NCBI GenBank assembly: GCA_964023275.1
Contig: OZ029921.1
Span: forward strand, 12,777,806-12,841,805
Origin: Norana najaformis
Taxonomy: Eukaryota; Annelida; Clitellata; Crassiclitellata; Hormogastridae
Reading direction: 5' to 3'
Length of the DNA stretch: 64,000 nt
Shown in pieces: positions 1-64,000 of this stretch (position 1 is its first letter; every line of letters begins with the position of its first letter). Below the pieces are notes generated by a model, which saw nothing but the letters and a program-made list of their open reading frames with translations, was not told the DNA's origin and did no database searches. The translations under genes were made by a program, and so were the position numbers.

Positions 1-171
1 CCGCTGCAATATTTACTCAGTTTCCGAAATTTATAGATTATGATGCTGTATTTCAAGCTCTTGCATCATGTGCTTGGTCTTCGAGTGTCTGCTGCAACAT
101 AACTATAACCTGTGATGCGCTTTGAATATGCATTAAAATTGACTACAACGTTTGCTCGTCTCTTCTAGCCT

Positions 172-301
172 ATGTTTTTCGTGAGACGGATTTCTTGCCG
201 CCTGCTGCTTGTCCAAGAAAATAGACCTTCGTTGATTAATCTTCACCAGTTGCGAGGCAAAAAGATCAGAATTCCCGATATGGAGTCAAACAGTGATGCA
301 G
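172..301 (+). CDS. CARS1: CARS1 exon 1 with two in-frame start codons
   Basis: ATG at 280 opens 22 coding nt (reads MESNSDA) and stops at a GT donor at 302 in phase 1, which joins the phase of exon 2. ATG at 172 is in the same frame, three codons after a TAG, and adds 36 residues with six Arg and two Lys but only one Glu and one Asp, hydrophobic at the front: a typical mitochondrial presequence composition. The context of 172 is poor (C at -3, T at +4) and that of 280 is good (G at -3, G at +4), which suits leaky scanning. The pyrimidine-rich stretch ending in AG at 168 could also be an acceptor for a 5'UTR exon. Exon choice rests on phase, start context and length match to human CARS1. Confidence 0.6.
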
Positions 302-3300
302 GTATTAACTTACTTATTGTAACAATGGGTGATGGTGATAGCACTGGGGACTCTGTGAGCAGTTCCAGAAATCGACACCAATGTTAGCAAACATGTAATA
401 CAGCAGAAAATAGGTAGCCTGGATTGTCACTTCTCTAAATCATTTACATTACGCTTTGTAGGCAAGTGGTGAATCCCATTTGACTGTATTTCAAAGATTT
501 GTCGTGGGCTAGCGCAGTCCATATGTAGGGACTTGAGGTGACATGGCAAGATTCAGACAAGCCTTGGCGGTGAAGGATCTAGGCCAGAGTTGGCAATTTG
601 CAGTGGCAAAAAGTATTTTTGCTGGTACAGTGGATAAAACCAGTAATAACTGGCAAAAACCCTGGCTAAAACTCATAGATCACAGTTGTTGAAATAATGG
701 CAAATTCTTAAAAACTAACAAAACAAAACATGACACTGTGGTACATTTGACTCTTTGTCAGTATGGTAAAAGATCTTAGCTTTACTTCTAGCCCAGTAAT
801 TAATTAATGATTGTTGGACTTGAGTTATTGTTTGCTTTCTTAGCTGGGTTACAGATGCAAGAGAATGTTGTTGAATGAAAGTGGATTTAGCCAGCTGTGC
901 ATTGAAAGTTTAAACGTCACTCATAAGTACTTATTCATTAAAAAATTACAAATGACTAGTAAGCATGTAAGTTAATATTAAACTAATTAAAATGCTAATC
1001 ATGTTACAACAGTTATCAATTTATCAAAGTGTCACTATCAGTATAAGCTTTGGTTGACATACTGACAATGCTGATGTGATTACCTTGTGTCCAGTGCATG
1101 AGAACCATGTAGCATCTGATAACAGAACACGAGCTTCATTCGCTGTCCAGGCGATTTTGAATTTTGTTGAATAATTGAATAAATTCAGTCAGAAAATATG
1201 CATTTGATAGAAGCAGAACTTGCTGAGGCTGATAGCAGGTGTAGAGCAAGAGCCAAAAACTGAGCATAGATGTTCAGCTTGTGTCTTTCAGCATTCCTTT
1301 TCACCACGTTCTTGGTGAAATTTTCATCATGACATCAAAGAAGAAGGTTCCTGGAAAAGGTGATGAGTGGGTGTCATAAGCCAAAAATTGTGGGCGAAAT
1401 TCTGGGTTCTGCTGCTTGCCCCATTCTCTTGCTGCCTCTCACTGGATGAAGCGTGTATGCCAAGTAGTGAAATGGCTGAAGAGATGTTTTCAACCTGGCT
1501 TCAACTGTCCTCACCTGATGCTTTAGATTCTCATACTCATAATCGGCCTTTCATGACAAGCATCGGCCAGACTTACTTCATCATTCTGGAGTTTGTCAAG
1601 AGCTGTAGATATTGGCTTCAGCTGTAGTGACAAGTCCTTTTCATTATTGTACAGGTTGAAATCATTGACTAATTGCACTGTTTTTTTTCATCAGTATCAT
1701 AGTCATGCTTATGAATAATGTTAGATATTATAAGCAGGCATGTTGTGAACATATGTGTCAATGCATGTAAGTTGACTGTTGCATCTTTTGACACCAGGAA
1801 GCTGAGGTTTCAAGGAATTATTTCCTAGCTTCAACTTTGTTGATGGTGCATGATAGTTTCTGAAATGCTTTTGGATTTCAACAGTTTGTTTCATTATGGC
1901 AGTAGGTATAAGGGGCCAACCAAGTAGATTTAGCAGATGTGAAGAACAGCCACAGACGAGAAGATCATCATCATCTCATCTTCTTTCAACAGGCAATACA
2001 TTTTTCCATGACTTTGAATTGTCTGTGACAATGTTTTGCTCATGGCATCTAATACTTTGTTTTGCAAATATTATGGCTTCTTAAACCACAGACTTGCAGC
2101 TGTTTTTCTCTTCAATGATGTGTCTTCATTGTTAACATGTAGATGTGTGGCTATGATAGGATCATTGCATATATTACTTCAGCCATCCTCGATCTGTGTA
2201 CAGTGTTTGCCCAGTAACTATTTCCTCATTTCATCCTGCAACTCTTCAGCAGTTTCCATATGTAATGTACCAGCCAGTGTCTTTCTACTTGGTGGACAGT
2301 ATCCAGGGCTTAGCATGCTAATCAGTTTGCAGAATTCTGGATGCTCAGCCACAGAGAATTAAATATTATTGACATAGAAAAATTTAGACACTTGACGTTT
2401 GAGCTTCTTTATAGAGTTCATGTCTGTTACTTGCACAAAGAAGTTACTTACATCTTTCTGAAGACAAAGTTTCTTGACTTGTAGATGATAAGCTGTTTCA
2501 GTATTAGTAAGTACTGGCAATAACTGCAGTGCTAACACCACTAGTCTTTGCATCATCTGCTAAGATTAGTGTAGGCTCAGCAACACTGTTTGCAGCTAGT
2601 GAAGTGTCTGCAAGAAATGGTGACAATATGCCTGCAGGGGATAGTGACAATTTGAAGAATTTCCATGGCAAAAACTGGTTTTTCTTACCAGTTGGTGAAA
2701 AATTGCCAACCCTGGTTTTAACCCAGTATTATTAAGACAGAAGTAATAATACCAAATATAATATTTATTAAATTTTAATGTGGCAAAAAGTATTTTTGTC
2801 AGCAAAAAACTATTATTGCCAGGATGATTTTTCTTGGTAAAACTTGTTTTTCCACCGTTTTGCAAATACTTGCCAAACGTGATCTTGGCCAACAAAGTTA
2901 TTGAGAAATGAGAGAGTTTGAGGCCATAAGAATGTGTATGTACAGTTGTACGCTTACATGTAGCCTGGCAGCTGCATCTCAGATTGCGAGAGAAATTGAG
3001 TGCTGAACACCCAGCGGAAATTATCCAGTAAAAGAAATAAATACATAAGTAACTGGTAAGTAATGGAGTAACACAAGAGGTTTTTCATTATTTAAAAAAA
3101 TTTTGAAATTGGGTAAGAAGTTCCTGCAACACATGTAAGACTAATTGAGAAAAGGTTCTCACAATGAAATGCACTGTACCATATGAGCTTCTTCTGATAT
3201 GTTGGAAACAGATAGCGACTTGCGTCAAATTGTCTTTTAAGTTTGGGTTAGGCACACATCCATTGTAATTGTAATTGTAATTGTAATCTGACATTTATAA

Positions 3301-6300
3301 AGCGCCACTTCAAGAATAGACTCATCAGAAGCGCTCCCGACCCGAACCAGTGAGACCACTGGCAAATAATACAGACTTCAGGCGCTTGCGAAACTGCGGA
3401 AGAGACAAACTGAGGAGTACTAGCCGGAGCTCTCGGGAAAGGCGATTCCAGCTATTGGGTCCAACATAGGCAAAGCTTCTAGACTGCGCTGTAGCAGTGC
3501 GCATACGAGGGACAGTCAGAAGTCCAAGGGAGGCCGACCGGAGAGTGCTACGGCCTGGAACCAAGGAGACCGAAATGCAGAAGTCCCTAAGATATGATGG
3601 AGCAGAGCCAACGAGACAATTACGCATAAGCGTTAGGATCTTGAACTGGATACGCTGCTGAATGGGAAGCCAGTGTAGAGTGTCCCGTATAAAGGAAGTT
3701 ATATGGCCATACCTGGGGACGCCTCCAATAAGACGGGCAGAAGCATTGAGAACAGATTGAAGCTTGGAAATATTGGCAAGTGAGAGTCCAGCAAAGATAG
3801 CGTTACCAAAGTCTACCCTGGTGCAGATAAGGGCATGAATTAGAGTAGTAACGGCATGAAAGGAGAGGGAGCGGCGGATGGTACGAAGCTGACGAAGGTG
3901 GTAAAAGCATGAGCGGGAGACACTGTTAACATGATCGGTCAAGGAGAGTTCCCGGTCCAGAACAACCCCAAGATCACGGACCATGTTTTGTATATGCGCC
4001 TCAGCGTTGTTGGTATAGATTCTACAACGTTGTGTATGTGCACAACAATGAAATGTGCAAAGTTTTCCAGTTTCCCATATGTCTTCTATCCATTGGACAT
4101 GATATGTGTTACTGCTATGATTGCTTATTTACTTATTTATTGGATATGTGCAGCATGCAGTGATGTTTCTCACTAAATCTTGGGCAGGGCTGTTAACAAT
4201 ACTGTTACCAATACCATTACTTCATTATTAATCTATAGGCAATACCAATATGAATACTGTTTTTAAACACATGGTACTTGACGTGGACCCCAATTCCTGT
4301 GTTATAGTGAGGGTATGATGTACTTTGCAAAAATTATAGGGCTAGCATTATTTTTTAATTAAACAATCTGCTTCAGTTTGTGAATGTGAAAATACATTTT
4401 TCTGCTGCATTTTTGTGATGGACGGCATCGTGGAAGCAAAATGATGTTAGCATTGTCGGAAAGTACTCTTCAAACCCTTTCTAATGCTGTTGAATTACTG
4501 TGCTACCTATACCACATGACCATATTTCAGTCAGCAGATGACTGATCTTTTACTTTGTGCAGTTTTCAATAGAGTCTAGCACGTTCAGTTATTACGGGTA
4601 GTTAAAATACCTGAGAATGCATCAGATCGTTCATCAAACAGCTGAAAAACAAAGCTGTTTTGAGACTTTATATTTAATACCAACCAACGGGTGCTTGGTC
4701 AAATACCAATACTTGCTGTGATACTGACAAAGGTCATGGCGATACCAAGCCGTGGCAGTACTGTATCGCGATATTGACAACCCTGATCTGGGGTGGCCAA
4801 ACTGTAAATTGACATCCAAAAGCGAAAGATTACCCTGAAGTTGCCTTTCTTATGACAGTTTGGAACATTTAGTCTTTCTGAACATAACTTTCAGTAATTA
4901 GTACAATTATGTTTTTGTGTAATGACAATTAAAAGACATTCAAAATTTAATTTGCAAACTTTTGAAAGCTCCATGACTGTTGACAAGTGATTTACATTAA
5001 AAATGTTATAAATATTTGTGTCTAGTTCTTTAATCATGTTTAAAAAATTATAGATACTGTTTAGCTTTTTCTTCTATTGCCATTGTGTGTACTATTTGTA
5101 TTTGACTGAATAGTGTGTTCAGTCATTCGTATTCAGCTAAATGGAAAAAATTCTGTTCGGAACGGCACTAATTTTGATGTGAGACATGTTTTTCTCACTT
5201 AAATATTGGCTGAACTTTGTAAAGTACACCATTTTGATGTTTTTCCACAAAAACAAAATAATTTGGACTTGATGTGATGGCATAGAATGAAACTGGACTT
5301 TACAGGCAGGGCTTGAGAATTAAGATTCAACAGAGTTAAAAGCAGTGCTGAGAATGTTGCTTCTGTGGTCAGACATGTTTCGTCGTGGCTGTTTCAGATA
5401 AATTGGGATCTAGCAAACGGGGTCAGTCACCATGGAACATCCCTAAGGGATCTATGGATGTTGGCTTAAAGCTTTTCAACAGTTTGACAAGAAAAAAGGT
5501 AAGCAGATGCTTGAGAAACTGCATTTTATTGAAAGCTGTTTGTTTTGGATGCAGTGAATGCATTTGTGATGCTATCATTTGCATTTACAAGTGATCAGTC
5601 CTTCTGAACAATACACCAGACTCACTATGACATGCTTCATTGCAGCTCAGATTCTGATATAACACGGTTGGGGACACGGATCCCAAAATTTATTCAGCTA
5701 TAGAAAATAAACTTGTTATAGCTTGACTTCATTCTTGATATGGCATTATAATGAGTTTCTGGTGTACTATTTTTAACTTGTTCTGCATAAAATTTATCAA
5801 TATTCCGATGTATTATGATGTGACAGGGAACCACGTTATACAGCTGTATCCTGTTTGTCACATTATGATGACCCTGCTGGTTGTCATGTCTTGTTCAATT
5901 TGCGCGTCTAAGTTTGTCTCAGTGCAGTTTGCTTAATAATTCTTTGACATTGGGACTTTAACCCTTTAACGACTGCAAGGTAGTAAATGGTAGTAGCCAG
6001 GTCTTGTCATATTGTAGCAGCCTATTAAATCATGGTTGTTATAGTTTTAGAACATTGTGTCATTTTGGGCACTATGTATAATTGTAAGCTAGATTACCTC
6101 ATGATATGCTCTGAAAAACACCTCAAAATATAAAAACTACCAGTCAAAACGGACATATAAATCTTAAATTTTTACGACTATGGTCTAAATACTAAAAATT
6201 TGTATCTCCTTCATTTATAAATATGTATTAAACATTTATTTTTGGTTCTGTCTGGCAACATTTTCTGCACATTTTTTATGCTCAAATAACATATGTTGTC

Positions 6301-9300
6301 ACTGAAAATGTTTTTGTAAACTGTCATGAACATAAAAATATATGTTTTTTTGGCTGTAAAGTTGTGTTCTATAGTTTGAGGTAACTTTGGGTACCCAAAA
6401 TATTTATTTTCAAAAAAACTGGACAGACAGATGTCAAGAGAAGGTAAAGTGCTAAAGAATGGAGTTTACCTTACGTGTATAAGTTAGAGAATGACAGAGA
6501 TATGACAAGTTCAGACTAATTTATTTTTATGTTCTTTTTTTCTAATTTTCTTATGACTACAGTCTAAATACCAAAAAAATTTGTATCTCCTTCATTTATA
6601 AATATATCTTAAAAATTTCTTTTGAGTTCTGTCTGAAAACATGTTTGGTACATTTTTGTGCTCAAGTTACATATGTTATCACTGAAATTTGTTTGTTGAC
6701 TCTCTTGGACATAAAAATATATCAGATTTTTTTGGGGGGAGGACACTGCTTGGGGTAACCTGGGGTACCCAAAAGATTTTTTTTTCAAAATCTGGATAGC
6801 CAGTTGGGAAGAGTAGGTAATATGCTAAAGAATGATGTTTACCTCATGTCTATATGTCAAAAACTGACAGAGATATCACAAGTTCAAACTCTTACTTTTA
6901 GTCTCTTTTTTCTAACTTTCTTACATTTTTACGGCTATGATCTAAGTACTAAAAAAATTGTATCGCCTTCATTTATAAATATATTTTTAAAATTTCTTTT
7001 GCATTCTCTCTGGCAACATTTTATGCACATTTCCAATGCTCAGATAACATATGTTGTTATTGAAAAATATTTGTGCAGACTCTCATGAACATAAAAATAT
7101 ATCAGATTTTTTGGGGGGTACAGTCTGGGCTAACTTTGGTACCCCACAAATTTCTTTTTTCAAAAACTAGACAGACAGATGGGAATTTGAGATAATTTGC
7201 AGAATTTTTTTGGGATCAAACTTTGGACCTGAGTGTAGTTGACAATATATGATGCCTGCATTGACCACACACACCTCCAGAAGGTACCCAGAGAGTTTCT
7301 TCCACCACTTCTGGTTGTCAGAAGGCAAGCAGTTGGCATTGTTATTGAGATGAAAATATGTCAGAATCAACTCAAACCTGTTGGGTGTCATGATGGATCA
7401 CAGGCCAAGCATCTCCAGGATGTTGGCGGTTGTCCAGTAGTTTTCGCAACTGGGCATTTTGACAAGTCTGTCATGGTTACATGGGATGGTGAATTATACC
7501 CTAGGCCTAACCTGCCAGGGAGGTTGTGAGCGGTGGCAAGACAAGAAATATTTCAGTGACCACAACGCCAATATTTATACCTATATTAACACACTTATCA
7601 ACATATATACACTGGAGTTATATTTACAGTACATCTTTACATATTTCAACACCCCGTCGATGGCCGTGCCCATCCCAGGTCCCACCAACCCCAACTGATT
7701 AACACTCACGGTTTCGTGGTGGGGTGAGTCCTGAGCGGAGCAAGGCGACCGTTTCTTTGTCCTACGTTTTCACCAACCTTTTCTTGACTCTCTCCACGCA
7801 GACGGGTGAAAGAAGCGACCTGCCCTTGACACGTCCTTGCCACCGGTGGCGTCCTGAAGCGAGCGACCAAACATCCTTCAGTGACAAGTGACATCGTACT
7901 TCGATGAAGTCTCGTTCGTTCCGCAACGTCTTTCTTCTGCGTATCTTTCGTTCGTTCTTGACTTTCGTTTCCCGACCGGACGACTTGTTCTTCTCCAAAG
8001 ACTCTTGGTTTCGCGACGTTGCGTTCTTCTCCAAAGACTGAACTGAACTCAACTGCTCTCCTTTGTTTGCACACCTCGTCTTTATCCTCCTCTCTTTGTC
8101 GGTCGACGTCATGCCCATCTCATGACCCCTCTGGACCCCACGGCCATCAACCGACCATCGACATGTATTTATATTTATAGTCTAGTCATTTAAAGTTACA
8201 GTAGGTCCTAAGTATTATTATCAATAGATAGTTTTTCTGTAAATCAGGGCAATTCGTGACAAAGTCCCAGGATGAGGATAAGTGCCAGAAATGCCCACAT
8301 ATCACCCCCAGTTACATCAGTCCATCTGTTGGCCCGTGCATGTGGTCCGAGGTCTTCGGTTGCAATGCATCTGTGGGCAAAACAAAAAATGGGACGTAAA
8401 AAAGTGCAAAAAATATTTCACAGTCGATTGTCAGAAACATTCACAAACATTTCACAAACATTGTGAACAAGTGGGCCAACGCGTTCTGTAAAATCTTTCA
8501 CCAAATTTGTGCCATAGGCTGATGCATACAACAAAGCCCAACCTAGCCTGTTCTCCAATTTGCTGGAAAAGTCCCGCAGATTGTTAGCATGAACGTTACT
8601 AATTGTATTAAGACTTTCACAGTCTGTATGCGTTGCTGTATCAAAGCCCTCAAAGTCCTCCAAGTCTGATTCTCCGAAAATCGCATGAGTAATTTTGTCC
8701 TTGCTGGCCGTGACAACCAGTATAACGCATAACCATGAGAAAATTGGCCGACTTTCAGCTCTGTTATCTCTGCAAACGTCCCACATGTATACAGATAACC
8801 ATGGAAAAATTGTGGCGGATTTTTTGCCCTAATTATTTGTTTGCATTGGATGAGCACTGGTTCCCTAACTCCAGCCGCATTAATAAAACTACCTACAATG
8901 TTGCAGATTTGCTACTAGGATGCTCACGGAAAGTCTTCCCATGTTGCAGATTTCACCCCAGGCAGGCTAAGGGTTACTGCAGATCTACGTGATCAGCAGT
9001 TGCAAGTTTAATCCAAGTTAACAAAATAGATGACACTTTATTTATCTGGCCAACATGGTGCTGTAGTCAGCATAGTATTGCATTCACTACGGAAATTTCG
9101 GTTTTAATAACTGTCCTTCATTTTATATCGATCTTTGCTAAACATACATTATTTGGAAAATTTTTTAAACTTCCGGGATGAAGTTGCACCTTACAGTGTG
9201 ATGCACGCCTAGAAGTTCATGTAAAAAACTGCGACTTATAGTCTGGAAAGTACAGTGTGTCTACTATGTTACATCCGGGCATCGCTGGTGTAGCACTGCG

Positions 9301-12300
9301 GTTGCTAGGTAATTATTAGCATACTGAGTACTTTCTGAGCCAGCAATTTTTTTTTAAGTATAAAAGCATATTGGCTGGTGATGAATATATGGTATTGGAG
9401 AGTGGGCTGACCCTATTTTAATAAAATTTCTTAACCAGCCTTATTCAGCTAAAAAAGCATTGCCCAAAATCACTGCTGATGTCACTTTCATTATTATATG
9501 ATAAAGTTGGATGAATCATTAGTGTGACCACTACTTACAGTGTTGTTGGTCCTCTCTGTCCATCTCCAAATCACCGAAAACTGTATGCCAGACTTTGTCT
9601 TCATTTGCCATCACAGTCAATAACATGAATGTAAAATAAAAAAGATTGCTGACTTTTTACATCAAATATCTCTGCAACCATTGCATTTAATGACCAATGG
9701 CAAACTCTTAGTATGTATAAATATATTGTGTATATATATATATTGTATGAAGTTATTTTCATAGAATGAACACTTATTCTCTGTTATCCAACAGCTTTAA
9801 TAAGATGCCCATAGTGACACATCTGCTCCTGTAGTGAGTGTGGAAAGTTGCAAAGTGTGCCAGTGGCGGTCAGAGTATTAATAATGTGCATTCTGTCTGT
9901 TTCCTAAAGGGTTGGTTTTTACTATTTTAGGAACTCTTTATTCCACAGAATGACGATCAGGTGCTGTGGTACAGCTGTGGTCCAACGGTTTATGATGATT
10001 CTCATATGGGGCATGCAAGGTAACTCCCAACAGCTCTAACACGGCTAGTTTTCATCCTGTAAATGATGTTGCCTAGATTGCGGGTGAGTCATTTTGTTAG
10101 TTTAAATGCTGTGGAGCAACTAGTGACATTGCAGACCTAACAACAAACTGTATTTTAAACAAATGTAATTGTGTGCCTTTCTGTTTGGATTGTAGTTGAT
10201 AGGATACAGTCATTTATGTTTAAATTTGGCTGTTTATGTACAGTTTATTTGCAAACTTCTTTATTACTGAAGCTATAAAAGGTAATGCTTCATTTGCATA
10301 ATTAGAATAATGCCTACTTCTACTTGTTAATGATTATTGCCCACCCTGTTGCACTGTTGTGTTGTCTGCTGGAGGATTCTTATTCCAAAACGTTAGCTTT
10401 AATTACATTTTAAATGTATTGGTTAGATTTTTTAATACTTGCAGTTTGATAACACTGTGATGTAGTTACATGGGGCACAGTATGACTTAGTTATGTGGGG
10501 CACAGCAGCAGTTTGGATAGACTGCTTGGTTTGTAATGTGGATAATACAGGTTCAAGCCTCTCGTGAGACGGTTTTTGTGCAGGGTCCCTGAACAAGTCC
10601 TTCGCTCAGAATTGCTCAGTGCAATTGACTGATGCTTAGTCATTGGACTGTGGTACTTAATAAATGTAGAAATAACGATAATTATGAAATTTTGTGTTTC
10701 AGGTCTTATATATCTTTTGATATTCTTCGAAGAGTCTTGCAGGACTATTTTCACTATGATGTCTTGTATGTCATGAACATTACTGATATCGATGACAAGG
10801 TTTTTATCCTCATTCTTTTGCATTCACTTGAACTTGTTTATCTGTCACAAGTATTGATGCTGAATATTTTGTATTTTAGATGTGTGTTTATATTGTTTTG
10901 CCTTATAGATCATTCTTACACTGTTCAGTTTTTTTACGTTAGTCCATAGCCGGATTTTAATTGATCGACAGTACAGTCCATTACTCTTTGTTGCTATTTA
11001 GGTTGAGCCCCTTCTCACATCCGCTTTTCATCTGACCACCGAGACCAGGACCACAAGAAGAAGCCTTGAGAGTTTAGTTTAGCTGGTTAACAGCTTATCA
11101 TGGCTCCCAGGGCCATTGGCCTTGGCCTTATGATACATTTATAACTTACTGCATATAAGCCTGGAGAGAGCCCTGCATTCCCTTTTTTCCTCTGTCTTTC
11201 TGCTGGCACCTACCTATAGTCCCTGCTCCCTCATTGGCAACCAATTGCAGGTCTCATCCCAGCTGGCTGGTCATCTAGCTTTTCTGCCAATCTACCCCTG
11301 ATCCTGCCTGCCTCCCTCCTCTCCATGCCACTGTTCCATGTGACCTTCATAGTAATCTCAGACCCATATACTGGTATACTTTGTCTTCCTTACATTCTAA
11401 ACTCAGGCCCATACACTAGTCTAATTAATTTGTCCCCCGACAGACTCCTATCAGAAATGAAGCAACCTTATTTACATTTCTGAGTCAGTGTCACACGAGA
11501 GGCATTACGGGCCAAGTAAACTCAAAACTAGTTTATTAGTTGTAGCAAACAAAGTCAGTGCTAGAAGTATTGATTGACATATTACTCAAAGGCTTGTCTT
11601 GTCTTCAACCGTCCTTGAGCCAAGAATTGTCTGCACCACAGACAATTTTGTGCCGTTTTCTTCTACTCTTGTCTCCTGTAATAACTGGTCGAATGATAAT
11701 TCAGGCCACGACTTGATGTTATTGGCAGTCTCCACTCTTTTGTAGCACATGCCAGAAGTATGAAAGCTTCCTCTTTTTGTTTAATACATGCAGACTTCTG
11801 TACTCCTGCAGTCCCTAAGGCCCATTCGTTTGTTGTCTTGGCAGTCTTCTACCTTTTTGATGGTTTCATTACTACTTGTAGTTTGTCTACTGCTACCTAC
11901 CTGATGATCTGGTTCTATCAGTCTCTCTCAGAAGGGCCTTCAGTCCACCAAGTTTCCATCCATTTTCTGGAAGTTCTTTTAGGAAATGTTTGGCCCCAAA
12001 ATTCTTATTTGACTTTAAAATTTTATTATTGTTTTGTCCTCTTCCCTGAACTCCATTTTGCTGTAGATAGTTTGTTCACAAGTGACGTCGTGTTTAATGG
12101 GGGCCGTCCAAGATTTCAAAAATTGTTAGCCATTAGTCAAGAGTAAAATCCATTTGAATTTCCTGACATTTATGAACATTTCATAGTTGCATAAATAGTA
12201 GTTGTAGGGGGTCGCCTTTTTCCACTCACAGTGTAAATTTATTAGAGAGAGGTATTGATTACAAATTTGAATCAAAATTGATTGCATAATTACAACTTTT

Positions 12301-15153
12301 AGTCATCCAATTAATTGAAGAAAATGTGGAAGAATTAAATTTGATAAGAAGTTTGTAACATGCTGTACAACTGATATTTTTCAGTAACTTAGTTAAATTA
12401 CCAGATGTAAAATAAAATGAAGTGACTATTGGACCGCCAAGTGGCTCATAAATTTATCTGGTTATCGAGATTTTCAGACTAGCGTCACGTGATTCCAGAA
12501 CCTGACTACTTTCATAACTAATGTGGCGACCCTAAGGGAGAGTTTATTTTATGTTGGTCAAAAGCTTTTTTCGCCTTAATGACTTAGAAAATTGAAAGAA
12601 AGTAATTTTAATAATCTTGCAATGTGTGATGCCAAGATGTTGAAAATGCATGAAAAGTGTGTGCCGAAGAAGACTGCACATGCCAAGAATGAGCTGCAAT
12701 ATTACCGTCAATAGTAATGGGGTACACACAATCACACAAACTAATCAATATTACACAAATTCGTCTCCTCTCCTTTGTGGTCTTTATTTCTAAAGATAAC
12801 CAGATAAATTTATAAAGAAGTTTAAGATAGGTGTCGTCCGTAACCCCTCCCTCTCTTTGTCTGCATATGGCACTCTAGTAGTGTATTGAAGCCTAAATTG
12901 GGCTTCCTTAGTGATTTTGCTGGGTTTGTGCTATGGGGTGAGTTATTATGATACTGCAGTGTCCAGCATAGGAGCTCTGCTGAAACATGACATGGTATTG
13001 ACTATCTGTGGTCTGACAGATTTTGGCCTAAGAAAGTTAAAGCTGTAGTTAAATAAGTGCATGAACTAAAGTTTGATGCAGACGTCCTCACTGGGCAAAA
13101 CCCCCTCCCACATGTCTACATTTAGGTGATCCATCCCTCCTTCCTCTGCAGACATCCTTATGGATGACCTCATACTACTTTAAAAATCAAAGTTAATAAT
13201 AGTTCTCATCCTATGCTTAACTTTTGGACTTATGAACAGCCGACTTGCGTTCTGCTGCAACCTACTAGCAGCCAATTTGTATTTCAATTTGAAAAGCTGC
13301 CTGGTGGCCCGCTAGTATTCCTTGTTAGATGGCCATCTGACAGCCCGCAACAGTCAAAGTAAAATTAATGCTAAATTTGGTTATAATTATAAATTTGCCA
13401 GAATTGTTTGCAATTTTTGTAGCATATTTTAAACCAATGTTACAAAATTCAAGAGTGCGTCACAGTTCAGAAATTTCTGTAATATAATTATACATTTGGC
13501 AGAATTGTTTGCAATTTTATATATATTTTAAGCAATATTAAGACTTCAAGAGTGTCTTACAGAGGTGTCAGAAGTTTTTACAGAACGTTTCTGTAAGTTG
13601 TACTTGATGTTCAATCAGTTTTTAAGTAAGTAAGTTTATTGCTCCAAAGAAGAACAGAATAGAACGTTGCAAATAACAAAAAATACACTTGTTTGGATGC
13701 AAAGGTCTACCCAAAAGGGGCCGAGGTCCTGCTAATTTAGGGCAGCCTGTAACACAATAATATAACAATGGCTAATGTCTAATTATTGAACAGCTAATCA
13801 ATTCTTAACTAAAATGAGAACAACATCTGTCCATAAAGAAAGAAATGGCCTATTACTTTGGCATAACAAGAATTCAAATAAATTATACAATGTTCAGTCG
13901 CAAGAAATACTAAAATACTGAATATTCTGCTTCTTAAATAAATTTAAATTAGGTAAAGAACGTAAATTCTTGGGAATTGAGTTCCATATTGATGGGCCTG
14001 CATATTTCAAAGCAAACTGTCTTGTGTTAGTTCTGGTAAATATTTTATAGTAGTTACACTGAGATCTTGTGGAATATGAATGACAATCAGCAACACACAT
14101 AAAATAATTACTGAATACAGTTGGCAATGCATTTTGGTAATATCTAAACATGAACAAGGATATTTTTTACTGACAATGCACAAGTTATAAGTGCTTTTAA
14201 TAATAAATAAATAAATAATTAAATACTGCCACTGGGGTGGAGCTTAAGATATAAGAAAAAATCAGATATTTAGTCCGAGTATAAGACCATTCAGATCCTT
14301 GTATGTGATCAGGCACAGTTTGCAGTAATCTGCTGAGGAACACGCAGCCAGTGTAGGTTGTCACGCAGCATATCAGTAGCATGATTGGATGGTGTCTGGC
14401 CATAGATGAGGCGGGCAACAGAGTTTAGCACTGCTGACAAGTCGGCAGACCTGCCAGCAGGCTAACTGCAGTAGTCAGCCTTGGAGACTATGAAGCTGTT
14501 GACCAAAGTGACAGCGGTTGAGGTAGGAACGAATATACAGATGGACTTAATGTGAAGCATTTGGTAAAAGCAACTTCGAACAAGTTGATTCACGTGGGAC
14601 GACATGGTCACACAGCTGTCAACTTCTGCATTTGAGCAGCAGACAACTAGAACACACATCGGCTGCGGTCCTCACTGAGGAATCAACTGCATGTCCTGCA
14701 TCTTCCAAGAGGTTCGACAAATGTGCCTTCTCTGTTGCCGGACCACTGCATGGAACAGTCCTCCTGACCATGTGATGAATGCCCGATACCTGGTCACATT
14801 CAAGTCACGGTTCAAGATATATCTTTTTAAGATATCTTGTGACTATTGTTGACTTTTAAACTCATGTATAAGCGCCCTTTTCTTCTGCCTCGGCCATGTA
14901 AATAAATGCATCGTTGCTATGGCGCAATATAAATTGTCTTACTATTATTATTATTAAGCTAGCCATTAACTATAAGCTATTTTATAATACTATATGCTGA
15001 CCCGCTTAATATGTATAATGATATCTACAACTTACCACTAAACTTAAACCATCAAGATACATTAACCTATTCATAAGCGATCTAGCTAAACGGACACTTA
15101 TATACTATATACATTTATTACAAGGCAATTGCAAATTTAAATGGAGGATCATT

Positions 15154-15216
<63 letters not shown>

Positions 15217-18200
15217 GTATGTATAATGGAAAGCTTTTGTTCTGATTGGGCATGCTTCATCTCCTTTATAGGTTGTAGTATATATGTATTTTTGTAGATA
15301 CACATGTACATATAAAACAGTATAGATTATATTTAGGCCCCATATAAACTTATGCACAAATATACATTATACACACAATATATATGCATATGTAATGGAA
15401 AACTTACCGTTACCAATAGAGGATTTTCGGACTATGAGCTTTTTCAGTTGCTGCATGATTGAGTTCGCAGGAATTATTCCTCCACTCTTAAGCTCACCTG
15501 TTTATGTTGTTTTGATCTGAACTTTGATGGGTTACCTACCACAGGGAATAAGCTTGAAGAAATTGACTGGACTTTTGGCTAGGCATTGCATTGTATGGGT
15601 GGCTAAGATGGCATCTGAGTTATTGTTGCTTACTCGCTGGTGAGGACAACTCTATTTTAGATATTCAGTGGTGTATAGAACTAACTGGATCTTCTTCTGA
15701 TATGGAGGAGATACTAGTTTTCCCATTCCTACCCCAGTAGCTCAACCCTTTGCCTGCCAGAGGTACGAATTTGCAACATGGGAAAACTTTCTGCGTGCGC
15801 TGTAGGTGCAGATCTGCAATGTTGTAGGTAGGTTTACTAAATTGGTTGGAGTTATGGAACCAGTGGTCTTCCAATGTAAATAAATGCATCGTTAGTTAGG
15901 GTGATAAATCAACTACATTATTCCCATTGTTTGTCTGTATACACATGGGCCGGTTGCAGAGATAATAGAGTTGAAAGTCAGCCATTTTCTCATGGTTACT
16001 CGCCGGTTATTGGTTGCCATGGTCAGCGAAGACGACTCCGAGGAAGACTTTGAGGGCTTCGATACGGCTATGCATAGGAGCAGTGAAAGTTTTTGCACGA
16101 TTAGTAGTGCTCATACTAGTGGAGCCTAAATGAATGGGCTTTGTTAGACACAAGGACTGGTTATATGTGGAATTTAGAATTGTTTGCTGGTCAAAAGGCA
16201 GAGGTGGAAGTTGTTCGCAGGTCATCCCAGCCACCACCAAGTCAGCTGACTGAAAGACATTTTGTGGCAGACATCGCCAGCGCTACCTTTCGTGGCAAAC
16301 CATCATGCCTAGGTTGTGTAGTCTCTTCTGATTGTAGTGTAAAGCAGCACCAGACTCAAACTAGTTGCATACAATGCGGATTACCAGTGTGTGTAGTTCC
16401 TTGCTTTAAACGGTGCCACACTCTGGCAAATTACAAGGCAAAGTGTACTGCAGAGTACCACTAACAATAAGTACAGTAAGCCGTTTGAAGTATAACCTGC
16501 TGCTAAATGAAATAGCACTTTATTAATTATGTATGTATATACATATGTTGATTATGTGTGTATATATAAAACTTGAACATGTTGTAAAAGAACAAGTATA
16601 AATATAATTTGCAGTCTTTTATGATGATCTCTAAGAAATTTGGTCTTTCTTGCTGTATCTTAATGGTGTTTTAGCTATGCTGGGTGTTCAGACTACTGTA
16701 TCTGAAAATAACGAGAACTTACAAACAAATAAGTGCTATACATTCGATAAGAATTCAATTTTAAACAAATTTCATGTTTACACTTTAGCTCTGTCTTCAG
16801 TGGTTGATGAGATATGATGTTTTTACCATTGAGGGATTAAATAGACCAAACCCCAAAACAAATCTAGCTGGGGCCAGAATAAGGGCTAAAATATCTGGTG
16901 GACAAAGAGTTAACTACAAGTCTACAATTCCACAGAGGTGCTGGTTGGATCTGCAAAACAGGGCCTGTTGAGAGCCTAGTTTCTGACACAGTAGTCGGTA
17001 GTCTTGAGCGCTTGCAATGATGAGAGTATGGGTTTGAACCTCCTTCACTGAAATGGTTACTATTTAGTGACCTTGAGCAAGTCCTCAGCACACATTTGCT
17101 CAGCATTACTGATTGATGCTTAGTCATTAGATATTAAATAAATACAGAAATAATGTCTGATTTGAGCCACTTCTGGTTGTGCCTTTATATGCCTATTATT
17201 ATCCTATCTTGTGTTTTATAAAAACAGGAATGTACATTAATGAAGTTTGTTTTTATATATATACTTATACATTATATATGTATACATATAATGTCTTTAC
17301 ATTCCCAGTTATGGGTCAGGCATGACACTTTGGAGAGCAAGGGTATACCTCTGTAGCCAACAGGCATGAGCCAATTTTATTAATCCTCTTAATATGATCT
17401 AATCTGATGACTTCTGTTGTGTTGTTATCATAATAACCAATGGCATTAATCAGTGGCCCTTAAAGTGAAATCATAATCAAACATCATAATTCATTTGAGA
17501 AGCCAGGTAAAATTTTGATAAGTCAGAGAATCCATACGTTAGGCTATGGTGGGTAAGCAGTTGAAACAGGTGAATCTTAAGTTTAAATGTGAAAGACTAA
17601 ATGGCACATCCCATCCCTCAGTGGCTAATTGGATAGAATCCCAGTGTTTTCCACATGAAATAACCTCCCCTTCACAAGTGACCTGTAGTGAGGCATGAGA
17701 AATCATTGAAGACTTCGAAGCATTACACTGCGATTTTTGTTAAAATGCAAAACTGGAAGTTTTTTACAAAAGCAAATGCATTTTTTCATTTTTCAGGTTA
17801 TTTATCATTCAATTTTTCACCACTATTCAGCATTAAATTCTTTACACGGATATTGTCATTATTTTCAAATTAGAAATTTTTTCATGTAATGTGTGCTTTT
17901 AAGTAAATTTCTAATATTTGGTCACAAAATAGACTTATGCACATTGAAGAAGACATTTTTGAAAATTTTGATGCTAGAAGTGTTTTTCTAGGACAGATAT
18001 TGGCTTAGCTATGAAATGTACAACATTATGAGTTTTATGCACAAAAATGTCAAAAATCAGAACTTTGATATCATGGTGTAATATTAAACTGAACTTTACA
18101 GGTATGGCTTAAGGCTAAAGACAGACTCGATAGGGTTACTTTAGATGACAAATGAATTACATTTAATTTGAACACATTTGTATGTTGATTTAAAAAAGTT

Positions 18201-21200
18201 ATCCTGGACTTGAGAATTTTAAGTTGTCATTTTGTTTTTTAATGAATGCTTGCCTAAAGAAGTTGACTGAGGTGATAGAAAGATTGCAGTAATATTTCCA
18301 GGATAGTTGCAAGAAGTTGCTGTTTTCAGATTATTAAAAGAGCACGCCAAAGGTATCTAATGGAGGAGTACAAAAAGAAGCAGCAACCTCTCAGTGAGAC
18401 CTTGAAAGATACAGCTGATGCCTTGGAGGTAAATGTCTCTGTACAGTTATAATGCCAAGAATGCCAACTAAACGTCTCTGTACAGTTATAATGCTGTCAA
18501 ATACTATAAAATCTTGAGTATTATGCATAGATGCATATAATGGGAAGCCAACTTAACATTAAATTTTGGATAGGGGATTTTATAGAAGGGATATATGTTT
18601 AGACTTTGGAGTTCTAGTGATAGCTGATCAAAAACTTTTGAACTCTGAAGCATAAAGGTTGCAAGATGACCTATGTGTCTGCATTTTGTTTATTACTTGG
18701 GCTGTTTGGGTGTTGTTTCTTGGCAAACAAGACTTGTTTTAGTAGTTGTCTCACTGTGACCTTTTGTGACTTGTCCAATTCTGCCTTTGTTAATTCCATG
18801 AAGAAAATGGAGTTTAATGTCACATAGCATAGTTTCTCAATTTTACTTGTAACTGTTTTAGTTTTTGATGAAAAAGCTGTCAAAGGAAGAAGATTCTGAT
18901 AAGCGAGAAATGTATCAGCGGATGTTAACCAAGGTCACCAGTGCCATGGAAACTGCCTCGGCAGTTGTTGTTGGGCATGGCATTGAAGAAGGCACTGCTC
19001 GTCAAGTAACTCTGTCCTCATTTTATTTGTGTATTTGCTGTGGTACATGTGGTATTTACAAGATGCATAGCCATTCTTATAGTCCAGAAAATGTCTTGTG
19101 CATGTGCTTATGTATAAATGTGTGACTCGGGCAGAGAAAATTAACTTTTGTTGCTTACAAAAATGCCAGAAAATACTGTTTTCACTGTGATCATGGTTTT
19201 GTTTTTTGCTCAAATAAATGCATCTGCATCTTGGACTCATTTTAGTACAAACTGTATTACATTGCTTGGTGTATTAAGGTGAAATTCTTCATTTAAAACA
19301 TTGATTTTAATTTTTTAATGGATAAATCCAAAAATTTATATTTTACATAAAATGCCAAAAATGCATAAATTTTTGGACAAATGGTTCTGAAAGTTATAAA
19401 GTTATAGCCTGACTTTCTGAAAGTGTCAGCTGATAGAAAGTGCTTTATAAGGCTTGTAAGTCAATTTGTGATAAGTGGTCCCTTTTCTGTGGCACAGTCA
19501 CACACACACGCACACACACACACCATGAGATATATATACGTATTCAAATAATATTTAAGGTTCTTATTTCATAATTTTAATAGACAAATTTTGTAACATT
19601 TAGATCCTGATTGATTCAGCTTCCGATGTTATTTCTGACTGGCTTGATAAACACAAGGGCTCAGAAGTGACAGACAATGCCATTTTTGCAGACCTTCCCA
19701 AAAAATATGAGGAAAGGTTTCATGAAGATATGGCTGCTCTGAATGTAAGTAAAATTGATGTTCTGTGATTCCAAAGGCCCATCTGTGGCAAGAATCAGAA
19801 AAACTGATAAATGGATTACAGAAGTAATGAGGTGTTTCATAGAGGTTCATGTTTTAGAGAGGTTCTTAAGATTATTTGTAGAAATGCCTTGGTACAATTT
19901 AGAAAAATGTTCAGCACACTATATAAATTATTTAATTATTGCATTGCGAGTTTAAGGCTGTGCATATGACTACTGGTTTGATGGGAATGCAGTGTAATGT
20001 AGTGTAACGCAACTGAACATTTTTATGGCTCCTTTTAAGTATCTTTCGAAGACACTTCTTGTTACCCTAAATTACGTAAGACTTGATCAAGAACAACAAG
20101 TTCATATGTGTAACAATACTGCTGAGGATTTTAATTTGTCTACCTTATTTATGACAATTGTTAGATAGGTACAGAGCATGGATGATTGTTAATTTATTTA
20201 ATTTACCAGCATCGAGACACTAGCATCATAGTATTGTCGCATACCACCGGTACTCCCTTCCGCCAACACCTGGCCGAGTTACAGAAGGAGTCAGGATGGC
20301 CTCCTTAGCGCTTAGCCGAGTCCGTATCTGTAGGGCTCCCGGGGTATATCGGGATAAGACGTAGTCAACCAAGCCAAAAGCGTCCGAAATATAACGTTTA
20401 TTCTCGATCCGACAATCAGATTAAGCACATTAGCAACTTCTTCAAACGAACGACGACAACTGATTGACTACTGACTGACTACTAACTGACTACTAACTGA
20501 CTGACTGACTGACTACTAACAGACTGAACTACGACAAATCCTGTCCCCGCCTTATATAAGGCACTCATTTGCATATTGGGCACTCATTTGCATATTCGAC
20601 ACTCATTTGCATACTGGGAACTCATTTGCTTATTCGGAACTCATTTGCGTATTCGGAACTCATTTGCATATTGGACACTCATTATTTTGCCACAGTATAA
20701 GATTCAGTTTAGGCATGAGGAACAGCCAGTGGAGTGTCTATAGAAGCATGAAAAGCAGAGAGACTGTGCAAAATATTTGAAGTTTGTAGAACCAAATAAG
20801 ACTCACTATTCAGCTGCTTGAGCACACGACACTTCAAGCAATAGCACGGGTGGTAACCATTACGGACTAGTCAGTTAGCTGGAGTCTGTTCAGCTGTCAA
20901 GATGTTTTACAAAATGTAACGTAATAATGCTGTAATAGGTTGAAAAGTGATTGCAGGCAGGCTTTCAGACATATAGAACCTAGCCAATCCTGGGTTGACA
21001 GTTGAAATTGCTGTGTATAAGTTGAGAAATTTATTTCTAAAAATTGATCCTAAAATGAATTCATTTATACAAGAGTGATAGGAAATTTCAAACCCAAGTT
21101 GAACTGATATGCACTATGCATTAGCCTTATATGCCATTAGCATTGAATGCATATTGGTATTTTAGTGCAAAATCTACATTCATTAAAAGTAGAGATAAAA

Positions 21201-24200
21201 TTTTATGACTGTGCTGCGGTGCCAAAATATTGTTGCATTATAATCTGTCTTAATGTGTTTTATAAAATGTACAAACTTAATGACAGTTGTGATGGTGGTA
21301 ACCACACCTTGCAGTCAGGGTGCAAAGAAAGGCTTCTGGTTATTGATGTCAGGAATAAGATCAGACACTGGAAACCACACTGTGACCATTACTTTATGAT
21401 CAACAATGATAAGCACATATCAAGTCCTTTCCTTTTAACTAAACTTTTACCCTTGTTACTAGAGTAGAGTATTCTGAAGCTTTAGATTAATTATATTAAA
21501 GCATACACAAGTATTTTAAGATCAAGAATGAAACTGTCAACAGTGTTTAATGTTGACAACTATAATGCCTATGACACCATTAGCTATGTTCCCACAGCGC
21601 TGCCTTTTTTCTTGACTGTTGTATTCTGTTTTTTTTAGTTTACGTATACCAGCATGTTTCTAGCATCATTCTTTCAATTTTTAATTTTTAAATATCATAT
21701 TTATCTTTTTTCCACAAAGAGGATGGTTTTAATCTTTCTAGCCTCAGCTATTGGCATGTGCTTGAAATCAACCTACGTATGGTTAAATTCAGCATATTCA
21801 GAGTTCCTGGTCCATGCTGCAGATGAGAAATGATGACAGCTGAATGAAGCATTCGCAGCACATGGTTACACAGGCTGAATTGCAGTCCATTGGGCTGATG
21901 ATGATGTTCCTCGTGTTAAGTCCTCCCTTGCTCAGCAGAGGGCTTTTGTTATTGTTGGCCCATCTCTGTAGAATGAACTTCCGCTATCGCTTTGTGCAAG
22001 GGTCACTGTTGTTGATAGAGCTCAGTCAGCTCGTTGTTTAAAGACGTTCTTATTTCCCAGGGGCTCTCATGCTGGAAGCACCTCTGAGTAGTTTGTTCTG
22101 TAAGAAGCGCTATATAAGTTATCAAATACAAAATCAATACGCTGTCCAAACAGCTCTCCGGCCACCAGGGTTGTGCAGGATGGACATTCATCATTAGTTG
22201 GCCTGTTAGTCACAGTTTTTATGATGGTTGGTTGACTCCACTACAAAGACTTAAAGTGTAATCAGACCCAGTTTATTTGGCTCAGTGGCCATGCTCAGAT
22301 TGCTAAGATAGATGTCTTGTCCCTGCACCAGAGGTTTCCAGATATCCTGTTCTCATCCACAGTCCATGATCGTGGAGTTGTCCTGAACCAGGAACTATCT
22401 GTGATTGATCATGTAAACAGTGTCACCCGCTCATGTTTTTACCACATTCGTCAGCTTCGTACCGTCCGCCGCTCGCTCTCCTTCCATGCTGTTACTGCTT
22501 TAATTTGTACCCTTATCTGTACCAGGGTGGACTTTGGTAATGCTATCTTTGCTGACCTTTTTCTAGCTAAAATCTTGAAGCTCCAGTCTTTACTTAATGC
22601 TGCTGCCTGTCTGATTAGAGGTGTCTCTAGTTAGAAGTCATATGACTCCCTTCATATGGGACACTTTACATTGGCTGCCAATTCAGCAGTACTGAGTTTA
22701 AGATCTTAATCCTTATGCATAATTGTCTCATTGGCTCTGCTCTATGGTTTCTTCAGTTCCAGCTGTGGCTCTCTCTGGTCGTTGTCCCGCATATGTGTAC
22801 CTCTAGGGCACAGCACAGAAGCTTTGCCTATGTTTGACCTACCAGCTGGAATAGCCTTTCTTGTGAGGTGCGGCTTAAGCTGCTCAGTTTGCTCCTTCTG
22901 CAGTTTTGCAGAAGTCTGTCTTATTTGACAGTTGTTTCACCGGTCTGGGTTAGGAGCACCTCTGATGAGTTTATTCTTGAAGTGGTGCTTTATAAATGTC
23001 AGATTACAATTACAGTTACTCATTGCTTGCAGTTATTTCACTGAATCTGCAATTTCCCACTTCTGTATAGATCTACCAATTGAAAATTGCGGTCATGCAT
23101 CAGTGATAGATATCCGTATGTTCAAAGTAGACTTAAGAAATAACTAGGGAACAGAGTGCTATTACGAGGTCCATAAAGGCACCATGCAAATGTTCAGTTA
23201 CGTAAGTGACATACATATCAACTTGAACATGATAGTTATCTGAATGTACAAGAATTATCAAGCAAATTTTGCAAATCTATGGCAGCTTATTTGCCAAAAT
23301 GAATGAGACACGGTGCTTCATAAGAAAGAGAAAGGATTCAGAGCCTGAAAGATAAGCTGACAGGCAGCTTTGAACCTGGAAACTCTCTTGGCTGTGTTTG
23401 AACTGGCTGGACAAAATCTGTTGAATTGCTCAGCTTTAATGAATAAAAGAATTCTGTAGAATTTCCTTTTTATTTAGCTACTTTGTCACTATAGATGCAG
23501 AGCATGTATATATTGGTTGATTTGCTTTGATTTTAGGTCATTCCGCCATGTGTCTTGACTCGAGTCAGTGAGTTCATTCCGCAGATAACTGAATTTGTCC
23601 AAAAAATTATTGACCAAGGCTTTGGGTAATGTGACCAAGATATTCCAAACTCTTGTCAGAATTACTTTATTGTAGCAGTTTTTATAAGACTGATTTCTAA
23701 TAGAACTTTGTAGGCTGGCAAGACAAGTGTTTGTTAACATTAGAAGAACAGCACATCTGGAAATGATTGATTATGTGAACTTTTAACTGGAAATTAAAAA
23801 ATTTTAACCAGAAATTTCCATAAGCCAATGGTCCTGGCTTGGGTTCTTAACATATTTTAGGTAGAGTTTTGCCTTTTTCCTGCACATTGTAAGCAGCGCC
23901 ACTGTCATCCAAGGTTGTTTAAACATGCATCTAGGGCGAATAAGCCCATTAATTAGGGAAAGCCGTGCTGTATGATTGCTTGTACTTCTCCATGAATAGA
24001 GCGTAGATGCCAGGGATGGGTCGCCATTATCACAGGCCATATTGATGTCGGACCAGTCAGTATTGTATTGTATTGTATTTGATAACTTATGTAGTCCTTC
24101 TTACAGAACAAACTACTCGGAGGCACTTCAAGCATGAGAGCCCCTGGGAAATAAGAACGTCTTTAAACAACGAGCTGACTGAGCTCTATCACCAACAGTG

Positions 24201-27200
24201 ACTCTTGCACAAAACAATAGCGGAAGTTCATTCCATAGAGACGGGCCAATAACAGCAAAAGCCCTCAGCTGAGCAAATAAGGACTTAACATGAGGAACAA
24301 ATATATCCAGATGATCTAGAGCATGTAAAGGACGGGATGAGATACTACACTGTGTCCGGAAAAATTCCAAGGCTTTACGGTAAATATGAAAATAATTAGT
24401 AAACATTAATCGATTTTTAAAATTCCAAAAACAGTTTAATCCTGAAATATATAATTACCAACAAAATTCTTTGTAATTTATTAACGGCCCCCGTTTAAAA
24501 TTACGTCACAGTGACGTATTTGAATTTTATATTTTGTAAAGAAAGTTGCTAGAAAAATGGCGTTCAGCGAGGAAGACAAAATTGTTATAAAATTTTTACG
24601 CCAAAACAACAATTATAGTGCATATAATATTTCAGGATTAAACTGTTTTTGGAATTTTAAAAATCAATTAATGTTTACTAATTATTTTCACATTTACCGT
24701 AAAGCCTTGGAATTTTTCCGGACACAGTGTAGAGTGTGAAAGCTGAATAAGATCACAGATATTTTGGAGCCTGGCCCACCTGAGCTCTAATTACCAGTGA
24801 CAATAGTTTAAACTGAATACGAGATTGGATAGGGAGCCAATGAAGTTGCTGAATGATGTAATCAGAGATATGAGAGAAACGAGGAAGACGTGATATTAAC
24901 CTGGCTGCAGAATTTAGCACTGATTGAAGGGAAGACAGTCGATACTTAGGCAAACCATTAAGTACAGAGTTGCAGTAATCAATGCGACGGCATATCATGG
25001 CATGAATCATAGTAGTAAAGACAGAGGAAGAAACAGAACGACGAACAACTCTTAAGCGCCTTAATTGGTAGTAACAAGACCGAGTCAAACTAGAGACATG
25101 GCTTGCGAAGGTAAGGTTACAGTCATGTATACAGTAACGCCCAGATTACGAACACTAGATAAAAACATAAAAGAGGGGAAACTTTGGATAAGCAAGAGTA
25201 AGAGTAGTCAAGCTGAGCATAACGGTATTTAGAACCAAACCAGATCAACGGAGTCTTAGCAGGATTAAGACGAAGACCACTGCAGGACATCCAGTGTTGA
25301 ATATCTCGAGTCAGGGCATCAGTCTGACACCTTTTGTTCTGTGTGCAAACAATTTATCTATTCCACATTGAAGAATTATCACTGTGTCATATGCAGGTCC
25401 AATTTCTGTACTTCCTGCTTGAATTCACCACTAACACCAGGTTATCATGATTCACAGTGGTTCTGTCGACATTGCATTTTGTCTGTGTTCCCATTTAATC
25501 ATACAGTGTGAGCCTGTAAAGGATTAAGAGAATGTTACCGGTAGACTAAAGAACTTACTATTTCATCCCTCCGATGATTATGAAGAAAATTGTGAATTGC
25601 TAAATAACCCCGATCTTGACCCTGAAATAATTATTATAACTCGATAATGCTTAGTTCAAGCAGGTATATATGTTTAGCAAAGTTTGTTAAATATCTTACA
25701 ATAGATTTGTCCACAACAGATGTTAATATTACAGCAATCTTTAGCTGCTAACCCTAAATAATTGTCACCTCACTGTGTACTTCTGACCCTGAACTAATCA
25801 AACTGCAGATTTAACAAAAAGGTTTCAGTGAAAATGATGTTCATTGGAAAGCCCTTCTGAATAATGCTTAGTGCCAATATTTTAGAATTCTTGAAATAAT
25901 GCCTAGCAAATGTCATTCTTGGGGCTCCACAGGATAATGCTTGTAACAATAAATCAATTAAATGTTCCAAAATGTTCATTCGCCTTTCACCATCTCTGAG
26001 AAGCCATCAAAGTCCACATCTTCTGTGCCACTTTGAAACAGTTCTGCTCCGGTTGTGGTAAATCTTCATCAGTGTTGTCAGCATCTTCTGTTATTTTTTA
26101 TTTCTGCCCTCTTGAAATTCACAATTTTTATTCTGGATTAATCCCTGTTTGAACACATTGCATGGTCCAATAACAGGCAGGACTATGCAAGGACACTGAG
26201 TCTTGATTTATGGCCACCTAGGAGCTTAACCCTTTGCATGCAAGGTATTTGTCGCCCTTGTTCTGGACCCTGCGAGATTTTTGTGTGGTTTTGGTCCATT
26301 TTGTTTCTTAAGGGTTAGGCTTTTATGCTTCAACTCATCCAAAATTTCCTGGCTCATGTGATGCTGTGCACAACTTCTCACACAAATTCCTTAACTCTGT
26401 TAAGCCTGCTGCACTGGCTTCCTGTAGAATTCTGGATAAAATTTAAACTACCATTTCTGACCTATAAAATACTAACTATGATCACTCCTACCTACCTTCA
26501 GTCACTAGTCTCTCCTTACATCCCTCCTTGCAGTGTATGGGGTTTGAGTACATGCCTCCTAGCTGAGCCATGATGCAGAACTGTCCTGGGTGCGCGTGCA
26601 TTCCACGGTACTGCCCCCAAGGAATAGAACCAAATACCAACATATTTTTGAAGCTTTACCTCTTCCATAAATGTCTGAAGCACACTATTTCTCCCTGAAT
26701 CTGGATATCTAACTGTTTTTTACCTGGCAACTGATAACCGTGCCTCAGATTCGCATTATATGTGATCTTACACATGTCAGAAATCTTCGTAATATTAATA
26801 ATGAAGGGTAAAAATATCCTATCTCAGCAATCATTGAAGATAGAGTTAAAGTGTAAACATGAAATTTGCTAAGAAATGAAATTTGGACAAGTCTGTCTCT
26901 TGTAATAGTTTGTATGTGCTTGTATTTTTTTAGATATGACAATTTAAATGTAATGGTGTGGTGTTGCTGTATATAAAATATTTTAAAGTCCAGTACTATT
27001 GTACTTTTTAATCTTAAGTTTCTTTACAGGATATTTAGACATCCTTGCTGACTCACATGAATTGTATGAAAAATGAGTTACTTTGTATCATGTTGTCCAT
27101 TCTGATTACATGGGCTTCAGCATTAGGATGTGCAATGGCAAGCAGCTCATGAACAAAATAGCCCAATATATTTTTATTGTGTGTTTTTCATTTTGGGGGT

Positions 27201-30200
27201 CATTTTTATGTTGGAATTGTAAATAGAATTTAGGGCTGCAAAGACATTGCTTGGGGCCACAGTTTGTTAAGCTCATTCTAGTCTCTCATTTCTTGTAGCT
27301 GGTCTTTTGTGCAACTTTGCCAGAATGTACCATTTATTTAACATTGTAATGTAAACTTTCATGAAGCATCAGTGTGATGCAAACATGCATTTTTGTAGTC
27401 TCACTACAAGGAAACACTTTGAACAATGCCAGTATGATGAATGAAAATGGGAAAGGCTGAAGTGCTGTAATTGTAATTAGTAACTTCTGTTGTGCCAACG
27501 TCTAATGCACAAGGCATCAACCAGTGGCATGCCAAAACCAGAATCAGGTCAATATCCAGAAGGTCAGTCCACTATGACAGAGAAGTTACTAATTCACCCA
27601 TTACAAATATCAGGAAACAGAGGTGGGCGATGTGACCCGCCGCTGATGGCTCACAGTTGTCTCATCATCTAGCAGTCCCTCTGGGGTGGAAGACAGGGTG
27701 GAAGATGGCAGACGATGCAGCATCCGGATATTCCTCGAACTGATGGGTATGTGTAGGACAGGCATTCATCGCCTGTTGGCCATTAGGTAGTTGAGCCCTT
27801 CCATGGTTGACGGTCAGTGCCACTCCAGACTCTCTTCGCCTTTCCTCCATCAAATCAATGATTTCCCGGCATGGAGGTGGTGTATGTGTGCCTGTAGGTT
27901 GACTGAGGCCTGACTGTCGAACTAGAATTGTGGCGGATCAGCCACAAGGCAAGACTGCTGGAAAGAGGCAGGAGTAGCTATGACGTGCTTTAGGTAGCTG
28001 CTGAGTGCTGCGCGTGTGTGCACGGTAACTGCACGGGATTTTTAAGGAATTAAATTTTATTAAAATTAAGCTTAATCTAATAATAGATTAATAATTAGGT
28101 CGTGGAAAATTCTTAGTGTAATTTTAGTAAAGTAACGAACAAAATTGTTGAAATTTCTAGGCTCTAAAACGTTTGTTTTAAGGAAAATAATCGGTCACAG
28201 TTAGACACCTTTATTTACGTTTTATTGATCGTGCTAGTATATAAGCAAACTGCCGTAAATTAGAAAATGGGGCTTGAATAAGAGGTGTTGCATGCAGCGA
28301 TGCCTATGGTGTGAAGGATGGTAGCGTGCCTTCACATATACGACAGTACAGGAGGAGCGATGCGGGCCTCCTGAAAACAGAGTGAAGGATGGTTGCGAGC
28401 CTTCACGGGAACGAGTCCGAGTGTTTCTCAGTGAAATCATAGCGTATACAAATACACGAACGAGGGTGACGTCCGGAGAAGCCCGTGTTCGATCCGGTCC
28501 CGGTTATGATCAAATATATGGATGGGAAAAGTCCGTGAAAAAGACTAATCTGTGCGCTCCCGGCGGGACGACCGAGACAAACACTGTCTGGTTTCGGGCT
28601 GACGGCGTCGATCCGGTTTGAACGAGGGCCCACTCTACCGTAGATCGCAAGGCGGCCTTAGACGCGACGGTGAACGTTGAGGTTGGACAGAACCCGGGGA
28701 AAGACCCCGTTCGTAAGAAATAAGTACAGGTCTGTGGCAAGTAACGGGTTGGCATCGGGAAGCCTACCCAAGTAGTCGGCGAGTGTCAAGTAAAACAGGC
28801 CTGTGTAAAACAAGCGGGAAAGTTGCGGAAACTACCCCTTTCTTTGGCCGCGTAAGAGAAAAGTCTGATCGGTGCGCTCCCGAGAACGTCGCAGCCGTTA
28901 CGAACCAATCTGTCTGATTTCAGACTGGCTCCGTTGGACCGGCAGGGCTCGGGCCCACCCTGTTGGAAAGTCGCGAGACGGTCGAGTAAGTCATGATAGT
29001 TGGAAAATAGAGGCTGGGCGAAGATCGGGGAAAGATGCGGCGACAGGTCTGTGTGAATTCAAGGGGTAGCATTTGCCGTAAAAGATAACTGGTGCCGTAA
29101 AACTTGTCCGTGCGCTCCTGAGGAAGTCGCAACCAAAGCAAACCAATCTGTCTGATTTCTGACTGGCTCCGTTGGTCTAGCAGGGCTCGGGCCCACCCTG
29201 TTGGGAAGTCGCGAGACGGTCTGAATAGTCATGATAGTTGGAAGATTACTGGTTGTGCGAAACTCGGGGAAAGATGCGGCCGCGGTTTTCCCTGTAGAAA
29301 TTCAGACGGCAGGAAGAGATACGGGGAAGACGCCGCGGATCATAACACAGACCAAGTAAAGTCCCGGTACGTAAGAGACCGGATCATGTAACGCAGACCA
29401 AGAAAAGTCCCATTAAGCAAGAGACCGGAAACTAACGCAGACCAAGAAAATACCCGGTACATCATAGTCCGGGTCGGTTCCCCGATAACACCGGAGTCGA
29501 AACGGGAAGATACCGACTCCTCTATATTGCTTGTCGCCACACGCTGATCAGAGGACTGACTGAAGTGCGGGGAAGGGCCGCCTCGTGCGTAGGTCGGTAC
29601 GAAGGTCCGTGTGTTTTACAGAAGGTTAGAGAGAGGACCTTCTCTTGAATGTTCCATAGGGGTTTCCTATCCCCTGAAGCACTGTTGGTTGATAGTTGCC
29701 AACAGAGACCTGATACGGAAGTTTACTACGGAAGTCCACTGAGATGGAGCGAGAGACAGATAGTGATAATGGGAAGATGCGTCGCCCATATCTATGTGCC
29801 TGGGGCGGAAAGACACGGAGGATAGTCGTAAGACTTCCCTCTTCCCGGAACCGAGAAAGCGACTGGTGTCTCAGAATATTGGCGGTAGCGGGCGAGTTAC
29901 AAGATGTAAAATGGTGGTTACGAGAAAGTCCTCACACAAAAAGGGAACAACTATTGCCGGTAAAGGAACGAACCCTGTTCTGAGTAAAGGCCATCCTCAG
30001 GACGTCGCCCATCCGGCGACCGCGGAAGAGGCAGAGTTGGATCCCGAGACCAAGTGTTACAGCGTTGATTTCTTAAGGAAGCGGTCCATCCTGAAACTTC
30101 CTTAGAGAGAACGAACGATACGGGCAGAGGCCTTATGGAGAGGCCATTTTACAGTGAAAATATAAGGGGCAGTGAGGCGGGTGGCTCTGAGCGTAGAACT

Positions 30201-33200
30201 GGTCTGGAGTACCCCACCCCGTGGACAGTTAGCCCGACCGAGAACGCCACAGAATCCTCTCCCCCCTCCGTAGTTGGACCATTCCAGACACAGAAGATCA
30301 CGATAACATGAAACAAAACCATCCAATGCGCAGTAAATCCATGTTGGAAACGAAAAATAATTCTGATACGCAGACTCAGCAACAGTAAAACTCTGAACTG
30401 CCAGAATTATGCGAAAATTTCACATTTGGGTAGTTTAATCCATCAAAAATAACGCAAAGAAAAGCCAACGACCAATAAGGGCATGCACAATATCGCAAAC
30501 AGTGTGCGCAAACAACTTGCCCAGGATTATTACACAGAGTCGAACTCACACCCGCAGATCATTGACCAAACGCGTTAATGATAGACCATTGTGCCGTATG
30601 TGTGGAGATATTTAACTTGAAAATCAACAAAGTTTTCCATTTTGCGTTCATATTATCAGCTGTGATGACAAATAAGGACAAAGTTTTGCATATGATTTTT
30701 TTGGAAATTCTAAGTCGCACAAAAATTAATTTTGAAGGATTTCATGCATATACGAGTAGCAGGATTCAAACATATGTTTATTTTAAACATATGTAGAGCC
30801 TAAATGAAATTATAATGTTTGCTTTTTAATATGCATGCCACAGAGGCATTTTAACTTGTCATATCTGATACAAGCATGTACAAACAATTAAATGACACAG
30901 GTTTGTTCAAAAAATCATTTGTAAAATTTTTTATTATTACACTTTGCCTCTGTTTTTAGTGGTTAATGAAATATTTTATTTTTACCCTTACAAAGTCAAA
31001 TGGGATCAAAACTCCAACAATTTATGGTAAGATATATGTATTGGGGCAAAGGGTTAATAATTTTGCTATTTTCTGACTTTTCTGACAGATATGTTTCGAA
31101 TGGATCTGTGTACTTTGACACAATCAAATTCAGTCAGTCACCAGGGCATTATTATGCTAAGCTTGTACCAGAGGCATTTGGTGATGTAAAGGCTTTGGAA
31201 GAAGGCGAAGGTAAGTGTCTGAATGTATTGATATTCTGCAGCATTACTTGTTTCAGTTTTCAGTATTTGGGAGTGTGTTAAGGCCTTATAAAATGCTTGG
31301 AGTCTTGAGGAATCTGCAGTGGAGAAAAATCAAGTCTTCAGTCTATGTGACACTGTCAGGAGCTGACTGGTTAAGTCCTTGCTTTGCAAATGACAGATGT
31401 GCAGGTTGAGCCTCCACTGAGGCAATAATCATTTTGTAGGAACCTTGAGTAAACCTGGTGCTGCTGACAGAAAATTGTTTTTTTTTCTGCTCAAAAAGTT
31501 TGCATTGGTATGATTTCATTTTGCATAGAGACCTGCACAGCTTCAAAATTGTATTTCAAATAAAGATTGGTGATTAGGTTTGATTTATGGAAAACTAATT
31601 CTGGTCGCTTTTCTGCACATTTTATATGACTGCAAATTTGGCTGTGATCCTCAGAAAATGCAAATGCATGTACTGTTAGCTAGACAGCTCTTGGATCATA
31701 AACATTTACCATGAGCAGAATCAGATAGTGATTCCATGAACCAGTGCTGAGTAAATAAGTAAGTGCATGTTGGGTGTAAGGAAGGTAAGCAATGTAGCAC
31801 ATCAAAACAACTGTGCAAATTTCCATTCTAAATTGTCCTCCTAGAACTGTTCAGTCCAGTCTGTTGAGAAAGAGGAGTCGATCCAGGAGGCTTCAGCTGT
31901 CTCCAAGGTGACCATCTGCTGTCAATCCAGCACACTCGAGCTTCACAAAAACGGTTCTTTTCAGAGCCACCAAATATTTGAAAAGGAAACAAATGTCAAG
32001 GTGTTTGCCTGTCTGTGTGCCTGGCGTGTTGTAATCTTTTGTTTTTGCCCTGTTGTTGTGCATGTTGCACTGGTTTTGATTTTGTGGTTGTATTGCTGTG
32101 CATGTGTTTGGGAGGTGGTGGGGTGAGTAGGCAACTTTGAGAACCCCAAAATTTTTCTATCAAAAACTGGACACAAGATTGAAAGAGGAGATAAAATGCT
32201 AAAGAATGATGTTGACCTCAAGCCAATATGTCAAAAATGATCAAGATTTAATAAGCTAAAAAATTTCTTACTTTTTAGCCGTTTTCTTATAACTCCTTCG
32301 ATTTTTCTGACTAGTCTACAGACTAAAAATATTGTATCTTCTTCCTTCTTGAAAATATTTTCAAAATTTCTTTTGGGTTTGTATGGCTTTGATTTCTGCA
32401 CAGTTTCTGTCCTGACACCACATAATGTTGTCACTGAAAATTTTTTTCTATAGGGGCTTGAACATGAAACAAGTTAAAAATTGAGGAGGGGTACAGTTTG
32501 GGGTAACTTTGGGTACCCCAAAATTTTTGTATCAAAAACTAGACTGATGGATGGGAAGAGGGGATAAAATGCTGAAGAACGATGGTAACCTCATGTCTGT
32601 AGGTCAAGAATTATTATAATATATATATATAATTAATATGGCGTTTCCCAGTAAAATCGCTCGTCATCAGGGCCTAGGCGGAAAAAATTCTCTCGTCGGT
32701 TAAGGGTTAAGATAATCTAGACAAAGATCCAAACAAATCTGTCTTCTTTTATGTTTATGAATCTATTTCACGAACAAATACTGGAAATTCCTGTTCTTCT
32801 CCTGAAACTATAGGCACTTTCAGTTTTTTTATTTAAGTGAAAACACTTTGTGACAAAGTTTTTTAAATTTTAAGATAATGACAATAGCTATGTTATGACT
32901 TTAATACTGAATAAGGCAGTGAAAAAAATTTAAAATCGGATAATAAATGACCCCAAAAATAAAAAATCCAAATGCTCGTATCTGCCAATTTTGCATTTTA
33001 ATGATTATCCCACAACCTGGTGACTTGAAAGCCATACAACTTTCTGGTTTCTTATGACTTTAGCTCTGCCTCTCTTGGAGTTACTTGTGGAAGGAATTTA
33101 GTTTCAATTGGAAAACACAGGGATTCTAGTTATTCAGATGTAGATGGGGATGTAATAAAGCCAGCTTCAAGTCTGTTGCTCTATGGTTGATTTCCAAGAG

Positions 33201-36200
33201 GTAATACCTGACTTGTAATTACACATGCAAAGCTATAACATATAAACCCATAATGTATAGCAGGTGAGCTGTACCTGCATAAGACTTTCTATTCATCAAT
33301 AAGAAATAAATAAAGATCACTGAAAGATGGCAAGGCTAGCTCTTGAATAAAAAATCAAGAAGACAAGCTCTACTGGATAATTCTTCCAAGGTCCTTTGCA
33401 GCCTCTAAATGTTCTTCAGTTTACACCAGATTGCACCTGATTTACTAATTTATATAGTGGATTTATTTGGCACCTTCCAGTATTCTAAAGCTGAAAATTC
33501 ATTTTGACCATATACACATGGACCACCCTATAATGATCATGGTCAGTACATGATCATTTTTCAAATGATGTCTTGCAATAATAATAATACTTGCAGACTG
33601 CAGAGATGTTACGTTTGTAATCAAAACCATTATCAGAAATCGTATTTTTAATAAGTTCCCTATTATGTTCGCATATAATAGGTGCAGCTATATATTCAAT
33701 CAGTTAAGTTACATATTCAGTTAGTTAATTAACAAAAATTCTTTATAAATAATGAAGATTTGCAGCTCCATGTCATGTTTGCTTCAATATCCTGCTGAAT
33801 GATTTTTTATCTAACATAATTGTACGTTGTACAACACTGTTCTCGTGCTTTCTGTGAATAAGGTGATCTGAGTGTGTCCGAAGAAAGGCTGAGCGAGAAG
33901 AAGAATTCAGCAGATTTTGCTTTGTGGAAGTCATCAAAGCCTGGGGAACCTTTGTGGGACTCACCCTGGGGAAAGGTTATTACTGTTATTTGTGTATAAA
34001 GTTGAAATTTTCTTGGGGATAAAAGAGTTGCTGCAGCGACAAATGAAGTATGTGGATCTAACCTATCTTTTTCCTCTGTAGCTCTCAGGAATGTGACTGT
34101 ACAACTGCTAATCTCAAATGTGTTGCAAAATTCAAGTTATCATGACACAGCATTTTTTAAATGTGTCACTGGTAAAAGGAGTAAAAATGTGTGGTTAATA
34201 CTGGGGAAAATTGAGGTAAAAAATAGTGCTTACAGTGTGCAGAACCTTGAATGAGTATGCTGATGTGAAATGGTGGATGCTTTGTCTTATCTGATTGAAG
34301 TCTGGACAGTATCTGGCAGAGGTGAGGAAAGAGCAGTGCTTACAGTTTGTGAAGCCATGAGGGAGCATGCTAATATGGAATGGAGGATCCTTCGTTATTT
34401 CAGATGGCTTGTCAGTCACAGCTACTTCTGTTCTGCTCAGATGAGGGCTTGCTTGGACTGAAGCCAAGCAAACCCTCATCAAAATATGACACCCTAAACT
34501 TACTTTACTGTGTTTGAAAACATTTGTATAATTTCTGTGCAGGGTCGACCTGGGTGGCACATAGAATGTTCTGTGATGGCTAGTAGCATTCTTGGAGAAT
34601 CACTGGACATTCATACCGGAGGAGTTGATCTTAAGTTTCCACATCATGATAATGAACTGGCACAGGCAGAGGTTCGTCCTCAGATCATCTTTATGATGGT
34701 GTCATTTACTGTGTTTGTTTACATGGGCAGTGTGTTAAGAATGAATACTCAATTCAGTCAGCCACTTAGTGACCATCATGGTGAATGACTGGTCTTGCAC
34801 TTGGCGATGTCTGCCTTTTTAACCTTTTTTTGCCTGTTCTGTGAACTGATAGTGAAATTACATTCCATCGCAGGTAGCATTTTAACTTATCTACATGAAA
34901 GTGAAAGCTGTTGTTTATTTTTGTCAGGCCTGTTTTGATAATGACCACTGGGTTCGCTACTTTCTGCACTCTGGTCACTTGACGATCTCTGGCTGCAAGA
35001 TGTCGAAATCTCTGAAGAACTTCATAACCATCAAGGAGGCACTGAGCAAGCACACGGCATGCCAACTCCGACTGATGTTCTTATTGCATTCATGGAAGGA
35101 CACCTTAGACTATAGTGATGATACAATGAAGGCAGCCATCAGCTATGAAAAGACTGTTGATGTTAGTAGTTTATTTGTAGTTTATTAGGCTGTAGTTGCT
35201 GGTCCTTTTCTTATGTTAAGAACAGCCTTTCACTGCTCTTATTCTGTTTGAAGCTGTAATCTAATCTGGAGACTTATAAGTGTACTCTTTTCATAATGGC
35301 ATCAGCTGATGGTTTTGTCAAAGGCATTAGGTAAACATCATTCTTTAGCATTTTATATCCTCTTCCCATCCTTCCATCCAGTTCTGTAAAAGAAAGTTTT
35401 GGGATGTCCAAAGTTATCCCATACTGTACCCCCAAAATGACATATTTTTATGTTCAAGGCAGCCAACAAAATATTTTCAGTGACAGCAATTGTTATGTGA
35501 GCATAAAAATGGGCAGAAAATGCCACCAGGCAGAACCAAAAAGAGATTTTTAAAATATGTTTATGAATGAAGAGAATACACATTTTTTAGTATTTAGACC
35601 ATAGTCATAATACTTCAAGGAAGTTAGAAGAAAGAGCCTAAAAGTAAGAGTTTAACTTGTGATATCTGTTAGATTTTACATATACATGTAGTGTAAGCAT
35701 CATTCTTTACCATTTTGTCTCCTCTTACAATATATAAGTCCAGTTTGTAAACAAAACATTTTTGGTTACCCAAAGTTGCCCCAAACAGTACCCCAAAAAA
35801 TCCAAAACTTGCTACACAGTTTTAGAAAAAAAATATATTGTACAAGCACAAAAATGTAGAGAAATTATTACCAGCCAAAAAAATATTAAAGTATTTTTAT
35901 AAATGAGAAAGATATCACTTATTATTTAGACTGCAGCTGTAAAACAAGCAAAAAACAGAAAATTGTGAATTCCAAGTTTTCAGTTCTCTTGTAGATGAAG
36001 ATAATTCCACCTTTCGTCCTCTGTCATTTGGTTTATTTATTTATGTAAGAAATGGGCCAATTTGAAGTTCAGTGTAGCTGCCAACAGATGATCATCTAGA
36101 CAGCTGTAGTTTGCCATATCAACAGCAGAAACAGAGATTAGAAATTTTGGAAGATTTCCTCTTCTGTCACTGAGTTCATTTATTTTGTAAGAAACAGTCA

Positions 36201-39200
36201 GTTCTGTAGACTGAAGAAGCTTCCAGGTGATGGCGCTTTTTGGATTGACTGTGGATGATCATCTTGGATAAGGCTAGACCTTGCCAGATCAGATCGACAG
36301 AAAAAGACTACCAGAGATTATTACTTACTTACTCAGCCCTGCTTTCAGAAACCATGATCTTATTTTGCCTGTGCTAGATACAGAAGCTTCCACCTTTGCA
36401 CAAAGGTATGTTGCATGCTTCAGATTCACACTGTGTCATCTTGGGACAGCCCTTGGCAGTATTTAATCTTTTTCTTTGAACACTGGGTGCAGATATGACA
36501 ATGCAAGCTTCACCAAGCTTTGAATTCTGTCATTGCCTGCTTGCAAACAACACATTAAAGGTTGTTGTCTAAAAGCAAAGTGAAATAGTCTGAACTGAAG
36601 TATCTTGAGTTGGTCCACCACAGATGCCAGTAAATGGAACAATGAGGCTCACAAGGAAATTCTTATAACTCTTTTGTCTACTCTGCCTCACAGCTGTTGT
36701 CAGCTTCTGCTGTTTCTGATTCTGACCCACCATCACTTTAGGCTAGCACACAGCGGATGGTATTGTTGTCTAACTCTGCACCAACGTCTGACTTACCATT
36801 CACCTCATTCACCCACCACTGGACTCCCATGATTCAACTGACATGTGTTCTTCATCAGAACGATTCTCATTTAACTGTCCATTTACAGCTACATGCTGTT
36901 CATACAGCTACATTATGTTCGTTTTGATTAGTTTTTATATTTTGAGGTGTTTTTCAGAGGATCCCATGATGTAATCTAGCTTCAGAGTATACAAAATGGC
37001 CTAAATGATGCAATGCTGTATAATTACAACGACCATGATTCAGCAGGAGGCTATGATATGACTAGACCTGCCTAGTACCATTAGAAACCTTGCTGTCACC
37101 TACCAATAGTACCATTCAGTACTGTGCAGTCATTAATGGGTTAATGTGCCCTCACATAAAACATGCAGGGGAGGTGTACATTATGTAAGAATGCATATAA
37201 CACATATAGTAATAGTTGTTTTATTCAGCTGTGATTCACGTTGTGATCAAATGATGTGATTTCAGTTTCATTATGCACAGTTGAGTAATTGTAATGGTTT
37301 TGTTTTTAATTTCTTCTCCTTTTAGGCATTTTTCTGGCGTGTCAAGAACCTGCTGCGAAGTGCTGACACAAAGTTGTCCAATAAATTTTCCCAGTGGCTT
37401 GAGAAGGAAAGGGTGTTGAATCAGAGGTTGGTATCGACTTGGCATCTTACAAAATGTCTACAAATCTGGATTAAATCTTTTTAGGTATTCAGTTCATGGC
37501 AAACTTGCAATCCATGCTTAATGTATTGTGATTAACTGTCACATGCTGTTGGTGATATAAGGGTCACAATAGAAACGAAGAAGTGTAAATGTATATGTGC
37601 TATGCGGCAATGCCAAACAGGACACCCAATCTCTTTTGACAGTTGAATGCTGTCGCCTTGAAGAGCTGAGTTTTGAAGGTGTTGCCATTTACAGTTCAGA
37701 GGTTGAGGGTGAAAGATTTTGCTAATGCAGCAGTGATGACGCAGTGTGCAGCATGTTGACCAATGAGTGCTGTTGAAAGAACTGCAGGAGCCAGCAGTGG
37801 AAGTAACTGGGCTGGTCTGCTATCTAAATTCGTTCCTGCTCCTGCAGAATCCAAAGCTGGAAACCAGGTGGTAGACTCAACTGGCTCTTTGCAAAACTTT
37901 GATATGTCTACATTTTGATAAATTATATCTTTAGAACTGTGAGACCAAGTTAGATTAAATTTTTATCAGCTATACAGTTTCTTTTGTAGATAAAAAGTAT
38001 TGTTATTGTTTATCCTATAATTTCAACTGTATTATTTGTCAAAGGTGCCTTTCAGTATATTTTACTTCTAAATCAGACAATATTCAGTAATCAGTGTCTC
38101 CATATGTGTGTCTAGCACACTGCATTCATTTTAATCTGTATACTGTCCTTGTGACTGGCAATTAGTAGGTCAAGTTTGACTATATTATAGGCTGCCAAAG
38201 TTGACGAAGTATGACAAGGGGTCATGGAGAAAACATTGCTAACATCTGAAAACTGTTACAATTTTATTGCATTTTATGATAGATCATGGTTTAGTTGATA
38301 AGTATTAAAAAATCTTGATGGCCTTTTTGTATTAAGCAGTTTACAGTGCATCAGGTATGAGTGTTTTGTGGTCTTCTGGGTGAAACATGCATATACCGCA
38401 GTTTGTAGCTTGCATAGATGATAAGAGATGATAGGCTGAGTTGGCCCAGATAGTCTGATAGAAATGGTGACCTGTTCAATTGCTCGCAGTGGTCAGAGGT
38501 GCATAGCTTGACTGTGCTTGCTAGCACTGTTTTCACAGCACCCAACCTCTTTACTCAGAAGACTGGCTTGGTTGGTGGCCTCATTGGTGTTAGAATATTG
38601 GTGTTTTGGTGGAGGAGTTTGTTTATTATTAATTCATCTTTGGCTTTGTGTTTGTGTTACAGATTTAAGGAATGTCGGAAGCAAGTTCACGAGTGCCTGT
38701 GTGGTAGGCTTAAAGTCTCTTGTCCTTTGTAATTCGAGTTTATGAGTGTGAATGTTCGTTCCACTCAAGTCTTTCCTGAAATTCCATCTGTTTGGGCTTT
38801 CTGCTTTATTAATAATTCCATTGTCACCATCTACTGTGTTACTGTTCACTGTTATGCTGGGTAAAACTTGTTAAATATACAAGCTGTTTAATCTTTCTAC
38901 CCAGGATATCTTTGCAGGGCAGGCATTCATCGATGGCCAGCCAAATGGATGTAGAATCAAAATTAGAAAATGACTGCTGAAGATTAAATTTGTGAGATTA
39001 AATTATTTTTTATGCTTTCTGAAAGACAAGCTGGTAAAATAAATTAGCCCTAATGTGATTGTATTGTATTGTATTGTATTTGATAACTTATATAGCGCTT
39101 CTTACAGAACAAACTACTCAGAGGCGCTTCCAGCATGAGAGCCCCTGGGAAATAAGAACGTCTTTAAACAATGAGCTGACTGAGCTCTATCACCAACAGT

Positions 39201-42200
39201 GACCCTTGCACGAAACAATAGCGGAAGTTCATTCCATAGAGAAGGGCAAACAACAGCAAAAGCCCTCAACTAAGCAAGGGAGGACTTAATATGAGGAACA
39301 AATAGATCCAGACAATCTAGAGAACGTAAAGGACGGGATGAGGTACTAGAGTGTGGAGGCCAAATAAGATCACAAATATATTTTGGAGCCTGGCCCATGC
39401 GAGCTCTAATTACCAGTGACAATAGTTTAAACTGAATACGAGATTGGATAGGGAGCCAATGAAGTTGCTGAATGATGTAATCAGAGATATGAGAGAAACG
39501 AGGAAGACGTGATATTAACCTGGCTGCAGAATTTAGCACTGATTGAAGGGAAGACAGTCGATACTTAGGCAAACCATTAAGTACAGAGTTGCAGTAATCA
39601 ATGCAACAGCATATCATGGCATGAATCATAGTAGTAAAGACAGAGGAAGAAACAGAACGACGAACAACTCTTAAGTGCCTTAACTGGTTGTAACAAGACC
39701 TAGTCAAACTAGAGACATGGTTTGCGAAGGTAAGGTTACAGTCAAGTATAATGCCAAGATTACGAACACTAGACGAAAACATAAAAGAGGGGAAGCTTCG
39801 GATAAGCAAAATTAGTCAAGCTGAGCAAGACGGTATTTAGAACCAAACCAGATCAACTGAGTCTTAGCTGGTTAAGGTGAAGATGATTGCAGGAAATCCA
39901 ATGTTGAATGCCATGAGTCAGGGCATCAACCTTACCAACAAGAGCAAGCTGCTTAGACGGAGGTCCCTGAACAAAAGCCTGGACATCATCAGTGTACAAA
40001 TGACCAACAGCCAAGTGTTTTGCAAAAAGGGAAGGGATATCAGCAGTATACAAAATATATAAAAGAGGACCAAGGACGTGATATTCTGCACATGTCTACA
40101 GTCATATTGGCTGTTGATTTGTCTACTGTGTTCATTTCACAAAACAGTTGATCTTACACAGAAGTTGCTCAACAATTCTTCTGTTTGGACTTCTACTGAG
40201 ATCAAGTCTGTATTTTGGAGATTTTTTGTTTTTCTGAAGAATTTCTCATGTATTTTTGGTGTTTTGCGAGTGACCGTTTTGTGGTTGTCAGTTAGTCCAA
40301 CCGACACCTCTAAAAGAGGGTCAGGTTGCCACTCAGACAGTGTCAAGTTTCAGCCGTAATTATGCCATCTGCAACTGGTAATCTCAGATTTGGTGAGAAA
40401 TTTGACAAGACTTGGCGAGATTGATGAGATTTGGCAAGAAAGGGTGATGAGTCACAGACACCTTCCGAAACCTCATTTTGTTTGTAAATATATTCACAAA
40501 TTTGTATAGCGTTAATTCAAGAGAAACTAATCAGAAGTGCTTTCTTCTTCTTGTTCTTCCTTCTGGCAGGAATTATCCCTCCTAGGGGAGGGGTTGGCCA
40601 CAGAAGTGCTTTCTGTGCTCACCTAAATAATGTCGAAGTTCCTTAAGAAGAAAAACTTCATCAATAAGCAAAATAATGCTCCAATACCTAAAAGTCATAG
40701 TGACAGGCTCCCACACATAAACTGCAACCAACAGATTTTCATCCAGACTAATAGTTGACACCATCAGATTTTCACAGCCCTGTGGCATTAAGGATAAAGA
40801 ATGACAACAGGTGATGTGGTCTGCCACCAAAAGCACGGTTTCCTCATTGTCCAGCAATTCCTTCTAAGTGGAAACTGACGCAGCACCCGGGTATCTTTCT
40901 ACGCAGATATCTTTGCAGGGCAGGCCAGCCAAATGGATGTAGAACCAGAATTCGAAAATGACTGCTAAAGATTAAATTTATGAGACCAAATCATTTTTTA
41001 TGCTTTCTGCATTAAAGATCTGGTTTTTTTGTGTGGCATTAGTATGAGATTTAATTTATTGGTTCTACTTTGCAATAACAGCTTGCCCTAGGAAACTAAA
41101 TAAAGATACTATATACTGGTAGAATCCACTTCAAACTATTAAGTAAAATTAGTCTGTTACTGGTGTGTGATTATAGGGAAAACTTGTATACTTTTGGTCT
41201 AAGTATGTAGCCAATCATTTTATGATCTGTGCGTATCTGAGGTATATGTGTATGTCCAGGCTGTACTAAACATTTTTACATGTTTAGCTAATTTCCATGG
41301 GGTATATAAGTGTGCAGTAGGTATGTGTGAAAATACAGTACTTACCATTCACAATTATATAACATAGGACAAGACAGGTAATTGCTCTTGTTCTCTTGAA
41401 CCTAGCTGCTGCTTTTGATACCATCAGTCGCAATTTACTTCTTCACCGCGTTAAACACTGGTTCAGCCTTTCTGGTCTCGCTTTCAGTTGGTTCTCATAT
41501 GGGCATTCTCATACTTCATCATTTTGTATCAATCAACTGACTGGTACCCACTGTCTTGAACTGTGATGTTCCACAAGGTTCTGTACTGGGCCTGCTGTTG
41601 TTTGCTCTACATATCACTTCTATCAGATCATTACTTACTGTTAGCTCTCGAGACCACCATTTCTGTCCTGACTACTCTGATTCCTTTTATTTGACAGTTT
41701 TGTGTCCTTCTCTTTGGCACTGGTCAGTGACTCTGCAAATCTGATTGGCTTACATCTGTTCAGTTTATTAGATTGCTTGTTGATTGTAACATGCACCTAG
41801 GTGTGCATCAGTTTGGGTGTAGTATTTGACTCAACCATGCCATTTTCTGACCATTGGACCACATGCAGATCGTTTCAATTTCACTTGCAGGATATTTGTA
41901 GAATCAAATTTCAGGCGCAGATTGCATGCTACTAATGAATATATGCTTTGCGTGGGAAAATATAAGTAATTAAATTAGATTACTATGTCATAATTCAAAG
42001 ACAATCCTGTCAATAACTGTACAGCCGTCAGGAAAACTTCATCAGGCTAAAAGCAGTCTGGACTTGATGGTTGTCACAGTGGAGGCACAAATGCTGTTGG
42101 AATCCATTACATGTAGCTGCTGCTATGTTAAGTTGCATAACATACATAATGTGCTTTAGATTCTGTCGATACAAAAGGAACTCTTGATGCGATCAGAGAA

Positions 42201-45200
42201 CTTGTTTCAGCATCTAACATCTACATTGAAGAAAGGCTTAAGTCCAGTGACTCAACCCCCAGTCTCTTTCTCCTGGAAAATATTGTCCTCTACATTACAA
42301 AAATTCTTAAGGTATCACTGTTTTGTTGTTTCTTTGCTCTGGCCATATATCACCCCTATCTTGTCATTTGAAAGTCTTCTTATAAATTCTATGCACATAA
42401 CTTTCCAAAAGCAAACATTTTGATTGTACAGACTACTATCCTGTAGCTTGAAATGTGACTGTATGTATGTATGTATGTATGTGTATGACCATTTATAAAG
42501 TTTCTTTAAAGAACCTGTCAAAGGCACTGAAACACTGCAATCTAGCATCTGTAAAAAATACAACTTAAGATAAGCTAAGAATATTTCTTGAGCTGTTTGT
42601 GATGGGTTAAAATTTTTAGTGGTAAACTGTTCCAGAAGGTCAATTACATGAGAAAGCAAGGTGTAATCAAGTCATTGAGGGACATCCCAGGACTATCATA
42701 TTTCCATGAGTTGCTGTGTGCGGTGTTAGTTGACTTGTATACATTAGAGCACCTTTTGCAAACCTTTCAAGAACACTGCATATATGGCTACCTGACTGTT
42801 CTAATCAGATGCAACTTAAACTGAACAGAAAATGTACTTTGAGCCAAATCATACAAAGAAGTATGCACTTGAAGAGGAAGATTATTCCAAGGTGATGGTC
42901 CATTGCACCAAACTGCAAGATTTGCTCGAACTGTGGTATAAATATGAGGAACCTGCATATTCCCAAAAGCAGCAGATCATCTCAGATCACAAACCCAACT
43001 GACTTTGTGGCATTGAACGGCAGGTTATAACGCATGCCCTGACCAGACACAGCTGGTAGAGGCAGGTCTCGCTCAGTGAGCAGACATGGTCAGTCATTGA
43101 TAATTCTCTGTGGAGAAGAACATCCAAGTCACGTGTGATGGACTATACATTATGCTTCCTCGTATATCCATTAATGTGTTTTGTGTCCTCAGCCCAAAAG
43201 TGCAGCCTTTCAGCAGGATGTAGCTTCAGTTGATTTGATGACATCCGTATCTGTGCTTCTGCAGTGATGGCCCAGGATGACACGGCTGTTAACTTGCAAG
43301 TGTATGCTATCATATTGGTTGCAGTTTTGCCTATTCTGCCATTTCAGCAAATTATTCATCTCCGCATGGATGCTGCTCGATAATTCCTATATTTTCAGAC
43401 TTGTACTATTACCAAGCTGGCATTTCAGATGTATCGTTTTTCGGCTCATGATTTTGTGTTTTTCAACGGTATTGAGGTGCATGTCATCAAAGCCTCACCA
43501 TTATTGGACCGGCTCATTCATGCAGATGGTGAACAGGTTCTCAACCAGACAGTTGAGCTTCTGTCCTACAGACATATGTATGCCATCTGTGACCGGGAAA
43601 TCTGTGATTTGGTGATAGAAGGGCAAGAAGAGTCTTCAGAGTGGCACTGATTGTCAACTACGGAGATGTTCTGTGATTATTTGGTTGGCTAGTGACTAAT
43701 TCCTGTCCTGCACATACTTTGTGGCTTGGGAGATATGTGGACACTCCATCTTTGACCTTCTGTGAGGCACTGCTGCATGGTGGGGTCATTGTTGGTTGCA
43801 GATCTCATTGGAAGCATCATTTCTGGCTACAACTTGATCCAAGGACTCTGCACACATGTTCAAATGTGAACTTTGGATGGGAACTTGTGAGAAATTTCTA
43901 ATCAAAACAGCCAGGAGCAGAAAGGCATATTGTGTACAGTCTCGGAGCCTTAAAATACTCAAATACACCCAAAGTTTAGCAGCTATTGATTTTATTAAAA
44001 TTATACATTAGCAAATGTTTGATGTGAGAGAAGAACTGTAAAGTCTCGGATGGATGGGATTGAGATTTATTATTTTGTATTTGCTCCTGAAATTTCAGAT
44101 TTTTGGTGCTATAGAAGATGAGAAGCTGATTGGTTTTCCTGTCAAGGGCACTGGTGATACTACAAAGAATGTGAGTTCACATATGAAATTCCTTTATTTG
44201 GATGGTTGTATTAAAGTTTGTTAAAGTTTAAACTGTTGCAGGTTGTCTAGGATTATGTAGTAAGTTACTAGCTGCAGGATAAAACGTGGTTTTATTTCCT
44301 AAGCTGTTTACAAGCGTGACATACTGATGTAGAGTAACAAGACTTCGACATCAGGCAGCGGCAAAACAAGAGAAACACCTCATGAAAACAAAATGTCCGC
44401 CAACAGATGATGGGTGGTAGGAAACTGCTCAAACAAGCCAAAACAGCCCCGAAAAACCAAAAAAGTCATCCACGCAGGAATAGTAGACACGACTAGTCGA
44501 GAGACTGGCAACAGAAACAGTCATGCTTGAGCAACAATCAAAATCCAACCTGAGCAATGTTAAATAGGACATATTTATACCTCTAAAGTCCATTACCGGA
44601 TTTCACCGGGTAAGTGCTGGAGTCCGTAACCGGATTTCACCGGGTAAGCGCTGGAGTCAATAACGAAAATGTCCGGAAAACATCGGATTGTTTTAAAGAT
44701 TTTGTTTGCTAAATAAAATACTTCCATTGTTGATTTCTGTTGGTGGGCGGGAAGAGGAGATGTTAATCCACGGAAATAAAGGCTGCTTTTCATCAGGAAG
44801 CAGATTTTAACTGAGAAAATCAACTTTTAAAACAGCGAAATGTTGGACTCGGCGGATGATTGTTTACATAAACTAAGGCGCCAATTTACGTCATGTGGGT
44901 CGTTTCCAATAAGCTTTAGTGTCACATTTTCATGAATATATTAGAGAATAATACTGTCAATATTAAAACAATTTCAAGCTCTGACTTGGATATAAGTAAA
45001 TGTTAAGCACAGCTATACAAGAGGTGGCCCTAGGCATGCAAACAAGGTATCACGTGCAAGAGTAAATGGCTTTAAGTGGCTGCAGCTAAGCAAGGCCACC
45101 GCCTCGTTCGATTAGCTGTTGTCCGATTGCCACCTAATTAGGGGATGAAGGGTGAGGATAATAGAATATTTTAAAATCAATACTCGTTTGGTGGCAGCAG

Positions 45201-48200
45201 TTTAACTGCATCTTATCAACGCCTCTTATATTTCGCCGATGTTTCGAAACTCGGACCAGACGACCGAGAATGAGAGGCGCGCTTTTCTGGGCAGCTATCA
45301 TTAGCGTTGAATCTAAATGGTGGTGCAAACAAACTGCAAATTAACTAAAATTTGAAGGCATCTTTATAAAGATGAGTCAACAGTTAGATGCTGATCGTAA
45401 TTTCGAGATTTCTACAGCGCTCAACAAAAGCTAAGTCGCGGGAACCAGCTTATTCACAGACGCTCAGTCAAAACAAAATCGATAGGCAAAAGGGTCAAGA
45501 TCCAGGAGTCAGGCACTCAGACGGCTACGGAGGATGCTGTTTGAAATTGAAGCGAGAAGAGAGATGAGGGGAAGAGGAAGAATCAGAATAAGATTTCTGG
45601 AAAAGAAGTGTTTTCAGTCTTGAGTGAAAGACCTGCGCAGAAACCGAAAGAGGTGAAGTGTTGGTGAGTTCGTATGATTGACCAGACAACTGTCGCAATT
45701 CTGGCGGGAGTTTATTCCAAAGCGGTGGGGCAGCTATGGCTATGGAGCGATTTCCAAATTTTAAGGATGAGGTGACGGGAGGGCGAAGAAGTGTTAGGAC
45801 AGATGAGGAGCGGGTTGAACGGAGTGGTTGGATAGTAAATAATTGACGAAGATAGGAGGGTTGGGAGGATTGAAGTGTGTTGTAGGTGAGGGATAAGACT
45901 TTGTACTCTATTCGTTCTGGTATTTTAAGCCAGTGCAGTGATTTGAGAACAGGGGTGATGTGATGGTGTTTGGGGGTTTTGGTGACATGTTGCGATATGT
46001 GGTGATATGTTGCGACTCTTCGAGTCCAGCGATGAGGAGCAAGATTTCTGGGGATTTCCCCCACCAGTGGCTGACGAGTCTGAAAGCGATCTGTGTGAAG
46101 ATTTGCTGACTGACCACACCGAGGATGAGGAGAGTGAGTATGGATCAGAGGGTGAAGGAAGCATGAATGATGGCCTGAATTCTGATGGGATTCAGGAAGA
46201 ATGGTCCCGCTGTGTTAGGCCACCCCAAGTGATACCCTCTGAAAGCATTTCTGGGCTGGTGAATCCACTTCAAATTGGTGCCCGGGCCCTAGATTTTTTT
46301 AGTTTACTGTTGCCTGTCTCCTGTTTTATTGAGATTGTCCAGCAGACTAACCTCTATGCAGAGCAGACCAGGTCTGCAGCACAGCTAGCTGGCTGGAAAA
46401 CCCCATCAGTGGAAATGGTCTCCAACTTACCTTGAGGAAATGATGGCTTATTTTGCCATGAACATCTTGATGGGCATGTATCCTGCACCAACGATACAGT
46501 GGTTTTGGAGTGGAACTTGTGGCTGCTTCATAAACAACACAATTGCAAAGGCATTTTCAAGAAATCAATTCCGGGTTCTGACTAAGTACTTACATCTCTG
46601 CAATGCCTCAAAGGCTGTTCCTCGTGGCACACCAGGATTCGATCCCCTGTACAAAGTCAGCAACATAGTTGATCTCTTGAATGCTTGCTTTTCCAATACA
46701 TTGATTCCAAATAGGGAACTGAGTGTTGATGAAGCCATGGTTGCTTTTAAAGGAAGGGTTTCTTTCCAGCAGTACATGCCATGTAAACCAATCAAATGGG
46801 GCATAAAGTCTGGACTTTGGCTGAAGCACAATCTGGTTACTGTTTGCTTTTCAATGCTTACACTGGAAAAGCTAACCAAAACCATGGTGCAGTAAGAATA
46901 CAGCATGGTCTGGGCTATGATGTTGTCAGAACCCTTTGCTCTCCAAGTGGAGTTTGGGTTTTTTTGGCTGTCATTTGTACTATGACCAGTACTTCAATTC
47001 CTTCGATTTAGCAACAAGCCTTTTCAATGACAAAACCTATTCAACTTCCACTGTAATGTTGAATCGGAGAGGCCTTCCACAAGAGGCTCGCCAGACTAAA
47101 CTGAAGTACAGAGGTGATGTGGCTGAATATCAGAAAGGACCTGTTACCCTAACAATATTTCGAGACAAAAGAACATTTTCTTTTCTTTCCAGCTGTCATG
47201 GTTCCAGCATTTCTGAACAAGGAAAGGCACTGTAAACCTGCAGTATAACCGGTTTATGGGTGGAGTTGATAAATTAAACCAACTGTGCTCATATTATGAG
47301 CCTGGACGAGATGGAAAGAAATGGTGGAGATGTTTATTGTGGTGGATGGTGAATGCGAGCATAATCAATGCTTACATTCTCTGGGTGAAGAGTCAGGGTG
47401 ATGCAGAAAAGGGCAGGTGTCGTATACGAAATTACAGTCATTTGAAATTTCGTCATGACCTTGTTCGTCAACTTTGTGAGAGATTTCAACCAGCTCGCAC
47501 TCGAGGACGCCCTTCTAAATTTCAAGAGAATTCACCCCAAGAAACATCCACCTTTAGCAGTGCTCTCAATTCTGGAGTTGAGGGTCACAAGCTGGTTAAA
47601 ATAAATGAAAGAAATTGTCGTAACTGCTCCAAAAAGGGTAAACGGAGAGCAGGTGGCAAATACAGAACCAGCACCTTCATGTGCAGTCTCTGTGAAGTAC
47701 CCCTTTGTAAGCAAGGATGCTTCCAGGAATGGCATCAAGAATACAACCTCAAATGAAATAACAAAATTATTCAATCCAAAATTTATCCATAGGCATTAAC
47801 TAAGTAAGAAAGTTGGCCTCTTCCTGGGTAGTTTCATGTAGTGTACCTGATCTCCAGTAGAGGGCACAATAGTCTACATTTATGGGTAGGTAAATAAGAT
47901 ATTCACTAAGCAGAGCAGGACTATTCTTCTTGTTTCGAAAGATTACGGGGAAACGCTTAGAGTGGGGTGTATGACTGTTTGGATCAAGCATGGTCGTCAG
48001 CTGAAGAAATCATCGCCAGCCTCGACAACCTCAACTGAAAACAGTTCTTTTCAGAACCACCTATTGTTCTGAAGGAAATCGATGAACCGGAAGCCTACAC
48101 CAATAATACTAATAATACACAAAAGGAAAAAATCACGAATAGTTGCTCCTACATTATTAATGAACCAGTAGTACATCACCAAACTTAACCATTAGACTAC

Positions 48201-51200
48201 TGTCACTAACAGAACCTTTGCCACAGCAGCCATGATGTCATCCCAGCTTCGACAGTAGTCTTCTTACTTTCATCATTAAATTATTGCTACCTTGGTTGCT
48301 TGCTATTGATACCCTTTATTCCATTATTGAGAAACCCCTGTGGAAATTGTAAATTTAGTTTAAAACTTTTATGGAACTCCACTGCACAAATAAGACGTCA
48401 TTATAGAAAGTTTACGCATTTGGACCTTCAGGGGTTTGATCTCTTTAGGGGTTTGTGGGACCAATTATTACCCGATTTTGAAAACTTTGCAGCATTTTAC
48501 TCAGGACTTAATTCTGAATAAGGCAGTTTTCATTATTTTTAAATTTTTCAAACTTCACCACACAACATTCCTGTCCAAATGAAAAACTTTGGGTGCTTTT
48601 AGTTCCAGGGTGATGGTAGGCACCCTGATTTTTTATTTTACAAAACCAATATGGCCACAAGAAAGAGGACACATTTATGAAAATTTTGATGTAAGAAGCA
48701 TCTTTCTACCTTCGGTAATGACCGAGTAATGACTTGTACAAAATTTTGAAGATTTCTTGCAAAAACGTAAAATTATTCAGACTTTTGATGTCATGACGTA
48801 AAATTAAACTGGACTTTACAGGCTGGGCTTTAAAATTAATTCAGACTCTATAGGGTTAAATAAGGTCAGCTTTCCTGCCAAAATGTACCGAAAGTTATAA
48901 CGTACAATAACTTGACCCATATGGTTATCCTATAGACCATATGGAACATACACCCAACTTGAAGGTGAGAACCTGTAAGGTTACAGAAAAACTTTTTAAA
49001 CAAAATCTAAACTGCTTCACAAGAATATAACAGTCATAGCAGACTGGATCAGAAACTGTCAGATCATGTAACACAGTTTCTTAAGTCGACAGTCAGCCAA
49101 GCATGTCCAGGAGGAGATTAGTGTCGAGGGCAATGCTTAATGTCCAAGAAACATAGTTGCAGTTCCAAACTCCAACATAAAAGTTTTTGGTTAGCACAGG
49201 CCATCTTATTTATGAATTGGGGTGGACTGTGGTCCAAGCACACTGTAACAGGCATGAAGCAGAAGAAGATGCTGAAAGCAAACACTACGATGACCAGAGC
49301 CTACTTTTTGATTGCGAAATAGTGAGTTGTTTCGTGAACTCTGAAATAGCACACAAAATGCTTGATGTTGTCGATCACCTGAAGAAAAGACAAGCTCCAA
49401 CACACTGCGATGAGTAAGGTCTTGGCTTCGCACTTCCGTATGTGCCTGCTTTAGTTTGACAGAATGTCACCACTCAAGGAATGTGATGTCGTACATATTT
49501 ATTCTGTAATTGGGTGATTGATGGTAAGAAATGAGACCATTGATATCATGATTACAGTACCATACTAATAACTATGTCTAGGAAGTCGACTTTTATAGCT
49601 GTCTACACTAATGTGGCCATTTCATTCGTGAGTAAACTGGGGCTTGTATCATGTGGCAACAAATTGAGAGCAACCTGAAGATCTGATTATTCAGAGAAAA
49701 CTGCAAGTGAATCAGAGGAGGTTCATCATGAAACAGGCCAGTGGTGTTATGGACTCTATGCATAGATAAGTAGTTATTTTGACTGTTGATATGATGTCAT
49801 TGTTTTAGAGTAGTGCTAATGTACATCTTAGTTGGAGTAAATAAACAGAAATCCAAATGGCCGCTAAAAACTATGGCCTGTCATACGTAATATTATAACA
49901 GTTCATTTTACCTGTATTTAAAATCCTTGCTGACAGTTGCAAGTGGAATAAACTTAACTGTGTGATATTAATTCCAGCCTGCCATAATCATGTTATGCAT
50001 GTGCACGTGCATGCGTATGCATCATTTGCTGCTGCATGGTAAGCCGTGCAGCCATATGGCATTTCTGGCTGGCATGCTGCACTTACACATTAACAGTTAA
50101 TACAAAATTTGGTTGAAACAAAATGTTTACTCTGGTATCCTGTCTTTTGTATTAACCGAACTTGCCTATATATAATGTTTACAAGATAATTTGTTTTATT
50201 TCCTCTTTAGATGGAAGATGTGGTGATGCCGTATCTGAGCGTTTTGGCAAATTTCAGAGAAGAAGCAAGAGAAGTTGCAAGACGGAAGAAAGGTCTTGTA
50301 TATTCTAGATAGTACACTTTTTAAGGGAAAGGCTTAATCTTTATCACTGGTGAGCAGTCGTGGTCACTGCTCTTCAAAGATAATAAATTTTAATGATTTT
50401 CAGTGTTCAGCATAATCTCAGAAACTTGTACAGCAAAGGAAGGTAAAAATGTAATGTAGCATAGGTCCATGTGTACAAGTCGAAAAATTTAGGACAATAT
50501 TAAAAGTCAGAATTTGGGGGGTTGCTTTATGCAAGAGTTGAACCAAGATCTCAAAATACATCCTGTGGAATTGCATGACAAATGCACGGGAGGATGTCGA
50601 CACATCCGTCAGAGATCTTATGCCACGTCCATGGGTTATCGCATGGCACAACCATAGTGAAGAAGGTCATATACAAGGTCATAAAGCAGAAGATACATAA
50701 AGATTTAATTTTAACAAATTGAAATAGATGTTTGCTTAAAATACTCACAAAATATTTGGCTGAATAAAAAAATAAGATTGTCCTACATTAAAACCATGCA
50801 TCCATCCATCCATCATCAAACATCAGTTCTTATTTGTTGTTCTTGTTTGACTGGGCAGGGTGCTTTCTATGCAAGGCTAGATCTTTCACGGGGCTCTCTA
50901 TGCAAGGCTGAATCTTTAGATTTTATAGTGCATTTGCTTTGCCTGGGAATGGGACTGTACTAAGTTTATCCCACCTAACGAGGGTAAAGAAGCACCTACT
51001 AGGCAGTGCAAGGTTTGCTGCTCTCAGGTGGGAAGAAAGTTTGCAAAGAAACCAGATACTGAGGGTTGTGATGTGCCTTTTTGTCCAGCACCTTGTTTTG
51101 AGTTATGCCACACAAAGCACAATTATTTATGTTTTTGGCAGTATACTGTATTTAATAACTATTTATATGTGGATATGCTATAGATTATTGCTAGAATGAC

Positions 51201-54200
51201 AATAGTTAGTAAAATTTGCAAACTTCACATAACACAAATTTTTTTTTGAATTTTCTTAATTTTACTTTGTCATATGAACACACTTTTTTTGCAAAAATAA
51301 TACACTGCCAGGATGACGTCATCAGTTTTTTTCTTGGCGTTTAAGGGGTTAATATACTTTTTGATGATAATGGTAAGTCTGATTTTGAAGGTTTTGATTA
51401 TATCTGCTGGTTTGTTAATAAAAGGACATGTTCTAAACCTCAAATGGTACCAACAGTTTAGTTTCTTTTAAAAATCATATTGGCGCTACAATATTTTGCC
51501 TTCCTCCATATTTTCTTGTCGCCATAACTTCACCACAATTTTCAAAGTGGAAACATAAAGTCAGCAATTGCTTGCAAGACATGGGTAAGTGATGAAAATT
51601 GTTTTATTATAGGCTGTTAACCCTAACTTCAAAATTACACAGACTGTAAAGGTAATGTGATTAGACACTTATTTTGTATAGATAATTTATTGGATACCAC
51701 TCTGTTTACATATTCGTGTAGCACATGTTCCCATCTTACGGTTTAACTTTGTGCCTTTGGTTGGTGTTTAAAAGCGCTATAAAATTTTCAGATTATGTGT
51801 AAAGACTTGTCAACTCATATGCAGGTCATAGACTTTTCTTGACCTATTGGTCTTAGGTGTGGGACGCGGTGGTGTAGTGGTATGGTCTGTGCCTCGTAAC
51901 CAGAGGGTCATGAGTTCGAATCTGCCTGAAGCCACTGCATAACGACCTTGAACAAGTTGCTCACCCACAGTTGTCTGTGAGGAAGGCAACGGGAAACCAC
52001 CTCCCTCGTCTCATCCCCAAGTGGCATAAAGCCCAAGGACCTGCCTTCAGGCAGAGAAATCATCATCATCATCATCGGTCTTAGAACCTCTATGTGATTG
52101 AAATTACCGAATCCAAGATTTGTGGTTCATAGTTGAGATCTGTCAAGTCTGGGGCCTGACAAACAGGAACTAGTCTACCTGTTACAGGTCAAGTAGTTTG
52201 AAAGAAAAGTTGGGCTTGGTGATATCCAACCAAATACTATCCAAAACGCACAGTCTAAAACAGACTTATGAAATAACTTTGAAATGCAGATCTGAACCCA
52301 AGAATTATCCAGCAAATTCAGCAAACAACAAAATAATCTATCAAAATTAACAAGACACCTGAACAATGGCTGCAAAACGGATACCTGGCAAGTTCAAAAA
52401 GCATCGAGTCCTTTAATAGTCAGTAAATGAGTACCAGTGCAAGCTGATAAGTTAAAAATAGGATGTCCTGTTGTTCGATGCTGTGTGATCATGTTCGTGT
52501 CTCAGCTGAGTGATCCTTTGACTACATGACTGCACTTCTGAGGAGGTTCTGTAGAGACGTGAAAACAAATATGTTACTTTTGCCTTTCTACCTTTATGGC
52601 AATTGTACAGCTGTGTTCTTATATTTTTTATCTTAGTGATACCAATAATTCACCGAAATTAAAGTTTATTCTGGTAGTATACACATAAGTTGTTGATTAC
52701 GTTTGATGTAATTACTTTCGGTGTTATATACCAGCGTACTCAATTATTTAAGACACTTTTTGATTTTCCAGATGTGGAAATCCTTGAACTTTGCGACAAA
52801 CTTCGTGATGATGTGCTGCCAGACCTTGGAATACAGCTGGAAGATCATGATGGTCAGTGTGAAGTCCAAATCTATTTGATGTCTGACATTGATCGTATCA
52901 GTTTTGACACTGCGTAATCAGTTTCATCATCCTTGAATGATAGAAATTATGACCAAATTAAAATGAATTGCATCCCTAATAGCAGAATTTGTTATATTAG
53001 TGCTGGCAAATGGTTAGTAAGTACAACTTCCTTGTTATGTGCTGGATGAAAGTGATTTTGATTTCGTGACATTGCTCCTTGTAGACATTTTCATTATCTT
53101 TGTTTACGCAAAATGCCAATCTGCTGAAGTAAAGTAAAAGAGCTAAGTTACTGTCTCTTAAAGGGGAATGTCCAGTTCTCTTTCTGTTCAATGATAAGGG
53201 CAACTTTTTTGTAGGAGGAGTACCACCTAGCATAAAGATCGTTGGTCGTGAGAAGCTGCTGAAAGAAAAGGAAGCCAAGAGAGAAGCAAAGTTGAAGGTG
53301 ATACTTATTCCTCTTGTTACTGTATGCATGCATGTGAAAGCAACAGTCACTGGCTCAGCATTAATAAATTGATCTGATTTAACTATTAGCTTAAAATATT
53401 CTCAATGTCACTTAAGTAGAATCAGAAGTTTTAAAAAATGAAAAAACTGAAGATAGGTTGAGAAACGTGAAAATCACTCAACAAAACTAAAATAAATGTT
53501 ATCAGCATGTTGGTCAGTTTATCTTTGATAATGTAGAGAAAGTTCTATAAAGGTTATTTTTTAATTTTAAAATTCCATTATATTGGCTCTCTGGATATTT
53601 CTTGTTCTTTATAGACACAAAGTGCATCATTTGCAGAATTTAATTTACATCTGCTTTCTGGAGTTATTTTTAAATCTGCTGTGTATTTCCTATGGTTTTG
53701 ACTGGTATTTAGTAACCTATGATCAAAGCCTGACCACCATTTGGCAGTGGTCGTCCTATAAGAGTTTTAATTGTTCCCATTTGGACAATATTAAGCCTTG
53801 ACTTACATGCCATCTGTGAACCAGAAATCATGGATTTTATGATGCAGCATCAGGTGAGGGTCTTTGAAGTAACAGCAAACATCCACTTTGAAATGATTTG
53901 TGTCATCCAGTGACTGACTTGCCTAGCTACTGACAAATGCCCAACCTGCAGAGGCCTGACACGGTCAGCCATCAGCCATGACATCGGGTGAACATTTCTT
54001 CTGACATGCTCCAACAATGCCTTGCCTTTGACAACATCATGCCTTTTCAGTGATTAGGCCACCTGTCTCGAATGACCTCCTTCTGGATCTGCACATCCTA
54101 CCCAGGGATACCATATGCTTCTTTCATCAACACTTGAAACTGTTGGGATGGGTGCACCTCTGAAAGATATTTGTCATAAAGGGGTGCTATGAGTTTGCCG

Positions 54201-57200
54201 AATAAATGAATGCCAGTTGGTGAGCATAACTGTATGCTGCAAGAACTTCAGTTGACTGTTGTCATTATGCATTCAGTATGACAGTCCAGGAAGTGTGATT
54301 TACGTGGCATGAGTTAGTCGGAACTAGTGTGCTGATGCTATGTGAACGATAGGCTAGTTAAATGCAGTAATTAATGAACTCAAGATATTTTGTGAAAGAA
54401 ATCACAAATTAACAATTGCACATGTAAGTAAGTAGATCAACTGGGCCTGTTTTTTATTGGCCACACTACACGGGCGCTGCAGAATCTGACTGTGCAAGTT
54501 GCAAAACAGAATACAGTGCAGTTCGTTTAAGACAAAAGACAGGGTACCAGTGTAAACATTTCGTCTTAACCGAATTTCTTATTAACCGTTGGGCAAATGT
54601 AAGCGCAGCATGCCAGCGAAAAACATGTTATGGCTGCATGACTAACTATGCAGCAGCAAATTACGCGTAACCGTAGGGTACGAACTTTAGCGGCCATTTT
54701 TAGACGCGAGTGTCAGTAAACCACTAGTCTGTTTCATGGTGAAGCAGCAAGAGAGGGGTATTTTAAGGTTTTATGGAAGGGCTAAGGCCGATACATTCCA
54801 TTACATTTCGCTATTTCGACAGCGAATTTGAATGTCTCGGACAGAGAAGCCTTTGAATGAGGGTACAGTACGTGTAAATGTATGTGCTGATTGATTTGCG
54901 GCAGATGCCTATGTAGTTTGCAAAGAGCTTAGGAGATTCTGACCATTGACCAATGTCTTCTCCATATGGCAAAGACTTGTCAACGAGGATATTAGGCTAC
55001 CTGAGAAGAGCTCTGAAAGTTACATGTATGTCTGGTAACAGCAGGCACTAAGCTGGCTAGAGTAGTCAAAGATACTTAAACTGTCTAATGCATCTAGCAG
55101 TAGGGCACTTCCACTGTGGTTATATATCTCACTACCATAAATGTGCCACATGACTAGCTTAATGTCCTTTGTTGTCAGACAAAATATACCCATGAATGAA
55201 ATGGACACATTACTGTAGACAGCTATAAAAGTTTCTTGCACCAACGCATTTTGACAAGCCTCATGCTGTGGTCTGCTTGTCTCTTACCGTTGATCACCCA
55301 ATTACAGTATAAACATGTATGCTATCTCATTCCTCGAGTGGTGACATCCTTCAAAGACCGACGCTGTCAAACTATCGTAGGCGTGCATACGGAAATGCGA
55401 ACCTGAAACTTTACTGAAAGCTGCATCTGTTGTGTTTCCTTCAACATTTCGTCTTATGCAATGGACTTAGCACTGAAATAAATGCACAGGACCGAAAATC
55501 ATTTTCGTAATAACCGATCTTTTTGTCTTATCAGTTTTGTCTTAAGAGAATAATTTAACGTTATTATTGATTTACATCGGCACGGACTAAGTTTTCATTT
55601 CATACTAAGCAATATTTTGTCCTATCCATTTTCGTCTTAAGTGAATTGCACTGTAAAGCCAGAGGTTGGTGCACACTGCACTTCTGTCTCCATATGAAAT
55701 TCAATGCCCATGGTACCTTTCATTGACTCGGCTACTGAAAATGTATGTACGTGTATGGCTATTTCTACAGCATGGGCCCATGGTCCGGCAGAGGCGGCCC
55801 CTGCCCTTGTCCAGAGGATTCTCGATGCCACCTCTGTCCTTGACCTATGGATGTCTTCCAATCGCCTCTGTTTGAACTGTAACAAGACCCAGTTCATCTG
55901 GCTTGGTGGCCGCTTGCAGCTCGCCAAGATTGCTCTCCTCCTTACGCCAGAGATTTCCAGATATCTCGTTCTCTACTACGGTCCGGGATCTTGAGGTTGT
56001 GTTGGATCAGGGGCTTGCCTTGTCTGCTCATGTTAACAGCGTCTCTCACTCTTGTTTTTACCATCTTCTTCAGCTCTGCACTATTCGCCAAACTCTTTCC
56101 TTCCACGCTATCTCCACTCTGGTCCGTACCCTCATTTGCACTAGGGTTGACTTTGGTAATGCCATCTTTACCGGCCTATCGCTAGCCAACACTGCAAAGC
56201 TGCAATCTGTGCTTAACTCTGCTGCTCGTCTCTTTGGGGGCATTCCAAAATATGACCACATCTCGTCTTATATTCATGACACTCTTCACTGGCTCCCCGT
56301 CCAGCAGCGTATCCACTTTAAAATCCTCTCCCTCATGCGCAATTGTGTTCTTGGCTTTGCTCCCCCTTTACCTCATTGACTTCTGCACTTTGGTCTCCTC
56401 GTTGCCAGGCCATAGGCCCTTCACTTGGCCACTCAGACTGTTTGTCCCTTGAATGCGCATTGCTACTGCCAGTCCAGAAGCTTCGCCTATGTTGGTCCCT
56501 CGAGAATTGCGACTTGAGCTCCTTTCTCTCCCCATCTCAGTGTTCCGCAGGCGCCTGAAGACTGTACTGTTTAATAGTGATTTTACTTTTTTGGGTCGGA
56601 AGCACCTCTGTTGAGTTTATCCTCTAAGAGGCGCTTTATAAATTTCAAATTACAATTACAGCAGCTATTTAGAACTTCAAAACTGTACTAAAAATATTCA
56701 CACTTTCTCAAGAAGAGAAAAATATTCACACTTGAGACAACACTGAGACACAGTACAAAAAATGGGACAATTGAGCTTTCTAGGTGAGCCTGTATTTTTA
56801 CTGTGACAGACCATTAAATATTGAAAAAAAATTTACTTCAACAATTTCATCTTAATTCTCGAAGTTCAATGTTGTCTAGGCACTTTGCATGTAATTATTG
56901 GCAACTATGCAACAAGAATCTAATCAACAATCATTTTATATTGTTGTAGCAAGAAGAGTTCGAACGCCAGAAAGCAGCAGTAAAAGCTCATGAAAATGTG
57001 AGCTAAAATCTTATTTTATAGGGTACAGTGAGGTAGTCACTACACACCTCTTTCAACACTTGTCTTATAAATAGAGACCAGTGAACCTAAGCAGGGCAGT
57101 TCTTTCATGAATATTGGAAGGAAAACGGTACCATGGAAGTCTGAAACCCCTTTAAAGAAGACGCAATGAAAAATTAAAAACCTAGAAATTACATCCTGTA

Positions 57201-58340
57201 TCTGTCTTGAACTGGGATACTCAAAAAACAATAGACCAAAGGTCACTTCAAATCCTCTGAACATTTCATCAGACACACAGACAAGTTGAACATTCCTATT
57301 AAGCAGGATATTAATTATTTCAAATGCACACTGTACTGTATGTAATGAATTTTTAAAAAAATTATTGTGCAGGAATTGAAAGAAGAAGCAAAGAAACTGC
57401 CTCCCACAGAGATGTTTCGAAAAGATCAGCGCTACTCTAAGTTTGATGAAAAGGTACAGTGAAACTAGCTATTGGCCAGATTTTTAAATACCAAAATTTT
57501 ATATAAACAATTTTATGGCATGGCTTTTTGTCAAAATGGTTCTGGTGATTAACCCCTGGAAATTTACACATTGTAATTGGTGTATCTTGTTTCATGTGAA
57601 AACATGTTTCTTGAAAACAACAGACTATATAATCAAGAGGAAACAATTCATATTCTTCCCATGGGTGTAGTGGTCAAAATGCAAAACAGCTGCACGACTT
57701 AGCAGTTGGTTTCTAGCAACAGAAGTTCCTGCTCCAACCGTATTTTTATTCTCACTTCATCTTGCTTGCAGAGTATCGACTTTTGTGAGTTGCATCACTG
57801 ACAAAATAGACAGTTTGATGTAGACAGCTGATGTAGTTATTGTGTTACTGTCAGTCAGGAAAAGCTCAAAATCGCTGACATCAGTTACTACGAGACATTA
57901 TACAGATAAGAATGTCGAGTTCATCAGTAGCCAATGGAAGCAGTATAATGTCTGATGCCTTGAGATTCTTAGCTACAGATTAGTTAACCCAAAATATGGC
58001 AATGGCCATATGTTGACAATTATAGGCATGAGTGAAATTGTCAAACACCAGTCAAATCTGCATGGTTGACTTGATAAGCGTCAAACACTACATGCCAGCG
58101 AGATCCTTTCCAGTTGTAGCACCACCAACCATCTTACTAGAAGATTTTTGGTTTAGAATACTTTATTTGACATTTGTAGCAATTCATATCTGTTTATTTC
58201 TTCAGGGTCTTCCCACACACGATGCCTCTGGACAAGAACTGAGCAAATCTCAGATCAAGAAGCTGACAAAACTGTATGAAGCACAAGCTAAGAAATATGA
58301 CGACTACCTGAAAACATGTCAAAATCCAACCTCAAACTAG
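172..58340 (+). CDS. CARS1: Cysteinyl-tRNA synthetase, cytosolic type; whole gene span, 22 coding exons
   Basis: Class Ia synthetase that charges tRNA-Cys with cysteine using ATP. Twenty-two exons with GT/AG borders and compatible phases sum to 2256 nt (751 residues plus stop, counted from the ATG at 280); human CARS1 has 748. Visible landmarks: HMGH (HIGH-type) at residues 66-69, KMSKS at 406-410, and zinc ligands expected from bacterial CysRS at C57, C348, H373 and E377, all present. Layout: catalytic Rossmann core about 40-460 with the connective insertion at about 104-260, helical anticodon-binding region about 461-640, Lys/Glu-rich helix about 640-700, then the eukaryote-specific tail. 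An in-frame ATG at 172 would give 787 residues. The gene is stretched to 58 kb by transposon-filled introns but no exon is broken. Identity is very secure; exon 1 is the least certain part. Confidence 0.96.
585..2714. mobile_element. Possible hAT-type DNA transposon remnant
   Basis: Inverted ends: CAGAGTTGGCAATTT at 585-599 and, on the minus strand from 2714, CAGGGTTGGCAATTT. The CAGGGTTGG start is common in hAT elements. No matching 8-bp flanking duplication is seen and no transposase could be recognised inside; the 86- and 65-residue reading frames there are uninformative. A second, partial copy of the end sequence lies at about 2780-2895. It sits in CARS1 intron 1. Confidence 0.35.
3262..3990 (-). 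mobile_element. LINE family A, 5'-truncated copy 1 (CR1/L2-like)
   Basis: A 219-residue minus-strand frame reads the C-terminal part of a non-LTR reverse transcriptase ([49 protein letters not shown]). The element ends in ATTACA-type short tandem repeats at 3266-3290 in place of poly(A), as in CR1/L2 LINEs. Two more copies lie at 22225-23012 and 55656-56665 with the same tail. This copy is the best open of the three, so probably the youngest. Confidence 0.85.
5165..5350 (+). repeat. Interspersed repeat H, copy 1
   Basis: Shares the order ATTTTGATG, AAACTGGACTTTACAGGC, GGGCTT and a GAGTTAA end with 17940-18150 and 48655-48890. The third copy ends TATAGGGTTAA, which resembles piggyBac-type TTAA termini, so the family may be a non-autonomous piggyBac derivative (inference). 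Confidence 0.5.
5398..5498 (+). CDS. CARS1: CARS1 exon 2
   Basis: Residues 8-41, ending LFNSLTRKK, which aligns with LYNSLTRNK of human CARS1 just before the catalytic core. Acceptor TTTCAG, donor GTAAGC. The frame is open leftward only from a GTG, so an upstream first exon is required. Confidence 0.9.
5959..7165 (+). repeat. Three degenerate tandem units of about 375 bp (repeat R, locus 1)
   Basis: Successive units carry TTTGTATCTCCTTCATTTA, then CATAAAAATATAT, then GGGTAACTTTGGGTACCCAAAA and AAAGAATG. The GGTACCC marks fall at 6390, 6764 and 7139, giving a period of 374-375. The left border at 5959 reads TTAACCCTTTAACGACTGC, like a piggyBac end. Related units occur at 32130-32610 (same strand) and 35335-35995 (opposite strand). 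Confidence 0.75.
7160..8980 (-). mobile_element. piggyBac-like transposon remnant, copy P1, interrupted by a solo LTR
   Basis: On the minus strand from 8980: a degenerate GTAACCC end, acidic leader with EDFEGFDTA (about 8690-8600), [18 protein letters not shown] (about 8340-8270), then beyond the LTR at 7525-8200 [14 protein letters not shown] and [17 protein letters not shown], then [18 protein letters not shown]. The jump from HLNNN to KWWKKL means the catalytic middle is deleted. Frame changes and stops are present. The left part resembles 15743-16140 and 30661-30790, so three members of one family are present. Confidence 0.8.
7525..8200 (-). mobile_element. Solo LTR inserted in the piggyBac remnant
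   Basis: Minus-strand ends TGTAAC...CTCACA, flanked by near-identical 6-bp sequences at 7519-7524 and 8201-8206. The piggyBac protein resumes on the other side, which fixes the insertion. It is CpG-richer than its surroundings and has TATA-like sequences near both ends. No internal retroelement genes are present, so it looks like a fossil left by LTR-LTR recombination. Family (Gypsy or BEL) not determined. Younger than the piggyBac. Confidence 0.65.
8981..9930 (+). other. Intron 2 tail, no recognised feature
   Basis: AT-rich sequence with a short TA run near 9735. No gene, LINE or SINE recognised. Confidence 0.5.
9931..10019 (+). CDS. CARS1: CARS1 exon 3 (HIGH motif, first zinc ligand)
   Basis: Residues 42-70. 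Carries [19 protein letters not shown]57 is the first zinc ligand and HMGH (66-69) the ATP-binding HIGH-type motif. Acceptor TTTTAG, donor GTAACT, phase 2 at the end. Confidence 0.97.
10480..10676 (+). mobile_element. tRNA-derived SINE, family S1, copy 1
   Basis: tRNA-like head with A-box-like TTTGGATAGACTG and B-box CAGGTTCAAGCCT, then a body CCTGAACAAGTCCTT and GACTGATGCTTAGTCATTGG, and an AATAAATGTAGAAATAA tail. The same order is found at 16975-17155. It lies 26 bp before the exon 4 acceptor, filling part of the short intron 3. Confidence 0.75.
10703..10799 (+). CDS. CARS1: CARS1 exon 4
   Basis: Residues 71-103, from [12 protein letters not shown] to NITDIDDK, nearly identical to animal CARS1. 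Acceptor TTTCAG, donor GTTTTT, a weaker donor than its neighbours. The next exon starts with IIKRARQ as expected. Confidence 0.97.
10950..12440 (+). other. Intron 4 stretch without recognised features
   Basis: A 128-codon plus-strand frame (11760-12146) has no recognisable domain and ordinary intron composition; it is not called a gene. Nothing else seen. Confidence 0.5.
12448..12813. mobile_element. Small inverted-repeat element (MITE-like)
   Basis: ATAAATTTATCTGGTTATC at 12448-12466 is repeated exactly in reverse complement at 12795-12813. If the element is taken as starting at AATTTATC it is flanked by TA on both sides, which suits Tc1/mariner-type insertion. It is about 366 bp with no coding capacity. 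Confidence 0.5.
13620..14160 (-). mobile_element. LINE 3' fragment, family F
   Basis: An 87-residue minus-strand frame reads a non-LTR reverse transcriptase C-terminus: [49 protein letters not shown]. The 3' end is near 13620 with AAGTAAGTAAG repeats on the plus strand. Confidence 0.8.
14190..14680 (-). mobile_element. LINE 3' fragment, family D
   Basis: Minus-strand frames read [31 protein letters not shown] and [11 protein letters not shown], the usual RT thumb order of CR1/L2-like LINEs (VRSCFYQLR, DYCNSLLYGLP, NSAARLI), with frame breaks. The element ends near a run of AATAAATAAATA. Confidence 0.7.
14672..14956 (+). mobile_element. LINE 3' end, family E, with ATT tail
   Basis: Plus-strand [15 protein letters not shown] matches the FSVAGPxLWNSLP motif near LINE ORF2 ends. 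It is followed by a 3'UTR and a TTATTATTATTA tail at 14940-14955. Opposite in orientation to the fragment on its left. Confidence 0.65.
15157..15214. repeat. (TA)n microsatellite
   Basis: About 58 bp of uninterrupted TA dinucleotides. It produces spurious Tyr-Ile reading frames. Confidence 0.98.
15743..16917 (+). mobile_element. piggyBac-like element, copy P2, internally deleted
   Basis: The left end CAACCCTTTGCCTGCCAGAGG and following 390 bp match the minus strand of 8980-8590. Acidic leader [15 protein letters not shown] at about 16023-16070; then [13 protein letters not shown], and the C-terminal Cys-rich finger ([22 protein letters not shown]) at 16300-16425. Most of the catalytic DDD domain is missing, so it is non-autonomous. 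The right border may be the AGTTAAC at about 16910. Confidence 0.75.
16975..17155 (+). mobile_element. tRNA-derived SINE, family S1, copy 2
   Basis: B-box-like GGGTTTGAACCTCC, then CCTTGAGCAAGTCCT, GATTGATGCTTAGTCATTAG and the TTAAATAAATACAGAAATAA tail, in the same order as the copy at 10480. Confidence 0.75.
17940..18150 (+). repeat. Interspersed repeat H, copy 2
   Basis: GAAAATTTTGATGCTAGAAG to ACTGAACTTTACAGG and GATAGGGTTA; aligned by eye with 5165-5350 and 48655-48890. It lies just upstream of CARS1 exon 5. Confidence 0.55.
18330..18428 (+). CDS. CARS1: CARS1 exon 5
   Basis: Residues 104-136, [14 protein letters not shown] then a Lys/Gln-rich stretch. This starts the eukaryotic connective insertion. 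Acceptor TTTCAG, donor GTAAAT. Confidence 0.95.
18862..19005 (+). CDS. CARS1: CARS1 exon 6
   Basis: Residues 137-184, charged helical part of the connective insertion ([19 protein letters not shown]). It matches the poorly conserved stretch of human CARS1 that carries the PDKKQML segment. Acceptor TTTTAG, donor GTAACT. Confidence 0.93.
19499..19526. repeat. (CA)n microsatellite
   Basis: About 27 bp of CA repeats with one CG interruption, in CARS1 intron 6. Confidence 0.9.
19604..19744 (+). CDS. CARS1: CARS1 exon 7
   Basis: Residues 185-231. [19 protein letters not shown] matches the human [20 protein letters not shown] region; it ends FHEDMAALN. Acceptor ATTTAG, donor GTAAGT. Confidence 0.95.
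20235..20694 (-). mobile_element. Solo LTR with an octamer-motif array (LTR family 1)
   Basis: Ends TGTGGC...GCGACA on the minus strand, with 4-bp duplication GTAT at 20231-20234 and 20695-20698. On the minus strand about six 20-bp units, most holding ATGCAAATGAG, precede a TATATAAGG box (20550-20560); AATAAA follows at about 20398. A GATATACCCCGGGAGCC stretch is shared with the LTR at 61559-62065. No internal region remains. Fossil; the intact short duplication and high CpG suggest moderate age. Probably Gypsy-type (inference). Confidence 0.75.
21835..22140 (+). mobile_element. LINE family B, 3' end, copy 1
   Basis: Plus-strand frames read [46 protein letters not shown], then GAAGCGCTATATAAGTTATC and an AATAC-type tail, the same as in the copies at 24056 and 39056. 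Confidence 0.8.
22225..23012 (+). mobile_element. LINE family A, copy 2
   Basis: Reads [66 protein letters not shown], then breaks up; ends GCTTTATAAATGTCAGATTA plus ATTACA repeats. Older than copy 1, judging by the frame breaks. Confidence 0.85.
23537..23625 (+). CDS. CARS1: CARS1 exon 8
   Basis: Residues 232-260, [20 protein letters not shown], matching human [20 protein letters not shown]. It ends in phase 2 inside GFG|Y. Acceptor TTTTAG, donor GTAATG. The following intron is 7.5 kb, the longest but one in the gene. Confidence 0.96.
24056..25330 (-). mobile_element. LINE family B, copy 2, split by a nested DNA element
   Basis: Minus-strand RT region: [57 protein letters not shown]; then, after the insertion at 24348-24729, the C-terminal piece [20 protein letters not shown]. 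The tail is a TATTG repeat at about 24060-24080. Very close to the copy at 39056, so young. Confidence 0.88.
24348..24729. mobile_element. TA-flanked inverted-repeat element (Tc1/mariner type) nested in LINE B
   Basis: Ends CACTGTGTCCGGAAAAATTC and its reverse complement; the arms match for about 103 bp with two differences. TA is duplicated at 24346-24347 and 24730-24731; the uninterrupted LINE at 39340 has a single TA there. Between the arms a short plus-strand frame [18 protein letters not shown] resembles the start of helix-turn-helix transposases of marine invertebrates (recalled resemblance), so it looks like a shell left by internal deletion. Confidence 0.88.
25320..25660 (+). mobile_element. 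LINE fragment with PHD-like zinc finger
   Basis: Plus-strand reading gives [17 protein letters not shown], then QWFCRHC, FPFNHT and LNNPDLDPE. The spaced Cys/His pairs followed by LPFNHI-type residues are typical of the region ahead of the endonuclease in some CR1-like LINE ORFs. It is opposite in orientation to the LINE at its left. Confidence 0.55.
26227..26240 (+). other. piggyBac-like terminus (TTAACCCTTTGCATGC)
   Basis: TTAACCC with GCATGCAAGG following resembles the ends at 5959 and 15743. A TTAAGGGTTA lies about 80 bp to the right, so this may be a tiny deletion derivative. Confidence 0.35.
26318..26700 (+). mobile_element. LINE fragment (CR1/L2-like RT thumb and C-terminus)
   Basis: Plus-strand [40 protein letters not shown] is the standard motif order after the RT palm. 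Degenerate after 26575. Confidence 0.75.
26701..27880 (+). other. Intron 8 stretch, nothing firm
   Basis: 26700-27480 is AT-rich intron sequence. 27490-27900 is more GC-rich and contains ACAGGCATTCATCGCCTGTT, but no gene or repeat could be identified. Confidence 0.45.
28238..28245 (+). promoter_or_regulatory. TATA-box-like TATATAAG
   Basis: Lies in AT-rich sequence about 30 nt ahead of the point where composition changes to GC/CpG-rich and the first stem-loops begin. This spacing would put a Pol II start at the edge of the structured block. A perfect 7-bp hairpin (TTGTGGC/GCCACAA, 27928-27947) lies upstream. Confidence 0.4.
28551..29270. repeat. Three degenerate modules beginning GTGCGCTCC
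   Basis: Starts at 28551, 28871 and 29109. Modules 2 and 3 share AACCAATCTGTCTGATTTC, ACTGGCTCCGTTGG, GCAGGGCTCGGGCCCACCC, AAGTCGCGAGACGGTC, GTCATGATAGTTGGAA and CGGGGAAAGATGCGGC in order. Module 1 is more divergent (CTGTCTGGTTTCGGGCTG, GAGGGCCCAC). The inner CAGGG/CCCTG stem is kept. Confidence 0.8.
29344..29460. repeat. Three tandem units of about 45 nt
   Basis: CGCAGACCAAG-type starts at 29344, 29391 and 29435, each followed by AAAGTCCC or AATACCC and AGAGACCGG or a variant. Confidence 0.8.
30585..31056 (+). mobile_element. piggyBac-like remnant, copy P3 (N-terminal leader only)
   Basis: Plus-strand [32 protein letters not shown] at 30667-30770 corresponds to [20 protein letters not shown] of the copy at 8600-8710. 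Downstream text (GAGCCTAAATGAA, TAGTGGTTAATGA, GGCAAAGGGTTAA) matches the right part of 15743-16917 in outline, and the TTAA at 31053-31056 may be the terminus. It ends 32 bp before CARS1 exon 9. Confidence 0.6.
31089..31210 (+). CDS. CARS1: CARS1 exon 9
   Basis: Residues 261-301, [14 protein letters not shown] to KALEEGEG, closely conserved. Acceptor TGACAG, donor GTAAGT. Confidence 0.97.
31350..31570 (+). mobile_element. tRNA-derived SINE, family S1, copy 3 (degenerate)
   Basis: GCTGACTGGTTAAGTCCTTG (A-box side), GTGCAGGTTGAGCCTCCACT (B-box side), ACCTTGAGTAAACC, and an AAATAAAGATTGG tail. Weaker than copies 1 and 2. Confidence 0.55.
31571..32129 (+). other. Intron 9 stretch, nothing recognised
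   Basis: No repeat or coding motif recognised between the SINE and repeat R locus 2. Confidence 0.45.
32130..32712 (+). repeat. Repeat R, locus 2, about 1.3 units, ending at a piggyBac-like TTAA end
   Basis: GGGTAACTTTGGGTACCCC at about 32501-32519 and the weaker GCAACTTTGAGAACCCC at about 32131; period about 374, with AAAGAATGATG and ATAAAATGCT marks. The right border GGTTAAGGGTTAA at 32699-32710 mirrors the TTAACCC border of locus 1. Confidence 0.65.
32713..33862 (+). other. Intron 9 tail, nothing recognised
   Basis: AT-rich. AATACTGAATAAGGCAGT at about 32907 resembles CTGAATAAGGCAG near 48520, perhaps an old shared repeat. No gene. Confidence 0.4.
33863..33975 (+). CDS. CARS1: CARS1 exon 10
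   Basis: Residues 302-339. [20 protein letters not shown] then [10 protein letters not shown] and SPWGK, conserved in all CysRS. Acceptor AATAAG, donor GTTATT (weak). Confidence 0.96.
34543..34671 (+). CDS. CARS1: CARS1 exon 11 (remaining zinc ligands)
   Basis: Residues 340-382. [10 protein letters not shown] supplies C348, and [12 protein letters not shown] supplies H373 and E377, completing the zinc site that selects cysteine over serine. Acceptor GTGCAG, donor GTTCGT. Confidence 0.97.
34928..35161 (+). CDS. CARS1: CARS1 exon 12 (KMSKS motif)
   Basis: Residues 383-460, the longest exon. [21 protein letters not shown] holds the KMSKS loop (406-410) that binds ATP in the transition state; [10 protein letters not shown] follows, typical of CARS1. 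Donor GTTAGT after codon Asp460. Confidence 0.97.
35335..35995 (-). repeat. Repeat R, locus 3, inverted
   Basis: Plus-strand text is the reverse complement of repeat R: ATCATTCTTTAGCATTTTAT, CCAAAGTTATCCCATACTG, ATTTTTATGTTCAAGG, then a second unit from about 35698 with CCCAAAGTTGCCCCAAAC. Period about 365. It lies in intron 12, opposite in orientation to locus 2 in intron 9. Confidence 0.7.
35996..37325 (+). other. Intron 12 remainder, nothing recognised
   Basis: AT-rich, with some degenerate CATCAC/TTCACC text near 36650-36850 that could be an old LINE tail, but no motif is convincing. Confidence 0.4.
37326..37426 (+). CDS. CARS1: CARS1 exon 13
   Basis: Residues 461-493. [19 protein letters not shown] continues from YEKTVD, as human YEKFLNEFFLNVKDIL does. 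Start of the helical anticodon-binding region. Acceptor TTTTAG, donor GTTGGT. Confidence 0.92.
37427..38662 (+). other. Intron 13, nothing firm
   Basis: 37640-37880 resembles decayed LINE 3' text on the plus strand (ACTGCAGGAGCCAGC). No reliable call. Confidence 0.4.
38663..38703 (+). CDS. CARS1: CARS1 exon 14 (41-nt exon)
   Basis: Residues 494-507, [14 protein letters not shown], matching human FYDKKTAIHKALC. It is only 41 nt, but the acceptor (TTACAG), donor (GTAGGC) and both phases fit. Confidence 0.88.
38891..39020 (+). repeat. Direct repeat, left copy (pair with 40892-41009)
   Basis: ATCTTTGCAGGGCAGG, CCAGCCAAATGGATGTAGAA, AAAATGACTGCT, GATTAAATT and TTTTTTATGCTTTCTG occur in the same order in both copies, which are roughly 85-90 percent alike by eye. 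The left copy has about 13 extra bases, and 1.9 kb lies between. Confidence 0.8.
39056..40080 (-). mobile_element. LINE family B, copy 3
   Basis: A 179-residue open frame on the minus strand: [80 protein letters not shown]. Upstream at 40053-39853 reads [14 protein letters not shown], the YxDD RT active site. Tail of TATTG repeats at 39058-39080. The least decayed LINE here. Confidence 0.9.
40892..41009 (+). repeat. Direct repeat, right copy
   Basis: See 38891-39020. It lies 812 bp right of the LINE B copy, so the pair is not simply that LINE's target-site duplication. Confidence 0.8.
41375..41900 (+). mobile_element. LINE fragment (RT palm)
   Basis: Plus-strand [33 protein letters not shown], then in another frame [16 protein letters not shown]: the AAFDTI and PQGSVLGP motifs of non-LTR reverse transcriptases. 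Frame breaks between them. Confidence 0.8.
42160..42311 (+). CDS. CARS1: CARS1 exon 15
   Basis: Residues 508-558, [20 protein letters not shown] to [14 protein letters not shown], matching human [20 protein letters not shown]. Acceptor CTTTAG, donor GTATCA. Confidence 0.95.
42455..43060 (-). mobile_element. LINE 3' fragment(s) with TACA tail
   Basis: Minus-strand [20 protein letters not shown] and FWNSLPLKI match the WNxLP motif of LINE C-termini, seen twice, so two overlapping or tandem fragments. The TATG repeat at 42460-42487 would be the 3' tail. It begins about 150 bp after CARS1 exon 15. Confidence 0.6.
44099..44170 (+). CDS. CARS1: CARS1 exon 16
   Basis: Residues 559-582, [20 protein letters not shown], matching human IFGAVEEDSSLGFPVGGPG. 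Acceptor TTTCAG, donor GTGAGT. Confidence 0.93.
44570..44655 (-). promoter_or_regulatory. Two 33-bp repeats upstream of a minus-strand TATA-like box
   Basis: AGTCCATTACCGGATTTCAC and AGTCCGTAACCGGATTTCAC start units at 44588 and 44621; each holds a TTACCGG/CCGGGTAA dyad. On the minus strand they precede TATAAATA (44570-44580). The layout resembles the LTR at 20235-20694, so this may be part of another LTR; its ends were not found. Confidence 0.4.
45530..46000 (-). mobile_element. LINE fragment, family C
   Basis: Minus-strand [54 protein letters not shown] is an open RT C-terminus of CR1/L2 type. Its upstream border touches the start of the piggyBac reading frame at 46007, pointing to an insertion of one into the other. 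Confidence 0.85.
46007..47759 (+). mobile_element. piggyBac-like transposase gene, nearly full length, inactive
   Basis: Acidic leader ([14 protein letters not shown]), then conserved blocks: [16 protein letters not shown] with the first catalytic Asp (about 46720-46760), [15 protein letters not shown] with the second (about 46970-47010), [17 protein letters not shown] with the third (about 47249-47300), [20 protein letters not shown], and a C-terminal Cys-rich finger [28 protein letters not shown] (47620-47740). The reading frame shifts near 46437, 46850-46900, 46940-47000 and 47240, so no full protein can be made. The family normally has about 550-600 residues. TTAA-flanked ends were not identified with confidence. 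A different subfamily from P1-P3. Confidence 0.92.
47760..48654 (+). other. Intron 16 stretch, nothing firm
   Basis: A TTAA at about 47797 might belong to the piggyBac 3' side. Otherwise AT-rich text with no recognised element. Confidence 0.35.
48655..48890 (+). repeat. Interspersed repeat H, copy 3, with TTAA end
   Basis: GAAAATTTTGATGTAAGAAG to AACTGGACTTTACAGGCTGG and CTCTATAGGGTTAA. Best-kept end of the family; compare 5165-5350 and 17940-18150. Confidence 0.55.
49074..50168 (-). mobile_element. DNA element family T, copy 1 (inverted relative to 54514-55653)
   Basis: The reverse complement of about 49950-50165 matches the left part of 54514-55653: ACAGGATACCAGAGTAAACA, GTGCAGCATGCCAGC, ATGCAGCAGCAAAT. 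The far end CAGTTTCTTAAGTCGAC at about 49077 resembles the other terminal repeat. No transposase recognised. Confidence 0.65.
50211..50292 (+). CDS. CARS1: CARS1 exon 17
   Basis: Residues 583-609, [20 protein letters not shown], matching human EATVMPYLQVLSEFREGVR. Acceptor CTTTAG, donor GTCTTG (weak). Confidence 0.93.
50780..51352 (+). mobile_element. piggyBac-like 3' remnant with Cys-rich finger and TTAA end
   Basis: At 50998-51130 plus-strand reading gives [18 protein letters not shown], then [20 protein letters not shown], the C-terminal finger of piggyBac transposases. About 220 bp later TTTAAGGGGTTAA (51340-51352) is a good terminal sequence. The catalytic part is absent or unrecognisable. 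Confidence 0.7.
51853..52078 (+). mobile_element. tRNA-derived SINE, family S2
   Basis: A-box GTGGTGTAGTGGTATGG, B-box GAGTTCGAATCTGCC, properly spaced (about 40 nt), then ACGACCTTGAACAAGTTGCT, a body with a CTTCAGGCAGAG end and an ATC repeat tail. The head is a near-tRNA (about 70 nt) but lacks a closing acceptor stem, so it is not a tRNA gene. The CTTGAACAAGT segment is shared with S1. Confidence 0.85.
52079..52771 (+). other. Intron 17 tail, nothing recognised
   Basis: No repeat or gene seen. Confidence 0.4.
52772..52852 (+). CDS. CARS1: CARS1 exon 18
   Basis: Residues 610-636, [20 protein letters not shown], matching human [20 protein letters not shown]. Acceptor TTCCAG, donor GTCAGT. 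Confidence 0.94.
53215..53297 (+). CDS. CARS1: CARS1 exon 19
   Basis: Residues 637-664, [20 protein letters not shown], matching human [20 protein letters not shown]. It enters the Lys/Glu-rich helix. Acceptor TTGTAG, donor GTGATA. Confidence 0.93.
53900..54225 (+). mobile_element. Decayed LINE 3' end
   Basis: Plus-strand [30 protein letters not shown], then GGGTGCACCTCTGAAAG and a GAATAAATGAATG tail. This is the WNxLP-to-LKxxLF order of a LINE C-terminus in weathered form. Confidence 0.5.
54514..55653 (+). mobile_element. DNA element family T, copy 2 (TA-flanked, Tc1/mariner/pogo-like ends)
   Basis: Left end CAGTGCAGTTCGTTTAAGAC, right end (minus strand) CAGTGCAATTCACTTAAGAC, with TA at 54512-54513 and 55654-55655. 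It is 1140 bp with no transposase frame recognised, so non-autonomous. The CAGTG start and TA target suit pogo/Tigger-like elements (inference). LINE A copy 3 begins directly after it. Confidence 0.8.
55656..56665 (+). mobile_element. LINE family A, copy 3
   Basis: Plus-strand frames: [80 protein letters not shown]; tail GCGCTTTATAAATTTCAAAT plus ATTACA. One frame shift separates the first two stretches and the end is decayed. Confidence 0.88.
56950..56997 (+). CDS. CARS1: CARS1 exon 20 (48-nt exon)
   Basis: Residues 665-680, [16 protein letters not shown], part of the charged helix. Low complexity makes homology weak alone, but splice sites (TTGTAG, GTGAGC), phase 0 at both ends and position support it. 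Confidence 0.82.
57373..57453 (+). CDS. CARS1: CARS1 exon 21
   Basis: Residues 681-707. [20 protein letters not shown] matches human [21 protein letters not shown]. Acceptor GTGCAG, donor GTACAG. Confidence 0.95.
57454..58205 (+). other. CARS1: CARS1 intron 21, no repeat recognised
   Basis: Contains the candidate antisense poly(A) signals for fukutin (58162-58167, 58193-58198). Otherwise plain intron. Confidence 0.5.
58193..58198 (-). terminator. FKTN: Candidate poly(A) signal for FKTN (AATAAA on minus)
   Basis: TTTATT on the plus strand, 217 nt past the fukutin stop; another copy lies at 58162-58167. Both fall inside CARS1 intron 21, so the fukutin 3'UTR would run antisense through CARS1 exon 22. 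Confidence 0.45.
58206..58340 (+). CDS. CARS1: CARS1 exon 22 (C-terminus and stop)
   Basis: Residues 708-751 and [23 protein letters not shown] matches human [20 protein letters not shown], the eukaryotic tail. Acceptor TTTCAG-type (CTTCAG). Confidence 0.97.
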
Positions 58341-58414
58341 AGCTTGAATGTTTGCATTGTAATTTCTTTACATTGATTCATGTAACGGTGAAAATTTGGA
58401 TGTTGGTTGACTTG

Positions 58415-58628
58415 CTAAAAAATCTGAATGACGTTCTTCCTCTCTGATTCAGACCACTGGCCATTTTCGTGGACATTTGGTGGACTCTTCTTCCAGTCCC
58501 AGGTTTTAACTGGTTCAAACCAGTTTTGTCCATAATTGGCTTCAATATATTTTAGTGTTTCACATGGAACGTGTACTTTGAGCTCTAGAAACAATGTCCA
58601 GCACAACTGGAACTTTGGAAACAAATAT
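58415..58628 (-). CDS. FKTN: FKTN last exon
   Basis: Codes [10 protein letters not shown] onward through [16 protein letters not shown] and [12 protein letters not shown] to the stop at 58415-58417. The minus-strand acceptor reads TTTCAG. The 70 residues match the human fukutin C-terminus almost column for column. Confidence 0.96.
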
Positions 58629-61600
58629 CTGAAATGGAATCACATAATAAAAAAGTTTTAGTGTCTTGCTTATATATTATGCAAATTGTAAACCATTAAA
58701 AACTGCTAAGAGAAAGTCATTAGTTTTATAACCTACTTGAACTTCTTTCCAGTACTTGCTTGAGTGCCTCCATTCCACATGTAATCCTGCTCATCATAGA
58801 AAAAGAATATGTCCAGTTTGACATCGCCACCAGAGAATGACAGTTCATAACTGTCATTGACCTTTCCAAAACAAAAGCTCATATAAGATACCAAAACTAC
58901 TGGATAGGTGTTGTAAGAGCACTAGCAAAAGTAGTACATAACAGCCATCCATATTTCTTTTCAATTTAAGCAAGTTCCATGTTTTACAGATAAACTGTGT
59001 TGGTGCAGCTACAACTTGCATGGATCACTGTACATGAATACTTGGCCCGTCATCCCTCTGACAGCAGAGTTGGTGATTAAATGGTCGTGTATTCACCTTC
59101 TAGTGCAATGCGCACAACACTTGATGATCACTTGAACCACTCTACTTCAAACTGTGATTTTAAACCCAACTTTCTGCTCCACAGGCAGCCAATGGAGTGA
59201 ATGAAATATTGGAGCAATATATTGATAGTTTGATAGATAGCCATTTCAATTTTCTATAAATCTGTCATGTTGATAATAATGAGAAATGAGTTAGGGTAGT
59301 CATGTTCATTAGCACCCAGGCATTACCAAGCATTTGACCTTTACATTTAATTTTAGTAAACAGCATGATACAATGAAAAAAGATTTGTCTGAAGATTAAA
59401 ATTTGGTTACCTTTCCAAAAACATGTATTAAAACTAGGCCCGCATTTTGCATGGATGGTATCAGCTTTGCCTTGTAATCAGTGATCCAGACTCCAATGTC
59501 TACATCTTTGCTGTAAGGAATTAGATCACACTGCCGAAACCAACCTATGAAATCACAGTGAAAAAGCTGAACAAAGAATGCTAGTTTTCACAGAAGGTAC
59601 TAGGGTCATTTGACGGTGCTATACTGAGCTTCACCAATACCACTCTATGGCTGCCACACATATACTTGAGGTGAATGACCACCAAGGCCCTGAACAAGAA
59701 ACTGGATTATCCAGTCTGGATGTGGCGTGTTAAGGTAACCTTAAAAATCTTGTACACTGACCATGTGACGAAGAAAGTGTTACAAAATGCTATTGCAAGT
59801 CCTTTAACTTGCAAGCCTTACTTTGGTGCTTGAGTGTACAGGCTACTGTACACTGCAGACAGTGGATAGCAAGTCACTAGGGCAGTCACTGTTTGACAGA
59901 GCAACTTGGAGTTGATAGAACAGTTCAATGAACTTGAAAAAAGATTATAAGATTCTAAAGAAGTAATAGAGTAGTATAGCATATACATAGCCTTGGTTTA
60001 TCTCTGCCATTTCTGAGATTAGGCATCACAGAAGTCAGCTAGAACATTGGTGACACCATTCTCATCTTCCCTCGGCCACATCAGGTTTAAGCAACAGTGC
60101 AGACTTGTGCGAAAACTTGTTTCATCTGCTAAATCTGAATATTTAACTAATTGCTGAAAGTGACATCACCAAACCCTTGTAGCTGGCCTTAAATAAGTTA
60201 TTGCCTCAGAAGTTAAATTTCTCCTCTGCTATATTTTATTATAATTTTATAAATTACCTATATGCTCAACTAGCCATCAGCTTCCCAGTAAATTCTGCAC
60301 TTTTTTGCAGACAAAATTTCTGGTACAAAGCTGAAATTTATTGGTTCATCTGCATTGGATAAAATTCTTCAACCTAATTCACCTGTGTTAGATTACTTTT
60401 AGCTGAAGTTCACAAACTTATCTACGATCAACCGCCTACAGTTCTTCATGCTGATGGACACATGGCTTGTTTACATATCTTTTCCTCACCTAAGACATTC
60501 CTACATCTCTGTTGAAGGAGTGCTTTGATGTTCTGGGTCCGACCATTACATCAGTTATCAATTTCTGATTGCAAGAGGGTTCCTTCCCATCTGTTTTTGC
60601 TCATGTTTCATCCCCTGCTAAACAAACCTTAGTTACGAATCATGTGCAAGCTCGCCTATCTTCCAACTCGCTATTATCCCCTTTCAGTCTGCATGCCATT
60701 CAACTGAATCTGAGCTTTTACTGTTCATAATGACATCATGTACTCTGTGGATAATGGTTGGGTCATGGCACTTATTCTTCTTGCATTTGCCAGAGATATC
60801 CTTGAAAACATAGGGATATAAATGCCTGATTCTGTGTATAACACGAATATGCATATATGACGATTTACAAATGCCATTTACTTAGCAAAATGCTGTCTGG
60901 TGACATACACATAGCACAGATACTTGAAATAGTGTAATTTTTAAAGATTACTTGCTATTTCAGTGAATTTCTTCATTAAAATATGATGGTTGCAAACTTT
61001 TGGCCATGACTGTACCAGTTGTCAGGGATTTATATTTTTATGCTTTCATGAAAGTTAAAGGGTTAAAGCCTTATTTGACAATTTACTTTGACAATTGCAA
61101 TTACAAAACTAAAGCAATGATATGCATGCTGATAAGTCATTGACTCAAAATTCCAGAGTGCAGGCAACCGTTCTGTTAACTCTTTGGCAGCTATGTTGTT
61201 TTTGCAAAATTTTACCCCAAATAGTTTACAAATAAGTTTTCACTTGAAATGATCACAAAATAGACATAGTATATGTCATCTAAATCTTTTTAAATTTCTT
61301 TACAAGAATATGACATCCAAAAGTTCATAAGAGCAAAAAAGTACTTCACAGTTAATGACAAACTTTAGACAATTCAAAATTTAAAATGCTAATGTTTCAT
61401 TTTAAAATTTACAAAAATTTCATTAACAGCATAAAATGTAAGAGAACATTACCAAAAGTAAGTACACATATAACAACCTTAAAACAAACAATTCTGACAC
61501 TAAAAATAAAGTAGCTTAGTTTAGAGAGGACCACGTATGAAAGGCCTCAAAACACAGATGTGGAGAATCTGCCTCTTAGCCTTTATTCTAATTAGCCTCT

Positions 61601-63091
61601 ATGCTAATTAGCCTCTGCCTCTAAGCCTTTATTCTAATTAGCCTCTACGCTAATTAGCCTCTAAGCCTTTAAGCCTCTAAGGATGTCTCTATAAGAGCAG
61701 CAGTACAGTCAAAGGACAAGAGTCCTAAGTCAGCAGTACCATCAGCAGTAGTCGCAGTGTGTTTGAGTTCGACTCTGCAGTCGTGGTTTAGCCAGTTAAT
61801 CGGCCAAGTTCAGTTCTTAACCTAGTTTGGTGGAACAGAAGTTAAGTCGTTGGCGTAACTGTACTTCAGTTGTCATAATTGTCGTTTTGAGTTGCGAACA
61901 ATACACGATTGAACTTGAAGACTGTTGTTCAGCCTCCTGATATACCACGGGAGCCTTACCCTGCGGACCGTCCCCAGAACAGCGCTGGTTAGGTCATCCT
62001 GGTGTAGTTTGGACCAGCTGCCTTCAAATGAGGAAACACTCAGGGGTCCTTAGTACCAGAACGTCACAATATACAACAAACATATTTCTGGCACTTTTCA
62101 AAAAAATTTAGTTTTGGATTGCTTATATTTGTCACCAGCTGTTTTTTGATAAGCACATAGAGCAACTTCTAGGCAATTTAGAAATAGCAAAGCATTTGTC
62201 CAGCAATCTAACATCAGAGGTCACAGGTCAATTCCAGCTCTTGAGGCAGTAGTTGCAGTTCAGGTAATAAATATTGGATATTTTAAAAGCTTAAATATTT
62301 TATTTTGCTAATAGGTTCCAATAAATTTTAGATGTTAAAAACAGTGCTAAAGGCATTTGCTGTATATTAAAGTATAAATCTATCCACATTTTCAAACTTG
62401 GCATATATATGGGCAGTCTTTTTATGCACACATGTATTTTGGCCTTGGCAACAGCTCTCGGTTTATGCATGGTCAATGATCAAATGTAGTAATTCTGGGT
62501 CATTCTGCCAACGTTATTTAAATTAATGAATCCCACAGTTTACAGTATGCATTTCACTGTCTTATGTCATCATAATGTAACATAATTTATTAGTGCCTTT
62601 ATAACAAATAAGAACATGTAATAAACAGCTGATTACCTAACCACTTGCACCTTTTGCCAAGCTGCAAGTGGGTACAATGTTAAAATATACACTGAAACAC
62701 TTGATTGCCAGATTTATTCCTTCTGATATTTGCATATATTATGGTTTTGTACAGTCACAAGGTATTTTCAGTCTTATTAGACCATCAGACCCAATATTTC
62801 AGTTGAGCAGAAGAAAGCTTCTTACCAAGGCATGTTCCACTGCTGATCCAGAACCTGACTCCAATACCATCCAGAACTCTTTTAGTGATCGAAAGCAACT
62901 CCTTTGCATTTGTATAAAAGTGTTTTGCTTTGACCGTTGTATTCAGTTTGCCATTTGTTTCATAAAAGACGTTTGCTTGGCTCTGATTGCATTCTATAAA
63001 ATGTGACTCTGAGATCTGTCTGAGAAATGCAACAGGGTAGGCTGGCGCTCGCAATTTCAATCCATCCATTTTCACTTTGACCACATCAAGA
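58415..63091 (-). CDS. FKTN: Fukutin, C-terminal half (four exons seen; gene runs off or beyond the right edge)
   Basis: LicD-type Golgi enzyme that in vertebrates transfers ribitol-5-phosphate from CDP-ribitol to the core M3 glycan of alpha-dystroglycan. Four minus-strand exons (63091-62826, 59544-59411, 58861-58737, 58628-58415) join in phase to about 245 residues, the equivalent of roughly the last half of the 461-residue human protein. Hallmarks: [30 protein letters not shown] with the acidic DVD motif, [20 protein letters not shown], and the strongly conserved [16 protein letters not shown] and [12 protein letters not shown] near the end. The N-terminal exons, which would hold the type II membrane anchor, were not found in 63092-64000 and probably lie beyond it. 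No defect is visible. Tail-to-tail with CARS1. Confidence 0.95.
58646..58651 (+). terminator. CARS1: Candidate poly(A) signal for CARS1 (AATAAA)
   Basis: First canonical hexamer after the CARS1 stop, about 306 nt downstream. Using it would carry the CARS1 3'UTR antisense across the entire last fukutin exon. An AATATA variant at about 58544 could end it earlier. Confidence 0.45.
58737..58861 (-). CDS. FKTN: FKTN penultimate exon
   Basis: Starts VNDSYELSF and includes [20 protein letters not shown]; ends KKFK with donor GTAGGT in phase 2, completed by the first base of the last exon. Human counterpart: VEDSLELSF to TGKKFKYLFPKF. Confidence 0.95.
59411..59544 (-). CDS. FKTN: FKTN exon with the YSKDVD motif
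   Basis: [20 protein letters not shown] to HVFGK; human counterpart [20 protein letters not shown] to KFGK. The acidic DVD is a LicD-family catalytic signature. Acceptor TCATAG, donor GTAACC (minus strand). Confidence 0.95.
59545..61558 (-). other. FKTN: FKTN intron, no recognised feature
   Basis: AT-rich intron sequence. No SINE or LINE motif recognised between the exon and the LTR. Confidence 0.45.
61559..62065 (+). mobile_element. Solo LTR, related to the one at 20235-20694 (LTR family 1)
   Basis: Possible ends TGTGGA...GTCACA. Tandem TTAGCCTCTAyGCTAA units at about 61577-61680 precede a CTATAAGA box at about 61689. GATATACCACGGGAGCCTTA near 61940 and the GGTCATCCTGG text correspond to the other LTR. 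No flanking duplication was seen and there is no internal region. Fossil, older or more decayed at the borders than its relative. Confidence 0.6.
62066..62825 (-). other. FKTN: FKTN intron remainder, nothing recognised
   Basis: AT-rich, no motif seen. Confidence 0.4.
62826..63091 (-). CDS. FKTN: FKTN upstream exon
   Basis: Eighty-eight codons from [13 protein letters not shown] through [10 protein letters not shown] to [10 protein letters not shown]; human counterpart DRPELQQVTVDGLEV, RFIECRYKEA and FWLSSGTCLG. Acceptor CTGCAG, donor GTAAGA (minus strand). Confidence 0.93.
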
Positions 63092-64000
63092 CTGCAGCAT
63101 AATCAAAGCAGTTATTAATCAACATATCAGGTGCATTTGCTGAGCTGACATGCCAAATAAGCATGGTACATTGAATTGAATTGTAACTGAACATAAGAAT
63201 AATGTGATGACTTCTACACAGCCAATGTCTAAAGCGCAAAGCATCAAACACAGCCCAGTGTACAACATTTTGTGTAGAAGTGAAAGAATCTTGCAGGTTT
63301 ATTTACCAAATGTGGCCTCACATTAGAACTATGTTGGGTTCTTGGGTGTTCTGAGTAGGAGGTCCAAAGATTTGGAATTCACTGCCCAGTTCAGTTCATT
63401 CTGTCAATTCTTTGATGTCCTTCAGGTACAAAACTTAAGATTCATTTGTTTCAGCTTGCTTATCCACCATAGCCTAACTTCTGGTTTCTCCGACCTACCA
63501 GAATTCGAAATGGCTTTTCCAACAGACTATGGTCTTTGATTATGACTTCACGAAGTAGCCATCAACTGATGCCTTGGGCATTATAATAACAGTGCTATAG
63601 AAGTCATTAGCTAAGAGTATATTAGATCATGGCATGTTTAGTTCATTTTTGTATGATTCAAATAGTTTAAAGTGCCAAGCGTTATCATTAAGATAAATTT
63701 TAAAATTTTCTGATCAAGTATGGATTGAAAAAGTATTTGCTAAATGGACAGTTTCTTTTAAAAGTGAATCTATGGCCCATGTAAGTTTTTCAGGAAAGAA
63801 TGAAGTATCACCGAAGGCTAACTAAAAAACAGCATCATCTCAAAAATAAGCACCTGTTTACTGTATTCTTAAATCTGAAATGTCACAAAATGAGCCAATA
63901 CAGAAAAGGATGCAACTGCATGATGTAAAAACACACTCAGATTATGATGCAGGTTTTTGGGTATTGCATTCATGCTGTCAGCAGCCTACACAACAGGCAC
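63092..64000 (-). other. FKTN: FKTN upstream intron; no further exon found
   Basis: The N-terminal half of fukutin is expected upstream on the minus strand. A short minus-strand frame near 63740-63840 was considered but matches the family too weakly to call. Confidence 0.4.

Follow-up and report, generated by a model that had tools for sequence, protein, structure and literature searches.

A hairpin-dense, CpG-rich intron block in Norana najaformis is most of a long terminal repeat, very probably a solo LTR of a young Ty3/Gypsy retrotransposon

Structured leader RNAs have been described both for a yeast retrotransposon and for plant pararetroviruses. In yeast Ty3, a palindromic sequence at the 5′ end of the genomic RNA has been reported to drive dimerisation in vitro, and six palindromes are reported within its first 400 nt (PMC11381356). 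For the plant pararetrovirus leader, the described roles are translation (by ribosome shunting), splicing, packaging, and reverse transcription (PMC5902531). Here we analyzed a block within an intron of the annelid Norana najaformis, located in a 64,000-nucleotide stretch of contig OZ029921.1 (the window, to which all coordinates refer). A preliminary description had singled out positions 28268-30330 as a CpG-rich, stem-loop-dense block and had suggested, among other candidates, a structured RNA. We found that the hairpin- and CpG-rich block makes up the greater part of an LTR of 2.3 kb, and is thus an ordinary mobile-element remnant and not an independent non-coding RNA. The intron feature at 27929..30251 (+ strand) is almost certainly a solo LTR, left by a Ty3/Gypsy retrotransposon that is young and present in many copies, and we found no evidence against its identity as an LTR.

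The boundaries of a complete solo LTR of 2,323 bp, at 27929..30251 (+), follow from alignment with further copies that this genome contains; where such copies are paired, they flank a primer-binding site (PBS) and a polypurine tract. The window copy has the TG...CA ends of an LTR within a 7-bp terminal inverted repeat (TGTGGCG at 27929..27935 and CGCCACA at 30245..30251, both +), and it is bracketed by a 4-bp target-site duplication, GAAT, at 27925..27928 and again at 30252..30255, where host DNA begins (neither copy is assigned a strand). The interval first proposed therefore lies mostly in the repeat, of which it covers the downstream 85%, but it omits the A+T-rich first 339 bp and includes 79 bp of host flank at its end. 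A repeat start at 28268 is wrong for most copies, whose flanks place the start at 27929. At the locus itself we see one LTR between target duplications and nothing internal. A full-length element would have inserted in the intron, making the 4-bp duplication, and recombination between its two LTRs would then have deleted the internal part to leave the single 2,323-bp LTR.

The sharp composition switch noted earlier is real: the CpG observed/expected ratio stands at 1.06 for 28268..30251 and at 1.29 for 27929..28267, while the surrounding DNA has 0.27 (26000..27928), 0.42 (30252..33000), 0.43 (1..27928), and 0.38 (30252..64000). The G+C content is 0.48-0.51 in the two kilobase windows of the block and 0.29 to 0.46 in the remaining ones. 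This CpG richness fits the young age of the element, given that its LTR pairs are 99.9-100% identical (see below). The block contains three stop-to-stop frames of at least 100 aa (101-111 aa), and a fourth, of 105 aa, runs across its end; as none of the four had a Pfam match at E <= 0.1, the absence of a recognisable protein holds as far as tested. The block contains 22 ATG triplets, compared to 27.0 +/- 3.8 in shuffled sequences (25 of 200 shuffles are as low), so that these are not clearly depleted.

The search for further copies and their borders that had been proposed as a check proved informative. A 20-mer taken from the 3′ end of the LTR has 379 matches in the same genome, compared to 2 for the reversed pattern. 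Among the first 100 of these 379 places, same-strand LTR pairs occur 8 times at a spacing of 10.2-10.3 kb and 19 times at 5.6-6.7 kb. Both LTR ends are present in 33 of 63 fetched copies, including the window copy. An exact 4-bp target duplication flanks 22 of the 25 unpaired complete LTR copies (again counting the window copy), with three lacking it; two of these 22 share flanks and look like one duplicated insertion. While copies across the family are about 93% alike over the block, the two LTRs of a pair are 99.9-100% identical over it in all eight pairs compared. Identical LTR pairs and intact relatives thus point to recent activity, in agreement with the recent arrival that CpG richness had suggested. 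A short class of elements keeps the LTR of the long class and differs in its internal part.

The internal region assigns the family to Ty3/Gypsy. In all five pairs examined, a PBS directly adjoins the 3′ end of the 5′ LTR and a polypurine tract precedes the 3′ LTR. The PBS matches the 3′ end of a tRNA-Leu(TAA) gene, the sole one found by pattern search. (A 13-base tRNA pattern returned many PBS sites of elements and, at a place inspected, an unrelated tandem repeat, L101, which contains no tRNA; a longer pattern found the tRNA-Leu gene.) Searching parts of one long-class copy separately, we found gag, a zinc knuckle, RVT_1 (2e-36), RNase H, an integrase zinc-binding domain, the integrase core, and the p58 C-terminal domain in Ty3/Gypsy order, with the PR-RT-RNaseH-IN series represented by RVP_2 (just below the cut-off), RVT_1, RT_RNaseH, Integrase_H2C2, rve, and Integrase_p58_C. 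Among the best 60 of 205 matches of the reverse transcriptase (RT) to solved structures, Ty3 (8.3e-72) precedes a pararetrovirus-type enzymatic polyprotein (9.7e-44) and retroviral-type enzymes (4.4e-31), and no copia-type RT is seen among the names. As for an env gene after pol, one copy has a single 94-aa frame there, with a match far below the Pfam cut-off. A sister family (RT 74% identical; LTR of about 1.5 kb in L093) has no detectable LTR similarity to the present one and is therefore useless for covariation; the stem excess of its LTR is to a considerable extent AT-repeat and says little. In a second related stretch (L094, RT 75%), whose own LTR was not located, we saw no similarity to the LTR.

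Within the LTR, composition and conservation set apart an A+T-rich promoter part, U3, at 27929..28264 (+), which carries a TATA box, TATATAAG, at 28238..28245 (+). Of 39 copies aligned after removal of redundant ones, 30 have the box at this position, and some of the other nine lack the whole stretch. The hairpin-dense block starts about 30 bp past the TATA box and runs to the LTR 3′ end, which identifies it as R-U5, the probable transcribed leader, at 28265..30251 (+). Transcription is predicted from the sequence to start inside the LTR near the TATA box. Three independent copies without U3 (L006, L044, and L064, of which L066 is a near-identical duplicate) start at 28264..28272, 26-34 bp past the TATA box, and end at the LTR 3′ end; we therefore place the start of R, and with it the end of U3, here. 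With a 5′ border at the expected transcription start and a 3′ border on the PBS side, these R-U5-only copies would fit a truncated or strong-stop-derived origin from the LTR element. A further copy, L003, starts at 28219, and none of these copies showed a 4-bp target duplication when tested for one. Candidate polyadenylation signals lie within 28719..28794 (+): the window copy has AATAAG at 28719 and AGTAAA at 28789, positions at which 16 and 19 of 39 copies, respectively, have AATAAA and which may thus serve in poly(A) addition. The two classes of internal tandem modules that had been noticed are also present. One is a module of about 240 bp in two copies, 84-85% alike (28859..29280, +; 28869..29008 matches 29107..29246 at 85%); an earlier copy is recognisable in short degenerate matches at 28539..28562 and 28681..28704. 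The other is a unit of about 45 bp in 2.8 copies (29336..29460, +). In a full-length copy, transcription of R-U5 would yield a leader some 2 kb long that ends at the tRNA-Leu PBS, before gag-pol. Of the candidates put forward for the block, the leader of a retroelement was therefore right in substance.

The hairpins are in excess, though less so than first claimed. Counting perfect Watson-Crick stems with loops of 3-20 nt against 100 dinucleotide shuffles, we found 7 stems of at least 7 bp compared to 1.7 +/- 1.4 (reached by no shuffle), whereas stems of at least 6 bp (10 vs 5.9 +/- 2.6; reached by 10 of 100 shuffles) are not unusual, and stems of at least 8 bp number 2 vs 0.5 (reached by 9 of 100). 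Seven other copies have 6-7 stems of at least 7 bp each, a count that none of 50 shuffles reached for any of them, although the copies are related and the tests not independent. Most of the hairpins have distinct sequences, and in nine of ten the loop is 10-15 nt long. All listed here are on the + strand. A cluster of three with 11-nt loops (28310..28336, 28349..28373, and 28382..28406; span 28310..28406) forms a unit that is duplicated in some copies, and the window around it, 28289..28408, has the best single-copy folding score (z = -3.8). Two hairpins follow at 29452..29474 and 29493..29520 (span 29452..29520). A second cluster of three (29620..29643, about 29658..29675, and 29682..29705; span 29620..29705) has stems that vary little and loops that vary more; the alignment fold of 29609..29728 gives z -5.2 on the + strand and -4.6 on the - strand. 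Two further hairpins lie at 30004..30020 and 30074..30104 (span 30004..30104). Folding against dinucleotide shuffles gave a divided answer: the first kilobase folds better than shuffled sequence (z = -3.5; 0 of 20 shuffles as low), and the second does not (z = -0.6; 5 of 20). Over 31 sliding 120-nt windows of the single copy, the mean z is -0.32 on the + strand and -0.09 on the - strand, and with means so near zero, folding over most of the block is at the level of shuffled sequence.

Across copies, the stems vary less than their surroundings. The mean minor-allele frequency of stem columns is 0.022, that of the block 0.045, and rotating the stem mask gave so low a value in 1 of 1,983 cases; the fraction of columns with common variants is 0.043 vs 0.112 (13 of 1,983). 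Stems are less variable than their own loops in seven of ten hairpins and than their 12-nt flanks in eight of ten. However, this conservation comes with neither covariation nor a strand preference. In 19 pairs of three hairpins, compared over 38 distinct sequences, no pair had changed on both sides, with the roughly 93% likeness of the copies limiting the power of this test, and all 500 shuffles reached every covariation measure in the same three-hairpin test. Stem changes that keep G-U on the + strand number 18 distinct, vs 17 on the - strand (background 359 to 319), so that a strand-specific G-U signal is absent, and the alignment folds as well on one strand as on the other (mean z over 31 windows, -0.89 and -0.92). 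Inside two of the ten stems, pairs are broken in many copies (28352-28370 in 14 of 50, 29269-29290 in 21 of 51, and 29271-29288 in 22 of 52), as is the outermost pair of a third stem (28310-28336, in 18 of 49). Since compensatory changes and a strand-specific G-U signal are absent and the folding excess is patchy, we do not regard the conserved RNA structure that the stems had suggested as shown.

How, then, should the hairpins be read? They may have arisen incidentally, through duplication and composition, in an LTR that changes fast, the low stem variation reflecting locally conserved stretches in which pairing is irrelevant. We give this clearly less than even confidence: the shuffle-like folding of most windows, the absence of covariation, and the unremarkable number of stems of at least 6 bp all agree with it, but the excess of stems of at least 7 bp in all eight related copies tested, and the lower variation of stems than of loops and flanks, do not. 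A role of the stem-loops in RNA is, as an interpretation, about as tentative. They would most likely be cis-acting elements of the leader RNA, serving as dimerisation or packaging contacts or in ribosome bypass of upstream AUGs. In its full form, with an R-U5 leader that is an array of diverse, selectively maintained cis-acting hairpins for packaging/dimerisation or ribosome bypass, common to autonomous and short-class copies and occasionally inserted alone, we consider this proposal rather doubtful. Alternatively, the inverted repeats might act as DNA, as symmetric boxes bound by transcription or silencing factors, like the palindromic CpG-island boxes of plant Sireviruses. The strand-symmetric stem conservation without G-U bias favors such boxes, and the CpG islands of Sirevirus LTRs are described as containing palindromic boxes that are conserved and mostly have a CGG-CCG core (PMC2829016). 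Those boxes, however, are copies of one motif per element and are depicted 5′ of the TATA box (PMC2829016), whereas the repeats here lie 3′ of it, mostly differ from one another, and in nine of ten cases enclose 10-15-nt loops; we give this explanation about the same modest confidence as the other two.

An independent structured non-coding RNA, or a viroid-like or retrozyme-type unit, is highly improbable. Local hairpin clusters such as 28289..28408 would suit such an RNA, and the three R-U5-only copies show that the block can have its own borders, but these borders match the expected transcription start and the PBS side. Moreover, 33 of the 63 fetched copies are LTRs with both ends, from a family mobilised with gag-pol. 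The Rfam check that had been suggested gave no match to the block at gathering level; up to E = 10 there were two, both at chance level, and neither was a hammerhead or other self-cleaving ribozyme. The Rfam result and the complete LTR anatomy together speak strongly against a non-coding RNA gene, a ribozyme, a viroid or retrozyme, and an RNA-virus untranslated region. For the last of these, a negligible prospect, nothing speaks beyond the missing reading frame, against a complete LTR, a 4-bp target duplication, hundreds of copies, a PBS, a polypurine tract, and a Ty3/Gypsy pol.

What looked like a mysterious structured block can thus be traced to a retroelement, of which it is a remnant; an intronic block that is non-coding and rich in both CpG and hairpins need be nothing more than the R-U5 of a young LTR. 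The single mildly unusual feature of the remnant is its long leader with short inverted repeats that are less variable than the surrounding sequence. If the stems act in RNA, the family would be convenient for studying how Gypsy elements use long leaders, as it offers many near-identical copies and a short class with the same LTR.

Compared to known systems, the block resembles retrozymes, as described in PMC4918200, in that these are non-autonomous retroelements and were among the first candidates, but retrozymes carry hammerhead ribozymes, of which the Rfam search of the block found none. With Sirevirus LTRs (PMC2829016) it shares conserved inverted-repeat boxes in a CpG-rich LTR; Sireviruses, however, are Ty1/copia elements of plants with a repeated box 5′ of the TATA box, in contrast to the diverse hairpins 3′ of it here. 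Plant pararetroviruses, as described in PMC5902531, likewise have a structured leader that is long, contains upstream AUGs, and precedes the coding region, as well as a tRNA PBS, but the CaMV leader is 600 nt with one large stem-loop, whereas many short local hairpins are predicted here. The yeast Ty3 5′ end (PMC11381356) is alike in being the structured 5′ end of a Gypsy-type genomic RNA and differs from the probable leader of about 2 kb in the present family, for which no dimerisation site is known. Set against Ty3/Gypsy elements (Metaviridae) as a whole, the family differs in its 2.3-kb LTR, most of which lies 3′ of the TATA box, and in that some copies have one uninterrupted frame of as many as 2,415 codons. 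It is alike in the gag-PR-RT-RNaseH-IN order, the tRNA PBS, the polypurine tract, the TG...CA ends, the 4-bp target duplications, the solo LTRs, and an RT that is nearest to Ty3 among the best 60 of 205 matches to solved structures.

We found that the block at 28268..30330 is explained by an ordinary solo long terminal repeat (LTR) of a young Ty3/Gypsy family. A search of the organism's own genome (608 Mb, 17 contigs) with 28268..30330 as the query, in which 40 of 1,879 first-look candidates were scored, returned the window match and a further 39 long copies that are 88-93% identical to it. All 39 stop between query positions 1967 and 1989, where 1984 corresponds to window 30251. The final 79 bases of the query are therefore host sequence, and a comparison of flanks placed the true 5' start upstream of 28268, with alignment from 27929 in most copies examined. 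The interval outlined in the preliminary description is therefore largely part of a multi-copy repeat with sharp borders, but begins too far 3' and runs on into the host. The complete unit, 27929..30251 (+, 2,323 bp), reads TGTGGCG...CGCCACA with GAAT on both sides; since a target duplication stands on either side and nothing internal is present, what the window carries here is a solo LTR.

With up to 2 mismatches allowed, a 20-base pattern taken from the repeat's 3' end is found at 379 places (196 + 183) in the genome, and the same pattern reversed at 2. The first 100 places listed, each an exact match and all on contigs C1-C6, include 28 same-strand neighbour pairs within 13 kb. Short spacings of 5.6-6.7 kb are commoner than long ones of 10.2-10.3 kb (19 vs 8, with one further pair at 1.4 kb), and one tandem array contributes three of the 19; 48 of the 100 places are unpaired, a count in which a partner carrying a mismatch would escape. 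On contig C5 (G000:C5, about 25263866-25282913), four LTR 3' ends are spaced at exactly 6,349 bp, and this array consists of head-to-tail LTR-internal units of the short class. Both ends are present in the alignment in 33 of the 63 fetched copies, and 8 of the 33 belong to LTR pairs, one from each. Of the 25 unpaired two-ended copies, 22 are flanked by an exact 4-bp target duplication and 3 are not; two of the 22, L049 and L050, have identical flanks and are probably a single insertion later duplicated. The 4-bp outer flanks also match in all four pairs for which both are visible.

In all five pairs examined, TGGTACCAGAAGTGGGG lies 3' of the 5' LTR copy and AAGGTGGGGAGAG 5' of the 3' LTR copy. 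Apart from its initial TGG, the complement of the CCA added to tRNAs, TGGTACCAGAAGTGGGG can pair with the 3' end of a tRNA-Leu gene (anticodon TAA), the sole place in the genome fitting a longer pattern (up to 1 mismatch). When parts of one long-class internal region were searched separately, they matched PNMA/Retrotrans_gag, a zinc knuckle and an aspartyl protease, the last two slightly below cut-offs. Further parts of this region matched RVT_1 (2e-36), RNase H, the zinc-binding and core domains of integrase, and the p58 C-terminal domain, and among solved structures its reverse transcriptase (RT) part was closest to Ty3 (8.3e-72), followed by a pararetrovirus-type polyprotein (9.7e-44) and a retroviral-type RT (4.4e-31). 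The element is a Ty3/Gypsy retrotransposon. A genome search with the RT piece (150 of 933 candidates scored) gave 98-100% identity in 30 of the 150 listed matches, and for 20 of these 30 the surrounding open frame spans 2,324-2,415 codons. The short class has both internal-region ends in common with the long class. In L009, the short-class copy compared in detail, about 1.1 kb of different sequence, part of it a duplicate of a 330-bp 3' segment, replaces most of gag-pol; when short-class copies L009-L013 are set against L024-L026, the leader end and 3' region are kept. Twenty frames taken from short-class copies yielded no hit that reached a Pfam cut-off; the strongest were weak matches to PNMA and DUF1759.

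The CpG-rich, hairpin-rich part of the LTR extends from about 30 bp after a TATA box, TATATAAG (28238, +; kept at this position by 30 of the 39 non-redundant copies), to the LTR end adjoining the primer-binding site. From this position between TATA box and primer-binding-site end, the block is the R-U5 part, which in a full-length element would be transcribed as the leader from an inferred start site. Three independent copies lacking U3 (L006, L044 and L064/L066), a small and partly selected sample, support this R start: they begin at 28264..28272, 26-34 bp past where the TATA box would lie, run to the 3' end of the LTR, and lack the primer-binding site. They look like R-U5 inserted alone, for example as strong-stop cDNA, or truncated copies. 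AATAAA motifs at 28719 and 28789 (present in 16 and 19 of 39 copies, respectively) suggest that R may end near 28810, the remainder being U5.

The solo LTR appears to be intronic and in sense orientation, flanked by two plus-strand frames, 10629..10946 (profile 27-62) and 34886..35185 (profile 231-299), that match the catalytic domain of class I (C) tRNA synthetases and look like exons of a cysteinyl-tRNA synthetase gene. A Fukutin N-terminal match at 62785..63102 (-) may mark a second gene on the minus strand. Elsewhere in the window are piggyBac-type transposase pieces spread over two frames (46389..47756, +; DDE_Tnp_1_7 with the associated zinc finger) and short tandem arrays at 61568..61676 (46-bp units), 20459..20683 (11/19-bp) and 44587..44664 (34-bp). 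Six frames resemble, by eye, C-terminal non-LTR retrotransposon reverse transcriptases: 3325..4128 (-), 22236..22634 (+), 24753..25145 (-), 39270..39815 (-), 45525..46214 (-) and 55876..56379 (+). Pfam gave no match at E ≤ 0.01 for the three searched (3328..4128, 39273..39815 and 45528..46214).

The composition switch described earlier is a real compositional island, with CpG observed/expected of about 1.06, compared with about 0.4 in its surroundings. CpG sites show private transitions at only about 1.6 times the level of other C or G positions. Of the two explanations offered for the island, recent arrival is supported, as 8 of 8 LTR pairs compared, of ten fetched, are 99.9-100% identical over the block, and youth is enough to account for the CpG content. 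Protection from methylation may be an alternative.

The reported hairpin density holds for longer stems only. The window copy has 7 stems of at least 7 bp against 1.7 ± 1.4 in shuffles (0 of 100 reach this), and the seven other copies tested, which are related, all show the excess; at 6 bp or more there is none in the window copy, the count being reached by 10 of 100 shuffles. Variation in stem columns is half that of the block (0.022 vs 0.045), as low in 1 of 1,983 rotations, or in 13 of 1,983 when common variants only are considered. In 7 of 10 hairpins the stem varies less than its own loop, and in 8 of 10 less than its 12-nt flanks. Groups of copies have broken pairs inside two of the ten stems, and a third stem loses its outermost pair. 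The inverted repeats are genuine and to some degree protected.

Conserved RNA structure, as first suggested, drew no backing from covariation, with no compensatory changes in three hairpins tested across copies, or from single-copy folding, which is mostly at shuffle level. Alignment folding was alike on the two strands (mean z -0.89 and -0.92 over 31 windows, 6 on each strand below -2), and stem changes that keep G-U pairing were not in excess (18 vs 17; background 359 vs 319). These results, like the broken pairs, speak against a role in RNA, and the inverted repeats may instead act in DNA, by analogy with the LTR boxes of Sireviruses (PMC2829016). We prefer to read the stems as candidate cis-acting elements of a long leader RNA, given their position in R-U5 and the analogy with Ty3 (PMC11381356) and with the leaders of pararetroviruses (PMC5902531).
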